A stretch of 49,347 nucleotides of DNA, taken from contig JAFVTU010000010.1 of the NCBI GenBank assembly GCA_017503075.1, positions 1-49,347 of the forward strand, written 5' to 3'. The notes under the pieces are model-generated. The model worked only from the letters and a program-made list of their open reading frames with translations, searched no databases and was not told where the DNA came from. Source of the DNA: Paludibacteraceae bacterium (lineage in GTDB: Bacteria > Bacteroidota > Bacteroidia > Bacteroidales > Paludibacteraceae). Shown one piece after another: positions 1 through 49,347 of this stretch. The stretch's first letter is position 1. Each line of letters opens with the position of its first letter. The position numbers and the translations under genes are program-made.

Positions 1-59
1 ATTCCGTAGAGGAACATTCTGAGCGCTCCTAGGAGCGTAAAGATTTGTAAAATTCCCAT
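1..59 (-). CDS. Na/Pi-cotransporter-like protein, N-terminal fragment
   Basis: An ATG on the minus strand at 57-59 opens a reading frame that runs off the left edge of the window. The 19 visible residues read MGILQIFTLLGALRMFLYG. This resembles the first transmembrane segment of the NptA-type sodium-dependent phosphate cotransporter family, where a 'LLGALxMFLYGM' stretch is typical. A Bacteroidota -7 box on the same strand at 103-110 would give a transcript starting about 35 nt before this ATG, which supports the start. Only the N-terminus can be seen, so the family call is tentative. Confidence 0.5.
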   Translation of the reverse strand, partial: MGILQIFTLLGALRMFLYG

Positions 60-102
60 AAATTATATAGTATTGTTTAAAATTGTTCTTTCAAATCCTG
101 TG

Positions 103-110
103 CAAAAGTA
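103..110 (-). promoter_or_regulatory. Bacteroidota -7 promoter box
   Basis: The minus strand reads TACTTTTG here, matching the TAnnTTTG -7 consensus. It is followed by GCAC, as at several other promoters in the window. It points at the partial transporter gene on the left. Confidence 0.6.
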
Positions 111-380
111 CTGCCATATCATTATATAGGTATTAAGAAAATATTAAGAAATTATTAAATCGTTTCTTTTGCCTATGGAGATTGGCTAAAAACTTCATAC
201 CTCTAAACACTAAACAGTAGCCTATTGGGCGTCCACTAAACAATACAAATATTAAGATTCCGCCCCTTTGTACCTTATATATATGTGCCGTGCTAAAGAC
301 CAAGGACGAACCAAGGATGAACCTAAGAACGCCGAAACTCAAAAAAGGCTGTTTGTTAAGATTGCTTCCAAATAAGGTTG

Positions 381-470
381 TCTCGATTCCTAAAGAAGTT
401 ATCTCCTTTCCTAAAAAAGTTACCTCCCTTCCTAAAAAGGTTGACTACTTTTCGGAAAAGCTTACCTAAT
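381..470. repeat. Degenerate ~21-bp tandem repeat
   Basis: About four imperfect copies of a unit resembling TTTCCTAAAAAAGTTACCTCC follow each other. The copies vary at the central A/G positions and at the 3' end. They do not lie in a supported reading frame. An origin by slippage is possible, and a binding-site array cannot be excluded. Confidence 0.45.
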
Positions 471-588
471 GATTATGATCTCGCGCTCATTCGTGCACAG
501 GCTTAATTCCCGCCATTGGTTTAGTGCTCGGTGCTAGTTCGCCGAGTAAATCCCTGCCTCTACACCCTACACTTTACACCCTAAACCA

Positions 589-619
589 GAAAAATCGCCC
601 TAAAAAGCGATTTTTCTTG
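589..619 (+). terminator. Intrinsic hairpin abutting a promoter
   Basis: AGAAAAATCGC pairs perfectly with GCGATTTTTCT around an 8-nt loop, 11 bp in all. The T tract runs directly into TTGCACATCTC, the -33 region of the next promoter. No plus-strand gene is seen upstream, so it may insulate the operon at 675. Confidence 0.55.
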
Positions 620-639
620 CACATCTCAAAAAAAAAGTG

Positions 640-647
640 TATCTTTG
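640..647 (+). promoter_or_regulatory. Bacteroidota -7 promoter box
   Basis: TATCTTTG followed by GCGCC, with TTG near 617-619 at the -33 position. Transcription would start near 653. That excludes the upstream TTG at 645 as a start codon and supports ATG 675. Confidence 0.65.
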
Positions 648-674
648 CGCCGCAATTATACAATAAACTACCTT

Positions 675-896
675 ATGTCACAAAAAACATTTTGGAAAAT
701 ACAATACATCAACCTTTGTATTGATGAGTTCGCTCGCAAATATCGCCTTGCGCCGAAGGTAGCATATAACTACTTGAACAAGTACAAAGGTCTTGAATTT
801 CTCAACGAGCATTATGAGTACGAACACACACAAGCTCTTTGGGAGACTCAGGAATCATTGCGAATAGTTTGTCAGCGTAATGGAGGAACAATCTAA
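675..896 (+). CDS. DUF3791-like small protein (possible antitoxin)
   Basis: A protein of 73 aa starting at ATG 675. An earlier TTG at 645 lies inside the promoter box and would not be transcribed. The sequence is short and helical, with an IQYINLCIDEFARKYRL start and a KYKGLEFLNEHYEYEHT centre. This resembles DUF3791 proteins, which are commonly found directly upstream of DUF3990 genes. Its stop codon overlaps the next ATG by one base, so the two are translationally coupled. From position and size I infer an antitoxin or partner role for the next protein; the sequence itself shows no DNA-binding motif. Confidence 0.6.
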   Translation: MSQKTFWKIQYINLCIDEFARKYRLAPKVAYNYLNKYKGLEFLNEHYEYEHTQALWETQESLRIVCQRNGGTI

Positions 897-1363
897 TGAT
901 TAAACTTTATCACGGAACAAATACAACATTCGATAAAGTCGAATTAGATAAGTGCCTGCCCTACAAAGATTTTGGCAGAGGATTTTATCTTACCACTATT
1001 CGGACGCAAGCATTGGCTCGCGCAAAAAACAAATGCAATTTTGAGGGCGGAGCTCCTACTATTCTCGCATATCAATTTGACGAAAAAGAGTTTGCTAATC
1101 TGAATGTTAAGTGTTTTGAAAAACCTACAGAAGAATGGGCTAACTTCATTTTCGCTAATCGCGATAAACGCAATAAGAAGATGCACAACTATGATGTCGT
1201 CATCGGGCCAGTAGCAGACGATGGAGTGATTGCGTCCATACGACTATACGAAACAAAGGTTATTGACCTTGCTGAATTTGTTAAAAGACTAGAGTACGCT
1301 CGCCCAAACGTACAATACGCATTTTGCACAGAACGAGCAATAGCATTGTTACAAAAGATATGA
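896..1363 (+). CDS. DUF3990 protein, ADP-ribosyltransferase-fold (possible toxin)
   Basis: A cytoplasmic protein of 155 aa. It opens with KLYHGTN (residues 3-9), then PYKDFGRGFYLTT (residues 22-34), then DVVIGPVADDGV (about 100-111) and CTERAI near the C-terminus. The H-x-T and G-R-G-F-Y-L-T strings match motifs I and II of the H-Y-E group of ADP-ribosyltransferases (PARP and diphtheria-toxin-like), and VIGPVADD is a DUF3990 signature. Glu in CTER is a candidate for the third catalytic residue. It is coupled to both flanking small genes by one-base and four-base overlaps. That layout, and the known association of DUF3990 with DUF3791, suggest a toxin-antitoxin or defence module. The target, if any, is unknown. 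Confidence 0.72.
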   Translation: MIKLYHGTNTTFDKVELDKCLPYKDFGRGFYLTTIRTQALARAKNKCNFEGGAPTILAYQFDEKEFANLNVKCFEKPTEEWANFIFANRDKRNKKMHNYDVVIGPVADDGVIASIRLYETKVIDLAEFVKRLEYARPNVQYAFCTERAIALLQKI

Positions 1364-1566
1364 AAAAAGCAGAATATGATTTTGTAGTACGCTCTATCGT
1401 GGAGGAATTGGTTAGTTTTCTAATGGAAGACTACAAGATGCCTATGCTCGAAGCGTTTGATAAGATATACAACTCCCACATTTTTGAGAAACTACAGGAT
1501 AAGAGTACAGGACTGTATCTTCGTAGCGCAGCGTATGTGTATGAATATTTGAAAAAGGAAGTGTAA
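1360..1566 (+). CDS. Small helical protein of the DUF3990 operon
   Basis: A protein of 68 aa whose ATG 1360 overlaps the TGA of the DUF3990 gene in an ATGA arrangement. A longer frame from 1324 overlaps the DUF3990 coding region and is less likely. The C-terminal half contains KIYNSHIFEKLQDKSTGLYL followed by YVYEYLKKE. I recall a similar 'TGLY-x-S-x-x-Y' ending in small proteins accompanying DUF3990 genes, but I cannot name the family firmly. It is probably the second partner or antitoxin of the operon. Transcription would end at the hairpin at 1709. Confidence 0.6.
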   Translation: MKKAEYDFVVRSIVEELVSFLMEDYKMPMLEAFDKIYNSHIFEKLQDKSTGLYLRSAAYVYEYLKKEV

Positions 1567-1570
1567 AACA

Positions 1571-1597
1571 TGAGTTGGCTACAAATTGTAGTCAACT
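1571..1597. other. Inverted repeat
   Basis: AGTTGGCTACAA and TTGTAGTCAACT pair with a single G-T wobble just after the operon. It lacks a T tract, so it is more likely a 3'-end stabilising hairpin or an operator than a terminator. Confidence 0.4.
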
Positions 1598-1708
1598 GAA
1601 AGCAAACCCAATAGCTAACCCCCTAAAATTACTCATCACTCGTAACTTATAGTTAATCCGCAACAATACCGTTGCCCGACATATTTAATATAGCGTTATA
1701 AGCCCCCT

Positions 1709-1747
1709 GCCATTTATGCAAAATCCGCATAAATGGCATTTTTATTT
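1709..1747 (+). terminator. Rho-independent terminator of the DUF3990 operon
   Basis: GCCATTTATGC pairs perfectly with GCATAAATGGC, followed by ATTTTTATTT. The T tract merges into the TTTGCACATCTC -33 region of the next promoter. Confidence 0.8.
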
Positions 1748-1768
1748 GCACATCTCAAAATATTTCAC

Positions 1769-1776
1769 TACCTTTG
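1769..1776 (+). promoter_or_regulatory. Bacteroidota promoter of the 6S-like RNA
   Basis: TACCTTTG, with TTTG at 1745-1748 as the -33 element about 20 bp upstream. The 15 bases TTGCACATCTCAAAA around -33 are identical to those of the promoter at 640. Confidence 0.7.
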
Positions 1777-1782
1777 CAGCGC

Positions 1783-2012
1783 AAACGAAGGTTTGCAGAC
1801 ATATTAACATAGCATTACTATTATTTCGCGTTCAAGAAAAAAGCCTGAGAAACTGATTTCTTATAAGTCGGAATAAAAGCGTTGTTGGGATTCCTGACAA
1901 CTGTATTCAACCACGTAATACCTATACAGATAAGTATGAGTTTACTTGTGGTTGGATAGGGTTTCTTCTCAGGCTTCCCTTGAACGCGAAGGTAGACTCA
2001 TACCTTTTTATT
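1783..2012 (+). ncRNA. ssrS: 6S-like structured RNA (Bacteroidales-1 type)
   Basis: A free-standing transcript of about 225 nt lies between its own promoter and its own terminator. A long closing stem forms from TTCGCGTTCAAG (1825-1836) with CTTGAACGCGAA (1979-1990) and from AAGCCTGAGAA (1841-1851) with TTCTCAGGCTT (1966-1976). A large asymmetric bubble follows, containing a small GTTGT/ACAAC hairpin. An 11-bp distal stem then forms from 1904-1914 with 1948-1958. Closing stem, central bubble and apical stem are the 6S RNA layout. The Bacteroidales-1 motif is known to be promoter- and terminator-bounded like this, and I recall it being equated with 6S. The assignment rests on structure, not on a search. 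Confidence 0.55.
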
Positions 2013-2013
2013 T
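1990..2013 (+). terminator. Terminator of the 6S-like RNA
   Basis: AGGTA and TACCT form a 5-bp stem around GACTCA, followed by TTTTATTTC. It is short, but it sits directly at the base of the long closing stem. Confidence 0.55.
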
Positions 2014-2053
2014 CACTTAACGGATTGATAGTAAGCATTATTACTATTAATCC

Positions 2054-3877
2054 ATGTTACAACAGATTAAATCGTATCTATCCAAAGGTAACCGCGCTCA
2101 ATGGTGCGTATTTATTGCATTTGCATTAGTTATATTTATCAAATGCATTCTATTTCATTGGTTTTGTTTCCATTCCGTATTAATTTCTTCTCTATGGAGA
2201 AATCCATTCGAATTCTTTAGATTTTGGGGAGGGAAAATTGTTCCTGCATTATTCTTAGGCTCGTTTGTTTTTTCAACAAGACAATATTGGTGGACAGTTA
2301 TTGTAAATCTCATCTGTGATATATGGCTTATTGCTAATCTTTTTTATTATAAAGCAAATACATTGTTCTTATCTCTTGAAACAATGAAGATGGCAGACAA
2401 TCTAAATGGCTTTTGGGATTCATTATATACATATATGGGATGGGATATAATAGTGTTTATTCTTATTACAATCCTCTATGCAGTTTTATATTTTACATTC
2501 ATAAAAGTAAAGAATGAGGTTAGCATTATAAAATGTATAAGCTTAGTTGTACTATCACTGATTTTCAGCGTGTTTAATAATTATTGCTATGCCAAAGTTA
2601 TGCATGGTTGGAATAATAAGAATGAAGCGGTTGCGCAAGTCCATTCACAAATGCTTTCTTCGGAGAGATTTCATTACTATTTTCCATTTGGACATGCATA
2701 TTATTATTCAAAAATAGAAAAATGTACAGATTATGACGCGTGGACACGATTTTACATTAAAGATTATTCTATTTTAAGTTATTTGCCTGCAACATGTATT
2801 TTTAATGCAATAAGGCCTGCAGGTGAGGTCATAACTTTGTCTGCGGATGAAATTGCCGAATTTACCCCATTCTTTAATCCGTTTGCTACAAAAACTGTTC
2901 CCAAAACAAATTTGATATTTATCTTGTTCGAAAGTTTAGAAGCATGGCCTATTGGAAGTGTATGTGGGTATAATTTTATGCCAAATATTGAAAACTTGGT
3001 ACATAATAAACATGTGTTGTATTGTGATAAATTAAAATCTCAAACGAGACATGGTAATTCTGCTGATGGACAAATGATTGCAGCAACAGGAGTATTACCA
3101 ATCGCAAATGGTGCTACTTGTAGATTGTATGCGGATAACCGTTTTCCTAGTTTTGCAGATTGTTATTCAGAAGCCGCTATTGTTAATCCTACTCCAGGAA
3201 CATGGGGACAGGAAAAGATGACTTTTGGGTACCAATTTAAGACCTTAATAGAACCTCAGTTAAATCAAAATTGGGATGACGAAGGTGTAATAAAGGAAAT
3301 GTTACAGTATATAGATACAGTAGGAGAGCACTGCGCCGTATTAGGGATAACTGTTACATCACATGTCCCATTCAGTTATGGGGCAGAACATATAAAATTT
3401 TCAGTAGAAGGTATGCCACAGATAATGTCTGCATATTTAAATTGTTTGAGTTATACAGATTCGTGTGTGGGCGTGTTAATAGATAGTATTTTAGGTAATG
3501 ACACACTTAAAAATAATACAACTATTGTAATATCTGGTGACCATACTATTTTCCGCTCACAAAATCTAGAGATAGACAACTTTGCAGCAAGCAATGGCAT
3601 TGATATGAGAACAACAAAAACATTTACCCCTCTTATAATTTATTCACCACATATATCAGAAAATGTCCAACTAACAGATACTTTTTATCAAATGGATATT
3701 TATCCTACAATTATGCATCTTATTGCTTGTGAAGACTATTATTGGAAGGGTTTTGGCGTAAATCTATTAGATTCTGTAGCACGAAATAACAGACCTATTA
3801 GCGAACAAGAAGCGTTTGTTTTGTCAGATAAACTCATTCGTGCAAACTGGTTTGAATCATACACGAAAGAACAATAG
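2054..3877 (+). CDS. LTA-synthase/sulfatase-family membrane enzyme
   Basis: A membrane protein of 607 aa. Several hydrophobic segments fill the first 180 or so residues, and a large extracytoplasmic domain of the alkaline phosphatase/sulfatase superfamily follows. Visible features are NLIFILFESLEAWPIG (metal-binding Glu context), PNIENLVHN, SQTRHGNSADGQ (nucleophile region), VTSHVPF and ISGDHTIFR (the GDH metal ligands), and an ending 'QMDIYPTIMHLI' as in LTA synthases. It probably transfers phospho-groups onto lipids or glycans at the cell surface; the substrate cannot be read. It stands alone. No clear promoter lies between it and the 6S-like RNA terminator. Its AT-rich, rare-codon style differs from the neighbours and may point to horizontal acquisition. 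Confidence 0.72.
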   Translation: MLQQIKSYLSKGNRAQWCVFIAFALVIFIKCILFHWFCFHSVLISSLWRNPFEFFRFWGGKIVPALFLGSFVFSTRQYWWTVIVNLICDIWLIANLFYYKANTLFLSLETMKMADNLNGFWDSLYTYMGWDIIVFILITILYAVLYFTFIKVKNEVSIIKCISLVVLSLIFSVFNNYCYAKVMHGWNNKNEAVAQVHSQMLSSERFHYYFPFGHAYYYSKIEKCTDYDAWTRFYIKDYSILSYLPATCIFNAIRPAGEVITLSADEIAEFTPFFNPFATKTVPKTNLIFILFESLEAWPIGSVCGYNFMPNIENLVHNKHVLYCDKLKSQTRHGNSADGQMIAATGVLPIANGATCRLYADNRFPSFADCYSEAAIVNPTPGTWGQEKMTFGYQFKTLIEPQLNQNWDDEGVIKEMLQYIDTVGEHCAVLGITVTSHVPFSYGAEHIKFSVEGMPQIMSAYLNCLSYTDSCVGVLIDSILGNDTLKNNTTIVISGDHTIFRSQNLEIDNFAASNGIDMRTTKTFTPLIIYSPHISENVQLTDTFYQMDIYPTIMHLIACEDYYWKGFGVNLLDSVARNNRPISEQEAFVLSDKLIRANWFESYTKEQ

Positions 3878-4241
3878 CAATTGCATAAATCCTACGGACG
3901 CGGAGGATGAGGGCTGAAGACAGGTAGGAAGAAGTCCGTAGAAAGAGGCTTCTTATTCTTCAAGTCATTGATAATGAAAGATAGTGACTATTCAAAAATA
4001 TGTGCGCAAACTGCGAAAAGTGCGAATTTGATAGTATTTATTTAGGATTACTTTTGCGCACTTTTCGCAGAAATCGCAGTTTTCGCACATAGATATGGAC
4101 GAATAGAAAGTAGTGGGCTATCCGTACTAGTGATCCTTACCAACAGAAGGTATATAGATGTGCTCTGAATCACATAGTAATCACATAGTTACCACATAGT
4201 AATATCATAGTAGAGATAGGCAATTAGTAGGCAAAGCACAC
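3878..4241. other. Intergenic region with two inverted repeats and a direct repeat
   Basis: No gene is seen. The stretch holds CTACGGAC...GTCCGTAG arms at about 3891-3941, a long imperfect inverted repeat at 4000-4092, and three CACATAGT copies at 4170-4204. One or both inverted repeats could end transcription from the convergent genes on either side. Confidence 0.5.
4000..4092. repeat. Long imperfect inverted repeat
   Basis: The left arm contains ATGTGCGCAAACTGCGAAAA and GTGCG. The right arm, read backwards, contains ATGTGCGAAAACTGCGA and then GCGAAAAGTGCG. The two arms pair over most of about 27-34 nt, with an internal duplication of the TGCGA block in the right arm. The spacer is about 30 nt. 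It lies between convergent genes. Confidence 0.55.
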
Positions 4242-5204
4242 TTACCCTGCAATCAGATACCAAGTATAGAGCACAAAGCAGAGAACCATTACGGCGCCAC
4301 CTACTCTGCCGATCTTGCCCTTGAAGCCAAAGAGCAACGGGAAAGCTGCCGCAGCAATCATGACGGCATAGTCCACAATCGTGATATCCGCAGATACCAA
4401 AGGCATGACTTGTGAGCTAAGACCCAAGATCAGCAAGATATTGAAAATATTAGAGCCCACAATATTGCCCAATGCCAGTTGGGTATTCTTCTTGCATGCT
4501 GCCACTACCGAAGCAGCCAACTCTGGCAACGAAGTACCGCAAGCAACCAATGTGAGCGAGATTATAGCATCATCAACGCCCCAAGATTTAGCAATAGCCA
4601 CTGCATCATCTACAAACATATCGCAGCTCACAATTAATATGCCCAACCCCACAACAACTTTCATAACCGCTTTCCAAACAGGCATCAAACATTGCATCTC
4701 CTTGTCATTTGCCCCTTCCGTTAGAGGGGGAATGGGGGTAGACTCTCTTTTGTCGCGAGCTATAGAATACCACATATACCCCGCAAAAATTAACAATAAT
4801 ACGATACCATCTATACGGCTTATCGTGGCAGGTGTGCCATTGAAGAAATTAAGCGCCAATAAGGTCAGCAAGACCGAAACACCAATACACAATGGTATCT
4901 CAAAGGTCATATTTTTCTTGTCTATTGCGATTGGGAAGAGCAATGCCGTCAAACCCAAGATACCTAACACATTGAATATATTAGAGCCCACCACATTGCC
5001 AATCGCCACATCGGCATTGCCTTTCAGCGCGCCAAAGAAACTGACCACCAACTCAGGAACACTTGTACCAATGCCCACGATAACAGCACCAATCACAAAA
5101 TCCGATACATGAAAGCGTTTAGCGATAGCTACGCTACCATTTAGCAGCAAATCAGCACCAAACACGATGCCGACCAATGTCACAATTAAAATAATATATT
5201 CCAT
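4242..5204 (-). CDS. Calcium/sodium antiporter (CaCA family, YrbG-like)
   Basis: An integral membrane exchanger of 320 aa that moves Ca2+ against Na+ or H+. It has the two inverted alpha-repeats of the CaCA superfamily: GTSVPEL (46-52) with GNVVGSNIFN (69-78), and GTSLPEL with GNIVGSNIFN in the second half. About ten hydrophobic segments are visible. The cytoplasmic loop between the halves contains TPIPPLTEGANDKEM (about 155-169), encoded by a C-rich/G-rich palindromic string that looks like a later insertion. The minus-strand promoter at 5284 lies about 80 nt before the ATG. The gene appears monocistronic. Confidence 0.9.
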   Translation of the reverse strand: MEYIILIVTLVGIVFGADLLLNGSVAIAKRFHVSDFVIGAVIVGIGTSVPELVVSFFGALKGNADVAIGNVVGSNIFNVLGILGLTALLFPIAIDKKNMTFEIPLCIGVSVLLTLLALNFFNGTPATISRIDGIVLLLIFAGYMWYSIARDKRESTPIPPLTEGANDKEMQCLMPVWKAVMKVVVGLGILIVSCDMFVDDAVAIAKSWGVDDAIISLTLVACGTSLPELAASVVAACKKNTQLALGNIVGSNIFNILLILGLSSQVMPLVSADITIVDYAVMIAAAAFPLLFGFKGKIGRVGGAVMVLCFVLYTWYLIAG

Positions 5205-5283
5205 AGATGTATTGTTTAGAATGGTTTAATATTGTGTAGAATTGTTTAGAGTTGTTTAGTATTGTTTGCATTCAAAATCCGTG

Positions 5284-5291
5284 CAAAAGTA
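5284..5291 (-). promoter_or_regulatory. Bacteroidota -7 promoter box of the antiporter
   Basis: The minus strand reads TACTTTTG followed by GCACGG. The intervening leader contains four ATTGTTTAGA-like words (5210-5265). Confidence 0.65.
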
Positions 5292-5377
5292 GCGCAATAT
5301 TATTACACAAGTATGAAGATTTTGTTAAGAAATTATTAAATTCTGGAAATATAATTGGACATGTGCATATTTTTTTG

Positions 5378-5385
5378 TACCTTTG
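5378..5385 (+). promoter_or_regulatory. Bacteroidota -7 promoter box
   Basis: TACCTTTG followed by GCAGC. Transcription from here would begin near 5392, so the exported protein must start at GTG 5406 or later. Confidence 0.7.
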
Positions 5386-5405
5386 CAGCATTAAATAGAT
5401 TTGTA

Positions 5406-5834
5406 GTGAAAGACTTGCGCTATATATTACTTGTATTGATAATCGGACTATGTGCATCTGTGCATATGTCCGACCTTTCTGCTCAAGATACAGCATCTTG
5501 CCCATCAGCGAGTGCAAGCGCATCATCTTCCGTATTAAATGATATATCAGAGGACTACGCCAAACGTCTTCAACAACAATACGATTGGACCGATGCCCTC
5601 ACATCATATCAAATCGGTACACGAAGCGAAGACAATCGCTTGCGCACTCGCCGTCAGGAGCGTATTTCCACATCGTGGCAACTGCGTACCAACATGCAGC
5701 AATTGTGTGCAGCATTACGCTACCAAGCCAATAGTATCTCTCACAATATCAAGCGTATAGTGGCACTATCATGCACAACGCCAATTAGTTTACCCACAGA
5801 ACACATCTCTTTCCCTTTCCATAGTTTTTGGTAG
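5406..5834 (+). CDS. Hypothetical exported protein
   Basis: A protein of 142 aa if GTG 5406 is the start; upstream codons precede the likely transcription start. The N-terminus is KDLRYILLVLIIGLCASVHM, a Sec signal peptide, followed by a Ser/Ala-rich segment (PSASASASSS) and a basic, Gln-rich region with RTRRQERIS. I do not recognise the family. The C-terminal half is basic and ends in Phe-Trp. A filler word lies just after the stop, then a 42-aa membrane protein, so the two may share a transcript. Confidence 0.5.
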   Translation: MKDLRYILLVLIIGLCASVHMSDLSAQDTASCPSASASASSSVLNDISEDYAKRLQQQYDWTDALTSYQIGTRSEDNRLRTRRQERISTSWQLRTNMQQLCAALRYQANSISHNIKRIVALSCTTPISLPTEHISFPFHSFW

Positions 5835-5848
5835 TTATCTAACCTATA

Positions 5849-5895
5849 TCCAATAGGCGCAGCCGTCCAATATCCAATAGGCGGAACGCTGTCCG
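5849..5895. repeat. CCAATAGG filler with two mini-hairpins
   Basis: Two CCAATAGG words each run into a 3-bp hairpin with a 3-nt loop (GGC-GCA-GCC at 5856-5864; GCG-GAA-CGC at 5881-5889) and then GTCC. It belongs to the dispersed family described under findings. Confidence 0.6.
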
Positions 5896-5933
5896 ATAAC
5901 TACAAGTTTAACTATCAAAACATAAAAACAACT

Positions 5934-6062
5934 ATGGATGATTTGACAATGATCCTCCTTGCTTTGGGTATGGTAGCAGTCTTCATGGGTCCTTTCTTTG
6001 TGATTAGTGCAATCAAAGACCGCAAAGAAGCTAAACAAAAGCAAGAAGAGGAAGAAAAATAA
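5934..6062 (+). CDS. Small single-pass membrane protein (42 aa)
   Basis: An ATG at 5934 opens a 42-aa frame. Residues 4-27 are hydrophobic (LTMILLALGMVAVFMGPFFV) and the tail is highly charged (KDRKEAKQKQEEEEK). It is followed within 15 nt by a perfect terminator, which fits a real end of a transcript. The composition resembles small inner-membrane proteins that modulate larger complexes. No family is recognised. Confidence 0.55.
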   Translation: MDDLTMILLALGMVAVFMGPFFVISAIKDRKEAKQKQEEEEK

Positions 6063-6074
6063 CAACAATTTCCC

Positions 6075-6113
6075 ACAAAAGGTGTGTCACGATACTGACA
6101 CACCTTTTGTTTG
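6075..6113 (+). terminator. Rho-independent terminator
   Basis: ACAAAAGGTGTGTCA pairs perfectly over 15 bp with TGACACACCTTTTGT around CGATAC, followed by TTGC. Confidence 0.85.
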
Positions 6114-6183
6114 CAATATCGGCAAAAAATATTAATAAATCATTAAATTACAGCATCTGGTTGGTTGATTGAAATATTTTTAC

Positions 6184-6191
6184 TAACTTTG
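6184..6191 (+). promoter_or_regulatory. Bacteroidota -7 promoter box of the two-component pair
   Basis: TAACTTTG followed by GCAGCC, about 23 nt before the response regulator ATG. Confidence 0.65.
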
Positions 6192-6213
6192 CAGCCGAAA
6201 CTATATCATCAAT

Positions 6214-6972
6214 ATGGCAAAACAACGCATACTCATAGTAGATGATGAAGAGGATATCTGCATGATTCTCTCCTATTCGTTGCAAAAAGCAGGCTACGAA
6301 ACACTTGTTGCGCACTCCGCAGAAGAAGCATTGGAACTGCTCCAATCGCCTATTGCCAATAGCCCATCACCCATATCCCTCATCCTTCTCGACATTATGA
6401 TGGATGGCATGTCGGGTCTAGAAATGGCAGAAAAGCTGCACCTTTCACCTAATAGCCTCATCGCCTCATCGCCTAACAGCCCCCAAGGGGCGTCTATTCC
6501 TATCATATTCTTAACAGCACTGAGCGACGAAGACACTGTGCTTCAGGGATTTAAGTTAGGCGCAGATGACTATATCAGCAAACCCTTCCGTATTGCCGAA
6601 GTACTGGCACGAGTAGCAGCGGTGTTGCGCAGAACTGCGGAACAAGGAACAAGGAGCCAAGAACAAAGACCTATTAGCAACGACTGCATCGTTTTCGAGG
6701 GGATTGTGGTGAATAAAGCAGATATGTCGCTCATGGTGGATGGCGAAAATGTGAAAACAACACGCAAAGAGATTGAACTACTCTGCTACCTGCTCACCCA
6801 TCGCGGACAAATCCTATCACGCGATCACTTGCTGAATAATGTGTGGGACAGCAACGGCTATGTACTCGAACGTACCGTAGATGTGCATATCACCCACCTC
6901 CGCCGCAAACTCGGACAGTACGGCAAACGCATTATCACCAAATCTGGCTACGGATACCTCTTCGAAAATTAA
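6214..6972 (+). CDS. OmpR/PhoB-family response regulator with repeat insertions
   Basis: A response regulator of 252 aa. The receiver domain has the acidic pair D10-D11, phospho-acceptor D60 (LLDIMMDG), T in FLTALSD and K in YISKPF. The winged-helix domain at the C-terminus ends in RRKLGQYGKRIITKSGYGYLF. It is about 20-25 residues longer than usual. The excess lies in three places where the DNA is intergenic filler: SPIANSPSP just before the D60 strand, SPNSLIASSPNSPQG in the next loop, and EQGTRSQEQRP in the linker. All three keep the frame. It pairs with the histidine kinase 43 nt downstream and resembles RprY-type regulators. Confidence 0.9.
   Translation: MAKQRILIVDDEEDICMILSYSLQKAGYETLVAHSAEEALELLQSPIANSPSPISLILLDIMMDGMSGLEMAEKLHLSPNSLIASSPNSPQGASIPIIFLTALSDEDTVLQGFKLGADDYISKPFRIAEVLARVAAVLRRTAEQGTRSQEQRPISNDCIVFEGIVVNKADMSLMVDGENVKTTRKEIELLCYLLTHRGQILSRDHLLNNVWDSNGYVLERTVDVHITHLRRKLGQYGKRIITKSGYGYLFEN
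6342..6494. repeat. Intergenic filler words inside a coding region
   Basis: CCAATCGCCTATTGCCAATAG (a CCAATAGCC word) lies at 6342-6362. CCTAATAGCC, CATCGCCTCATCGCC and the hairpin GCCCC-CAA-GGGGC followed by GTC lie at 6448-6494. The same words occur between genes elsewhere in the window, yet here they are in frame within the receiver domain. Confidence 0.65.
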
Positions 6973-7015
6973 TCCTCGCCTTTACACTTTACACCATACA
7001 CTATACACCATATAC

Positions 7016-7795
7016 ATGAACATCTGGATTATCATAGGAATAGGCATTATTGCTATTGTAGGCATCTTTTATGCCTTCTACAAGCAGAAGATCAATAAGG
7101 CACGTGAGCAGCAACGCCTTACACTCACGCAGAACATCAGTCACGAACTCAAAACACCTGTAGCGAGTATTCGCGGAGCATTGGAAACTATCCTCATGCA
7201 CCCCGACATGACCGAAGAACAACGCCGACAATTCATCGAGCGTGCCTATCAGCAATCGGGTCGCCTTGCCAACCTTGTGGAAGACATTTCTACTATCAAC
7301 AAACTCGACACCCAAACCGACTTCTACACTCGCCTACAATTAGACCTTTATACCGTGGTGGAGAATGTGGTGCAAGACTTATCTTTGCGCGCTTCACAAG
7401 CAGGTGCTACCATCACGCACAATATACCTAAACACTTGATTATCACGGGCAACTACACGCTACTCTATTCCATTTTCCACAATATCGTGGACAATGCCAT
7501 CAATTATGTAGAGAAAGCAGAGATTAGTATTCAACTCACGAGCCAAGACCCATCGAATCTATATTTCAGTATTACCGATAATGGTCAGGGAGTTCCAAAT
7601 GAAGCATTGGCACATATCTTTGAGCGTTTCTATCGTGTGGACAAAGGTCGCAGTCGCAAAGCAGGCGGCACTGGTTTGGGACTCTCTATCGTAAAACATG
7701 CGGTGATCTTCCATGGAGGAAAAATCACCGCAATCAATCGCCCCGAAGGCGGATTAGAGTTTCAGTTCTCCCTTGCACGTAGGGCAAAGGTATAG
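7016..7795 (+). CDS. Sensor histidine kinase, minimal (RprX-like)
   Basis: A kinase of 259 aa starting at ATG 7016. One N-terminal membrane segment (WIIIGIGIIAIVGIFYAFY) is followed directly by the HisKA domain with the phospho-accepting H43 in NISHELKTPVASI. Then come the ATPase boxes: N box (NIVDNAINY), G1 (DNGQGVP), F box (FERFYRVDKG) and G2 (GGTGLGLSI). There is no periplasmic sensor domain, so the signal must enter through the membrane segment or a partner. It is the cognate partner of the upstream regulator. The 43-nt spacer is built of TTTACACC/TATACACC filler words. Confidence 0.9.
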   Translation: MNIWIIIGIGIIAIVGIFYAFYKQKINKAREQQRLTLTQNISHELKTPVASIRGALETILMHPDMTEEQRRQFIERAYQQSGRLANLVEDISTINKLDTQTDFYTRLQLDLYTVVENVVQDLSLRASQAGATITHNIPKHLIITGNYTLLYSIFHNIVDNAINYVEKAEISIQLTSQDPSNLYFSITDNGQGVPNEALAHIFERFYRVDKGRSRKAGGTGLGLSIVKHAVIFHGGKITAINRPEGGLEFQFSLARRAKV

Positions 7796-7814
7796 CATGA
7801 ACCCGTAATTGATC

Positions 7815-9860
7815 TTATTTCAGGTGCTCGCGTACTGCTTTTAGTATGGGTTCCACACTCATAGGTTTGCCCACCGCTCCGCGCATCCATGCATCAGGTG
7901 TCAAACACCCTTGCTGATATATGCGGGTGTATTCTTTTGCCCACTCTTCGGGTGTGGCACAGTTTGCTAAATGTTCGTCTAATTGATATTGCACCAGATT
8001 ACCGATTGGGTAGGCAGGCAAATACAATGCATAGCCCACCATATGCGAATAGATTCCCAATAGCGGACTATCTTTTTCGCCTAAAATAGGAGCATAATAT
8101 TGATTCCACACTTCACTGGCAATAGCGATTACCGCTTCGCGCAACGCGGCAGCATCAGCTTCGGGATGAGCATACAACCATTGCCACATACGCATGTCCA
8201 CCAAACTAACACCCATAATTTCATACATGCCCCAAATCATATCGAAGAGTTGGTCAGTTTGTTGTGGCGATTGTGTAGATTGGTGTAGCAGTAGTAGGTC
8301 GCGCTCTTGGAAAAGGAACGCACTTGCTTCCGTAAAACCAGTATTAGGGATGCCTGCAAGGGTGTAGTAATCAATATCATAAAGCGAAATAACTTCTTCT
8401 ACATTGTGTCCAAACTCATGCACAGCGATATTGTATCCCTTGTAGTCCATACCTTTATCACCTACGCGCGTGCGCAAGCGAGCAGGTTGTTCTCTGCCCA
8501 CACATGGACGTGCATGTCCCGAACCGCGAGCAGCTTCCACCACGATATGCGAAGCAATAGTTTTTGCTTTGTCGCTGGCAAAGCCCAAATCCATTAGCAT
8601 GCGAGGCATGTCTTTCTCAAAGGCCTTGGCATAGGGATAGCGTTTCTGTGTTTCTGCAGTCAGCACATCTTCGGAGATACTGCTGCGACTCTTGAATCCA
8701 TCGTACCAAATATCGTATGGACGAAGGTCACGACCTAAACGCTCACGGATGATGGCTGCTACTTGCTTTATCTCCTCCGATTGGATAAGTTGGGTGAACA
8801 GCGATTCAATCTCTTCAAAAGGTATCTGTAAATCCTCGTTGAAGGTTCGTAGCACATGTGTAGGCGCATCTGGTCGGTAGGCGTCAATCTGTTGCCCAGC
8901 ACGGAAGATATTGATAATCTGCTGGTAACGTATATCGGGCTCGCGGCTTATATCAACTTTCAGTTTGATGTCTGAGTCGGGATTACCACTCACGTGGTTG
9001 GTAGTAGGGCACCATAGTAGTTTGTCGTTATTGACCACCACTGCGGGTATCTCTTGGCGGATGATACGCAGCATCACTTGGTAGATCATCTCTTGTTTCT
9101 CGCGGGCGTTAGGCACATCGGCGTAGTTGGACTTGAGTTCATCGCGCAAGTTCCAATGCGATAGTAATGCCATGGGTTCGGTCCATAGTTGCTCACCTTG
9201 CTCGTTGCGCAGGCAGTGCATCATGATATTGTATCCAGCGATATAGTTCTCTGCTTCGCTCAGTGCTTGCGAGTAGTTGGCTACCACATTGCCTGGCACA
9301 CGGCTGCTGAACACATCACCCAAACGAGCATATGCCCATTCTTGGCGTGTCCACTCTTTGCCGAGTGTGTTCTTTTCTTCGAGTGTGTAATGCGGGAAGT
9401 TCAGCACGCAGATATGTGCAATCTTATTGGCAAACATATCCTCTGCAAAGTGCGCCATTGGGCTATATCCACTGATAATCCAGTCCACTTGTGTGGGATC
9501 GCCTTTGCCCAAAAGGGTGGTGGGCTCTTGCAGCGTATTATTCAGCATATCAGCACTTTGTCCACATTGCTCCAAAATGAAAGCCATACGGTCATAAAGT
9601 TGCTTTTGGGCTTCGGCAGTACCTGCATACGAGTTGGTTACTAATGCCAAATAGTCCTCCTCTGTGCCATCACTTTCTCGCCACAGCGCAGCGACCTGCG
9701 CCGCACCGCGTGCTACCATGCTAGAATCGGCTTCAGAGTGCGAAGCTAAGACATGGCTTACTGCTTGCTGAATGGTTGTGTCACTAATCTTCATTGTTGT
9801 CTTTGTTTGGCATGCCACCATCATCGCAGCAATGCCTAGAAAAAGGATAGAATATTTCAT
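7815..9860 (-). CDS. Zinc metallopeptidase lipoprotein (HEFGH, M3-like motif)
   Basis: A surface or periplasmic lipoprotein of 681 aa. ATG 9860 is chosen because the longer frame to 9923 runs through the minus-strand promoter. The signal peptide ends with lipobox VAC-Q. Near residue 481 is the zinc motif HEFGH, with a Glu 25 residues after the second His (TGFTEASAF). That spacing resembles M3-type oligopeptidases and HEFGH is typical of them, but the length and the rest do not match M3 clearly. It probably cleaves peptides outside the cytoplasm. It ends 19 bp from the convergent kinase gene. Confidence 0.7.
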   Translation of the reverse strand: MKYSILFLGIAAMMVACQTKTTMKISDTTIQQAVSHVLASHSEADSSMVARGAAQVAALWRESDGTEEDYLALVTNSYAGTAEAQKQLYDRMAFILEQCGQSADMLNNTLQEPTTLLGKGDPTQVDWIISGYSPMAHFAEDMFANKIAHICVLNFPHYTLEEKNTLGKEWTRQEWAYARLGDVFSSRVPGNVVANYSQALSEAENYIAGYNIMMHCLRNEQGEQLWTEPMALLSHWNLRDELKSNYADVPNAREKQEMIYQVMLRIIRQEIPAVVVNNDKLLWCPTTNHVSGNPDSDIKLKVDISREPDIRYQQIINIFRAGQQIDAYRPDAPTHVLRTFNEDLQIPFEEIESLFTQLIQSEEIKQVAAIIRERLGRDLRPYDIWYDGFKSRSSISEDVLTAETQKRYPYAKAFEKDMPRMLMDLGFASDKAKTIASHIVVEAARGSGHARPCVGREQPARLRTRVGDKGMDYKGYNIAVHEFGHNVEEVISLYDIDYYTLAGIPNTGFTEASAFLFQERDLLLLHQSTQSPQQTDQLFDMIWGMYEIMGVSLVDMRMWQWLYAHPEADAAALREAVIAIASEVWNQYYAPILGEKDSPLLGIYSHMVGYALYLPAYPIGNLVQYQLDEHLANCATPEEWAKEYTRIYQQGCLTPDAWMRGAVGKPMSVEPILKAVREHLK

Positions 9861-9882
9861 ATAAAAGTTAATAATTTGTGTA

Positions 9883-9890
9883 CAAAAGTA
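9883..9890 (-). promoter_or_regulatory. Bacteroidota -7 promoter box of the metallopeptidase
   Basis: The minus strand reads TACTTTTG, about 23 nt before ATG 9860. It decides the start of that gene. Confidence 0.65.
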
Positions 9891-9993
9891 CAACATTTTT
9901 TGCAAATACGAAAATTTATTCACAACTTTTGCACGGTTTTTGTATTTCTTTAAACAAACTAACCATTAAACTCAACTACCTTAACTAATTTTT

Positions 9994-11241
9994 ATGACAA
10001 TGAAACGCAAGTCTACTATTTTAATCTGTGCTTTTGCCCTTTGCACTATGATGGCATTGCGAGCCCAAGACTATGTAATGCTTAGTCCATTGGACACAGC
10101 AGCATTGCCCGCTATTCCCAACAAAGATTGTGGTGGTGATATGGTGCGTTCTGCTTTAAATGGCGATGTGATGTGGCAAAATACTAAAAAGCAACTTCAG
10201 CGCCAGCATTTCTCAGATGAGAGTGTATACAAGGTAATGAAGAAACTCTATCGCTTCACCCACAAGCATTATGTCACTTTCCCTGTGGCATATTGGAGTA
10301 CAGATCCCCAAGGTGACTCGTTGCTTGTTTCTGGACGTGTATATCTGCCTAAACGGCGCTTTCTCAATGGTATTGTGATAGCTAATCACTACACTATATG
10401 CTCAGATGCAGAAGCGCCTAGCAATACGATTTCCATGGAGAGCGTATTGACTATGAAAGGCTATGCGGTCATTATGCCCGACTACGTAGGTTATGGATTA
10501 TCGCGCGATGAAGTACACCCTTACCTACATTGGCGCAGTGCAGCGCAGACTGCGGTGGATTTGCTAAATTGTATGCCTAACCTATTGGCGTATTATGGCT
10601 ACACCTACCCAACAGATGTAGTTATTTCCGGATACTCTCAAGGCGGAGCTGTAGCGCTCGGAGTGGCGAGAATGTTGGAAGAACTACAACATGACAGCGA
10701 AACCAATTGGACTATACGCAAATTGTATGCTGGTGCTGGTCCGTATGACCCAGCAGCCACTTATCTCTATAGCCTTGAGCGCGATACAATGGGAATACCA
10801 GCTGCTATTCCACTGATTATTATGGGATTGAGCGACGCCTATAATCTAGAGTTTGAGTTAGAAGACTTCTTCCTTGAGCCATTGCTCTCGCACTACGATG
10901 ATTGGGTGCTATCAAAAGAATATACAGTAGGAGAAATCAATCACCTCATGGGTTCTACGGTCATGAGCGAATTAATGACATCCAAAGCACTAGATATAGC
11001 AGACCCGTTGGCAGAGATGCTATATGACGTATTGCTGTGGAATAGCAATGTGGGGTACGACTTGCAATGTCCTTCCTACTTCCTACACAGCGTGGACGAT
11101 GAAGTCGTGCCATTGCTCAACAGTGAAAACTTAATAACAGAGATGCCCAACGATTCCCACATCAGTTATGACATTGACCATTACGGCTCGCACATGGCCG
11201 CCAGCGTACCATTTATGCAGCATGTATATCAAGATTTGTAA
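9994..11241 (+). CDS. Exported alpha/beta-hydrolase (lipase/esterase)
   Basis: A protein of 415 aa with a signal peptide (ILICAFALCTMMALRAQ). ATG 10000 is an equally good start. The alpha/beta-hydrolase core shows the nucleophile elbow GYSQG with S215, a candidate acid D368 or D369 in HSVDDEVVP, and H400 in YGSHMA. The PDYVGYGLSRD strand before the elbow resembles secretory lipases and prolyl-oligopeptidase-like hydrolases. It should hydrolyse an ester or amide in the periplasm or outside; the substrate is unknown. The lipocalin gene follows 64 bp downstream on the same strand. Confidence 0.8.
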   Translation: MTMKRKSTILICAFALCTMMALRAQDYVMLSPLDTAALPAIPNKDCGGDMVRSALNGDVMWQNTKKQLQRQHFSDESVYKVMKKLYRFTHKHYVTFPVAYWSTDPQGDSLLVSGRVYLPKRRFLNGIVIANHYTICSDAEAPSNTISMESVLTMKGYAVIMPDYVGYGLSRDEVHPYLHWRSAAQTAVDLLNCMPNLLAYYGYTYPTDVVISGYSQGGAVALGVARMLEELQHDSETNWTIRKLYAGAGPYDPAATYLYSLERDTMGIPAAIPLIIMGLSDAYNLEFELEDFFLEPLLSHYDDWVLSKEYTVGEINHLMGSTVMSELMTSKALDIADPLAEMLYDVLLWNSNVGYDLQCPSYFLHSVDDEVVPLLNSENLITEMPNDSHISYDIDHYGSHMAASVPFMQHVYQDL

Positions 11242-11305
11242 TTACTACTCAACAGCCGCTTATGGGCGGTTATCAATAACAATTAACTAATAAAACCTTA
11301 ACACA

Positions 11306-11818
11306 ATGAAAAAGTTTTTTCTATTGGCCTTTATTATTGGCCTGCTGAGCGCTTGTGACGCGACAGCGAAAGTAGACAACAGTACTGTTCAATCCGTAGA
11401 CTTGAACCGTTACCTAGGGTATTGGTATGAAATTGCCAAGTATGATCACTATTTTGAACGCGGTCTAGATTATGCCATGGCGCATTATACATTGCGCGAT
11501 GACGGAAAGATTGATGTTCTTAATACCGGCATCAAAAACGGGAGAGCTGAGGATGCCAAGGGAATTGCCAAAACTACAGCTGTACCAGGCTTGCTACGCG
11601 TATCCTTCTTTGGACCATTCTTTGGTGATTATCGAATCATGATGTTGGATGCAGATTATCAGTACGCTTTAGTAGGCGGTAACAACGACAAGTTCCTTTG
11701 GATCTTATCTCGTACACCTCAGTTGGATGATGCAACCAAATCACTCATCCTTGCCGAAGCCAATCGCCGAGGCTACAACACAAACAAACTGATTTGGGTT
11801 AAACAGAGTGCAAAATAA
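11306..11818 (+). CDS. blc: Lipocalin lipoprotein (Blc-like)
   Basis: A lipoprotein of 170 aa with lipobox SAC (MKKFFLLAFIIGLLSAC). The lipocalin signature is clear: DLNRYLGYWYEIAKYDHYFERG near residues 32-53, the GIAKTTAVPGLLRVSFFGPF strand pair, and WILSRTPQLDD at the C-terminal side. Blc proteins bind fatty acids or lysophospholipids at the outer membrane. The hydrolase just upstream may release such lipids. The gene converges with rmuC, with 6 bp between stop codons. Confidence 0.88.
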   Translation: MKKFFLLAFIIGLLSACDATAKVDNSTVQSVDLNRYLGYWYEIAKYDHYFERGLDYAMAHYTLRDDGKIDVLNTGIKNGRAEDAKGIAKTTAVPGLLRVSFFGPFFGDYRIMMLDADYQYALVGGNNDKFLWILSRTPQLDDATKSLILAEANRRGYNTNKLIWVKQSAK

Positions 11819-11824
11819 ACTTAT

Positions 11825-13144
11825 TTACACCATTTCATCTCCTAAAGAATCATCTACATACGATTCGGGAAGCGCTTTCTTGGTCTTAACTCCCATATCA
11901 CGCAAACGGTAACCCGTATCTAGTACACTGCGGGAGCCAACCATCAACTGGTGGTTGGCTTCTTCATATGCCTTAGTGGCTTGTTGCAAACCCTTCTCTA
12001 CTTTGCCAAATTTCTCGATGAAACCATTTAGTCTATCCAGCAGCAGACCTACAGTTTGGAACACTTTGGCATAACTCTTATTTTGCTCAATCTGACGCCA
12101 AGTGACATTCACAATGCGCAACGCCGCATACAGATTCATTTCGCTTACAATGAAGATGCGATCCTTGAGGAAGGTGTCACGCCATAGATTCTTCTCGTGT
12201 GCCAGAGCCACTTGCATTGCGCCCTCATTAGGAATAAACATAAAGACGAAATCGGCAGATTTTCTACCATTTTCGATATATGCCGAATAGTTCGCACGAC
12301 GCAGCTCATTGATGTGATTATGGATACTAGTCAGAATCTCCTTAGCATATATCTCACGCTCATCATCGGTCTTGGCATGGACATAATTGTCATAGGAAGT
12401 GATCGTCATCTTAGAATCTATAATCACATCTTCTTTTTCATCCAAGTGCAAAATAAAGTCGGGACGCATCAACTTGTTGGTATCCTCATTTCGCAAGGTT
12501 TGCCCCTTTTCATCGCGCAAAGTAGGCTGATAAACATAATGAATTCCCTCCTTCAGCCCTTGACTTTCTAGCATCTCCTTAACGACCAACTCCCCCCAAT
12601 CGCCTTGCGACTTAGGTTGATAGAGCAGTGTTTCCACTAATCGGTCGGCACGATTACCGATGGATTCGGTCTTTTCTACAAGATTTTTAATGCTCTGTTC
12701 TAGACGAGTAGTGGTATTTCCATGTTGAGTCTGAGTATCCTTCATCTCCTTCTCCAATTTAGAAATTGTCTCCTTCAGTGGATCAATGATAGAGGACATC
12801 TGCGCCTTGTTGGTTTGTTCTAATTTCTCGCTACGTATGTCTAGGAGTTTTTGGGTGGTGTTGGTAAGTTCCGCCTGAAGAAACTTGATTTGTTCCGCCA
12901 ATTTCTCATCGGCTTGTTGGCGAATAGCCTCGTTCTTCTCTTTCTCGTACTTGAGTTCGAGTTCTTTTTGCGAAAGAAGGAGTTTGGCTTCTTGTACTTT
13001 TGTTTGTTCTTCGGTCAGCGCTTGCTCGGCAGTAGTCAGTTGTTGACGAACATGAGTAAGCTGTTGGCGCATAAGCCAATATACCAACGCTCCTACTGCT
13101 ACTGCCAGGAGAATTCCGATGATGGATGCAATGATAATTTCCAT
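11825..13144 (-). CDS. rmuC: DNA recombination protein RmuC homologue
   Basis: A protein of 439 aa. It has an N-terminal membrane anchor (IIASIIGILLAVAVGALVYW), a long coiled coil (residues 25-165), and the RmuC nuclease-like domain from about 170 with QGDWGELVVKEMLE, RPDFILHL and VIIDSKMT, the PD-(D/E)XK-type core. RmuC limits inversions at short inverted repeats in Escherichia coli, which is of interest in a genome so rich in small palindromes. It appears to be its own unit; a bidirectional hairpin at 13157 separates it from the glycosidase gene. Confidence 0.9.
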   Translation of the reverse strand: MEIIIASIIGILLAVAVGALVYWLMRQQLTHVRQQLTTAEQALTEEQTKVQEAKLLLSQKELELKYEKEKNEAIRQQADEKLAEQIKFLQAELTNTTQKLLDIRSEKLEQTNKAQMSSIIDPLKETISKLEKEMKDTQTQHGNTTTRLEQSIKNLVEKTESIGNRADRLVETLLYQPKSQGDWGELVVKEMLESQGLKEGIHYVYQPTLRDEKGQTLRNEDTNKLMRPDFILHLDEKEDVIIDSKMTITSYDNYVHAKTDDEREIYAKEILTSIHNHINELRRANYSAYIENGRKSADFVFMFIPNEGAMQVALAHEKNLWRDTFLKDRIFIVSEMNLYAALRIVNVTWRQIEQNKSYAKVFQTVGLLLDRLNGFIEKFGKVEKGLQQATKAYEEANHQLMVGSRSVLDTGYRLRDMGVKTKKALPESYVDDSLGDEMV

Positions 13145-13156
13145 AGTCTAATTATT

Positions 13157-13187
13157 AAAAATGGAGTGAAGATTTCGCTCCATTTTT
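13157..13187. terminator. Bidirectional terminator hairpin
   Basis: AAAAATGGAGTGAA pairs with TTCGCTCCATTTTT with one wobble. A runs and T runs flank it on both sides, so it would end transcription of rmuC's upstream neighbour (14392 to 13202) on the minus strand. Confidence 0.7.
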
Positions 13188-13201
13188 ATGCGTTTAATGA
13201 A

Positions 13202-14392
13202 TTACTTTCTTGGAGCAGGCACGTATGTTGGATAGAATACTTGCTGCAAACTATCCACCAAGTTGTGATGATTCTTTAACAATACATTCGATGGGAAATA
13301 GCACTCGCCTGTGATACCAGGAATAGTGCGGTTGAGGCGCAACTGACGGCAAATCTCATTACCTTCGTTCCATGCTGCTGCCGCTTTAGGGTTACCCATA
13401 TGGTATGGTGCCATGCCGATATACACGCGGCACTTCTCTGTAGCATGTTGTGCCCACCAATATGCAAGTGTCTTATAGTCAGCCACTTTTTTACCAATCT
13501 CCCAATAGAGTTGAGGAATCACATAGTCAATCCATCCCTTTTCCATCCACAGGAGGATATCAGCATAAAGTTGGTCATAGTTCTGAAGTCCATTGGTCTC
13601 GCTACCGCGTGGATCATTCACCTTGTTGCGCCAAATACCGAACGGAGAGATACCAAATTGCACATGAGGTTTGATACTCATAATGGTGTTGTGTACTTGC
13701 TCAATAGCCTTGTTCACATTATCACGACGCCAATCGCCTAAATTATCAAAACCGCGTGGGTCTGCTGCGAATGCCTCAGCATCAGGAAATTCCTCACCAG
13801 CAACTGGATAAGGATAGAAATAGTCATCCATGTGGATGGCTTCTATATCATAGCGAGTCACGAGGTCTGCCACCACCTTGCAGAGGAAGTCGCGTGTCTC
13901 TTGCAAGTGAGGTGCAAAATACCATTGTGTACCATACTTCAAGAACCACTCTGGGTGCTTGTGATAAACGTGATTAGGTGCAAGGTCCTCAATCTTGCCA
14001 CCGCCACCAGTCACGCGATAAGGGTTAATCCACACGTGAACATCAATACCGCGTTTGTGTGCTTCTTTGCAAACAAATTCCAATGGGTCGTAAGTGGCTG
14101 CTTCGCCTTGCTTGCCAGTGAGCCAAGCGCTCCATGGCTCTAATTCCGAAGCATAGAGTGCATCTGCGGTAGGGCGAACTTGGAATACAATCGCATTGAG
14201 ATTCATCTTTTGGAATTCATCCAACATAGCTATCATGTCCGCCTTTTGTTGCTCATAGTTGCCGATAGCCGCCTTGGTTGGGAAGTCGATGTTAGCTACT
14301 GTGCTCACCCATGTGGCACGAAAATATGGCTCCGACGCAAACGACAAGCATGCACAAGCCACAAATAGGGATGTTAAAAAGGTCTTTTTCAT
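13202..14392 (-). CDS. Family 10-like glycosyl hydrolase (GHL10/DUF187, YngK-like)
   Basis: An exported protein of 396 aa (signal peptide ending LSFAS). It contains the GHL10 landmarks ATWVSTVANIDFP, NAIVFQVRPTADALY, HVWINPYRV, EAIHMDDYFYPYP and GISPFGIWRN, and IDYVIPQLYWEIG toward the C-terminus. These form a TIM barrel; the Asp pair in HMDDYF is a candidate for catalysis. Family members act on glycans or peptidoglycan in the periplasm. The esterase gene lies 40 bp upstream on the same strand, so the two may be co-transcribed. Confidence 0.87.
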   Translation of the reverse strand: MKKTFLTSLFVACACLSFASEPYFRATWVSTVANIDFPTKAAIGNYEQQKADMIAMLDEFQKMNLNAIVFQVRPTADALYASELEPWSAWLTGKQGEAATYDPLEFVCKEAHKRGIDVHVWINPYRVTGGGGKIEDLAPNHVYHKHPEWFLKYGTQWYFAPHLQETRDFLCKVVADLVTRYDIEAIHMDDYFYPYPVAGEEFPDAEAFAADPRGFDNLGDWRRDNVNKAIEQVHNTIMSIKPHVQFGISPFGIWRNKVNDPRGSETNGLQNYDQLYADILLWMEKGWIDYVIPQLYWEIGKKVADYKTLAYWWAQHATEKCRVYIGMAPYHMGNPKAAAAWNEGNEICRQLRLNRTIPGITGECYFPSNVLLKNHHNLVDSLQQVFYPTYVPAPRK

Positions 14393-14432
14393 GTAATTTA
14401 TAATTTGTTAATTCTTAATTCAAAATTCTTAA

Positions 14433-15284
14433 TTAGAATATTCGCTGTGCAAATATTTTTAGGTAGTCCATCCAGTTTTGCCAAGAGTGTCCGCCTGCGG
14501 ATTCGTGATACTCATATGGATATTGCTTCTCATCTAGAAATTGGCGATAAATCACGTTGTCCTCGTATAGGAAATCCTCCACACCACAAGCAATCCAATA
14601 GAGTTGTGGTGGATTGGCAAACTGCTGTGCAAGCAGAGTTTCTGTTTGTTGGTATGCAGGTTTGTCGGACAAAGCCAATGCGCTTATCTCTATGGTGCGC
14701 TCGGAATGTGGTTGCTTGGTGTGTGGTACATACAATGCAGAGAAGATACCCACATAGTCAAACGATTGGTTAAGCAATGCCGCTGTATGCATAGTGTGAA
14801 ATCCGCCCATGGATAGTCCCGCAATAGCGCGATGTTGTTTGTCATTGATGGTGCGGTAGTGTGCTTCTGTCCACGCGATGAGTTGGCTGAAGTTCTCTTC
14901 GAAGGTGCTTTCCATCCACAAACGCGATTCAGGGGCATAGTATTTGCCAGTTTGCTCGAGATAACCATTAGGCATAACCACAATCATAGGTTTGCACAAT
15001 TCGTTGGTAATCAGCGAATCGATGATGGCTTTGGCGCAACCCTTGGTCATCCAACCAGCCTCATCATCGCCACTGCCATGTAGCAGATAAAGTACAGGAT
15101 AATCTTCTTCGGAGGTGGCATATCCTGCTGGCAAATAGACTGCTACACCAGCCTCTCCGATGCTGGAAGGATAGGATGTTACGATTACTTGGCTTGGTTC
15201 AATAGCTTGTTTTGCCTTGGGGCAGCATCCTACGCACGCGACCAATAAAGCCATGACGAGGATGTGGAAACATCTGTTTTTCAT
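14433..15284 (-). CDS. Putative esterase lipoprotein (Esterase D/enterochelin esterase fold)
   Basis: A lipoprotein of 283 aa with a Cys-rich lipobox (VACVGC). The PF00756-type esterase core shows YLPAGYATSEEDYPVLYLLHG, the nucleophile elbow GLSMGG, and a C-terminal GGHSWQNWMDYL with the catalytic His. Similar domains include feruloyl/acetyl xylan esterases and enterochelin esterase. With the glycosidase downstream it suggests processing of decorated glycans. The promoter is on the minus strand at 15318, back to back with that of the next operon. Confidence 0.85.
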   Translation of the reverse strand: MKNRCFHILVMALLVACVGCCPKAKQAIEPSQVIVTSYPSSIGEAGVAVYLPAGYATSEEDYPVLYLLHGSGDDEAGWMTKGCAKAIIDSLITNELCKPMIVVMPNGYLEQTGKYYAPESRLWMESTFEENFSQLIAWTEAHYRTINDKQHRAIAGLSMGGFHTMHTAALLNQSFDYVGIFSALYVPHTKQPHSERTIEISALALSDKPAYQQTETLLAQQFANPPQLYWIACGVEDFLYEDNVIYRQFLDEKQYPYEYHESAGGHSWQNWMDYLKIFAQRIF

Positions 15285-15317
15285 GCTAATTTTGTTTTGT
15301 TATTTGTTTTTCGGCTG

Positions 15318-15325
15318 CAAAATTA
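15318..15325 (-). promoter_or_regulatory. Bacteroidota -7 box for the esterase gene
   Basis: The minus strand reads TAATTTTG followed by GCAGCC, about 34 nt before the ATG. It lies 33 bp from the divergent promoter. Confidence 0.65.
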
Positions 15326-15357
15326 CAAAATTATTTGCATATATCCAAACTTTTTTG

Positions 15358-15365
15358 TACTTTTG
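15358..15365 (+). promoter_or_regulatory. Bacteroidota promoter for the IscU-like/GGGtGRT operon
   Basis: TACTTTTG followed by GCACCC, with TTTG at 15333-15336 as -33. The leader to ATG 15443 is about 70 nt and contains repeated TTAATTATTAAC. Confidence 0.7.
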
Positions 15366-15442
15366 CACCCGATTATGGAATATTGTGGCTAGTTGTAGCC
15401 AAACGGAAATATTAATTATTAACTATTAATTATTAACTAAAC

Positions 15443-16144
15443 ATGATTTACAGCAAAGAGGTACAGGAAATGTGCCAAGTAGCTAAAGGACCTAACCACG
15501 GTCCAGCTCCAATCCCAGAAGAGGGTAAGTGGGTGAAAGCCAAAGAGATCGCTGACATCTCTGGTATGACTCACGGTATTGGTTGGTGCGCTCCACAACA
15601 AGGTGCGTGCAAACTTAGTTTGAATGTAAAGAACGGTATCATCGAAGAGGCATTGGTGGAGACCATCGGTTGCTCTGGTATGACTCACTCTGCTGCTATG
15701 GCAAGCGAGATCCTCGTAGGTAAGACTATCCTTGAGGCCCTCAATACCGACCTCGTATGCGATGCTATCAATACTGCTATGCGCGAGTTGTTCCTCCAAA
15801 TCGTTTACGGCCGTACACAATCTGCTTTCTCTGAGGGCGGTTTGGCTATCGGTGCTGGTTTGGAAGACTTGGGTAAGGGTCTTGTATCTCAAACAGGTAC
15901 ATTGTTCTCTACCAAGGCAAAAGGTGCTCGTTATCTCCAATTGACCGAGGGTTATATCACCAAACAATACCTCGATGCAGACAACGAGACTTGCGGTTAC
16001 GAGTTCGTTCACATGGGTAAGTTCATGGATGCTATCAAGAAAGGCGTACCAGCAGACGAGGCCCTGAAGAAAGTTACTGGTACCTACGGTCGTACCACCG
16101 CAGAGCAAGGTGCAGTTAAATTTATTGACCCACGTCATGAGTAA
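15443..16144 (+). CDS. Iron-sulfur assembly scaffold-like protein of the GGGtGRT operon
   Basis: A cytoplasmic protein of 233 aa. Conserved cysteines lie at IGWCAPQQGACKL and ETIGCSGMTHSA, which resemble the IscU/NifU fold used to bind Fe-S clusters, but the protein is longer and has no standard IscU C-terminus. Databases label this family as an iron-sulfur cluster assembly scaffold; the actual role is not established. It forms an operon with the GGGtGRT gene, 18 bp apart. Codon use is strongly biased (GGT, CGT, ACC, AAC), as in highly expressed genes, unlike most neighbours. Confidence 0.75.
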   Translation: MIYSKEVQEMCQVAKGPNHGPAPIPEEGKWVKAKEIADISGMTHGIGWCAPQQGACKLSLNVKNGIIEEALVETIGCSGMTHSAAMASEILVGKTILEALNTDLVCDAINTAMRELFLQIVYGRTQSAFSEGGLAIGAGLEDLGKGLVSQTGTLFSTKAKGARYLQLTEGYITKQYLDADNETCGYEFVHMGKFMDAIKKGVPADEALKKVTGTYGRTTAEQGAVKFIDPRHE

Positions 16145-16162
16145 TCAGAAAGGAGCAAAATT

Positions 16163-17173
16163 ATGATACGTCCAGTTCAATTTGAATCACAAAACCGCCG
16201 CGAGGCACAAGTTCTCGCTGCGCTTAACGCACATGGTATTGCTTCTATCGAAGAGGCTAATCAAATTTGCGAGCAATACGGTTTGGATCCTTACATGACT
16301 TGCGAGGAGACCCAAATGATTTGCTTTGAGAACGCTAAGTGGGCTTACGTTGTAGGTTCTGCTATCGCTATTAAGAAAGGTTGCAAGAACGCTGCTGATG
16401 CTGCTGAGGCAATCGGTATCGGTTTGCAAGCATTCTGTATCCCAGGTTCTGTGGCTGATGACCGTCTTGTAGGTATTGGTCACGGTAACTTGGCAGCACG
16501 TCTGCTCCGCGAGGAGACCGAGTGCTTTGCTTTCTTGGCAGGTCACGAGTCTTTCGCTGCTGCTGAGGGTGCTATCAAGATTGCTGAGATGGCCAACAAA
16601 GTTCGCCAAAAACCTTTGCGTATTATCCTCAACGGTCTTGGCAAAGACGCTGCTATGATCATCAGCCGTATCAACGGTTTCACCTATGTACAAACAGAGT
16701 TCGACTACGCTACTGGCGAGTTGAAGGTAGTTCGTCAAAAACCTTATAGCAACGGTCCACGCGCTAAGGTGAACTGCTATGGTGCTGACGATGTACGCGA
16801 AGGTGTGGCTATCATGTGGCACGAGAACGTAGATGTTTCTATCACAGGTAACTCTACCAACCCAACTCGTTTCCAACACCCAGTAGCTGGTACCTATAAG
16901 AAAGAGCGCGTGTTGAAAGGCAAACCATACTTCTCTGTAGCATCTGGTGGTGGTACAGGTCGTACCTTGCACCCAGATAACATGGCTGCAGGTCCTGCTT
17001 CTTACGGTATGACCGATACATTGGGTCGTATGCACTCTGATGCTCAATTCGCTGGTTCTTCTTCAGTACCTGCACACGTTGAGATGATGGGCTTCCTCGG
17101 TATTGGTAACAACCCAATGGTAGGTTGCACCGTAGCTTGCGCTGTGAACGTAGCGTTGGCATTGAGCAAGTAA
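16163..17173 (+). CDS. GGGtGRT protein
   Basis: A cytoplasmic protein of 336 aa named for its signature GGGTGRT (ASGGGTGRTLHPDN, around residue 262). Several conserved Cys residues (TCEETQMIC, NCYGADD, VGCTVAC) suggest metal or cluster binding. A purine-rich AAAGGAGC precedes the ATG, a rare Shine-Dalgarno-like site in this window, consistent with high expression. It is always seen beside the scaffold-like gene in families I know of; the function is unknown. It ends at a strong terminator. Confidence 0.85.
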   Translation: MIRPVQFESQNRREAQVLAALNAHGIASIEEANQICEQYGLDPYMTCEETQMICFENAKWAYVVGSAIAIKKGCKNAADAAEAIGIGLQAFCIPGSVADDRLVGIGHGNLAARLLREETECFAFLAGHESFAAAEGAIKIAEMANKVRQKPLRIILNGLGKDAAMIISRINGFTYVQTEFDYATGELKVVRQKPYSNGPRAKVNCYGADDVREGVAIMWHENVDVSITGNSTNPTRFQHPVAGTYKKERVLKGKPYFSVASGGGTGRTLHPDNMAAGPASYGMTDTLGRMHSDAQFAGSSSVPAHVEMMGFLGIGNNPMVGCTVACAVNVALALSK

Positions 17174-17202
17174 TCTTAAACATATAGGTTAAAAATAACG
17201 AG

Positions 17203-17240
17203 AAAAACCGTAGAGAATAAAATTTCTACGGTTTTTTTTG
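17203..17240 (+). terminator. Rho-independent terminator of the GGGtGRT operon
   Basis: AAAAACCGTAGA pairs with TCTACGGTTTTT, then more T residues. The loop is 10 nt. Confidence 0.88.
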
Positions 17241-17260
17241 TATATATGCATTATTTTTTG

Positions 17261-17268
17261 TACCTTTG
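17261..17268 (+). promoter_or_regulatory. Bacteroidota -7 box for the lipid kinase-dut-envC gene block
   Basis: TACCTTTG followed by GCGCG, about 40 nt before ATG 17308. No other clear promoter is seen for several kb downstream. Confidence 0.65.
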
Positions 17269-17307
17269 CGCGTTAATTTTTAATAGAACAGACATTAGAG
17301 AAAAAGA

Positions 17308-18189
17308 ATGAAGAATATTGCTTTTATAGTTAATCCAATTTCGGGGACTAAGGCAAAGAATCGTGTCACAAAATTAATTCGCGACTTGCTTGATCCTCAG
17401 TTATTCTCTCCTACCGTAGTTGTAACAGAATATGCTGGGCATGCTACACAGTTGGCACAACAGTTTGCACTAGAGGGTTACTATGCCGTAATAGCAGTAG
17501 GTGGAGATGGTACGGTAAATGAAGTTGCCAATGGCTTGGTTGGGACCAATACCGCACTAGGTATTGTTCCTAATGGTAGTGGCAATGGTTTTGCGCGTCA
17601 TCTTGATATTTCCACTCGGATGAATCGTGCCATTGAAATGCTAAATAGCAGCGAAGTTATCAGTGTTGATTACGGAATGGTAAATGACAAGAAGTTTTTT
17701 TCCACCTGCGGTGTAGGGTTTGATGCCCTCGTAGCTGTTCAGTTCAACGAGGGAAAAAGCAGAGGATTAAAAACATATGTACAAAATACTTTGCAAAGCC
17801 TATTCAATTACAAACCTAAGACCTATCACATTTTAGGCGAAGATATTGACGTTACCACAGAAGCTTTCTTAATTACTTTTGCTAATGCAGGCCAATGGGG
17901 ATATGACGCCTATATCGCACCCAAAGCCAGTGTACAAGATGGCTTAATGGATATCGCCATTGTGAATAAATTCCCTCTGAGTGCAGCTCCTAAATTAGCA
18001 CTTAATTTGTTCACGCACAACATTGATGAGAACTTTTACATGAATACAGTTCGTTCCAAAGCGATTACCCTCGTTCGTGAAAACGCAGGTGCCATTCATA
18101 TTGATGGCGATCCATTTGAGATGCCTACAGAATTAAACATAAAGATTGTAGAAGATGGTTTAAAAGTGTTGGTCAAGAAACGATTTTAA
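17308..18189 (+). CDS. Diacylglycerol kinase-family lipid kinase (YegS/DgkB-like)
   Basis: A kinase of 293 aa that phosphorylates diacylglycerol or a related lipid with ATP at the inner face of the membrane. The nucleotide site GGDGTVNEV lies at 65-73, PNGSGNGFAR at 88-97, and the C-terminal domain has a DGD metal-binding loop (HIDGDPFEMP). Length is normal for the family. It is the first gene of a long plus-strand block and is 12 bp from dut. Confidence 0.9.
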   Translation: MKNIAFIVNPISGTKAKNRVTKLIRDLLDPQLFSPTVVVTEYAGHATQLAQQFALEGYYAVIAVGGDGTVNEVANGLVGTNTALGIVPNGSGNGFARHLDISTRMNRAIEMLNSSEVISVDYGMVNDKKFFSTCGVGFDALVAVQFNEGKSRGLKTYVQNTLQSLFNYKPKTYHILGEDIDVTTEAFLITFANAGQWGYDAYIAPKASVQDGLMDIAIVNKFPLSAAPKLALNLFTHNIDENFYMNTVRSKAITLVRENAGAIHIDGDPFEMPTELNIKIVEDGLKVLVKKRF

Positions 18190-18201
18190 AAACATACGAT
18201 T

Positions 18202-18636
18202 ATGACAATCAAAATTATAAACAAAAGCAATAACCCTCTGCCACGCTATGAGAGTGAACAAGCAGCTGGCATGGACATTAGATGCCATTTGGCAGCCCCC
18301 GTAACCTTGCAACCTCTAGAACGAAAGCTTCTACCTACAGGTTTGTTTATCGAATTACCCGTAGGATACGAAGCACAAATACGACCACGCAGCGGATTAG
18401 CGCTCAAGCGCGGATTAACCGTACTAAACACCCCTGGTACAATTGATGCAGATTATCGCGGCGAAATTGGTGTAATACTAATCAATCTCAGCAACGAGCC
18501 CCAAACCATCGAATCTGGAGAACGTATCTGCCAGATGGTCATTGCCAAACACGAACAACCAACACTAGAAGAAGTGACAGTATTAGGAGAAACCGAACGC
18601 GGCACCGGAGGTTTCGGACATAGCGGCGTGAAATAA
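18202..18636 (+). CDS. dut: dUTP diphosphatase
   Basis: An enzyme of 144 aa that hydrolyses dUTP to dUMP and keeps uracil out of DNA; active as a trimer. All five motifs are present: AGMDIRC (22-28), RPRSGLALK (61-69), [13 protein letters not shown] (79-91), ERICQMVI (107-114) and [10 protein letters not shown] (133-142). Length is typical. The next gene starts 9 bp downstream, so it is in an operon. Confidence 0.97.
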
Positions 18637-18645
18637 ATTAGCAGA

Positions 18646-19650
18646 ATGCAGATTATACAGAAAATAATACTCTGTTGGGGACTGCTGTTATGTGCTATAA
18701 CAGCAGTGGGAAAACACCACAACATGCACACAAAGCTTGATACTCTCACTGCGGAGGAGCAACAACAATTTCTGTATTATTTCTATGAAGCACAACGATT
18801 AATAGAAAAAGAAGATATAGATCATGCTTGGGAACTGGTGCAATTCTGCTACGAACTAAATCCCAATGATGCAACTATCAACCACCAAATGAGCGTGTTC
18901 TATGAGCACTTTGACAATCCCACCAAAACTCAGTTCCATTCACAGCGAGCATTTGAATTGTCACCCAATGAATATTGGTACAACTACAACCTACACCTCT
19001 TGCAAAGCGAAAGTCATAAATTGGAAAAAATAGCTATCAACAACCTTAAGCAACTTACTGATAACAATCCGAAGGATGAGGATATGCATGTTTTTCTACA
19101 AAAGGCATATATCCATGTAGGCAACTATGAGCAGGCATTATCGCTACAAGACCAGATTGACTCAATTGTGGGTTACAACTCCATGAGCGCGATGCAAAGA
19201 TATCGATTAAATGTAGTAATGGGAGACACCAAACAAGCAATATATGAAGTAGAGCGTTATTTAGAAGAAGAACCCACTGATGTCCAGTTCCAAGTATTTC
19301 GTTTGCAGTTGTACGAAGAAACCAACCAACCATCAGATAAGATGATCGAAGCATATTCGGCTCTCTTGCCCTATCAACCTCGCAACTGGTTAATATTAAA
19401 CAATTTAGCATGGCATCTTTGTATATCTGGCGGAGATTTGCAATGGGCAGAACAGTTGTCTCGCGCAACCATTTTGGCAGAACCGAGCAATTCAACATAT
19501 CTAGATACTTACGCGTGGATTATGTATAATCTAGGTGATTACTCTAGCGCATTTTTCTACATTCAACGCGCCATGGAAAATGCAACAACCGATACACACA
19601 CAGAAGTGACTAAGCACTACAAGGCAATCATTAAGAAACTACAATTATGA
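18646..19650 (+). CDS. Exported tetratricopeptide repeat protein
   Basis: A protein of 334 aa with an N-terminal signal peptide and helical repeats of TPR type throughout (for example AWELVQFCYELNPNDATINH and QWAEQLSRATILAEPSN). It is probably a periplasmic or envelope scaffold; TPR proteins in this position (dut-TPR-DUF4292-envC) are common in Bacteroidota, and their exact role is not known. Its stop codon overlaps the next ATG in an ATGA arrangement, so translation is coupled. Confidence 0.8.
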   Translation: MQIIQKIILCWGLLLCAITAVGKHHNMHTKLDTLTAEEQQQFLYYFYEAQRLIEKEDIDHAWELVQFCYELNPNDATINHQMSVFYEHFDNPTKTQFHSQRAFELSPNEYWYNYNLHLLQSESHKLEKIAINNLKQLTDNNPKDEDMHVFLQKAYIHVGNYEQALSLQDQIDSIVGYNSMSAMQRYRLNVVMGDTKQAIYEVERYLEEEPTDVQFQVFRLQLYEETNQPSDKMIEAYSALLPYQPRNWLILNNLAWHLCISGGDLQWAEQLSRATILAEPSNSTYLDTYAWIMYNLGDYSSAFFYIQRAMENATTDTHTEVTKHYKAIIKKLQL

Positions 19651-20183
19651 GACAATTCATACCAATCATATTATTGCTCGGTTTACTACTCTCCTCTTGT
19701 CGTACTCAACATGCTGTGGAGCCACATAACTATCAGACAATGAGCCAAAGGGGAAGTGTAACTTTAAAGTTGAACCATCTGGAATACACGCTATTCTGTA
19801 CAACACAATTGTGGCGCAATGAACTAGTGGTACTATCGTTGCAACCTACTTTAGGATTAGAAATGCTGCGAGTAGAAGCAACTAAAGATAGTGTATTGAT
19901 TGTGGATAAGATAAATTATCAATACACTACCCTAGCATATAATTGGGCTGAACGACAAATACATCCTAGTCCATCATTCAAATTGATACAAGATTTCGTT
20001 ACTGCACCGATATCGGGAAAGAAGAAAAAACAACAAGACAAACTTCTCCTTCAAATGGGTGCTTCTGAGATTGCTATTCAATGCGTATTCTCACAACGAA
20101 TGTACGATAAATTGGGGACTCCAAGACAAATAAACTTACAGAAATACAAACGCGTTTCACTGCACGAAATATTACCTTTATGA
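19647..20183 (+). CDS. DUF4292 lipoprotein
   Basis: A lipoprotein of 178 aa with lipobox SSC (LLLGLLLSSC, Cys 18). The body is beta-rich and resembles the LolB/LolA-like DUF4292 family found beside TPR and EnvC-like genes. I infer a role in outer-membrane lipoprotein or cell-wall handling from context only. It overlaps both neighbours by four bases, so the three are translated together. Confidence 0.7.
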   Translation: MRQFIPIILLLGLLLSSCRTQHAVEPHNYQTMSQRGSVTLKLNHLEYTLFCTTQLWRNELVVLSLQPTLGLEMLRVEATKDSVLIVDKINYQYTTLAYNWAERQIHPSPSFKLIQDFVTAPISGKKKKQQDKLLLQMGASEIAIQCVFSQRMYDKLGTPRQINLQKYKRVSLHEILPL

Positions 20184-21346
20184 GAAAATCAGTAATCTTA
20201 TATCTCGCATTATTGCTAACAGTATCGTTATGCGCACAAAGTGTGAAAGAGCTACAAAAGCAGCAGCGTGAATTGCAACAACAATTAGAGCAAACCAGCC
20301 ACATGCTTAAGCAGACCAAACAGAGCGAAACTGCCACTGTTAACAAGCTCAATCTCCTAAACAATGATATCAAAACAAGGAAAAAACTGATTAAGAATAT
20401 CCAATCTGAAATAACAGGGTTAAATACGGAAATGGGGCAACTGAGGGACAAACGAACTGAGTTGCAAAAGCAATTAGAGGAATGTAAAGCTGATTATGCG
20501 CAAATGATTAGAGAAACTCATTACGCTGATATGAAACAGTCTCCACTCCTCTTTCTACTCTCATCCGAAACTTTCCAACAACTTTCTAGACGCATACGAT
20601 ACTTGCAACAATTTGCCGCATATCGCAAAGAACAAGTTAAGCAGATAGAGAGCATACAAGCAGAAATCGACCAGCAAAACAAACTATTAGAGCAACGCAA
20701 AGACGACCGTTCGGCAGCACTCAAAAACCAAAAACGCGAACAAGACAAATTAGCCAGTGATGAGCGTAAACACCAAAGCATGCTCAAAACACTCAAAAAG
20801 CAAGAAAAAGATTTGTTGGCTAAGCAGAAAGAACAGCAAAAAAAAGCCAATGAGCTCAACAAGCAAATAGAAGAATTAATCTCTAAGCAAGTACGCACAA
20901 CTACCACACTGACCAAAGAGCAACAACTTATTGCTGGTGGATTTGAAGCCAATCAAGGGCGTCTGCCTTGGCCTGTAGAAAAGGGATACATCAGTGGTCA
21001 CTTTGGCAAACACAAGCACCCTGTGCATGAGCATGTCACTGTGGACAACAAAGGCATATATCTGCAAACTGTCAACGGAGCTAACGCACGCGCAGTGTAT
21101 GAAGGAGAGGTTACTTGGTGTTCACAAATGAATGGTAATTATGCCGTCATTATTCAACATGGTAACTACAGAACTGTATATTCACCACTCAAATCTATCA
21201 CTGTAAAACAAGGAGACAAAGTCACTGCCAAACAAACTATTGGTATCATCTATACAGATAGCAGCGAAGACAATAAAACAGAATTATATTTCCAACTTTA
21301 CAAAGACCGATCTATTCTCAACCCTAGCCTATGGCTAGCGCAATAA
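20180..21346 (+). CDS. EnvC-like murein hydrolase activator (degenerate LytM/M23)
   Basis: An exported protein of 388 aa. After the signal peptide, a coiled coil spans residues 17-250 and a LytM domain about 265-388 (PVEKGYISGHFGKHKHP... and IQHGNYRTVYSPL). The metal ligands of active M23 peptidases are incomplete: the H-x-H near the end is replaced by ELYFQL, as in E. coli EnvC. It therefore probably activates an amidase during cell separation and does not cut peptidoglycan itself. The downstream FKBP gene starts 26 bp later. Confidence 0.88.
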   Translation: MRKSVILYLALLLTVSLCAQSVKELQKQQRELQQQLEQTSHMLKQTKQSETATVNKLNLLNNDIKTRKKLIKNIQSEITGLNTEMGQLRDKRTELQKQLEECKADYAQMIRETHYADMKQSPLLFLLSSETFQQLSRRIRYLQQFAAYRKEQVKQIESIQAEIDQQNKLLEQRKDDRSAALKNQKREQDKLASDERKHQSMLKTLKKQEKDLLAKQKEQQKKANELNKQIEELISKQVRTTTTLTKEQQLIAGGFEANQGRLPWPVEKGYISGHFGKHKHPVHEHVTVDNKGIYLQTVNGANARAVYEGEVTWCSQMNGNYAVIIQHGNYRTVYSPLKSITVKQGDKVTAKQTIGIIYTDSSEDNKTELYFQLYKDRSILNPSLWLAQ

Positions 21347-21372
21347 AACAACAAATAATAAAAACTACGTAT

Positions 21373-21843
21373 ATGAAGACAACTAAGATATTGAGTTTGA
21401 TACTAGTAGTCCTACTAGTCAGCGGATGCAAACAAAATGATTGGCTAGATTGGAAGACACAAAACGAAATGTGGTTCCAGCAAAATGCACAGCGAGAAGG
21501 AGTACAAACCACCCCCACTGGACTACAATATAAGTGCATCTTTGCTGGTCACGAGAGCTCGGCCCGACCAGATGACGCCAAAATGGTTACTATCAAGTAT
21601 AGTGGCAAACTAATCAATGGATACGAGTTTGATGCCAACGATAATTATACAGGGTATGTTAACCATTTTGTAGATGGTTTCGCAGAAGGGCTAAAGAAAA
21701 TGCAGGAATTTGGTATTTACGAATTGTACATCCCCTACGATTTGGGCTACGGCAAGGTTGGAACCGGTACAGAAGGCACCAGCAGTCATATCCCGCCCTA
21801 CTCTACACTCATATTCTATGTAGAATTGAAAGATGTGTTATAA
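21373..21843 (+). CDS. FKBP-type peptidyl-prolyl isomerase lipoprotein
   Basis: A lipoprotein of 156 aa. ATG 21373 is chosen over ATG 21331 because it directly precedes a lipobox signal peptide (VSGC, Cys 19); the upstream start lies inside envC. The FKBP core shows VTIKYSGKLINGYEFDA, FVDGFAEGLKKM, ELYIPYDLGYG and IPPYSTLIFYVEL. It should catalyse proline isomerisation in folding of exported proteins. The next gene begins immediately after its stop. Confidence 0.88.
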   Translation: MKTTKILSLILVVLLVSGCKQNDWLDWKTQNEMWFQQNAQREGVQTTPTGLQYKCIFAGHESSARPDDAKMVTIKYSGKLINGYEFDANDNYTGYVNHFVDGFAEGLKKMQEFGIYELYIPYDLGYGKVGTGTEGTSSHIPPYSTLIFYVELKDVL

Positions 21844-22299
21844 ATGAGACATTGGCTAGCCATATTGATACTATGCTGCATGCTGACTGGATGTGAGGAT
21901 GTCAATCGCCGTTCTCCTGTGCCATATGTACCAGTTAACTACACACTACATATCACCCGAGAATATCCCCACTTCATGGTGGATCATGGGTTTCAGACAA
22001 TGGCAATTACCCAAAAGAAATTTGAGCGTGAATATATTGGATACGCTGGGCTACTGATTTGGATAGGTATGGATAATCAGTACCATGCCGCCGATTTATG
22101 CTGCCCCAACTGTCTCAAGAAAAACCAACCTGTACAAGTAGATGGATTGTATGCTATATGTCCCACCTGCAACGAACATTTCGACCTAAGTTCTGGCTAT
22201 CCATTTCCCACCAAAGGAATCACTAAATTCCCGCTGCGCGTCTATCAAGCAGTCCCTAAACAACTATCGGGTCTGAAAATACTACACATTCTCAACTAA
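21844..22299 (+). CDS. Lipoprotein with Rieske-like/zinc-ribbon Cys pairs
   Basis: A lipoprotein of 151 aa with lipobox TGC (LILCCMLTGC). The C-terminal half has LCCPNC and CPTCNEHF separated by about 20 residues, followed by a SSGYP...PLRVYQ stretch. The layout recalls Rieske [2Fe-2S] domains, but the first C-x-H box is replaced by CxxC and the second is CxxC-xx-H, so it may bind zinc or a different cluster. It has no gap to the FKBP gene and is 13 bp from the helicase-nuclease gene. Confidence 0.6.
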   Translation: MRHWLAILILCCMLTGCEDVNRRSPVPYVPVNYTLHITREYPHFMVDHGFQTMAITQKKFEREYIGYAGLLIWIGMDNQYHAADLCCPNCLKKNQPVQVDGLYAICPTCNEHFDLSSGYPFPTKGITKFPLRVYQAVPKQLSGLKILHILN

Positions 22300-22312
22300 T
22301 ACCTACCTTACT

Positions 22313-25300
22313 ATGTTATCCATCTATAAAGCATCAGCAGGCAGCGGTAAAACTTACACACTCGCTCGCGAATATATCCGACTATTGCTTAGAGGTACCC
22401 AATTCGCAAAACACAAGCACCTACCACATAGCCACATCTTAGCAGTCACCTTTACCAAGAAATCTACTGCCGAAATGAAAGAGCGTATCTTGCACGAATT
22501 GTATATCCTTGCAAACACTCCAGAGAAATCAGAATACATTTCAGACTTTACCCAAGACTTAACTTTAGCAATGAGTGTTGAGCAAATACAACAGAGTGCC
22601 CAAATTTTGCTCATCGGTATTCTGCAAGATTACACACGCTTCTCTGTTTCTACTATAGATGGATTTTTTCAACAAGTCATTCGTAGTTTCGCCAAAGAAT
22701 TAGGTCTGTCTGCCACCTACGATATCTCTATGGACAGCGAAGAGATCGTACAGCAAGCGGTAGATGATCTCTTCAAGAGTCTTCATTCTGAACAACAAGA
22801 CAAAGGTGATCTTAAAATGTGGCTCACCGATTTTGCTCAAAAGAATATTGATAATAACAAACAGTGGAATCCGAGCACACTCATCAAAAAATTCTCTACT
22901 GAATTACTACAGGAGCATCTTATGCGTCGCATGCATGCACTCCAAGATGTCTTCGCTGATAAGGAACTCATACGCAATTATATCCAGCAATTGCAACAAA
23001 TATGTATCCAAGTTGAGCAACAGGTGAGCAATTTGCTACAACAAGCAACGCACATTTTTGATACAGAAATAGGATGGAACTCCAACCTAACTAACGCTTT
23101 CAAAAAACCGCCAACAGATTGGTTAGAAGGAAAAATCGGTACCACATTCAATAAGGTAATTGAGAACCCTACCGCAGCATATGTAAAATCCATCCCAAAA
23201 GCACAGCAACAGCATCTTGCCACAATCTACGACCAGCAACTGCAACCTATATTCTTGCAACTACACGATATTTGTACTGGAGCAGGAGCATGCGACTACT
23301 TTACTGCAAAAGCTATATTGCCTCATTTATATACTACCGGAATCTTGCAAGATGTGGACAAACAAATTCAAGAAACGGACATATCATTAGGGCGTTTCCC
23401 GATTTCGAAAACCAACGAATTTGTTAATCAAGTCATTGACGGACAAGATGCTCCATTCATTTACGAGAGAATTGGACAGTACTACCATCATTATATGATT
23501 GATGAGTTTCAAGATACTAGCTCGTTGCAATGGGAAAACTTTTCACCGCTCATACATGAGAGTGAAGATAGCAATCGAGACAATCTCATTGTGGGCGATG
23601 TGAAACAAAGTATTTATCGCTTTCGCAACTCGGATTGGCATCTACTCAATACTGTTCCATCACAATTTCACAATACTGTCATCCCAAAGATGGGGGACAA
23701 CTGGCGCACAGCTCCTATAGTCATCCAAGAAAACGAAAAACTACTACAACGCTATAGCACATGGGTGGCTGATCAAATAGACCTGCAAACCAATCAGCCC
23801 GTAATTAGTCAGGACATTCGTAATATGTATAGCTGGGATGCTATGCACCAAGAGGCGCAAAAATCCTATAAGGGCTATTTCCATATGCAATTCTTTGAGG
23901 GCAAAGAGGCACAAGCAGATGCGCTAGAGGCACTTGACCAACTACTGCAATCACTCCAAGCAGAAGGGATTGATCTCAAGCGAGTCACTCTACTCACACG
24001 ATTTGCATACGAAGCCGCTGAATTGGCTCAGTTTCTAGTGCAACGTAATTACTCCGTACAATCGGCAGCCGGACTACGTGTTGACGCCCACAAGGCAGTC
24101 AAAGTGATCATCAACCTACTCAAAGATGATTGGCAGATGGAATCGTCAATCACATACAACGCCATACAACAATTCTATGGAGAATTAACACAGGAACAGA
24201 CTAACAAGCTTTCACACGCTGAATATTTGCCAATCTATGAGCGCATACAAATCATTATTGATACATTGCAATTGTCAGCATTAGAAGGTGCCATACCATA
24301 TCTAACTGCTTTTCAAGACATTGTGTATCAATTCACGAAAAATCGTGTAGCAGATACTACTGCCTTCCTTACTTTCTGGGAACGCAAGTCTAGCAAGTTT
24401 ACCATTCCTGCTGCTAAGACCACCAACACAATTCAAATTATGACCATACATAGCAGCAAGGGATTAGAGTTCGACATCGTCATCCTGCCCAAACTATCAT
24501 GGCCTATCATGTCATTTCACAAAGATGACATAATTTGGTGCGAACCCAAGACTGCGCCTTTCAATACGCTACCACTTGTGGCTGTACATCCAGATGAACG
24601 ACTTATGATGTCGCATCTAAAAGATGATTTTATACAAGAGAAAGTCGCCCAATACACCGACTATCTCAACCTCACATATGTAGCCCTTACTCGGCCGCGA
24701 TACAGGTTGTATGCTTTTGGAGAAAAGTATTCCGTCAGTAGAAAAGGGGAAGTTTCTATCAAAAACATCGGTCATCTCTTTTCTTATCTATACGACACTA
24801 GAGGCGAACTTGATGAGCAACTTACCTATGCTAAATTAGATAACGACGCCATTAAATTAGCCCCATTACCTCCTTTAAAAGAAGAGAAAAAGGAAGGAGA
24901 AAATAAAGGTCAAACAATCAAAGAGACACGTATAGCCACATACATATCCAATGCGATTGATGATCGCCTTATACTGCGTAGCCGAGCTGAAGACGATTTT
25001 GCACCAGAAACGCCACTATCCATCATTGATTTGGGTATCAAAATGCACCTATGGATGTCATATATCAACACATGGAACGATGCTGAACCTGCGCTCTACA
25101 AACTCATTCGAGAGGGACAAGTCACTCAGCAGCAAGCCATTGAAATGCGCCAACAGTTCGCATCGCTTCAATCACTCATTCAACGCGAAAACCACGATGA
25201 TTGGTTCTGCAATCAATATCGCATACTCGCCGAACAAGATATTATCGCCCCTTCGGGCAATATGCAACGCCCTGACCGTGTGATGATTAGCGGAAAACAT

Positions 25301-25456
25301 GCCATTGTCATCGACTATAAGTTCGGGCACGAACAACGTTTATCCCACCTCGAACAGGTGCGCGACTACATGTCATTACTCCGCCAAATGGGCTACACCA
25401 CCGAGGGACATATCATCTATGTCGCACTGCAAACTATTCATTCTATTTCACGCTGA
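22313..25456 (+). CDS. UvrD/RecB-type helicase-nuclease (AddA/RecB-like)
   Basis: A protein of 1047 aa for double-strand-break end processing. It has Walker A (ASAGSGKT, 7-14), Walker B (MIDEFQDTS, about 395), helicase motif V/VI region (TIHSSKGLEFDIVIL, about 711; VALTRPRYRLYAFG), and a C-terminal RecB-family nuclease with RPDRVMI (about 986) and IDYKFG (about 1000). An acidic, Lys-rich segment LPPLKEEKKEGENKGQ at about 852-867 falls between the helicase and nuclease domains and is low-complexity. No AddB-like partner is visible next to it, although other Bacteroidota carry one. Confidence 0.88.
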   Translation: MLSIYKASAGSGKTYTLAREYIRLLLRGTQFAKHKHLPHSHILAVTFTKKSTAEMKERILHELYILANTPEKSEYISDFTQDLTLAMSVEQIQQSAQILLIGILQDYTRFSVSTIDGFFQQVIRSFAKELGLSATYDISMDSEEIVQQAVDDLFKSLHSEQQDKGDLKMWLTDFAQKNIDNNKQWNPSTLIKKFSTELLQEHLMRRMHALQDVFADKELIRNYIQQLQQICIQVEQQVSNLLQQATHIFDTEIGWNSNLTNAFKKPPTDWLEGKIGTTFNKVIENPTAAYVKSIPKAQQQHLATIYDQQLQPIFLQLHDICTGAGACDYFTAKAILPHLYTTGILQDVDKQIQETDISLGRFPISKTNEFVNQVIDGQDAPFIYERIGQYYHHYMIDEFQDTSSLQWENFSPLIHESEDSNRDNLIVGDVKQSIYRFRNSDWHLLNTVPSQFHNTVIPKMGDNWRTAPIVIQENEKLLQRYSTWVADQIDLQTNQPVISQDIRNMYSWDAMHQEAQKSYKGYFHMQFFEGKEAQADALEALDQLLQSLQAEGIDLKRVTLLTRFAYEAAELAQFLVQRNYSVQSAAGLRVDAHKAVKVIINLLKDDWQMESSITYNAIQQFYGELTQEQTNKLSHAEYLPIYERIQIIIDTLQLSALEGAIPYLTAFQDIVYQFTKNRVADTTAFLTFWERKSSKFTIPAAKTTNTIQIMTIHSSKGLEFDIVILPKLSWPIMSFHKDDIIWCEPKTAPFNTLPLVAVHPDERLMMSHLKDDFIQEKVAQYTDYLNLTYVALTRPRYRLYAFGEKYSVSRKGEVSIKNIGHLFSYLYDTRGELDEQLTYAKLDNDAIKLAPLPPLKEEKKEGENKGQTIKETRIATYISNAIDDRLILRSRAEDDFAPETPLSIIDLGIKMHLWMSYINTWNDAEPALYKLIREGQVTQQQAIEMRQQFASLQSLIQRENHDDWFCNQYRILAEQDIIAPSGNMQRPDRVMISGKHAIVIDYKFGHEQRLSHLEQVRDYMSLLRQMGYTTEGHIIYVALQTIHSISR

Positions 25457-25496
25457 GACTTCAACAATGAAACCCTGAAACTTTGAAACATTCCAT

Positions 25497-26006
25497 ATGA
25501 TTACCAACGAACAAGTAATATCCATTGGCCGCATCACCCGCACACACGGCAAACGCGGTGAGATTCAGTGCCAGACATCCAACGAGTATTGGGATAATGC
25601 CGATGCTACATTTCTAATTCTCAGTATCAACAATATCCTTGTTCCCTTTCGCGTACTTAATTGGCGCGGCAAAGGCAGCGACTCACTCATTTTCCAACTC
25701 GACCATATCAATGACGAGCAATCAGCGCAGCAACTCATTGGTTGCCAAGCCTATATGCTTGCCTCCGACCTCAGCGAAGAGGACGAGCTCCTGCCTACGT
25801 GGCAGAGTCTCACAGGCTATCGCGTACTCGATACCGACCAAGGGGAACTCGGAACCATCATCCATGTGGATGAATCCACCATCAACACACTCATCACACT
25901 TGACAATGACCTACTCATCCCACTTCACGAGGATTTTATCATCGACATCGATCAAGAAAACAAACTACTAACGATCTGTTTGCCCTTTTTATGCACCGCA
26001 CAATAA
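25497..26006 (+). CDS. rimM: Ribosome maturation factor RimM
   Basis: A protein of 169 aa that assists 16S rRNA processing and 30S assembly by binding S19. It shows the N-terminal GRITRTHGKRGEI (the usual G-K-x-x-G-x-x-G-E motif), a two-domain layout with linker LPTWQSLTGYRVLD, and the C-terminal PRC-barrel ending DLLIPLHEDFIIDID. Length is standard. The 40-bp gap from the helicase contains TGAAACCCTGAAACTTTGAAAC, a filler word. Confidence 0.9.
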   Translation: MITNEQVISIGRITRTHGKRGEIQCQTSNEYWDNADATFLILSINNILVPFRVLNWRGKGSDSLIFQLDHINDEQSAQQLIGCQAYMLASDLSEEDELLPTWQSLTGYRVLDTDQGELGTIIHVDESTINTLITLDNDLLIPLHEDFIIDIDQENKLLTICLPFLCTAQ

Positions 26007-26055
26007 CCACACAATAACCACACAATAACCGCACTATTACCGCACTATTCGTTAC
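26000..26055. repeat. ACACAATAACC short tandem repeat
   Basis: Three copies of CACAATAAC and two of CGCACTATTA fill the gap between rimM and the methylase gene. No promoter is seen in it. Confidence 0.5.
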
Positions 26056-26068
26056 CCATCTATTAGCA

Positions 26069-26596
26069 ATGCAAAAGACAACTATACAAGAGATGAACCG
26101 CCTCACTCCAGAGGCATTCCACGAAGCAAAAAAGGTACCCCTCATCGTGGTACTCGATAATGTCCGCAGCCAACACAATATCGGGGCTGTCTTCCGCACG
26201 GCAGACGCATTTTGTTTGCAAGGTGTCTGGCTATGCGGTATCTGCTGCTGCCCACCCAATAGCGAGATTCACAAGACTGCCCTCGGCGCAGAACTCACCG
26301 TGGACTGGCGCTATTTCGAGCAAACGCTCGATGCCGTTCGTGCCCTCCAAGCCGACGGCTACACTGTCTATGCCATTGAGCAAGCACATGGTGCTACCAT
26401 GCTCAACGATTTGCAACTCCCTCGTAATCAAAAGACTGCTATCATTATGGGACACGAGGTCTTTGGTGTACAACAAGACGTAGTGGACGCTGCCGATGGT
26501 TGCATCGAGATTCCGCAGTATGGCACCAAGCACTCGCTCAATGTCAGCGTCACCGCAGGCATCGTGATGTACCAACTCAGCAATATGCTCCGCTAA
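26069..26596 (+). CDS. SpoU/TrmH-family RNA 2'-O-methyltransferase
   Basis: An enzyme of 175 aa with the SPOUT knot. The motifs are LDNVRSQHNIGAVFRTADAF (motif 1), IIMGHEVFGV (motif 2) and CIEIPQYGTKHSLNVSVTAG (motif 3). It methylates a ribose in tRNA or rRNA using S-adenosylmethionine. It is shorter than TrmH and RlmB because it lacks their N-terminal extension. The target nucleotide cannot be read. Confidence 0.88.
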   Translation: MQKTTIQEMNRLTPEAFHEAKKVPLIVVLDNVRSQHNIGAVFRTADAFCLQGVWLCGICCCPPNSEIHKTALGAELTVDWRYFEQTLDAVRALQADGYTVYAIEQAHGATMLNDLQLPRNQKTAIIMGHEVFGVQQDVVDAADGCIEIPQYGTKHSLNVSVTAGIVMYQLSNMLR

Positions 26597-26599
26597 CCA

Positions 26600-26637
26600 C
26601 CCTTAAAACCCTTAAAACTTTTAGAACTTTTAGAACA
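26600..26637. repeat. TTTAGAAC/TTAAAACC filler word
   Basis: CCTTAAAACCCTTAAAACTTTTAGAACTTTTAGAAC is a run of short, near-identical units. A closely related run occurs after rplS (42510-42552). It ends one base before the TTG start of the U32 gene. Confidence 0.55.
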
Positions 26638-28485
26638 TTGACACCGTCAACCCACATATCACTTCTCGCTCCTGCCCGCGACTTGGAGGTGGGTATCGCA
26701 GCCATTCAAGCGGGTGCAGATGCAGTGTACATCGGTGCGCCTGAGTTTGGTGCGCGCCAAGCGGCTGGCAACTCCTTGAAAGACATCGCCGAGTTGGTCA
26801 AATACGCCCATCGCTTTGGTGTGCAAGTGCTTGTCACGCTCAATACCCTACTCCATGACGACGAATATCCTCGCGCGTGCGCGCTCACGCACGATTTATA
26901 TAAGGTGGGGGTGGATGCACTCATCATCCAAGATCTCAACCTCCTCAACTACGACCTTCCCCCTATCCGCTTGCATGCCTCTACACAGTGTGACAATCGC
27001 ACAGCAGAGCAAATCATTCATCTCCAGCAACTTGGCTTCCGTCGTGCAGTACTCGCCCGCGAACTCTCTATCAAAGAGATACAAGAAATCAGCAACGCTA
27101 TACAATCCTACACCACCCTACACAACACTATACCACCCTACACCACGCTACACAACACTACACCATGCATTGAATTAGAAGCCTTCGTCCACGGTGCACT
27201 ATGCGTGAGTTATAGCGGTCGCTGCTACCTATCCGAGGTGCTCATGAACCGCAGTGCCAACCGCGGTTGTTGCGCACAACCTTGCCGCCAACGCTACGAC
27301 TTGCTTGACAAAGATGGCAATGAGATAGTAGATAACAACGGACAACCTATCCACCAGCGTTATCTACTCTCGCTCCAAGATATGGATCGCAGCCGCCACC
27401 TCAAAGAGATGATTGAAGCAGGTGTAACCACCTTCAAGATCGAAGGTCGATTAAAAGACCGCGACTATGTTACCAATGTAGTGGCATATTATCGCCAACT
27501 ACTTGATCAATTGATAGATAGCAATCCCGCATTAGCACATGCTTCTACCCGCTCTGTCTATCAATATAGTTTCACACCTAACCCCACCAAGACTTTCCAT
27601 CGCGGTGCAACCGACTATTTCTTGCATGGTCGAACACCCAATATGGCGAATTGGCAAACCCCTAAATCCACGGGCGAAGAGATTGGCAAAGTCATTGCCA
27701 TCAAGCACAATGCAATTCGTGTCCAGCTGCTCCCCAATATCACATTGCATAATGGCGATGGTATCTGCTACGAAGATCTGGGCTTCGCTATCAACCGCAT
27801 AGAAGGCGATTGGATCTATCCCAACAACCAATATCCAATAGGCGGCACGCCGTCCCATAGCCCAACGGGCGTCCAATTACCCAAGGTAGGAACTACCTTA
27901 TTCCGCAATCTTGATAATGAATTTCTGCGTTCGCTGCGAGCCAAACGACAAATACCAGTAGATATTCGTTTTGAGATAATACCAGAGGGCTATCGCCTTA
28001 CTATTGGAGAAGACACAGCTGATTTTGCAGCAGAGCACCAACCTGCCAACAACACCAGTCGTGCATTACAGACTATCATTCAGCAGCTTAGCAAACTCGG
28101 AGACACCGACTATATCGCCCATGACATCCAAATCTTTGACCATGACCAACTATGCTCCGACTCCTTCCCATATTTCATCCCAACCAGCCAACTCAACCAA
28201 TGGCGCAGAGAGCTCATCACTTCCCATAGCGAAGCGCCCTCCCATCTACAGCAAAGCGATCTACAGGCGAAGCCGTCCTACAGCGAAGCGATCTACCAAC
28301 TACAGGCGAAGCCGTCCTATCCTCTCATGACCTGCAAATACTGCATACTCCATGAGTTAGGGCATTGCCGCAAATCCAATCCTATGGCTAATGACCCTCG
28401 CTACCTCCGTTTGCAAAACGGCACCCTCCTCTCCCTCGAGTTCGACTGCAAAAACTGCGAAATGCGCATCAAAAAACTACACTAA
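26638..28485 (+). CDS. U32 family peptidase with three in-frame filler insertions
   Basis: A protein of 615 aa. The start is TTG 26638, just before the conserved LLAPARDLEVGIAAIQAGAD; the frame stays open upstream into the methylase gene but without homology. The family landmarks are GADAVYIGAPEFGAR, FVHGALCVSYSGRCYLSE and NRSANRGCCAQPCRQRY (Fe-S or metal cysteines), and a C-terminal CKYCILHELGHC. U32 enzymes include collagenase-like peptidases and RNA hydroxylases such as RlhA/TrhP. Three segments made of intergenic words are inserted at about residues 155-177, 397-413 and 529-561. All keep the frame. Confidence 0.85.
   Translation: MTPSTHISLLAPARDLEVGIAAIQAGADAVYIGAPEFGARQAAGNSLKDIAELVKYAHRFGVQVLVTLNTLLHDDEYPRACALTHDLYKVGVDALIIQDLNLLNYDLPPIRLHASTQCDNRTAEQIIHLQQLGFRRAVLARELSIKEIQEISNAIQSYTTLHNTIPPYTTLHNTTPCIELEAFVHGALCVSYSGRCYLSEVLMNRSANRGCCAQPCRQRYDLLDKDGNEIVDNNGQPIHQRYLLSLQDMDRSRHLKEMIEAGVTTFKIEGRLKDRDYVTNVVAYYRQLLDQLIDSNPALAHASTRSVYQYSFTPNPTKTFHRGATDYFLHGRTPNMANWQTPKSTGEEIGKVIAIKHNAIRVQLLPNITLHNGDGICYEDLGFAINRIEGDWIYPNNQYPIGGTPSHSPTGVQLPKVGTTLFRNLDNEFLRSLRAKRQIPVDIRFEIIPEGYRLTIGEDTADFAAEHQPANNTSRALQTIIQQLSKLGDTDYIAHDIQIFDHDQLCSDSFPYFIPTSQLNQWRRELITSHSEAPSHLQQSDLQAKPSYSEAIYQLQAKPSYPLMTCKYCILHELGHCRKSNPMANDPRYLRLQNGTLLSLEFDCKNCEMRIKKLH
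27101..27167. repeat. TACAC pentamer array inside the U32 gene
   Basis: Eleven or so 5-bp units (TACAC, CACCC, AACAC, TATAC) lie in frame and encode YTTLHNT twice. They sit just before the conserved ELEAFVHGALCVSY block, where other U32 proteins have only a few residues. Confidence 0.7.
27828..27876. repeat. CCAATAGG filler with two mini-hairpins inside the U32 gene
   Basis: CCAATATCCAATA is followed by the hairpin GGCG-GCA-CGCC, then GTCCCATA and the hairpin GCCC-AAC-GGGC, then GTCCAA. The same layout occurs between genes at 5849-5895 and 29430-29497. Confidence 0.7.
28223..28321. repeat. CTACAGGCGAAGCCGTCC repeat inside the U32 gene
   Basis: About five related units (CTACAGGCGAAGCCGTCC, CTACAGCGAAGCGATCTAC and variants) encode LQAKPSYSEAIYQLQAKPSY. 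Each has a small GGC-GAA-GCC or GC-GAA-GC palindrome. They lie in the linker before the C-terminal Cys motif. Confidence 0.7.
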
Positions 28486-28520
28486 CCACTCTATACTACT
28501 CTATACTACTCTATACTATA
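28483..28520. repeat. TATACTACTC pentamer words
   Basis: Three to four CTATACTACT units fill the gap between the U32 gene and the WYL regulator. They match the unit of the satellite at 33019. Confidence 0.65.
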
Positions 28521-28525
28521 CAATT

Positions 28526-29431
28526 ATGGCCGCACATCAAGTAAATATTTATTTCTGGCTCATTGACACCATTGCTTCTGGTCGCCTCACCCGCGAAGAC
28601 ATCAATCGTCGTTGGGCACATTGCCGCTACAACGATAATCACGAAGATGAGTTTCCTGAGCGCAAGTTTCACCGCTACAAAGAGGAGATCCAGGAGATTT
28701 TCGATGTAGAAATCCGTTGTACTAGAAACAATGGCAACTACTACTATATTGATAACAAAGACGATATTTCGGGTGGTTTCACCCGCAAGTGGTTGCTCAA
28801 CGCGATGGCTGTGCATTCCATGATGGACCAGGCACAGGATATCAACGATAGTATTCTCTACGAAGATATCCCAGAGGGGGCGCAGTACCTCAGTTTGATT
28901 GTAGATGCCATTAAGCAGCGCAATCAGCTCCGCTTCACCTATCATAGTTTCAACCGTCAGGAGCAATACGAACTTACACTTGCACCTTATTGTCTCAAAG
29001 TGTTCAAACAGCGTTGGTATGTAGCGGGCTGCCCTTCTACCCATCCTAATGAGATCCGCGTCTATGCTTTGGATCGCGTACAAGATATGCGTCCTACTAC
29101 CGAGAGTTTTGAATATCCCAAGAACTTTAGTGCCAAACAATTCTTTGCGCCTTACTATGGTGTCTTTCGCAATCAAGAGCCCACCAAAGTGATTATTGAA
29201 GCCACACCTCAGTCTGCTCAATTTCTCCGATTGTTGCCATTGCACGAATCACAAAAAGAGGTGAAGCATTTTCATGGCAACACATTTTTTGAGTATTTTA
29301 TCGCTCCTACACTGGATTTCATTCAAGAATTACGTACCCACGGCACGGATATCCGTGTACGCGAACCAGAAACTCTAGTTCAGATTTTCCGCGAAGAAGC
29401 TCAAAAGGCATACGAGATGTACTGTCAATAG
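28526..29431 (+). CDS. WYL-domain transcriptional regulator
   Basis: A protein of 301 aa starting at ATG 28526; an upstream in-frame extension runs through the U32 gene and repeat. The N-terminal third is a winged-helix-like region (NIYFWLIDTIASGRLTRED). The WYL domain starts near 125 (DAIKQRNQLRFTYHSF...) and includes LAPYCLKVFKQRWYVAGCP and RVYALDRVQDM. WYL proteins sense ligands, often nucleotides or ssDNA, and regulate stress or defence genes. Its target is unknown. It is followed by filler and a terminator. Confidence 0.85.
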   Translation: MAAHQVNIYFWLIDTIASGRLTREDINRRWAHCRYNDNHEDEFPERKFHRYKEEIQEIFDVEIRCTRNNGNYYYIDNKDDISGGFTRKWLLNAMAVHSMMDQAQDINDSILYEDIPEGAQYLSLIVDAIKQRNQLRFTYHSFNRQEQYELTLAPYCLKVFKQRWYVAGCPSTHPNEIRVYALDRVQDMRPTTESFEYPKNFSAKQFFAPYYGVFRNQEPTKVIIEATPQSAQFLRLLPLHESQKEVKHFHGNTFFEYFIAPTLDFIQELRTHGTDIRVREPETLVQIFREEAQKAYEMYCQ

Positions 29432-29501
29432 GTCAATAGCCAATAGCCCATAACCAATAGCGCCATCGGCGCGTCCCATAGCCCAAAGGGCGTCCACTAA
29501 A
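29430..29501. repeat. CCAATAGCC filler with two mini-hairpins
   Basis: CAATAGCCAATAGCCCATAACCAATA precedes the hairpins GCGCC-ATC-GGCGC (29460-29472) and GCCC-AAA-GGGC (29481-29491), each followed by GTCC. Confidence 0.7.
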
Positions 29502-29502
29502 C

Positions 29503-29545
29503 AAAAAAAATGCACTTTTCCCCAAAAAAGTGTATTTTTTTTATT
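29503..29545 (+). terminator. Rho-independent terminator after the WYL gene
   Basis: AAAAAATGCACTTTT pairs with AAAAAAGTGTATTTTTT around CCCC (with a wobble), followed by a long T tract. Confidence 0.75.
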
Positions 29546-29585
29546 TTTTTTCTTCAAACTGACAAGTTTTAGCAGTTTGAAGCAG

Positions 29586-29593
29586 TAATTTTG
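29586..29593 (+). promoter_or_regulatory. Bacteroidota -7 promoter box
   Basis: TAATTTTG followed by GCACCG. It would give a leader of about 30 nt to the 39-aa frame at 29633. Confidence 0.65.
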
Positions 29594-29632
29594 CACCGTC
29601 AAACAAAATTAACTACTAAAACTATTACGATT

Positions 29633-29752
29633 ATGCAACTCGAATTCAACTTCAATCAAAAGGATCTGCGCACCAATGTTGCGGAATTGACCAACAACAT
29701 CTACAGCATTCTTATTTGGATGCAAATTTTGGCGAATCCAACTAAAATTTAA
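29633..29752 (+). CDS. Small protein or leader peptide (39 aa)
   Basis: An ATG at 29633 opens a 39-aa frame (MQLEFNFNQKDLRTNVAELT then NNIYSILIWMQILANPTKI). It is the first frame of the transcript from the promoter at 29586, 36 bp before the ArdC-like gene. I do not recognise it. The C-terminal half is weakly hydrophobic. It could be a small protein partner or a leader peptide. Confidence 0.45.
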   Translation: MQLEFNFNQKDLRTNVAELTNNIYSILIWMQILANPTKI

Positions 29753-29788
29753 ATCAAATATTATTCACTTTTTAATTTTTTTACAATT

Positions 29789-30136
29789 ATGACAACTACA
29801 ATCAACGAGGTGAATACACTCACCACCAACCAGCTCTCATCTAAAATGCACGATTATCGTATGCATCTGCGTACAATTACCGATGGTCTTGTAGAAATGG
29901 CGAAGGCAGCAGGCCGCAGCAAATACACATGTAATCAGCTACTTCGCGAGTGCTACAACCTCATCGATGCCGAATTAAAGACTTATGAACAGTGGAAAGA
30001 AGAAGGCGCTTATGTTCGCCGTGGTGAGCATGCCTATCTATTTTGGGGTAAACCTGTGACCAACGAACGCGGCTTCAAGTACTGCCCAGTAGAATTCCGT
30101 TTCTGCCGCGAGCAAGTCCGCTTCAAACCATCCTAA
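29789..30136 (+). CDS. Small ArdC N-terminal-like protein
   Basis: A cytoplasmic protein of 115 aa. The segment TYEQWKEEGAYVRRGEHAYL followed by FWGKPV resembles the core of the ArdC/LtrC N-terminal ssDNA-binding domain, in which 'W-x-x-x-G-x-x-V-x-x-G-E' is characteristic. A second block YCPVEFRFCREQVRF follows. The protease half of ArdC is absent. Such domains are usual on plasmids and conjugative elements, so this may be a remnant or a stand-alone ssDNA-binding or anti-restriction factor. It ends before filler and a strong terminator. Confidence 0.5.
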   Translation: MTTTINEVNTLTTNQLSSKMHDYRMHLRTITDGLVEMAKAAGRSKYTCNQLLRECYNLIDAELKTYEQWKEEGAYVRRGEHAYLFWGKPVTNERGFKYCPVEFRFCREQVRFKPS

Positions 30137-30141
30137 ACAAT

Positions 30142-30207
30142 CCTATACTACTCTACACTACTCTACTCTACACCATCCTACACAGCGCAAAGCGCTACTA
30201 CACCACA
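30142..30207. repeat. Pentamer words with one mini-hairpin
   Basis: CTATACTACTCTACACTACTC-type units are followed by the hairpin AGCGC-AAA-GCGCT (30184-30196) and CTACACCAC. Confidence 0.6.
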
Positions 30208-30208
30208 C

Positions 30209-30246
30209 AAAAAACGAGTTGCCCAATCAGGCAACTCGTTTTTTAT
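30209..30246. terminator. Bidirectional Rho-independent terminator
   Basis: AAAAAACGAGTTGCC pairs perfectly with GGCAACTCGTTTTTT around a 6-nt loop. It serves the plus-strand gene at 29789 and the minus-strand gene ending at 30261. Confidence 0.88.
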
Positions 30247-30260
30247 TACAAACCAACCAC

Positions 30261-31772
30261 TTAGAGCTGTGCACCCATCACGTTGTAGGTCTTCTCACCG
30301 CGGATAATCATCAGCTGACCATTCTTCATCACTTTCACAGGAATCACAACGGTAGTTACATCCTCTACACCAGTAGTACCACCTGCAATCTTCACAACGA
30401 TTTGACTTGCACGTACTTGAGCAGTAGAAGCAGTGAATACCACACTAGCCGCATTACCTGTCCATGTTCCCACAGGACCAGAGTAGGTATAATCGCCAGT
30501 TGATGCAGTCAAGTTACCAGGACCATACTTAGCATTATCATTTGCAGTACAAGTAAACTCAACAGAAACGATATTACCTACTGTAGATGTCAAAGTCAGC
30601 GTTTGATTCTGATAAATACGGTAATGGCACTCGTCGTTATATTTACTGATAACACCCTTTGTAACAGCCATTGTGATACCGCCTTTGCTTACGCTGTAAG
30701 GAGTTTGGTTAGAAGTATCCTCTGACGCATTACCCTTATCTACATCCGCATCAAATGTCACAGTACCTGCTACTGGTGTATCAGGAGTGTCTGGAGTATC
30801 AGGCGTGTCTGGAGTATCTGGAGTGTCAGAACCACCATTCTCATTCAATGTAATATCCTCATAATCAGCATCTGCATCATATGCATATACCTCCACTACT
30901 TGATCAAATTTGTATGTCTTGCCATCTTCGCCCACATATGAACCCTTGAAAGAGTAGTTACCCTCGTTGTCGGTATTCTTGATGGTCACAGTGCCTACTT
31001 CCTCGCCAATCATTACAGAGTCGTTCTCACTTGCCCACAGCCCTGCAAAAAGCAAATCATAGGTGCCATTGAGTGCAGTTTTGCTATTTGCCTCTACGAT
31101 GATATATAGTTCAGGATAGATATAGTCATATGACTCTTCATCCAAGTTCTTATACAAATCTATATCGTAAAACTTTACACCTTCATACTCATAATAGTAA
31201 GCATCAGCATATTGCAAACCAGTGATCTCAACCACATCACCTGTACCAGGATTTGGGTCATCGCCTCCAGGGTTGTCGCCACCAGGGTTATCACCACCAC
31301 CTTCGCCTACTTTATATACATAGAATGGTTTGTATTGAGCATTACCCGTCTTATCAGCATACATGCGATAAAGAGGATTACCATTATTAGCATTCTCATA
31401 CAAGAAATAATCAACACCGCTAAGTGTGCAATACAATACACCACTAGCATTCACATTGCATACACTACCAGTAGCAGCATACTTGAATGTGTTTTTCACG
31501 GTTAAAGAGATGTATTGTTCTCCATCTTTGAGGAGAACACCACCATCAGCAGCTTCTACTACATACTCTACCCAACCTGAAGCGGCTGCTGTAGCTGTTT
31601 TGTTACCATCCCAACCTGTTACGCCAAGTTCAGCGTCATCACAGTACAATACTACTTTGTCACCTGCAGACAAAGTTGCAATGTCGGTTACCTTTGAATA
31701 ACCTTCACCTAAACCTGCAAAACTCATCATAGAGAGGAGCATTGCGCCAAGCATAAGAGTAAATTTCTTCAT
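30261..31772 (-). CDS. Secreted multi-domain protein with T9SS-like tail
   Basis: A protein of 503 aa with signal peptide MKKFTLMLGAMLLSMMSFA. Three beta-rich modules are joined by two low-complexity linkers: DNPGGDNPGGDDPNPG (about 157-172) and DTP repeated six times (about 312-329). No enzyme motif is visible. The C-terminus is VMKNGQLMIIRGEKTYNVMG, a strand-turn-strand tail of the kind seen in type IX secretion substrates of the order, and very similar to the tails at 40800 and 45660. It is probably surface-exposed or attached. It lies 32 bp downstream of recF on the same strand. Confidence 0.7.
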   Translation of the reverse strand: MKKFTLMLGAMLLSMMSFAGLGEGYSKVTDIATLSAGDKVVLYCDDAELGVTGWDGNKTATAAASGWVEYVVEAADGGVLLKDGEQYISLTVKNTFKYAATGSVCNVNASGVLYCTLSGVDYFLYENANNGNPLYRMYADKTGNAQYKPFYVYKVGEGGGDNPGGDNPGGDDPNPGTGDVVEITGLQYADAYYYEYEGVKFYDIDLYKNLDEESYDYIYPELYIIVEANSKTALNGTYDLLFAGLWASENDSVMIGEEVGTVTIKNTDNEGNYSFKGSYVGEDGKTYKFDQVVEVYAYDADADYEDITLNENGGSDTPDTPDTPDTPDTPDTPVAGTVTFDADVDKGNASEDTSNQTPYSVSKGGITMAVTKGVISKYNDECHYRIYQNQTLTLTSTVGNIVSVEFTCTANDNAKYGPGNLTASTGDYTYSGPVGTWTGNAASVVFTASTAQVRASQIVVKIAGGTTGVEDVTTVVIPVKVMKNGQLMIIRGEKTYNVMGAQL

Positions 31773-31804
31773 AAGCTTAAAATTTTAATAGTTAATATAT
31801 AATG

Positions 31805-32926
31805 TTAATTTATCTCGTGTATATTTCCGTTGTTCACTTCAAACACTTTGGCATGTTCGCTATGTGCTGTTAGCAAGGCAGTCAGATGTTGGCGGTCAGT
31901 ATCGGTAATGAATATCTGTCCAAACTGTTCACCAGCAACTAGTTGCACTATTCTTTCCACACGCTCGCTATCTAGTTTGTCAAAGATATCATCCAGCAAT
32001 AGTATGGGCTTCTGGTTTACTGCATGCACCGAGTTGAGGAACAATGCTTGTCCCAGTTTCATGGCCAACAAATAGGATTTCTGTTGTCCTTGACTACCGA
32101 CGCGTTTAAGTGGATAGTCGCCTAGTTTCATCTCCAATTCATCCTTGTGTACGCCTTGCGAAGTCCAACCTAATATCAAGTCGCGCGAGCGTGTACGTGC
32201 GAATGCCTCCGTCAAGTCGCGATCATGCAACTGCGAAACATATTCCAGCGACACCTGCTCTTTTGCGCCCGATATAGCATTATACACCTCTTGAAAATAG
32301 GGTGTAAACTGCTCTATAAACCGCACTCTTTCTTGATATATCGGCATGGCGTATTGCACCATCTGCAACTCCAAAACCTCAAACAAATCCACAGGCAGCT
32401 CGTCCAAACCCACATTTTCGTATTGTTTCAACAGTGCATTACGCTGTTTGAGCAGTGCATTGTATTGAGTCAAGTGCTCCAGATATGCTCGGTTGTATTG
32501 CGATATTACGCCATCTATAAATCGGCGTCGTTCATCGCTGCCTTCCACTACCAGTTCGCTATCTTGTGGCGACACCATCACCAGCGGTATCAGTCCGATA
32601 TGGTCAAGCAATCGCTTGTAATCTTTCTTGCCACGACGAAATTGCTTTTTCACGCCTCTTTTCAGGCCGCAGCTGACGACCTCCTCATCCTCCTCCTTTA
32701 TCTGGTATCGTCCTTGCACCATAGCCATCTCCTCATCGTGATGGATGTTCTGGCTATCGATGGCGTTATATGCTGATTTTGTGAAACTTAAGTAGTATAT
32801 TGCATCCAATATATTCGTTTTTCCCTGCCCATTCAATCCCACGAAACAATTGAGTTTATCCGAGAAGCTCATTCCCGCTTCCCGAATGTTCTTATAGTTC
32901 AATATGTTCAGTTCTCGCAATATCAT
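31805..32926 (-). CDS. recF: DNA replication and repair protein RecF
   Basis: An SMC-like ATPase of 373 aa that loads RecA at ssDNA gaps with RecO and RecR. It has Walker A GLNGQGKTN (30-38), the IGLIPLVMVSPQDSELV region, signature GSQGQQKSYLLAMKL and Walker B PILLLDDIFDKLD, all expected for RecF. Length is standard. It lies downstream of the satellite and upstream of the secreted protein on the minus strand. Confidence 0.95.
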   Translation of the reverse strand: MILRELNILNYKNIREAGMSFSDKLNCFVGLNGQGKTNILDAIYYLSFTKSAYNAIDSQNIHHDEEMAMVQGRYQIKEEDEEVVSCGLKRGVKKQFRRGKKDYKRLLDHIGLIPLVMVSPQDSELVVEGSDERRRFIDGVISQYNRAYLEHLTQYNALLKQRNALLKQYENVGLDELPVDLFEVLELQMVQYAMPIYQERVRFIEQFTPYFQEVYNAISGAKEQVSLEYVSQLHDRDLTEAFARTRSRDLILGWTSQGVHKDELEMKLGDYPLKRVGSQGQQKSYLLAMKLGQALFLNSVHAVNQKPILLLDDIFDKLDSERVERIVQLVAGEQFGQIFITDTDRQHLTALLTAHSEHAKVFEVNNGNIHEIN

Positions 32927-32953
32927 TGTTTATTCGAATGCTCGCTTTACTCG

Positions 32954-33015
32954 CTGTGTAGTGTTGTGTAGTGTTGTGTAGTAGCGCTCCGCGCTGTGTA
33001 GCGTTGTATCGCGGT
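32954..33015. repeat. Inverted arm of the pentamer satellite
   Basis: GTGTAGTGTTGTGTAGTGTTGTGTAG reads as TACAC/AACAC pentamers on the minus strand. It includes the perfect hairpin AGCGC-TCC-GCGCT (32983-32995). Confidence 0.65.
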
Positions 33016-33018
33016 GGC

Positions 33019-33305
33019 ACTACTCTACACTACTCTATACTACTCTATACTACTCTCTACTACTCTACACTACACTACTCTATTCTACTCTATCCTACTC
33101 TATACTACCCTATACTACTCTATACTACTCTATACTACCCTATACTACTCTACACTACTCTACACTACTCTATACTACTCTATCCTACTCTATACTACTC
33201 TATTCTACTCTATCCTACTCTACACTACCCTATACTACCCTATACTACTCTATTCTACTCCATTCTACTCCATTCTACTCCATTCTACTCCATTCTACTC
33301 TATCC
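33019..33305. repeat. Pentamer satellite (TACTC/TATAC, ~57 units)
   Basis: About 57 five-base units alternate between TACTC or TACCC and TATAC, TACAC, TATTC, TATCC or CATTC. This gives a 10-bp superperiod close to one helical turn, with one 5-bp phase slip near 33071. The last four decamers (CATTCTACTC) are identical, which points to recent local expansion. It begins 92 bp from the recF start and ends 2 bp before the stop codon of the regulator gene. The open reading frames across it exist only because the unit contains no stop in two frames. Confidence 0.85.
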
Positions 33306-33307
33306 CA

Positions 33308-34480
33308 TCACGCGAAGCTCGCCACATCACTCGCCGTAATGGTCTCACCACCCAATATGATGAGTCGCTCCACCACATTGCGCAGTTCTCGGATGTTACC
33401 CGGCCAGTTCCTTTCTTGCAATGCAGCCACAGCCCCCTCATCAAATCCCTTGATCTTCCATCCCTGTTCTTGGCATATCTGCTCTGCAAAGTGTTTGACT
33501 AGCAGCGGTATATCTTCTTTTCTATCATCCAGCGATGGCACATGTATTGGTATCACGTTCAGGCGATGGAAGAGGTCTTCGCGGAAGCGTCCTTCGGCTA
33601 TCTCATGCTTGAGATCTTTGTTGGTAGCTGCTAATACGCGTACATTCACTTTTATCGGTTTGTCGCTACCCACGCGAGTAATTTCATTCTCTTGTAAAGC
33701 GCGCAGCACTTTTGCCTGTGCCGACAAGCTCATGTCGCCGATTTCGTCCAAAAATAATGTTCCGCCATCTGCTTGCTCGAACTTGCCCGCGCGGTCTTTG
33801 ATGGCACTAGTGAAACTACCCTTGGTATGTCCAAACAGCTCACTCTCAATCAGTTCGCTCGGTATAGCTGCACAGTTCACTTCCACCATTGGTTTCTTGG
33901 CGCGTGTGCTGTTCTCGTGTATGAGGTGTGCCACCACCTCCTTACCCGTACCATTGGCACCAGTGATCATCACGCGCGCCTCCGTAGGTGCCACTTTCTC
34001 TATTATTTCGCGCACGCGCTCAATGGCTGCACTCTCACCTACCATCTTGTTGCGTGCACCTATTTTCTTGCGTAGTACTTTGGTCTCTTGCACCAGCGAC
34101 TTATGCTCCACTGCATGCTGCGTAGTTACCAATAATCTATTCAGATCCAGCGGCTTAACTATAAAGTCATACGCGCCATTCTTCAGCGCATCCACTGCTG
34201 TTTCCACGGTGCCATGACCCGATATCATCACCACGGGGGCTTCTTCACCGCCTTGCTCTTGTTGGGTTTTGCGGTATGCTTGCAGCACCTCCATACCATC
34301 CAACTCTGGCATCTTAATATCAGTATAAATCAGGTCGTACTTAGCCGCTAGTGCCATCTCCAAACCAACGCGTCCATTCTCCGCCACATCTACTGTATAT
34401 CCCTCAAACTCAAGAATCTCCTTCAGCGTGTTACGAATCGCGCGCTCGTCATCTATTACCAAAATCTTTGCCATAGCCAT
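33308..34480 (-). CDS. NtrC-type response regulator without DNA-binding domain
   Basis: A protein of 390 aa from ATG 34480 (MAMAKILVIDDE; ATG 34474 is also possible). Longer frames upstream precede the promoter at 34501. It has a receiver domain with phospho-acceptor D54 and a sigma-54 AAA+ domain with GANGTGKE, ELFGHTKGSFTSA (a GAFTGA variant) and DGGTLFLDEIGDM, ending at NIRELRNVVERLII. There is no Fis-type helix-turn-helix after it. The stop codon lies 2 bp from the pentamer satellite, so the missing domain may have been lost there. HTH-less relatives are also known in Bacteroidota. Confidence 0.88.
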   Translation of the reverse strand: MAMAKILVIDDERAIRNTLKEILEFEGYTVDVAENGRVGLEMALAAKYDLIYTDIKMPELDGMEVLQAYRKTQQEQGGEEAPVVMISGHGTVETAVDALKNGAYDFIVKPLDLNRLLVTTQHAVEHKSLVQETKVLRKKIGARNKMVGESAAIERVREIIEKVAPTEARVMITGANGTGKEVVAHLIHENSTRAKKPMVEVNCAAIPSELIESELFGHTKGSFTSAIKDRAGKFEQADGGTLFLDEIGDMSLSAQAKVLRALQENEITRVGSDKPIKVNVRVLAATNKDLKHEIAEGRFREDLFHRLNVIPIHVPSLDDRKEDIPLLVKHFAEQICQEQGWKIKGFDEGAVAALQERNWPGNIRELRNVVERLIILGGETITASDVASFA

Positions 34481-34500
34481 CCAAATTATATAATTTGGTG

Positions 34501-34508
34501 CAAAATTA
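34501..34508 (-). promoter_or_regulatory. Bacteroidota -7 box for the NtrC-type regulator
   Basis: The minus strand reads TAATTTTG followed by GCACC. The leader would be only about 15 nt to ATG 34480. Confidence 0.65.
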
Positions 34509-34746
34509 CTAAATTCTTCCGACATATGCAAACATTTATTCAAAAAAAAGAAATATATACCTGTTGTACCCTGTGAACCTTGGTCTCCTTGCCACCTTTA
34601 CACCTTACACCTTACACCTTTACACCTTACACCTTTACACTTTACACCTTACACTTTACACCTTACCCCACACCCCAATATTTAACAATATTTTGCTAAT
34701 AACAAATTTTCTTTGCAAAATATTTGCATATATCAATTATTTTTCG

Positions 34747-34754
34747 TACCTTTG
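34747..34754 (+). promoter_or_regulatory. Bacteroidota promoter
   Basis: TACCTTTG followed by GCGCCC, with TTTG at about 34722-34725 as -33. Confidence 0.7.
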
Positions 34755-34841
34755 CGCCCGATTGTTGTGGATTTCCTATTTTTGTGGAAAATCTGCATTA
34801 AAAACCTGATTATTAATACATAAAAACACATACACTTGCAT

Positions 34842-35258
34842 ATGAGCTTGATTTCTACACGCAACTCATTATTTTCACCCCTTACGCACGCGCATCCAAG
34901 AGGCGCAATACTAGCGATTTTACTGCTATTTTTTACTATTCAAGTAGGTGCTCAGGAGTTTTCCTCCACCTCTGCTTATCGTGTTCAGCAGATTGACATG
35001 TCTGCTCAATCCGTGCAAGTAGAGGGTTATCAGCAATACCACTCTACTATCTATGAGCCATTCTCATCATCCACACCTAGTTATGGCGGCAGCAACAACG
35101 ACCAATCATCGGGTATGGGTGGCAGGAGAAACGCTTTTGGTCACCCAGACGATCCTAATAAAGATCCAGAATCCCCTATCGGTGAGCCATGGATTATGCT
35201 GGTATTTGCAGCGTTAGTTGCTGTAGTTATCGCACTTCGTAAGAAGCAACATGCCTAA
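34842..35258 (+). CDS. Hypothetical exported protein with C-terminal membrane anchor
   Basis: A protein of 138 aa starting at ATG 34842, after a well-formed promoter and an 80-nt leader. It has an N-terminal hydrophobic signal (ILAILLLFFTIQVGAQ), a low-complexity Ser/Gly/Tyr/Gln middle (STPSYGGSNNDQSSG) and a C-terminal membrane segment IMLVFAALVAVVIALRKKQ. This is the layout of a small surface protein anchored by its C-terminus. I do not recognise the family. Confidence 0.55.
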   Translation: MSLISTRNSLFSPLTHAHPRGAILAILLLFFTIQVGAQEFSSTSAYRVQQIDMSAQSVQVEGYQQYHSTIYEPFSSSTPSYGGSNNDQSSGMGGRRNAFGHPDDPNKDPESPIGEPWIMLVFAALVAVVIALRKKQHA

Positions 35259-35588
35259 TGATTGCCCCTTGGTTGCCACCTATCTACATAGGGACTTCAT
35301 AGGGACTTCATAGGAACTTCATAGGGACTTCACCGAAGGATTAGCATAGGACAACTAAGGGATGTATAAGGGATGTATAAAGAATATATATGGGATGCCA
35401 ATAGCCAATAGCCTATCGCCCAAAACCAACCAACATAACAGCAACACCCCATCGGTTCAGTCCTCGGCGCTATCCGCCGAGCATAACAATAACAATAACA
35501 CCCGCAACAACGTCGCAGAGCGACAAATAACATAGATAACAAAACAACGTGGCTTCGCCACACAAAACGTCGCTAAGCGACCAAGAAG
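35259..35588. repeat. Filler region with CTTCATAGGGA repeats and five mini-hairpins
   Basis: Four CTTCATAGGGA units lie at 35293-35332, then two AAGGGATGTAT units, then CCAATAGCC words. After these come hairpins CTCGGCG-ctatc-CGCCGAG (35463-35481), GTCGC-AGA-GCGAC (35512), GTGGC-TTC-GCCAC (35549) and GTCGC-TAA-GCGAC (35569). They run up to 7 bp before the ORF6N gene. No gene is supported. Confidence 0.65.
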
Positions 35589-36224
35589 ATGCCAACAAAA
35601 AGAGCACATAAAGCAGTTGTAAAAAAGGCGCAAACCACGCCTCTTCTCCCTATATCTATGGAAGATGTGCAAAACAAGATTGTTATCTTGCGCGGTGAGC
35701 CTGTTATATTAGATCGTGACGTTGCTACATTATACGGAGTAGAAACACGTGAAATTAATCAAGCAATAAAGAATAACCCTGGAAAATTCCCAGCAGGATA
35801 TACTTATATACTTAATAATCAGGAAGTTGCAGAGATGAGATCAAAAATTTTGACCACATCCTCAGAAACTACTGAAAATGAGAAGGTTAACGTAAATATA
35901 ACTAAAAGTCACTATAATCCTACGGCTCTTACAGAGAAGGGATTGTATATGATGGCGACCATATTGAAAAGTGAACGAGCCACTCAGACTACTATCGCCA
36001 TTATTGAGACGTTCGCTAAAACCCGATATTTGAAACGTGAATTAGTGGCACTACATAAAGAAACTGACTCAACACAAGCATCCGAAAAGCTGAAGCGCTT
36101 TGGAGAAGTAATCGCAGACCTTGTGATGCCAGATTTGGAAACCTCCGAAACAGAGTCTACATTAGAACTAGATTTCTTTATTGGGAAGCTGAAACATACT
36201 GTCAAACGGACAAAGAAACAATAA
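35589..36224 (+). CDS. ORF6N-domain protein
   Basis: A protein of 211 aa. The ORF6N domain (residues about 20-105) is clear: VQNKIVILRGEPVILDRDVA, TLYGVETREINQAIKNN and FPAGYTYILNNQE, followed by ALTEKGLYMMATILKS. The family is shared between phage antirepressors and bacterial chromosomes and is thought to bind DNA. The C-terminal third is charged (FIGKLKHTVKRTKK). There are no other phage genes nearby, so I do not call a prophage. Filler with GTCGC palindromes flanks it on both sides. Confidence 0.82.
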   Translation: MPTKRAHKAVVKKAQTTPLLPISMEDVQNKIVILRGEPVILDRDVATLYGVETREINQAIKNNPGKFPAGYTYILNNQEVAEMRSKILTTSSETTENEKVNVNITKSHYNPTALTEKGLYMMATILKSERATQTTIAIIETFAKTRYLKRELVALHKETDSTQASEKLKRFGEVIADLVMPDLETSETESTLELDFFIGKLKHTVKRTKKQ

Positions 36225-36320
36225 CAGCAAAACCAACGTCGCAAAGCGACATACAACATAGAATATTAACCCTAGTCTATAGCCTATTGCCAATAGCCTA
36301 TAGCCAACAGAAAAAAACAT
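36225..36320. repeat. Filler with GTCGC-AAA-GCGAC hairpin and CCTATTGCC words
   Basis: The hairpin lies at 36238-36250. CTATAGCCTATTGCCAATAGCC follows at about 36278-36305. No gene or promoter is seen. Confidence 0.55.
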
Positions 36321-39300
36321 ATGAAACACAATCTACTTAAATCGGTTATCATTTCAGTAATCCTTCTAATGGGAGTTTCTAACGCATGGGCGTATGAAAA
36401 TTTCAACGAGATTTGGGGCACTTACAATATTGGAGGTAATGACGAAGGTGCTGCATTTTCTTCTAACAAGGACTTAGGAGTTGTATCTAAATTTACTATT
36501 CAAGCTTTTTATCTGAAGTGTAAAGATAATTGGGGGGCGAGTAGGACTTGCTGGACTGCCGGTGCATTGTACTATGAGGTCAACGGGGGAGGATTTACAG
36601 AAGTTATTAATACTGCTACAGATTGGAAACCAGACGGATGGGCAGAAGCAGAGTACCAATTCAAGAAAGAAAACATGAATCTTACCTTAGCTACGAATTC
36701 TGGTGAATACACAGTGAAATTCTACGGAAAAGTCTGGGGCGATAGAGATACATATTTAAGTAACAATGGAAACAATTATGAATGGACATTTACAATAAAT
36801 CCTCCTGATATAACAAATATCCAAGTTAATGCAACAGGTTGTATTGGAGGTATAGGTACGCAACAAGATCCATATATCGTAGCATATGGAGCATCATTAA
36901 CATTAACAGCTTCAGTGACAAATAGCGATGCAAACTCAAATACGCATTATAAATTTGGGAATAAAGATGCCAGCACAACAAACACATATACTATTTCAAA
37001 CATCACTAATTCTGATAAACAGTCGCTAACTATCACTGCTCAAAACATCAATAAAACTGACAACAGTTTGAAAGGAAATAGTAAAACAACGACAATTTAC
37101 TACAAATATTCGCCACTATACGTTTATGTTAATGGTACAAATCATCTATTTGATAACGACACAAAGAAAGTTACTGTTGCACTTACCCAAAATAATGGCG
37201 ACGAAACGTACGCATTCAAAATCCATGACAATTTCGGCCATTGGCTAGGTAACAATGGAACTATGGAGCGTGGAGGGAATGCTGTTCATAGTGGAGGTTG
37301 GACAATGAGTGCTGGCGCTGAAGATTGCAAGCTGAAAGCAGATTTAACCGGTGAGTACACATTTACTTTCATGCCTGCAACGAACAAAGTAACTGTCACA
37401 TATCCTCAAAAATCATATTTTATCGCAGGTTCATGGGATAATTGGGCAGGAACAGCACCTTCATTCGTGGATGCTAGTACACCTGTTTCCATCTACCTAG
37501 AAGCAGATCAAACCTATAGTTTCAAAGTCGCTGACTTGACTGCTAATGCAACATGGTATGGCAATAATGGAACTATGACACGCGCCAATTCCACTGCCTG
37601 GACAATGACTAATGGAGCAAACAATTGCCAAATTTATGCGGATCTCTCTGGTAACTACACATTTACCTTTGATAAATCTACTAAGAAGTTGACCGTCACA
37701 TACCCAACCAAAGTAACTTTAGGTTATTGCGAGTTTGGACAATACGGAATAGAATACGATGGCACAACATATTATTCAAAACCCGATGAGAATGTAGAAA
37801 TCAACATACCACGTGGTGCTTCAGTACGAGTGTTAGAAGGAACACCTCTTAATAACGCGTACACAGGCGGAGTATTAATGGTCTTACCTACCAAAGTTCC
37901 AAATGTAGAAAACACACCCATCACCATTGAAGGCGATACGAAGTTTGATGATATGTTCGTAACGAAAGCTTCGCATACGGTATATCTGAATGTACCAAAC
38001 GACTGGACAACAGCAAAAATATACGCATGGAATGAGGATGGAAATACCACCTTAGAAAACCCAAAATCTATTGATATAAACGGTAATACATACTACGAAT
38101 TTAGCATCCCTGCGGGATATAATAACTTTGAATTCCGCACTAGTGATGACACCAAGAGAACTGCTAGTTTCCCATTTGGTATTCCTCTTAATAAGGTCAA
38201 TTGTTATACTATCACAAACACTGTAACCCAACATACGGGGTACAAGGTCTACTCTGGCACTTGGGGCATTCTTCCTGCACAAGAAGGCGATTACCGATTG
38301 CTTTATGTGGAGCAAACTGTTGAATATGGAGAAATAACATTTGACAAATCACACCCTTCTGACATCGTCAAGCTAACCAACATTGGCGACAAAGATATCG
38401 TTAGCCTACACCTATATAATGAACGCGCGGAAGGAGTCAACGGTATGAACAACGCTGCGGTTATTTTGCAAAGATGTACAGGTTACGTTGAAGGCGTAGC
38501 ACAGTGGGAAGAAGTTGAGTACCACATGGTGTACAACCGCCTATTCTCCGAAGCATCTGCTGCCTTATTGCCAGGACGTAGAAACACCGTAGAGTTGCGA
38601 GACCACGATGGTTTAGAGGTAATCAAAGCAGTAGCTGACAGCGAAGAACACGACTATGGTTCTGGCGTTTGGAACTTCACCATCCAGAAGACTAACGAAA
38701 GTGCTACCCTACTCCTCGACGAAAATAACCTCGAACCTTACGAGGGCAACTACTATATCCGTACCAATAATACTGCAGGTGGTTGGAAAAATTACATGCA
38801 ACCTGACAACTACATGACCTTCTCACAATATGCAAAAGATAATAGTGGCTTTTCACACTACTACTGCAAATGGATTAACCATAATGGTGATGGAGATGGC
38901 GGTACTGCACACGCAAATGTCAAATTTATGGTTGCAAATGACTATGCCACTAATTTGGCGAAAGAATGCGCACAAGATGACTACACATTAGAGGATGGTA
39001 TATTGTTTGAAGATGCCAATGTCCGTTGGTCATGGGATGTTGTAACCAACAAAATCTCGCGCGCGTATATACGAGGTGCATATGATGGTCATGGACAACG
39101 ATTAAATAACATCGTATTGGATTATACCACTGGTGGTTTAACCACCCCTCCCGATGTGACATTAGACGATAGAGGTGACTGGATTTACCAAGTAGATGTA
39201 ACGGATGTTGAACCTGGCGCCACCTTAACTTCACTAACAGCTACTTATCCATCAAAATCAAGTGGAGAAAAAGAATATCAGTACGATGGAACAAAAGCGG

Positions 39301-40814
39301 ATGGCACAAAATATAAAGATGGTGATAAGTACACTGTAGAACCTACAACACAAACATTTGCAGAAAACATAGACATGCTCACTGGTGACGGAGATAATAC
39401 CTACACCGTGCGTGTACTATATGACTTTAAGATTGATAAGACATTGGTGGCATTAGTGCCGAATGAAAACGTAGCTGACATAGAAATTGACGTAATTATT
39501 GAGCGTGTGGATCAAGACGAGGCTACACAAGTACGAGCTCAAATCAATGCCGCTCGCACAACAGAAGGTTCAACCGTATATGCGGTAATGTCATTTACCC
39601 AAGATCACATTACTGGTGGTGCATCCAAATACGCAAAACAATTCTACTGGATATCCTTCCCATTCGATGTCCGTGTTTCTGATGTCTTTGGATTCGGCGA
39701 ATATGGCAAACATTGGATTATCCAATGGTACGATGGAGCTGAACGTGCTAAAAATGGTTGTTGGATAGACTCACCTACATACTGGAGATTCCAAACCGAT
39801 ACCACTGATTATGTACTAGAAGCAGGAAAAGGTTATGTGCTAACACTAGATTTGGCAGAGATGGATGTATTTGCCAATACAAACAAAGTGAGTCTTTACT
39901 TCCCATCTAGAAATACAGTACAAACCGTTAATGGTGACATCATTCAGGACCTTAACGAAATTGAGTTAGAGCCATATACTTGTACTATCCTACGTAATGA
40001 CAGATATATCAAAGATAGCCACTGGCACATGCTCGGCGTTCCTTCATATGCCAATAAGAATAAATCATTCACTCAGAATAACGTGGCATACTTCTACCAA
40101 TACAACTCTGCAAATGACACATATACTCCAACCTCATCAGGATCATTCAACTTCAATTCAATGTTCTCATACATGGTTCAGTTTGCAGGTACTATCAATT
40201 GGAGTGAATTTGCTTTCGACGCCAACGGTAGTCAAGGATTAGCAGCCAAGAGAAATACCGATAACGCAAATGACAAGCACGTATTGCGCCTTGAATTGCA
40301 AAAGAATAGTTTATTTGTTGATCAGACATTTGTTCAACTACAAGCAGAAGAAGCAACTGAGATGTTTGATATGAACCTTGATTTGACCAAGATGGTTAAT
40401 TCAGGAAATAATATCTACTCGCTTATTCCAGGTACAGAAAGCAATATCGAAGTGGCTGCAAATGCAATGCCAATCGCAGAGACCATTATCCCTCTTGGTG
40501 TTAAGATCACAGCAGCAGGCGAATATACCTTCGCGATGCCGGATGGAACAGATGGTATTGTGGTTGAACTCATTGACTACGAGACTAATACCACAACCAA
40601 CCTACTGCTTGACAACTACACCGTTAACCTCGGCAAGGGCACCTTCGAAAGCCGCTTCGCTCTCCATGTAAGACCAGATAAAACAGTCACCAGCCTTGAT
40701 AATATAGGCGATGAGACAACAGGCGATGAGGCGAAGAAGTACATCATCGATGGCAAACTATTCTTGCAAAAGGACAACACCCTCTACGATGCACAAGGAC
40801 ATATCGTGCGCTAA
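36321..40814 (+). CDS. Very large secreted protein with paired beta modules
   Basis: A protein of 1497 aa with signal peptide (SVIISVILLMGVSNAWA). Two homologous modules of about 95 aa lie at about 266-360 and 362-457. Each contains LGNNGTMER or YGNNGTMTR, then WTMSAGAEDC or WTMTNGANNC and YTFTF...KVTVTYP; they resemble SusE/F-like or CBM-like carbohydrate-binding domains. The rest is beta-rich with no enzyme motif. The last residues (IIDGKLFLQKDNTLYDAQG) match the tails at 30270 and 45660. It probably sits at the cell surface and binds glycan or protein. Codon use is less biased than in the ribosomal genes nearby. Confidence 0.75.
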   Translation: MKHNLLKSVIISVILLMGVSNAWAYENFNEIWGTYNIGGNDEGAAFSSNKDLGVVSKFTIQAFYLKCKDNWGASRTCWTAGALYYEVNGGGFTEVINTATDWKPDGWAEAEYQFKKENMNLTLATNSGEYTVKFYGKVWGDRDTYLSNNGNNYEWTFTINPPDITNIQVNATGCIGGIGTQQDPYIVAYGASLTLTASVTNSDANSNTHYKFGNKDASTTNTYTISNITNSDKQSLTITAQNINKTDNSLKGNSKTTTIYYKYSPLYVYVNGTNHLFDNDTKKVTVALTQNNGDETYAFKIHDNFGHWLGNNGTMERGGNAVHSGGWTMSAGAEDCKLKADLTGEYTFTFMPATNKVTVTYPQKSYFIAGSWDNWAGTAPSFVDASTPVSIYLEADQTYSFKVADLTANATWYGNNGTMTRANSTAWTMTNGANNCQIYADLSGNYTFTFDKSTKKLTVTYPTKVTLGYCEFGQYGIEYDGTTYYSKPDENVEINIPRGASVRVLEGTPLNNAYTGGVLMVLPTKVPNVENTPITIEGDTKFDDMFVTKASHTVYLNVPNDWTTAKIYAWNEDGNTTLENPKSIDINGNTYYEFSIPAGYNNFEFRTSDDTKRTASFPFGIPLNKVNCYTITNTVTQHTGYKVYSGTWGILPAQEGDYRLLYVEQTVEYGEITFDKSHPSDIVKLTNIGDKDIVSLHLYNERAEGVNGMNNAAVILQRCTGYVEGVAQWEEVEYHMVYNRLFSEASAALLPGRRNTVELRDHDGLEVIKAVADSEEHDYGSGVWNFTIQKTNESATLLLDENNLEPYEGNYYIRTNNTAGGWKNYMQPDNYMTFSQYAKDNSGFSHYYCKWINHNGDGDGGTAHANVKFMVANDYATNLAKECAQDDYTLEDGILFEDANVRWSWDVVTNKISRAYIRGAYDGHGQRLNNIVLDYTTGGLTTPPDVTLDDRGDWIYQVDVTDVEPGATLTSLTATYPSKSSGEKEYQYDGTKADGTKYKDGDKYTVEPTTQTFAENIDMLTGDGDNTYTVRVLYDFKIDKTLVALVPNENVADIEIDVIIERVDQDEATQVRAQINAARTTEGSTVYAVMSFTQDHITGGASKYAKQFYWISFPFDVRVSDVFGFGEYGKHWIIQWYDGAERAKNGCWIDSPTYWRFQTDTTDYVLEAGKGYVLTLDLAEMDVFANTNKVSLYFPSRNTVQTVNGDIIQDLNEIELEPYTCTILRNDRYIKDSHWHMLGVPSYANKNKSFTQNNVAYFYQYNSANDTYTPTSSGSFNFNSMFSYMVQFAGTINWSEFAFDANGSQGLAAKRNTDNANDKHVLRLELQKNSLFVDQTFVQLQAEEATEMFDMNLDLTKMVNSGNNIYSLIPGTESNIEVAANAMPIAETIIPLGVKITAAGEYTFAMPDGTDGIVVELIDYETNTTTNLLLDNYTVNLGKGTFESRFALHVRPDKTVTSLDNIGDETTGDEAKKYIIDGKLFLQKDNTLYDAQGHIVR

Positions 40815-40837
40815 GGCGCAGCTATATGTTTAGTGGA

Positions 40838-40851
40838 CGCCGCAAAACGGC
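40838..40851. repeat. GGACGCCG mini-hairpin in filler
   Basis: GCCG-CAAAA-CGGC is preceded by GTTTAGTGGA and followed by TACTGTTTAGGGTTTAGAG. It is the mirror image of the CTAAAC...CGTCC words elsewhere. Confidence 0.5.
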
Positions 40852-40883
40852 TACTGTTTAGGGTTTAGAGAAAACACTATAGA

Positions 40884-40922
40884 AAAAAAGACAAGAGTTG
40901 AGCATCACGCTCAACTCTTGTT
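40884..40922 (-). terminator. Terminator of ddh
   Basis: ACAAGAGTTGAGC pairs with GCTCAACTCTTGT. On the minus strand it is followed by CTTTTTTTCT, the proper T tract for ddh. It may also slow plus-strand transcription of the secreted protein. Confidence 0.8.
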
Positions 40923-40969
40923 GTAGATTATCTAATTGTCTGAAAGCCCCGAAAGGGCTTCCAACAACC

Positions 40970-41827
40970 TTACACCAACTGGCGTATCAGTTTTTCTTCC
41001 TCACCAGGCAGCATTGCTATTGGTGGCAACTCTATCATCGTATAAGCGCCATATTGCCCTTTCTGCTGCATCCGTACCGCTGCACGAGCAGCTGACACCA
41101 TCACCTGTGCCGTCAGAGCTGGGTTATTGATGCGCATCGTAAACTCCAGATGTTGCCCCTCCACATTGCTCGACACACCATCGCGCACTAGATTCACACC
41201 ATGCCCTACGCTATTAATCGCCGCTACTGACTCCACCACAATCATTTTAGTATCGTCACTAGCGAAATACGCATCTGCCTTCAGCAGTGATTCTACCACC
41301 TGAGCGTCTGCACCGTCCTCTAACTCCACATACACTTCTCTTCGGTGTACTCCCTTACCCATAGGGATAGTCATTGACAGCGCATCCTTCACACCAGCAA
41401 TAGCCTTCGCTGCCACGGTATGTCCCATCGAGCGACCAGGACCAAAATTGGTATATGTCACTCCCTCTGGCACCAACGCCATAAGCAACGCACGCACCAC
41501 AGAGTCAGATCCAGGATCCCATCCTGCCGAAATCACACTCACTGCCTTATTGGCCTTAGCTACAGGCATAAGCGATTGTCGGAGATCATAAATCTTTTGA
41601 TGAATATCAAACGAATCCACCGTACATATCCCCCTCTGCAGCAGTGCCTTAGCAAAAGGTTCCACCTCACGCGTAGGGGTACATAGCAGTACAACATCCG
41701 CTTCAATATCATCCAGATTATCATTGTGGTGATATATGCCCGCGAGCTCCATATCTGGAGCCGCCTTGATCGCCTGCTCCGCAGCACGACCTATATTTCC
41801 ATATCCAAGAATCGCTACTTTCATCAT
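40970..41827 (-). CDS. ddh: meso-Diaminopimelate dehydrogenase
   Basis: An enzyme of 285 aa that makes meso-diaminopimelate from tetrahydrodipicolinate with NADPH and ammonia in one step, for peptidoglycan and lysine. It shows the Rossmann motif LGYGNIGRA near the N-terminus, VVLLCTPTREVEPFAKALLQ, VISAGWDPGSDSVVRAL, FGPGRSMGHTVAAKAI and GKGVHRREVYVELEDG, all typical of Ddh. ATG 41824 is an alternative start. It has its own promoter and terminator. Confidence 0.93.
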   Translation of the reverse strand: MMKVAILGYGNIGRAAEQAIKAAPDMELAGIYHHNDNLDDIEADVVLLCTPTREVEPFAKALLQRGICTVDSFDIHQKIYDLRQSLMPVAKANKAVSVISAGWDPGSDSVVRALLMALVPEGVTYTNFGPGRSMGHTVAAKAIAGVKDALSMTIPMGKGVHRREVYVELEDGADAQVVESLLKADAYFASDDTKMIVVESVAAINSVGHGVNLVRDGVSSNVEGQHLEFTMRINNPALTAQVMVSAARAAVRMQQKGQYGAYTMIELPPIAMLPGEEEKLIRQLV

Positions 41828-41933
41828 GTGGTGTAATGTTAACTAGTGTGGTCTTTTCTATTATTGTATCTAGTGCATCTAGTGTATCTAGATTTCCTAA
41901 ATTGACTATATTATCTAAATAACCTCGAGGGTG

Positions 41934-41941
41934 CAAAATTA
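41934..41941 (-). promoter_or_regulatory. Bacteroidota -7 box of ddh
   Basis: The minus strand reads TAATTTTG followed by GCACCC. The leader of about 100 nt holds repeated CTAGATACACTAGATGCACT-like units. Confidence 0.65.
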
Positions 41942-42025
41942 CACATTTTTTCTGAAACAACAAAAGGGAAGAAGCAAAAAGATGATTTTTTAGCAAAAAT
42001 ATTTGGTCAATCCAAAAAAAAGCAG

Positions 42026-42033
42026 TAATTTTG
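42026..42033 (+). promoter_or_regulatory. Bacteroidota promoter of rplS
   Basis: TAATTTTG followed by GCACCG, with TTTGG at 42003-42007 as -33. Confidence 0.7.
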
Positions 42034-42043
42034 CACCGATTTT

Positions 42044-42140
42044 CGACTATAGTCTCTGGCGATCAGCATAGAGTACGTATGATTGCGGCTCGAACAGTAG
42101 TGTATACTATAGTTATTTAACCCATTAAACAAACAACGAA
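42044..42140 (+). promoter_or_regulatory. Structured leader of rplS (possible L19 autoregulatory site)
   Basis: The 100-nt leader contains GACTATAGTC and later TACTATAGTTA, which can pair with each other, and a CTGGCGATCAG segment. Structured leaders ahead of ribosomal genes often bind the product. This is inference from position and pairing only. Confidence 0.35.
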
Positions 42141-42494
42141 ATGGATTTAATGAAAATTGCCGAAGAGGCATTCGCTGGCGAGAAGAAAGAGTTTCCAGCA
42201 TTCGCTGCAGGTGATCAAGTGACTGTAGCTTATCGTATTAAAGAGGGTAACAAGGAGCGTATTCAAGAGTTCCGCGGTGATGTAATTTGCATCCACGGTA
42301 GCGGTGACAAGAAGCGCTTCACCGTTCGCAAGATGTCTGGCAACGTAGGTGTAGAGCGTATCTTCCCTATGGATAGCCCATTCATCGAGAAAATTACTGT
42401 GAACAAATACGGTAAAGTTCGTCGCTCTAAATTGTACTACTTGCGTGCTCTTACTGGTAAGAAAGCTCGTATTCCAGAGCGCCGCGTGAAGTAA
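42141..42494 (+). CDS. rplS: 50S ribosomal protein L19
   Basis: A protein of 117 aa, a normal length for L19, which sits at the 30S-50S interface. Landmarks are [20 protein letters not shown] (start of the SH3-like domain), [33 protein letters not shown] and the basic end [17 protein letters not shown]. Codon use is strongly biased. The tRNA-Gln gene 69 bp downstream lacks a clear promoter and is probably on the same transcript. Confidence 0.97.
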
Positions 42495-42509
42495 TGTCAC
42501 TTCGTGACA

Positions 42510-42552
42510 ATTTAAAACTCTTAGAACCTTTAGAACTCTTAGAACTTTAAAC
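42510..42552. repeat. CTTAGAACCTTTAGAAC filler word
   Basis: Four TTTAGAAC or CTTAGAAC units lie between rplS and the tRNA. A very similar run precedes the U32 gene at 26600. Confidence 0.55.
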
Positions 42553-42563
42553 TGTCACGATAT

Positions 42564-42634
42564 TGCCAAATGGTGTAACGGTAGCACTACAGATTCTGGT
42601 TCTGTCTGTCTGGGTTCGAATCCTAGTTTGGCAA
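42564..42634 (+). tRNA. tRNA-Gln (anticodon CTG)
   Basis: A complete cloverleaf. Acceptor TGCCAAA (42564-42570) pairs with TTTGGCA (42627-42633) and A 42634 is the discriminator. The D stem is GTG/CAC. Anticodon stem ACAGA/TCTGT encloses loop TTCTGGT with anticodon CTG. T stem CTGGG/CCTAG encloses TTCGAAT. CCA is not encoded. It reads CAG codons. Its last 20 nt plus two flanking bases recur exactly at 42801 and 43046. Confidence 0.93.
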
Positions 42635-42635
42635 C

Positions 42636-42673
42636 AAAATGAGAATCTCCTTATTGGAGGTTCTTATTTTGTT
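42636..42673 (+). terminator. Terminator after tRNA-Gln(CTG)
   Basis: AAAATGAGAATCTCC pairs with GGAGGTTCTTATTTT with two wobbles or bulges, around TTATT. Confidence 0.7.
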
Positions 42674-42704
42674 TCTAAACTCATGGATGAGAACCCACTA
42701 AAGG

Positions 42705-42735
42705 GGTCCCCACCAAGCTTTGCTTGGAAGGGGAG
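42705..42735 (+). other. Nested hairpin CCCC/GGGG with CCAAGC core
   Basis: CCAAGC-TTT-GCTTGG (42713-42727) is a perfect 6-bp hairpin with a 3-nt loop, enclosed by CCCC and GGGG. It precedes the first tRNA-tailed unit. Confidence 0.55.
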
Positions 42736-42743
42736 AGTGAGGA

Positions 42744-42820
42744 TGTGCGGTTGCCTAATGTCGCGGGCGACATTCTTTGCAACAAGCACAAGCCGAACGA
42801 CGAATCCTAGTTTGGCAACA
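42744..42820 (+). other. tRNA-tailed nested-rod element, copy 1
   Basis: Pairs TGTGC/GCACA, GTTGC/GCAAC and AATGTCG/CGACATT form a rod with internal loops (42744-42790). AGCCGAAC and GACGA follow, and then an exact 20-nt copy of the tRNA-Gln(CTG) 3' end (42801-42820). GTTGCC can alternatively pair with GGCAAC of the tail, like a tRNA acceptor stem. The span from TTGCC to the tail end is 70 nt, close to tRNA length. It is followed by its own terminator. It is not a functional tRNA because there is no anticodon arm. Confidence 0.6.
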
Positions 42821-42861
42821 AAAAAGAAAGATTCTCATCTGAGAGTCTTTCTTTTTTTTCT
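42819..42861 (+). terminator. Terminator of copy 1
   Basis: AAAAAAGAAAGATTCTC pairs with GAGAGTCTTTCTTTTTT around ATCT, then more T residues. The stem sequence differs from the tRNA terminator but has the same bulged architecture. Confidence 0.75.
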
Positions 42862-42880
42862 ACTGAACTAGCACAAAAAT

Positions 42881-42967
42881 AAATCGAACTTCGTGAGTTC
42901 GATTTAAGAGGAAGAATGACGGTCGCCCAATGTTGCAAAGCAACATTCATTGCGACAAGTCCATTCT
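42881..42967 (+). other. Nested-rod element with upstream hairpin, copy 2
   Basis: AAATCGAAC pairs with GTTCGATTT (42881-42905), followed by AAGAGGAA. Then a rod forms from AGAATG/CATTCT, GTCGC/GCGAC and AATGTTGC-AAA-GCAACATT (42913-42967), and GACGA follows. The same order of parts, with other stem sequences, occurs at 48460-48547 before tRNA-Gln(TTG). Confidence 0.6.
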
Positions 42968-42987
42968 GACGAGGGGGAGAGTGAGGA

Positions 42988-43065
42988 TGTGCGGTTGCCT
43001 AATGCTGCAAAGCAGCAGTCATTGCAACAAGCACAAGCCGAACGACGAATCCTAGTTTGGCAACA
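42988..43065 (+). other. tRNA-tailed nested-rod element, copy 3
   Basis: Pairs TGTGC/GCACA, GTTGC/GCAAC and TGCTGC-AAA-GCAGCA form a rod (42988-43035). AGCCGAAC and GACGA follow, then the 20-nt tRNA-Gln(CTG) 3' end (43046-43065). The flank is nearly identical to copy 1, but the apical stem is a different, still perfectly paired sequence. Confidence 0.6.
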
Positions 43066-43102
43066 AAACGAAAGGCTTCCCTTCTGGGAGGTCTTTCGTT
43101 TT
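43062..43102 (+). terminator. Terminator of copy 3
   Basis: AAAACGAAAGGCTTCCC pairs with GGGAGGTCTTTCGTTTT around TTCT. The architecture matches the two previous terminators. Confidence 0.75.
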
Positions 43103-43311
43103 GTTGTTGCTAGAGAATCTAGAAGGGCTGGAAGGGCTAGAGAGGCGGGAAGGGGTAAAGTGTAAGGCATAAAGACGAGAAAGGTGACAAAAATTGCAAA
43201 AATTACCAAGAAGAGAAACAAATTTTCATCAAAATCAACGAAAAACATACAAAAAATCACAAAAAGTATAAAAAAAATGGAAAAATGTTTGCATATATGA
43301 ATTATATATAT
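43103..43311. other. A-rich intergenic stretch with reversed filler
   Basis: GGAAGGGCTAGAGAGGCGGG and GGGTAAAGTGTAAGGC (the reverse of CCTTACACTTTACCC) are followed by an A-rich stretch at 43180-43285. It leads into the promoter at 43312. No gene is seen. Confidence 0.5.
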
Positions 43312-43319
43312 TACCTTTG
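43312..43319 (+). promoter_or_regulatory. Bacteroidota promoter
   Basis: TACCTTTG followed by GCACG, with TTTG at 43288-43291 as -33. The long leader (about 120 nt) contains alternating AT-rich and CGCATACACGCAT sequence. Confidence 0.75.
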
Positions 43320-43449
43320 CACGTGATTTTGCTAAACAAAAACGGCAAAAAGTAAAAAGCAGCCGCTGCAAAGTCCATTTACGCGCATACACGCATATAT
43401 ATATAATAAGGTATATAGTTTTTAAGGTACAATTTTAAATTTTATTTTT

Positions 43450-45678
43450 ATGAAAAAGATTTACTCTCTTTTCATGGCACTAAGTATTGTGCTATGTGCC
43501 ATGGCTAGTTCTCCTTATGTAATGGAGAGACAATTGGCTGTTTCCAACTCTAAAGTGGTAAACAAGCAAGCAAAATTCAACCAACAAGATCGCGAAGCTA
43601 TCGCAGCAAAGCGTATGGCAAAAGCAACACCTGCATTGCAAGTGAATGGCGCTCGCCAAATTGAGGCTGTGCAAACCATCGCTAAACAAGCAATGCCTGC
43701 TAACGCTGTTCGCAAAGCTCCTGCTAAAGCCACAGAAGGGATTGTAGCTACTGACACAGTGGTTATCCTTGGAGGAGAGTGGTCGTATGAGTATTATGCA
43801 GAGAGTGGCGACTGGTACATGGCTGTGATTGACGAAACACAAACCTACGTAGTACGTTTGGACTACTTGGCAGAGGAGAGCGGCTTTGCTGGTACATTCG
43901 GTATTGATGATTTGGATTTGGATTATTCTTACTTGACTATCTATGACACAGATGGCACCAAGACCTTCGTGGATTATGTAGAAGCAGAATTTACAGTAAC
44001 CGTTACCGAAGATAGCAAATTCTTGGAGGCAAACTTGCTATGCGAGGATAGTATCCGTTACCTCGTAAGTGCAGCAGAGTTGCCATTGCCTGAGGCAAAG
44101 GACACCGTAGAGTTGGCTTATACCAATGGTCACTTGGAGGACGGCACGCGCAGCACCGAGACTTTCCAATTCTGGGCTGACGAGAATGGTGTTTACACCT
44201 CATTCCTTATCGCTTCTGATGAAGTAGTGGGAGAATACACTCAAGACGATATGTATGTAGCTTATGCAAACTACATCATGTTTGTAGATGGCATAGATAC
44301 TACTTTCGTTGACTTCTTGGGTCTCAACTTGACTGTCACCAAAGAAGATCAAACCTATTTTGCAGACGCATACGCATTGGGCGTTGATACCGTTATGTAT
44401 CACATCACCATGTCATATACCAAACCTGCTCCAACCGACACCATCGACATCGTAGCCACCAACATGACTATTGACGAATTCGAGTTCATTGGTATGTATT
44501 TCTGCACCATCACCGCAAGCAACGACGAATACACCGTTACTCTCGATATGGCCAATGGTTTGCCACTAGGCGAACTCACCAGCGCAGATTTCAATGTAGA
44601 TTGGAGTTCTGTTTATCGTGTTGCAGATTCGACAGAGATTGCGTTTGAAGATATCCTCAGCGCAACTGTTACAGAAGTGGACGGACAACGTGCTATCAAA
44701 GCTCAAGCATTGGGTGTAGATACCATTCTCTACAACTTAGATCTCAGTTATGTGTTGCCAACCGCAACTGATACCGTAGAGGTAGTATTCACTACCCCTG
44801 CAAGTGCAGAATACTATGACTCATACGGTGATTATTATATCTATAATGAAAACGAGGAGTATATCGTAGCATTAGACATCTTTGCAGAGAAGAACGCATT
44901 GGAAGGCGAATACGAAGGCGAAGACTTTGATTATTATTACACTGAAGTAGGTCTTATCGTAGATGGCGATACTACTGGCGTGGCTGTAGCAGCAGCAAAA
45001 GCAACTATAACAAAAGTAAGCGAAGAATTAGCACATATTGACGCTGAGTTGCTCTGCGAGAACGAAGTGCTTTATTTGGTTAGCACCGATGTAACCATGT
45101 CAAAATTAGGTTTGCAATACGATATGACAGAGGGCAAAGTAAATCGCGAATATAACCTCAATGATGAATTGACCTTCAACACCGATTACGTAGCAGATTA
45201 TGGTGAATTATATGTGGACGTAATAGCTGGTGACATGAGCGACTTGATGTCATTGCTCTTCTTCGTAAACGATACTGTAGAAGGTTTGGTACTTCCAGAA
45301 GGTACATATCCAATCAGTGATACATACGCTGAAGGTACTGTATTAGCATCTACTGGCTATGATGAAGACTATGGCGCAATGCCATCTAACTACTGCACAT
45401 TGGTTGTAGATGGAGGTAAATTGTATCTCAATGAATGTTTCTTCATGGTAGGCGGAAGTGTAGTAGTAGAGCACGTGGATGGTCACTTGAAGATTACCGT
45501 TGATGCTGTGAACTCATACGACGTTCCTGCACATATCGTATATGAGGCAAATCCAGCAGAGACAGGTTTCGAGAATATCAAAGTAAACACCAACGCAAGC
45601 AAAATGATTGAGAACGACCAACTCTTGATCATCAAAGACGGCGTGAAATACAATGTTATGGGTTCTGTAGTAAAATAA
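43450..45678 (+). CDS. Secreted acidic tandem-module protein with T9SS-like tail
   Basis: A protein of 742 aa with signal peptide MKKIYSLFMALSIVLCAMAS. After a basic Lys/Ala/Gln stretch (residues 30-95), about five modules of 100-115 aa repeat. Each starts with a DTV(V/E)-type strand and ends in a motif such as LGVDTVMYHITMSY, LGVDTILYNLDLSY or LCENEVLYLVSTDV. The modules are strongly acidic and rich in Tyr and Asp; no enzyme motif is seen. The tail ENDQLLIIKDGVKYNVMG matches those at 30270 and 40800. It is probably an abundant surface protein with strong promoter and terminator signals. Confidence 0.75.
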   Translation: MKKIYSLFMALSIVLCAMASSPYVMERQLAVSNSKVVNKQAKFNQQDREAIAAKRMAKATPALQVNGARQIEAVQTIAKQAMPANAVRKAPAKATEGIVATDTVVILGGEWSYEYYAESGDWYMAVIDETQTYVVRLDYLAEESGFAGTFGIDDLDLDYSYLTIYDTDGTKTFVDYVEAEFTVTVTEDSKFLEANLLCEDSIRYLVSAAELPLPEAKDTVELAYTNGHLEDGTRSTETFQFWADENGVYTSFLIASDEVVGEYTQDDMYVAYANYIMFVDGIDTTFVDFLGLNLTVTKEDQTYFADAYALGVDTVMYHITMSYTKPAPTDTIDIVATNMTIDEFEFIGMYFCTITASNDEYTVTLDMANGLPLGELTSADFNVDWSSVYRVADSTEIAFEDILSATVTEVDGQRAIKAQALGVDTILYNLDLSYVLPTATDTVEVVFTTPASAEYYDSYGDYYIYNENEEYIVALDIFAEKNALEGEYEGEDFDYYYTEVGLIVDGDTTGVAVAAAKATITKVSEELAHIDAELLCENEVLYLVSTDVTMSKLGLQYDMTEGKVNREYNLNDELTFNTDYVADYGELYVDVIAGDMSDLMSLLFFVNDTVEGLVLPEGTYPISDTYAEGTVLASTGYDEDYGAMPSNYCTLVVDGGKLYLNECFFMVGGSVVVEHVDGHLKITVDAVNSYDVPAHIVYEANPAETGFENIKVNTNASKMIENDQLLIIKDGVKYNVMGSVVK

Positions 45679-45699
45679 TTACTCATCACATACACAGTC

Positions 45700-45730
45700 A
45701 AGGAGGGTGCTACGGCATCCTCCTTTTTTA
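45700..45730 (+). terminator. Rho-independent terminator
   Basis: AAGGAGGGTGC and GCATCCTCCTT pair with one wobble around TACG, then TTTT. Confidence 0.85.
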
Positions 45731-45780
45731 TAGAAAACATTTTTTCAGACTATTTGTTTGTATATGTCCAAAAAAAGCAG

Positions 45781-45788
45781 TACCTTTG
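45781..45788 (+). promoter_or_regulatory. Bacteroidota promoter of tyrS
   Basis: TACCTTTG followed by GCACGG, with TTTG near -33 (45753-45760). Confidence 0.72.
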
Positions 45789-45828
45789 CACGGTTTTTTG
45801 ATTATACACCTTATTATATATATAAGCA

Positions 45829-47124
45829 ATGAAGAATTTTGTAGAAGAATTGCGTTGGCGTGGCATGTTGCAAGACATGATGCCAGGCACCGAAGAACAA
45901 CTGATGAAAGAACCTACTGCTGCATACTTGGGTATTGACCCTACTGCAGATAGTTTGCATATTGGGCACCTCTGCGGTATCATGATGCTCAAGCACCTGC
46001 AAAATGCAGGTCACAAACCCATCGCGCTGATTGGTGGTGCAACAGGTATGATTGGCGACCCAAGTGGCAAATCAGCCGAGCGTAACCTGCTGGACGAACC
46101 TACCCTACGCCACAACCAAGAGTGCATTAAGAAGCAACTAGAGCGTTTCCTCAACTTCGGCGAAGGCGAGAATGCTGCTGAGCTCGTAAACAACTACGAC
46201 TGGATGAAGGACTACACCTTCCTCGACTTTGCACGCGAAGTGGGCAAACTCATCACCGTCAACTATATGATGGCAAAAGACTCTGTTAAAAAACGCTTCA
46301 ATGGCGAGTATAGCCAAGGTATGTCGTTCACAGAGTTCACCTATCAACTGCTCCAAGGATACGACTACGTATATCTCAACAAGCACAAGAACTGCAAACT
46401 CCAAATGGGTGGTAGCGACCAATGGGGAAACATCACCACAGGTACCGAGCTCATCAAGAAGATGGGTGGCGGTGAGGTTTTTGCATTGACTTGCCCACTC
46501 ATTACCAAAGCTGACGGCGGTAAGTTCGGTAAGACCGAGAGTGGCAACGTATGGCTCGACCGCAAATACACCAGCCCATATCGTTTCTATCAGTTCTGGC
46601 TCAACGTGAGCGATGATGATGCCAAACGCTATATCCGCATCTTCACTTGCCTCGACAAAGAGACCATCGACGCACTCATCGCAGCACACGACGAGGCACC
46701 ACACATGCGTACCTTGCAAAAGCGATTGGCAGAAGAGGTGACCGTGATGGTACATAGCCGCGAAGATTATGAGGCAGCCGTAGAGGCAAGCAACATCTTG
46801 TTTGGCAATGCGACACACGAGGCACTAAGCAAACTAGACGAGGAGATGTTCCTGCAAGTATTTGACGGCGTGGAGAAATACGAAATTAGCCGCGAAGACA
46901 TTGAGGCAGGTATTCCTCCACTCGACCTATTGGCAGAGAAAACCAAGATCTTCCCATCCAAAGGCGAAGCACGCAAGATGATTATCGCCAACGGCTTCTC
47001 TATCAACAAGGAGAAATTCACCGACCCACAAAAGGCAATCACCATTGATATGCTCCTCAATGGCAAATACCTGCTCTGCCAAAAAGGTAAAAAGAATTAC
47101 TATATTGTAGAAGTAAAAGGATAA
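45829..47124 (+). CDS. tyrS: Tyrosyl-tRNA synthetase
   Basis: A class I synthetase of 431 aa. It has HIGH at 44-47 ([10 protein letters not shown]), the tyrosine-binding [14 protein letters not shown], the KMSKS equivalent KFGKTES near 231, and an S4 RNA-binding domain at the C-terminus ([20 protein letters not shown]). It charges tRNA-Tyr. It is monocistronic, with its own promoter. Confidence 0.96.
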
Positions 47125-47180
47125 TGGACGCCCATTGGGCTATTGGATAATGGACGGCTAACGCCTATTGGGTAATGGCT
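47122..47180. repeat. Filler with GGACG mini-hairpins
   Basis: TAATGGAC precedes the hairpins GCCC-ATT-GGGC (47130-47140) and GGC-TAAC-GCC (47156-47165). TATTGG follows each. This is the mirror orientation of the CCAATA...GTCC copies. Confidence 0.65.
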
Positions 47181-47187
47181 ATAGACA

Positions 47188-47222
47188 GAAAATCAGCGAA
47201 GCAGGAGTTTCGCTGATTTTCG
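47188..47222 (+). terminator. Terminator of tyrS
   Basis: GAAAATCAGCGAA pairs perfectly with TTCGCTGATTTTC around about 8 nt, then GTTT. Confidence 0.82.
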
Positions 47223-47304
47223 TTTAGAGAGGGTATTTCGTAATAAAAAGGTATCATTTGTTATGAAAACAACGGTGGAAATTGTGTATTTGCTTAAAAT
47301 ATCG

Positions 47305-47312
47305 TACCTTTG
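47305..47312 (+). promoter_or_regulatory. Bacteroidota promoter
   Basis: TACCTTTG followed by GCAGC, with TTTG at 47289-47292 nearby; it gives a leader of about 55 nt. Confidence 0.68.
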
Positions 47313-47373
47313 CAGCACATTTTGCTTCGCCTTGGTGCGGAGCTATTATTATGCAAATCACACTCGTTGAATA

Positions 47374-48324
47374 ATGAAAAAAGTATTTCTACTCTTTTTT
47401 TTATGCCTAACAGTAGGCATGTATGCAGAACGAATTGACACTATTCCCTTCGGAGATATGGAGAGTTGGGCAGTTCGTTACATCAAAGAATCCAAACTTT
47501 TAGGCGGTCAAACCAAAACACTGTATGCTTTAGCCCCTACCGACACCATTTGGGAAAACGGTTCTTATACCTACGGATTGAACGGCAATCCTTGGGCAAC
47601 CAGCAACGCCTATGCCAATGTGATTGGCATTGAGAAAGCCGCAGGCACTATGACACCCGAAGCAAGAGAAGATGGGGGTACATGTTGCCGTATGGATGTG
47701 GACTTGCTAGGTGTTCGCGTGATGGGAATAATTGATATACAAGTACTTGTGCCAGGCACATTGTTCACAGGACGCAATCTTGAACCTATCACTACTGCCG
47801 CTGACCCATATCAAAACATTGACTTTGGAGTACCATTCACTGAGCGACCAAGTGCTTTGCAGTTTGATTATAAATGCATCATCTCCCCTGAGAATTGGAT
47901 ATGGTTTGCTAAAGGTACTGCTAAGCCAAAAAAACTAGAAGGACACGACGAGGCAGAAGCATATCTATATTTGCAACATCGCTGGGAGGATGAGAAAGGC
48001 AAGATTCACTCTATCCGCGTAGGCACTGCCTACGAACGCTTCACCGAAGATCAACTCACATGGGTAAATGGTCATCGCATACCTATCCACTATGGCGATA
48101 TCACGGGTGAACCTTGGTACGAAGATTATATGGGCTTCAAGTGTATGCAACGCGCTGTGAATTCGAGAGGCAAAGTGACCCCCATCATCGAAGAAGGTTG
48201 GGACGGCACACTAGAACCTACTCACCTCGTTATCATGCTCACTTCGGGTAAATACGAAGCATTCGTCGGCAAGGAAGGCAACGTGTTTTGGGTAGATAAT
48301 GTGAGTCTAGTGTACGAAGATTAA
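47374..48324 (+). CDS. Exported PCMD-domain-like protein
   Basis: A protein of 316 aa with signal peptide (MKKVFLLFFLCLTVGMYA). The order of features IPFGDMESWA, NGNPWATSNA, DIQVLVPGTLFTGRN, DFGVPFTERPSALQFDYK and EAYLYLQHRW resembles the putative carbohydrate metabolism domain (PCMD) of Bacteroidota surface proteins, which is a jelly-roll-like fold. The final 40 residues form another beta segment (VIMLTSGKYEAFVGKEGNVF). Substrate or ligand is unknown. Confidence 0.65.
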   Translation: MKKVFLLFFLCLTVGMYAERIDTIPFGDMESWAVRYIKESKLLGGQTKTLYALAPTDTIWENGSYTYGLNGNPWATSNAYANVIGIEKAAGTMTPEAREDGGTCCRMDVDLLGVRVMGIIDIQVLVPGTLFTGRNLEPITTAADPYQNIDFGVPFTERPSALQFDYKCIISPENWIWFAKGTAKPKKLEGHDEAEAYLYLQHRWEDEKGKIHSIRVGTAYERFTEDQLTWVNGHRIPIHYGDITGEPWYEDYMGFKCMQRAVNSRGKVTPIIEEGWDGTLEPTHLVIMLTSGKYEAFVGKEGNVFWVDNVSLVYED

Positions 48325-48459
48325 GCACATAATACGAGATTTTGCAAAGAAAATAGCATTTTTTTTGAAAAAAAGCAGCAAATAATTTGGTCAATTCAAA
48401 AAAAAGCAGTACCTTTGCACCCGCTTTCGAAAAGAAAGAATGAAAACCACCTCAAAACT
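48325..48459. other. Leader region before the tRNA-Gln(TTG) unit
   Basis: It holds only the promoter at 48410 and the start of the tRNA-Gln(TTG) transcript. Confidence 0.5.
48410..48417 (+). promoter_or_regulatory. Bacteroidota promoter of the tRNA-Gln(TTG) unit
   Basis: TACCTTTG followed by GCACCC, with TTTGG at 48387 as -33. The -33 to -7 stretch (TTTGGTCAATTCAAAAAAAAGCAGTA) is nearly the same as that of rplS at 42003. Confidence 0.75.
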
Positions 48460-48547
48460 AAATCAAAACGCGTTTTGATTTAAGAGGAAAAACAAACGAA
48501 GCGCACCACTTGCGTAGCAAGTCAATTCGCGTAGTTTGTTTTGACGA
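48460..48547 (+). other. Nested-rod element before tRNA-Gln(TTG), copy 4
   Basis: AAATCAAAACG pairs perfectly with CGTTTTGATTT (48460-48481), followed by AAGAGGAA. Then AAAACAAAC/GTTTGTTTT, GCG/CGC and ACTTGC-GTA-GCAAGT form the rod (48489-48542), and GACGA precedes the tRNA. Parts, order and single-stranded joints match copy 2, but no stem sequence is shared. Confidence 0.65.
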
Positions 48548-48619
48548 TGACCAATGGTATAAAGGCTATTACGTCAGATTTTGGTTCTGAAAATCTTGGT
48601 TCGATTCCAGGTTGGTCAA
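48548..48619 (+). tRNA. tRNA-Gln (anticodon TTG)
   Basis: Acceptor TGACCAA pairs with TTGGTCA and A 48619 is the discriminator. Anticodon stem TCAGA/TCTGA encloses TTTTGGT with anticodon TTG. T stem CTTGG/CCAGG encloses TTCGATT. CCA is not encoded. It reads CAA (and CAG by wobble). The nested-rod element is on its 5' side and would have to be removed by RNase P. Confidence 0.92.
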
Positions 48620-48625
48620 CTAAAG

Positions 48626-48651
48626 AAGCCCGTCCAAACGGGCTTTTTTTG
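48626..48651 (+). terminator. Terminator after tRNA-Gln(TTG)
   Basis: AAGCCCG pairs with CGGGCTT around TCCAAA, followed by TTTTT. Confidence 0.85.
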
Positions 48652-48696
48652 AGAGAAATCTCAACGTGTGATGGGATACGGGCAGCCACACCAACA

Positions 48697-48750
48697 GTAG
48701 TTTAAAGTTTAGAGGACGCTCGCACAGCGAGCTACAGTTTAGAGTTTAAA
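48697..48750. repeat. GTTTAGAG filler with GCTCGC-ACA-GCGAGC hairpin
   Basis: The hairpin at 48718-48732 has a perfect 6-bp stem and a 3-nt loop. It is flanked by TTTAAAGTTTAGAGGAC and TACAGTTTAGAGTTTAAAGG, which themselves are near-inverted. Confidence 0.65.
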
Positions 48751-48793
48751 GGCTGGGAATTCTGCCCTATTATTGAGTAACACTTTATAAAAA

Positions 48794-49347
48794 ATGAAAA
48801 CATTTGAATTGGTAGGTACTCCACGTAGCGAGTACGGCAAGAAAGCTGCTAAGACTTTCCGCAAAGAGAACCTCGTACCTTGCAACCTCTATGGCAATGG
48901 CGAGAACGTGACTTTCACTGTAACTGTTGACGATGTACGCAAACTCATCTACACTCCTGACACCATGGCAGTGGCTTTGACCATTGGCGAGGCTAAGAAG
49001 ATGGCGGTAGTAAAAGAGTTGCAATTCCACCCAGTAAGCGAGCAATTGCTTCATATTGACTTCCTCGAAGTAACTGAGGATAAGCCTGTAACCGTAGCTA
49101 TCCCTGTACAATTGCAAGGTCACGCAGAAGGTGTGAAAGCCGGTGGTAAATTGGCTCTTGAGATGAAGAAGCTGAAAGTGAACGGTATCTACACACAAAT
49201 TCCTAATCGCGTTGAAATCGACGTTACCAACCTCGGTTTGGGTAAGAAATTGTATGTAGGCGAAGTTAAACTCGAAGGTCTAAAACTGATGAACCCTGCA
49301 GATTCTTGCGTTGCTCGCGTGAAAGCAACTCGCGCAAGCCAACAAGC
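48794..49347 (+). CDS. rplY: 50S ribosomal protein L25/general stress protein Ctc (partial)
   Basis: An open frame from ATG 48794 runs off the right edge (184 complete codons seen). It starts MKTFELVGTPRSEYGKKAAK and continues with LVPCNLYGNGENVTFTVTVD, the 5S-rRNA-binding N-domain, then the C-terminal CTC domain with LHIDFLEVTEDKPVTVAIPV and the GVKAGGKLALEM loop. It binds 5S rRNA in the 50S subunit. Strong codon bias (GGT, AAG, GTA) matches other ribosomal genes. Start follows a filler word; the promoter may be that of the tRNA-Gln unit. Confidence 0.95.
   Translation, partial: MKTFELVGTPRSEYGKKAAKTFRKENLVPCNLYGNGENVTFTVTVDDVRKLIYTPDTMAVALTIGEAKKMAVVKELQFHPVSEQLLHIDFLEVTEDKPVTVAIPVQLQGHAEGVKAGGKLALEMKKLKVNGIYTQIPNRVEIDVTNLGLGKKLYVGEVKLEGLKLMNPADSCVARVKATRASQQ

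Follow-up and report, generated by a model that had tools for sequence, protein, structure and literature searches.

The window analysed here, a stretch of 49,347 nucleotides from a Paludibacteraceae bacterium, contains two folded repeats beside its glutamine tRNA genes, which raise the question of what kind of unit they represent and what keeps their stems paired when the letters differ. The initial annotation described the same order of parts at both loci, namely a hairpin, an AAGAGGA strand, a three-tier rod and a terminal GACGA, and this order is borne out by coordinates and folding. On the forward strand, hairpin 1 of copy 1 (AAATCGAAC stem) occupies 42881-42905, according to sequence and folding, and is followed by a type I unit at 42906-42972 (AAGAGGA at 42906-42912, rod end at 42967, GACGA at 42968-42972), which rests on folding and on a score of 84.4 bits with covariance model R1, built with copy 1 included. 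In copy 2, also on the forward strand, hairpin 1 (AAATCAAAACG stem; sequence and folding) lies at 48460-48481, and AAGAGGA, rod and GACGA at 48482-48547 (AAGAGGA at 48482-48488, GACGA at 48543-48547), as indicated by folding and by an orthologue in genome G014. As had been reported, this copy stands directly before tRNA-Gln(TTG), identified on the same strand at 48548-48620 by tRNA call and Rfam. Unconstrained folding recovers the very stems named in that first reading, with minimum free energies of -35.3 kcal/mol (z -6.30) for copy 1 and -26.9 kcal/mol (z -3.46) for copy 2, and 0 of 200 shuffles was equally stable in either case. Upstream of copy 2, the forward-strand stretch TTTG...TACCTTTG at 48386-48422, picked out by eye, is what we take to be a promoter-like region by the Bacteroidota consensus, and relatives that have no element retain a stretch like it.

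Two variant rods beside copy 1 had been overlooked. One is an element upstream of copy 1, formed by a hairpin and a rod GTGAGGATGTGC...GCACAAGCCGAACGACGA at 42711-42803 (folding and pattern; 40.7 bits with R1 at 42733-42800), and the other lies directly 3' of copy 1 at 42977-43048 (folding and pattern; 49.8 bits with R1 at 42977-43045), both on the forward strand. They fold less remarkably than the two reported copies, with z -1.33 and 15 of 200 shuffles equally stable for the upstream rod (42726-42806), and z -2.45 and 3 of 200 for the second one (42972-43047). The window holds nine matches to the pattern GAGGA N45-75 GACGA, where 0.95 would be expected; four of these matches are rods (the two reported copies, 42739-42803 and 42983-43048) and the other five fall inside predicted coding sequence. 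Each variant rod is followed, on the forward strand, by a duplicated tRNA-Gln(CTG) 3' end with a terminator-like hairpin, directly in the case of the upstream rod (42801-42858) and at 43046-43103 after the second (repeat D8; hairpins by eye), and the intact tRNA-Gln(CTG) is called at 42564-42635 of the same strand. Similar tRNA 3'-end repeats occur beside similar rods of loci L163 and L197. Inverted repeats and short tandem arrays are abundant over the window as a whole.

Beyond what the first reading held, the unit is an interspersed repeat of about 100 nt, present or absent depending on the species, which is composed of hairpin 1, (A/G/T)AGAGGA, the three-tier rod and GACGA, and is too short for a notable protein gene. 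When its own genome was searched with the pattern of the conserved ends, 18 places came up, as many as with the reversed control pattern, so that this count by itself proves nothing; 13 of the 18 are rods, which become 11 places without the duplicates on contig C13, ten of them variations on AAGAGGAGGRATSGCGG...GCGACAAGCSCATTCCGACGA. Model R1, built from nine own-genome rods, listed 24 places at E <= 0.1. Positions 1-19959 of C13 match positions 29411-49347 of the window at 99.9%, so the start of this contig is an assembly overlap with the window end, its copies were rejected as separate ones, and the 24 matches reduce to 21 places after removal of three. Copy 2 is additional to these: it was missed at both E <= 0.1 and E <= 1 by the model from nine other own-genome copies, owing to its strong divergence, and is tied to the family by its shared ends, its hairpin, its position immediately before a tRNA and its G014 orthologue. 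A second rod type, GAGCGNAGG...CCGAACGC, was found at eight own-genome places, as against none for the reversed control, and four of the eight were already within the 24 places of R1.

The covariance-model search, put forward in the initial annotation as a check of its reading, brought out many more copies with paired but different stems on a large scale. Among 61 genomes searched at E <= 0.01, 17 gave matches, that is, the own genome, 16 of 36 other members of the genus and 0 of 24 genomes from other genera of the order. Wider searches, run with stricter filters that lose weak matches, found the motif in 82 of 178 genomes of the genus (E <= 1e-6) and in 96 of 358 genomes of the family (E <= 1e-5), from four of 33 genera, 93 of them belonging to this genus and three to others. 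The repeat family is thus nearly restricted to one Paludibacteraceae genus, and the named records that bear the motif are metagenome genomes of Paludibacteraceae or Bacteroidales, many of them ruminant-derived by title. Nine matches in other phyla were rejected as chance, as they reached at most 16 bits (E 0.089) against at least 48.9 bits for all 11 Bacteroidales loci run alongside. In one genome of another genus (G341, locus L276) the 3' flank is nearly that of locus L205 of G103, a likeness that possibly reflects transfer or misbinned contigs. The literature on Paludibacteraceae intergenic repeats and on noncoding RNA motifs upstream of bacterial tRNAs yielded no description of the unit, which is not proof of its being unpublished.

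The fold is conserved through compensatory change. In a covariation set of 132 matches (106 distinct), 93.2% of 1981 cells were paired, as compared to 72.1% in shuffles, with compensatory double changes at all 19 of the 19 modelled pairs, and the pairing signal was lost when partners were slid by one column. Because that alignment was fitted to the model, an alignment-free arm swap was added, in which each 5' half was folded either with its own 3' half or with one from another copy; 116 of 148 copies passed the length and end filter and were reduced to 44 representatives below 0.85 similarity. Own partners gave a mean of -22.33 kcal/mol and foreign ones -13.02 kcal/mol, the lowest of 2000 permuted means being -14.73 kcal/mol, and the own partner was the best among the 44 for 29 representatives. 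On the strand that carries GACGA, paired columns hold 65 G.U against 14 A.C combinations (29 of the 65 G.U come from one column pair, without which the figures are 36 and 14), and this strand is the better-folding one in 43 of the 44 representatives, which together indicate that the constrained molecule is the strand ending in GACGA, as either RNA or single-stranded DNA. Between genomes, 21 comparisons at the same tRNA, which overlap and may include some replacements instead of orthologues, showed 59 compensatory, 20 wobble and 17 pair-breaking differences. Complete rods alone measure about 60-77 nt in three stacked stems, and the ends of the unit are highly conserved, with GACGA in 125 of 147 copies and AGAGGA in at least 134 of 147.

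The main new fact is one of position, since the GACGA end is flush with the starts of tRNAs, tmRNA and ATG codons. To define it, loci were picked among the best-scoring ones (100 + 27 sources) and four copies were added by hand, giving 165 matches; L232:815 was left out, and once twice-fetched loci and copies identical in the rod and the 20 nt after it had been removed, 148 copies remained, drawn from 40 genomes. In about half of these sampled copies a functional unit starts right at the GACGA end. Most of these units are same-direction tRNAs, which GACGA precedes by 0-2 nt in 60 copies (31 genomes, 12 tRNA kinds): by 0 nt in 23, by 1 nt in 33, with A as the single spacer base in 31 of them, and by 2 nt in four. 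A same-direction tRNA lies within 300 nt downstream of 69 copies, and eight of the nine that are not at 0-2 nt have a further copy in between. Within 0-2 nt, 60 tRNA neighbours run in the same direction and one is opposed, the latter being a tRNA-Gly whose far end is adjoined by the copy. In two loci (L200 and L223) a tmRNA, identified by Rfam, starts at the base next to GACGA. Another 14 of the 148 copies end 1 nt before ATGGC, four at infB, two at groEL and eight at small ORFs called A or B, gene names here and for rpsU being read by eye from translations; flush copies of this class sit between cistrons reading as nusA-infB and groES-groEL. Two copies adjoin rpsU, 0 and 3 nt before AAAGGAGG, and end at the Shine-Dalgarno region. 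A special tie to tRNA-Gln, beside whose genes the initial annotation placed both copies, finds no support, given that copies adjoin twelve kinds of tRNA, tmRNA and the starts of ORFs reading as infB, groEL and rpsU. The bases after GACGA, compared by eye, have no common target motif; ATG copies share ATGGC and tRNA copies do not.

The remaining copies are more varied. Ten fall in a promoter-box class, in which four are opposed to the box at 0-2 nt (L040, L053, L054 and L050) and three lie at 5-16 nt; the other three, from L194 (one) and L163 (two), proved spurious. A class termed 'other' gathers 61 of the 148 copies, among them internal array copies, copies beside hairpins or remnants (nqrF, ORF A, tRNA-Gln), the rpsU pair and some without explanation. 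Two members of this class, L039 and L175, seem to abut truncated tRNAs missed by ARAGORN. In arrays that precede tRNAs, GACGA is missing from eight of eight upstream copies, and copies flush with ORFs have a longer multi-hairpin leader before the unit. In a further 18 matches, one of them already counted, a same-direction tRNA is 0-2 nt away in nine cases and 3 nt away in one, and another copy stands against an opposed promoter box. Of the 60 tRNA-flush copies, 52 have ahead of them either a TANNTTTG box at no more than 260 nt or another tRNA at no more than 300 nt, the box frequency being given without a chance control, and from this arrangement we infer transcription of the unit as part of a leader.

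Comparison of equivalent loci shows that the unit comes and goes among relatives. At tRNA-Gln(TTG), where the comparison covered the seven of 30 loci in which the search string located the tRNA, the element is missing from genomes G082, G025, G078, G063 and G062 although both the tRNA and a promoter region like that of the window are there, and G014 carries the element with two wobble-keeping stem changes and one stem-end mismatch (by eye). The element is likewise absent at tRNA-Leu(GAG) and tRNA-Ser in G082 and G078, at tRNA-Arg and tRNA-Met in G082 and G014, and at groEL in G025 and G082; this second comparison, which also took in tRNA-Gly and infB, covered the 14 of the relatives' 20 sites that had the search string. 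Other rods take its place elsewhere: at tRNA-Arg, G078 shows a rod of the second type behind a hairpin that is closely similar, and at infB a different rod with its end flush with the ATG, and other rods are found at tRNA-Gly in G082 and G063. These patterns may reflect gain of the unit at the loci, although loss could leave the same picture. Its start lies near AACTAA or AAATC and its end is GACGA, and no target duplication at these ends was seen by eye. Units that are almost identical recur at several positions of G111 and along a single contig of G185; some have common flanks that also allow segmental duplication, and in L211 a second palindrome is nested in the loop of hairpin 1.

Among known systems, the unit can be likened to the double-hairpin element (DHE) of Allomyces mitochondria. 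It is, as those are, a small hairpin unit of patchy occurrence that proliferates between genes, and it works in the manner of mitochondrial hairpin elements, an analogy in which common descent is not claimed. The palindromic elements of Rickettsia, repeats of about 100-150 bp found across one genus and noted for insertion inside ORFs, are alike in size class and one-genus spread, whereas here many copies stand at gene boundaries. The R boxes of integron attC sites read RYYYAAC / GTTRRRY, and the GAGGA and GACGA ends do not fit them. The unit does not behave as an integrative element targeting tRNAs, which would bring an integrase and att repeats at tRNA 3' ends, with 60 of 148 copies at tRNA 5' ends and a length too short for an integrase. 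A known structured RNA or ribozyme is not indicated either: in the window and ten fetched loci, Rfam matched tRNA, tmRNA and RNase P RNA, and no rod rose above the gathering score of a family.

The repetitive hairpin elements (RHE) of sponge mitochondria (PMC2800124) are also small intergenic hairpin units that proliferate and are patchy among close relatives; the present unit differs from them in its bacterial host, its long rod of three tiers, whose compensatory changes span many species, and its frequent same-direction flush place. According to PMC3733652, bacterial REPs are 20-40 bp long, lie mostly downstream of coding regions and include CGTC families with stems of 8-9 bp, which are said to have no dedicated transposase. 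With the GTAG- and CGTC-tagged REPs described there the unit shares the condition of an interspersed imperfect palindrome with conserved unpaired ends, and the complement of GACGA contains CGTC; it differs in being about 100 nt long, often upstream, and flush with gene starts. It resembles REPs in outline and fails their size and transposase features, as the rods are too long and three-stemmed and, beyond the complement of GACGA, nothing resembles the tag. The NEMIS/Correia repeats of Neisseria (PMC2649163) are small mobile palindromic repeats that act on neighbour expression and involve RNase III; inverted repeats around a core and the ability to supply promoters are among their features.

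The search for possible drivers covered RVT_1 and Y1_Tnp in 20 draft genomes, 13 carriers and seven chosen as low- or non-carriers, two of which (G093 and G097) each gave one weak match in the family search. RVT_1 was found in four of the 13 carriers (G082, G103, G133 and G119) and in 0 of the seven others, and Y1_Tnp scored above cut-off in five of the 20 genomes, three carriers and two low- or non-carriers, absence being soft in drafts for both. A reverse transcriptase is hence unnecessary for carriage, which speaks against a required retroelement or group II intron, though all four RVT_1 matches are in carriers; the RAYT/Y1 transposase expected of GTAG REPs does not follow the unit. Both enzymes were rejected as required drivers, with no RVT_1 match in nine and no Y1_Tnp match in ten of the 13 carriers. 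As to phages or plasmids as vectors, viral contigs gave no match to the single 22-letter rod pattern used.

The explanation that we tentatively prefer, while giving it somewhat less than an even chance, is that of a non-autonomous spreading hairpin repeat whose transcribed strand would fold as a leader domain directly abutting whatever functional unit comes next. The unit would spread as a DNA repeat with the help of machinery other than its own and, once in a 5' leader or between cistrons, would be transcribed as a compact domain reaching exactly to the start of the tRNA or ORF. The strands GAGGA and GACGA may lengthen the base of the rod through tandem G.A pairs around one G-C, and a base extended in this way could allow the domain to stack on the downstream helix, where it may shield the RNA that follows from the transcript before it, or serve as a processing mark for the 5' end of that RNA. 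The own genome has an RNase P RNA (locus L012; Rfam), so the element is no substitute for a lost RNase P. Against the leader reading stand the 61 'other' copies, the fact that only four of the ten promoter-class copies lie within 2 nt of the box, the lack of GACGA in upstream array copies, the failure of the enzyme search to bring out machinery for movement, the 17 pair-breaking differences between genomes, and dispensability, about half of the genus having no match under strict filters; antisense copies with GACGA against a promoter box stay unexplained by a pure leader role, and a stable structure right at an ATG is normally expected to hinder translation. The opposed and 'other' copies, the dispensability and the arrays suit a selfish repeat at least as well, and for this reason the leader reading is kept below an even chance and a purely selfish repeat, in the manner of mitochondrial double-hairpin elements or REPs, is retained as possible if on the doubtful side. 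In such a repeat a trans-acting enzyme would recognise the folded strand and insert it at the foot of structured or open DNA with no benefit for the host, as the presence/absence differences between relatives, the near-identical copies of G111 and G185, the palindrome nested in L211, the tandem arrays and antisense copies, the adjoining remnants of nqrF and tRNA-Gln, and the restriction of RVT_1 to carriers would lead one to expect. On the other hand, most carriers have no match to either enzyme, no target duplication was seen by eye, and the common flanks of some G111 and G185 copies permit segmental duplication as well. Moreover, a random inserter is expected to leave variable spacers, and the fit of 0-2 nt and the direction bias of 60 to 1 at tRNAs are not explained by a selfish inserter without a target sequence.

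An RNA cleavage module, in which the AAGAGGA/GACGA base would be a recognition or catalytic core and a cut after GACGA would free the 5' end of a tRNA, tmRNA or cistron, agrees with the strongly conserved ends and with their place exactly at tRNA and tmRNA starts and 1 nt before ATG between nusA-infB- and groES-groEL-like cistrons. It is nevertheless improbable, since RNase P would suffice for tRNAs, Rfam finds no ribozyme besides RNase P RNA in the window and ten loci, some copies are opposed at promoters, and the two at rpsU end at a Shine-Dalgarno region, not at an RNA end. The initial annotation had itself left a choice between a selected RNA structure and a palindrome-generating process. 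Its first half stands in so far as covariance search, compensatory changes and arm swap agree on a constrained fold, and a pure palindrome process is disfavoured: palindrome-perfecting mutation, by which hairpin-templated template switching would match the arms without selection on the fold, could draw on the many inverted repeats and tandem arrays of short units in the window and on the nested palindrome of L211, but copying of arms would erase the asymmetric loops, a bulge and the GAGGA/GACGA ends, all of which are kept, and the asymmetry of G.U over A.C is unexpected from DNA copying, which makes it very improbable. A bolder form of the leader reading, which we consider rather unlikely, would see in the unit a bacterial mobile leader RNA, selfish or domesticated, that positions itself exactly on the first functional base of a tRNA, tmRNA or ORF and assumes control of insulation or cutting of the 5' end, with the tandem G.A core as recognition site.

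Small palindromic repeats of bacteria are usually regarded as intergenic passengers, and here the fold of one is kept across many species. With a repeat end often within two bases of a tRNA start, it becomes testable how repeats recognise RNA boundaries or are selected to them, as does the presence of a removable RNA domain in some bacterial tRNA leaders, and the conserved five-base strands GAGGA and GACGA at the base of the rod offer a compact biochemical target. A last observation concerns the small genes linked to some copies (A, B, DUF5675, a holin-like and a spanin-like ORF), which were considered as an autonomous element and set aside, 60 copies preceding tRNAs. Ten linked proteins were scanned, and eight gave weak sub-threshold matches, one DUF5675 and one HNH endonuclease being above the curated cut-off. 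A link of the unit to genes A and B is possible, as eight of the 14 ATG copies precede them.

A longer multi-hairpin leader, common to the stretches ahead of infB, groEL and the small ORFs, lies upstream of the rod, the three-tier stem structure of the repeat, in L002, L005, L104, L106, L159, L209 and L213, and reads CCCCTCCCGGAATGGAGGG..., followed in some loci by CAGGCGGGAAACCGTC... Downstream, the element copies of three genomes (G133, G131 and G105) additionally have in common a block similar to AGGAGCGG...CAATTTATTACGGAGTAC, found in L162, L180, L181, L182, L183, L186, L222, L229 and L230, and therefore a larger repeat exists. In L211, upstream of position 600, the loop of hairpin 1, the first hairpin of the element, contains a GGGGTCCC...GGGG palindrome, that is, a palindrome within a palindrome.

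Two small ORFs, A (~100 aa) and B (~110 aa), recur across loci (L089, 9475-10516; L090, C11:71645-73287; L096, 5535-6993; L097, 2416-3139; L148, C8:33580-35252), several of which also carry DUF5675 and holin-like or spanin-like ORFs, resemblances judged by eye. Those A and B proteins that were scanned gave no family match above the cut-off. The gene island downstream of a putative nqrF, identified by reading, holds a repeat of the 3′ end of this gene with silent changes (L007, 1568-1647; also L090, L146 and L147), and several nqrF 3′-end pieces of this kind are present in related genomes.

Within the bacterium's own genome, positions 1-19959 of contig C13 and 29411-49347 of the window share 20 kb at 99.9% identity, which represents either an assembly overlap or a strain variant. 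The window also contains tandem arrays of short units: decamers with a CTATACTACT-like unit form a long array at 32980-33354 and short ones at 27092-27172, 28475-28535 and 30123-30208, and nonamers of the TTAAAACTCTTAGAACCT kind occur at 26594-26648 and at 42503-42557, one of these two arrays immediately preceding tRNA-Gln(CTG) (42564..42635, + strand).
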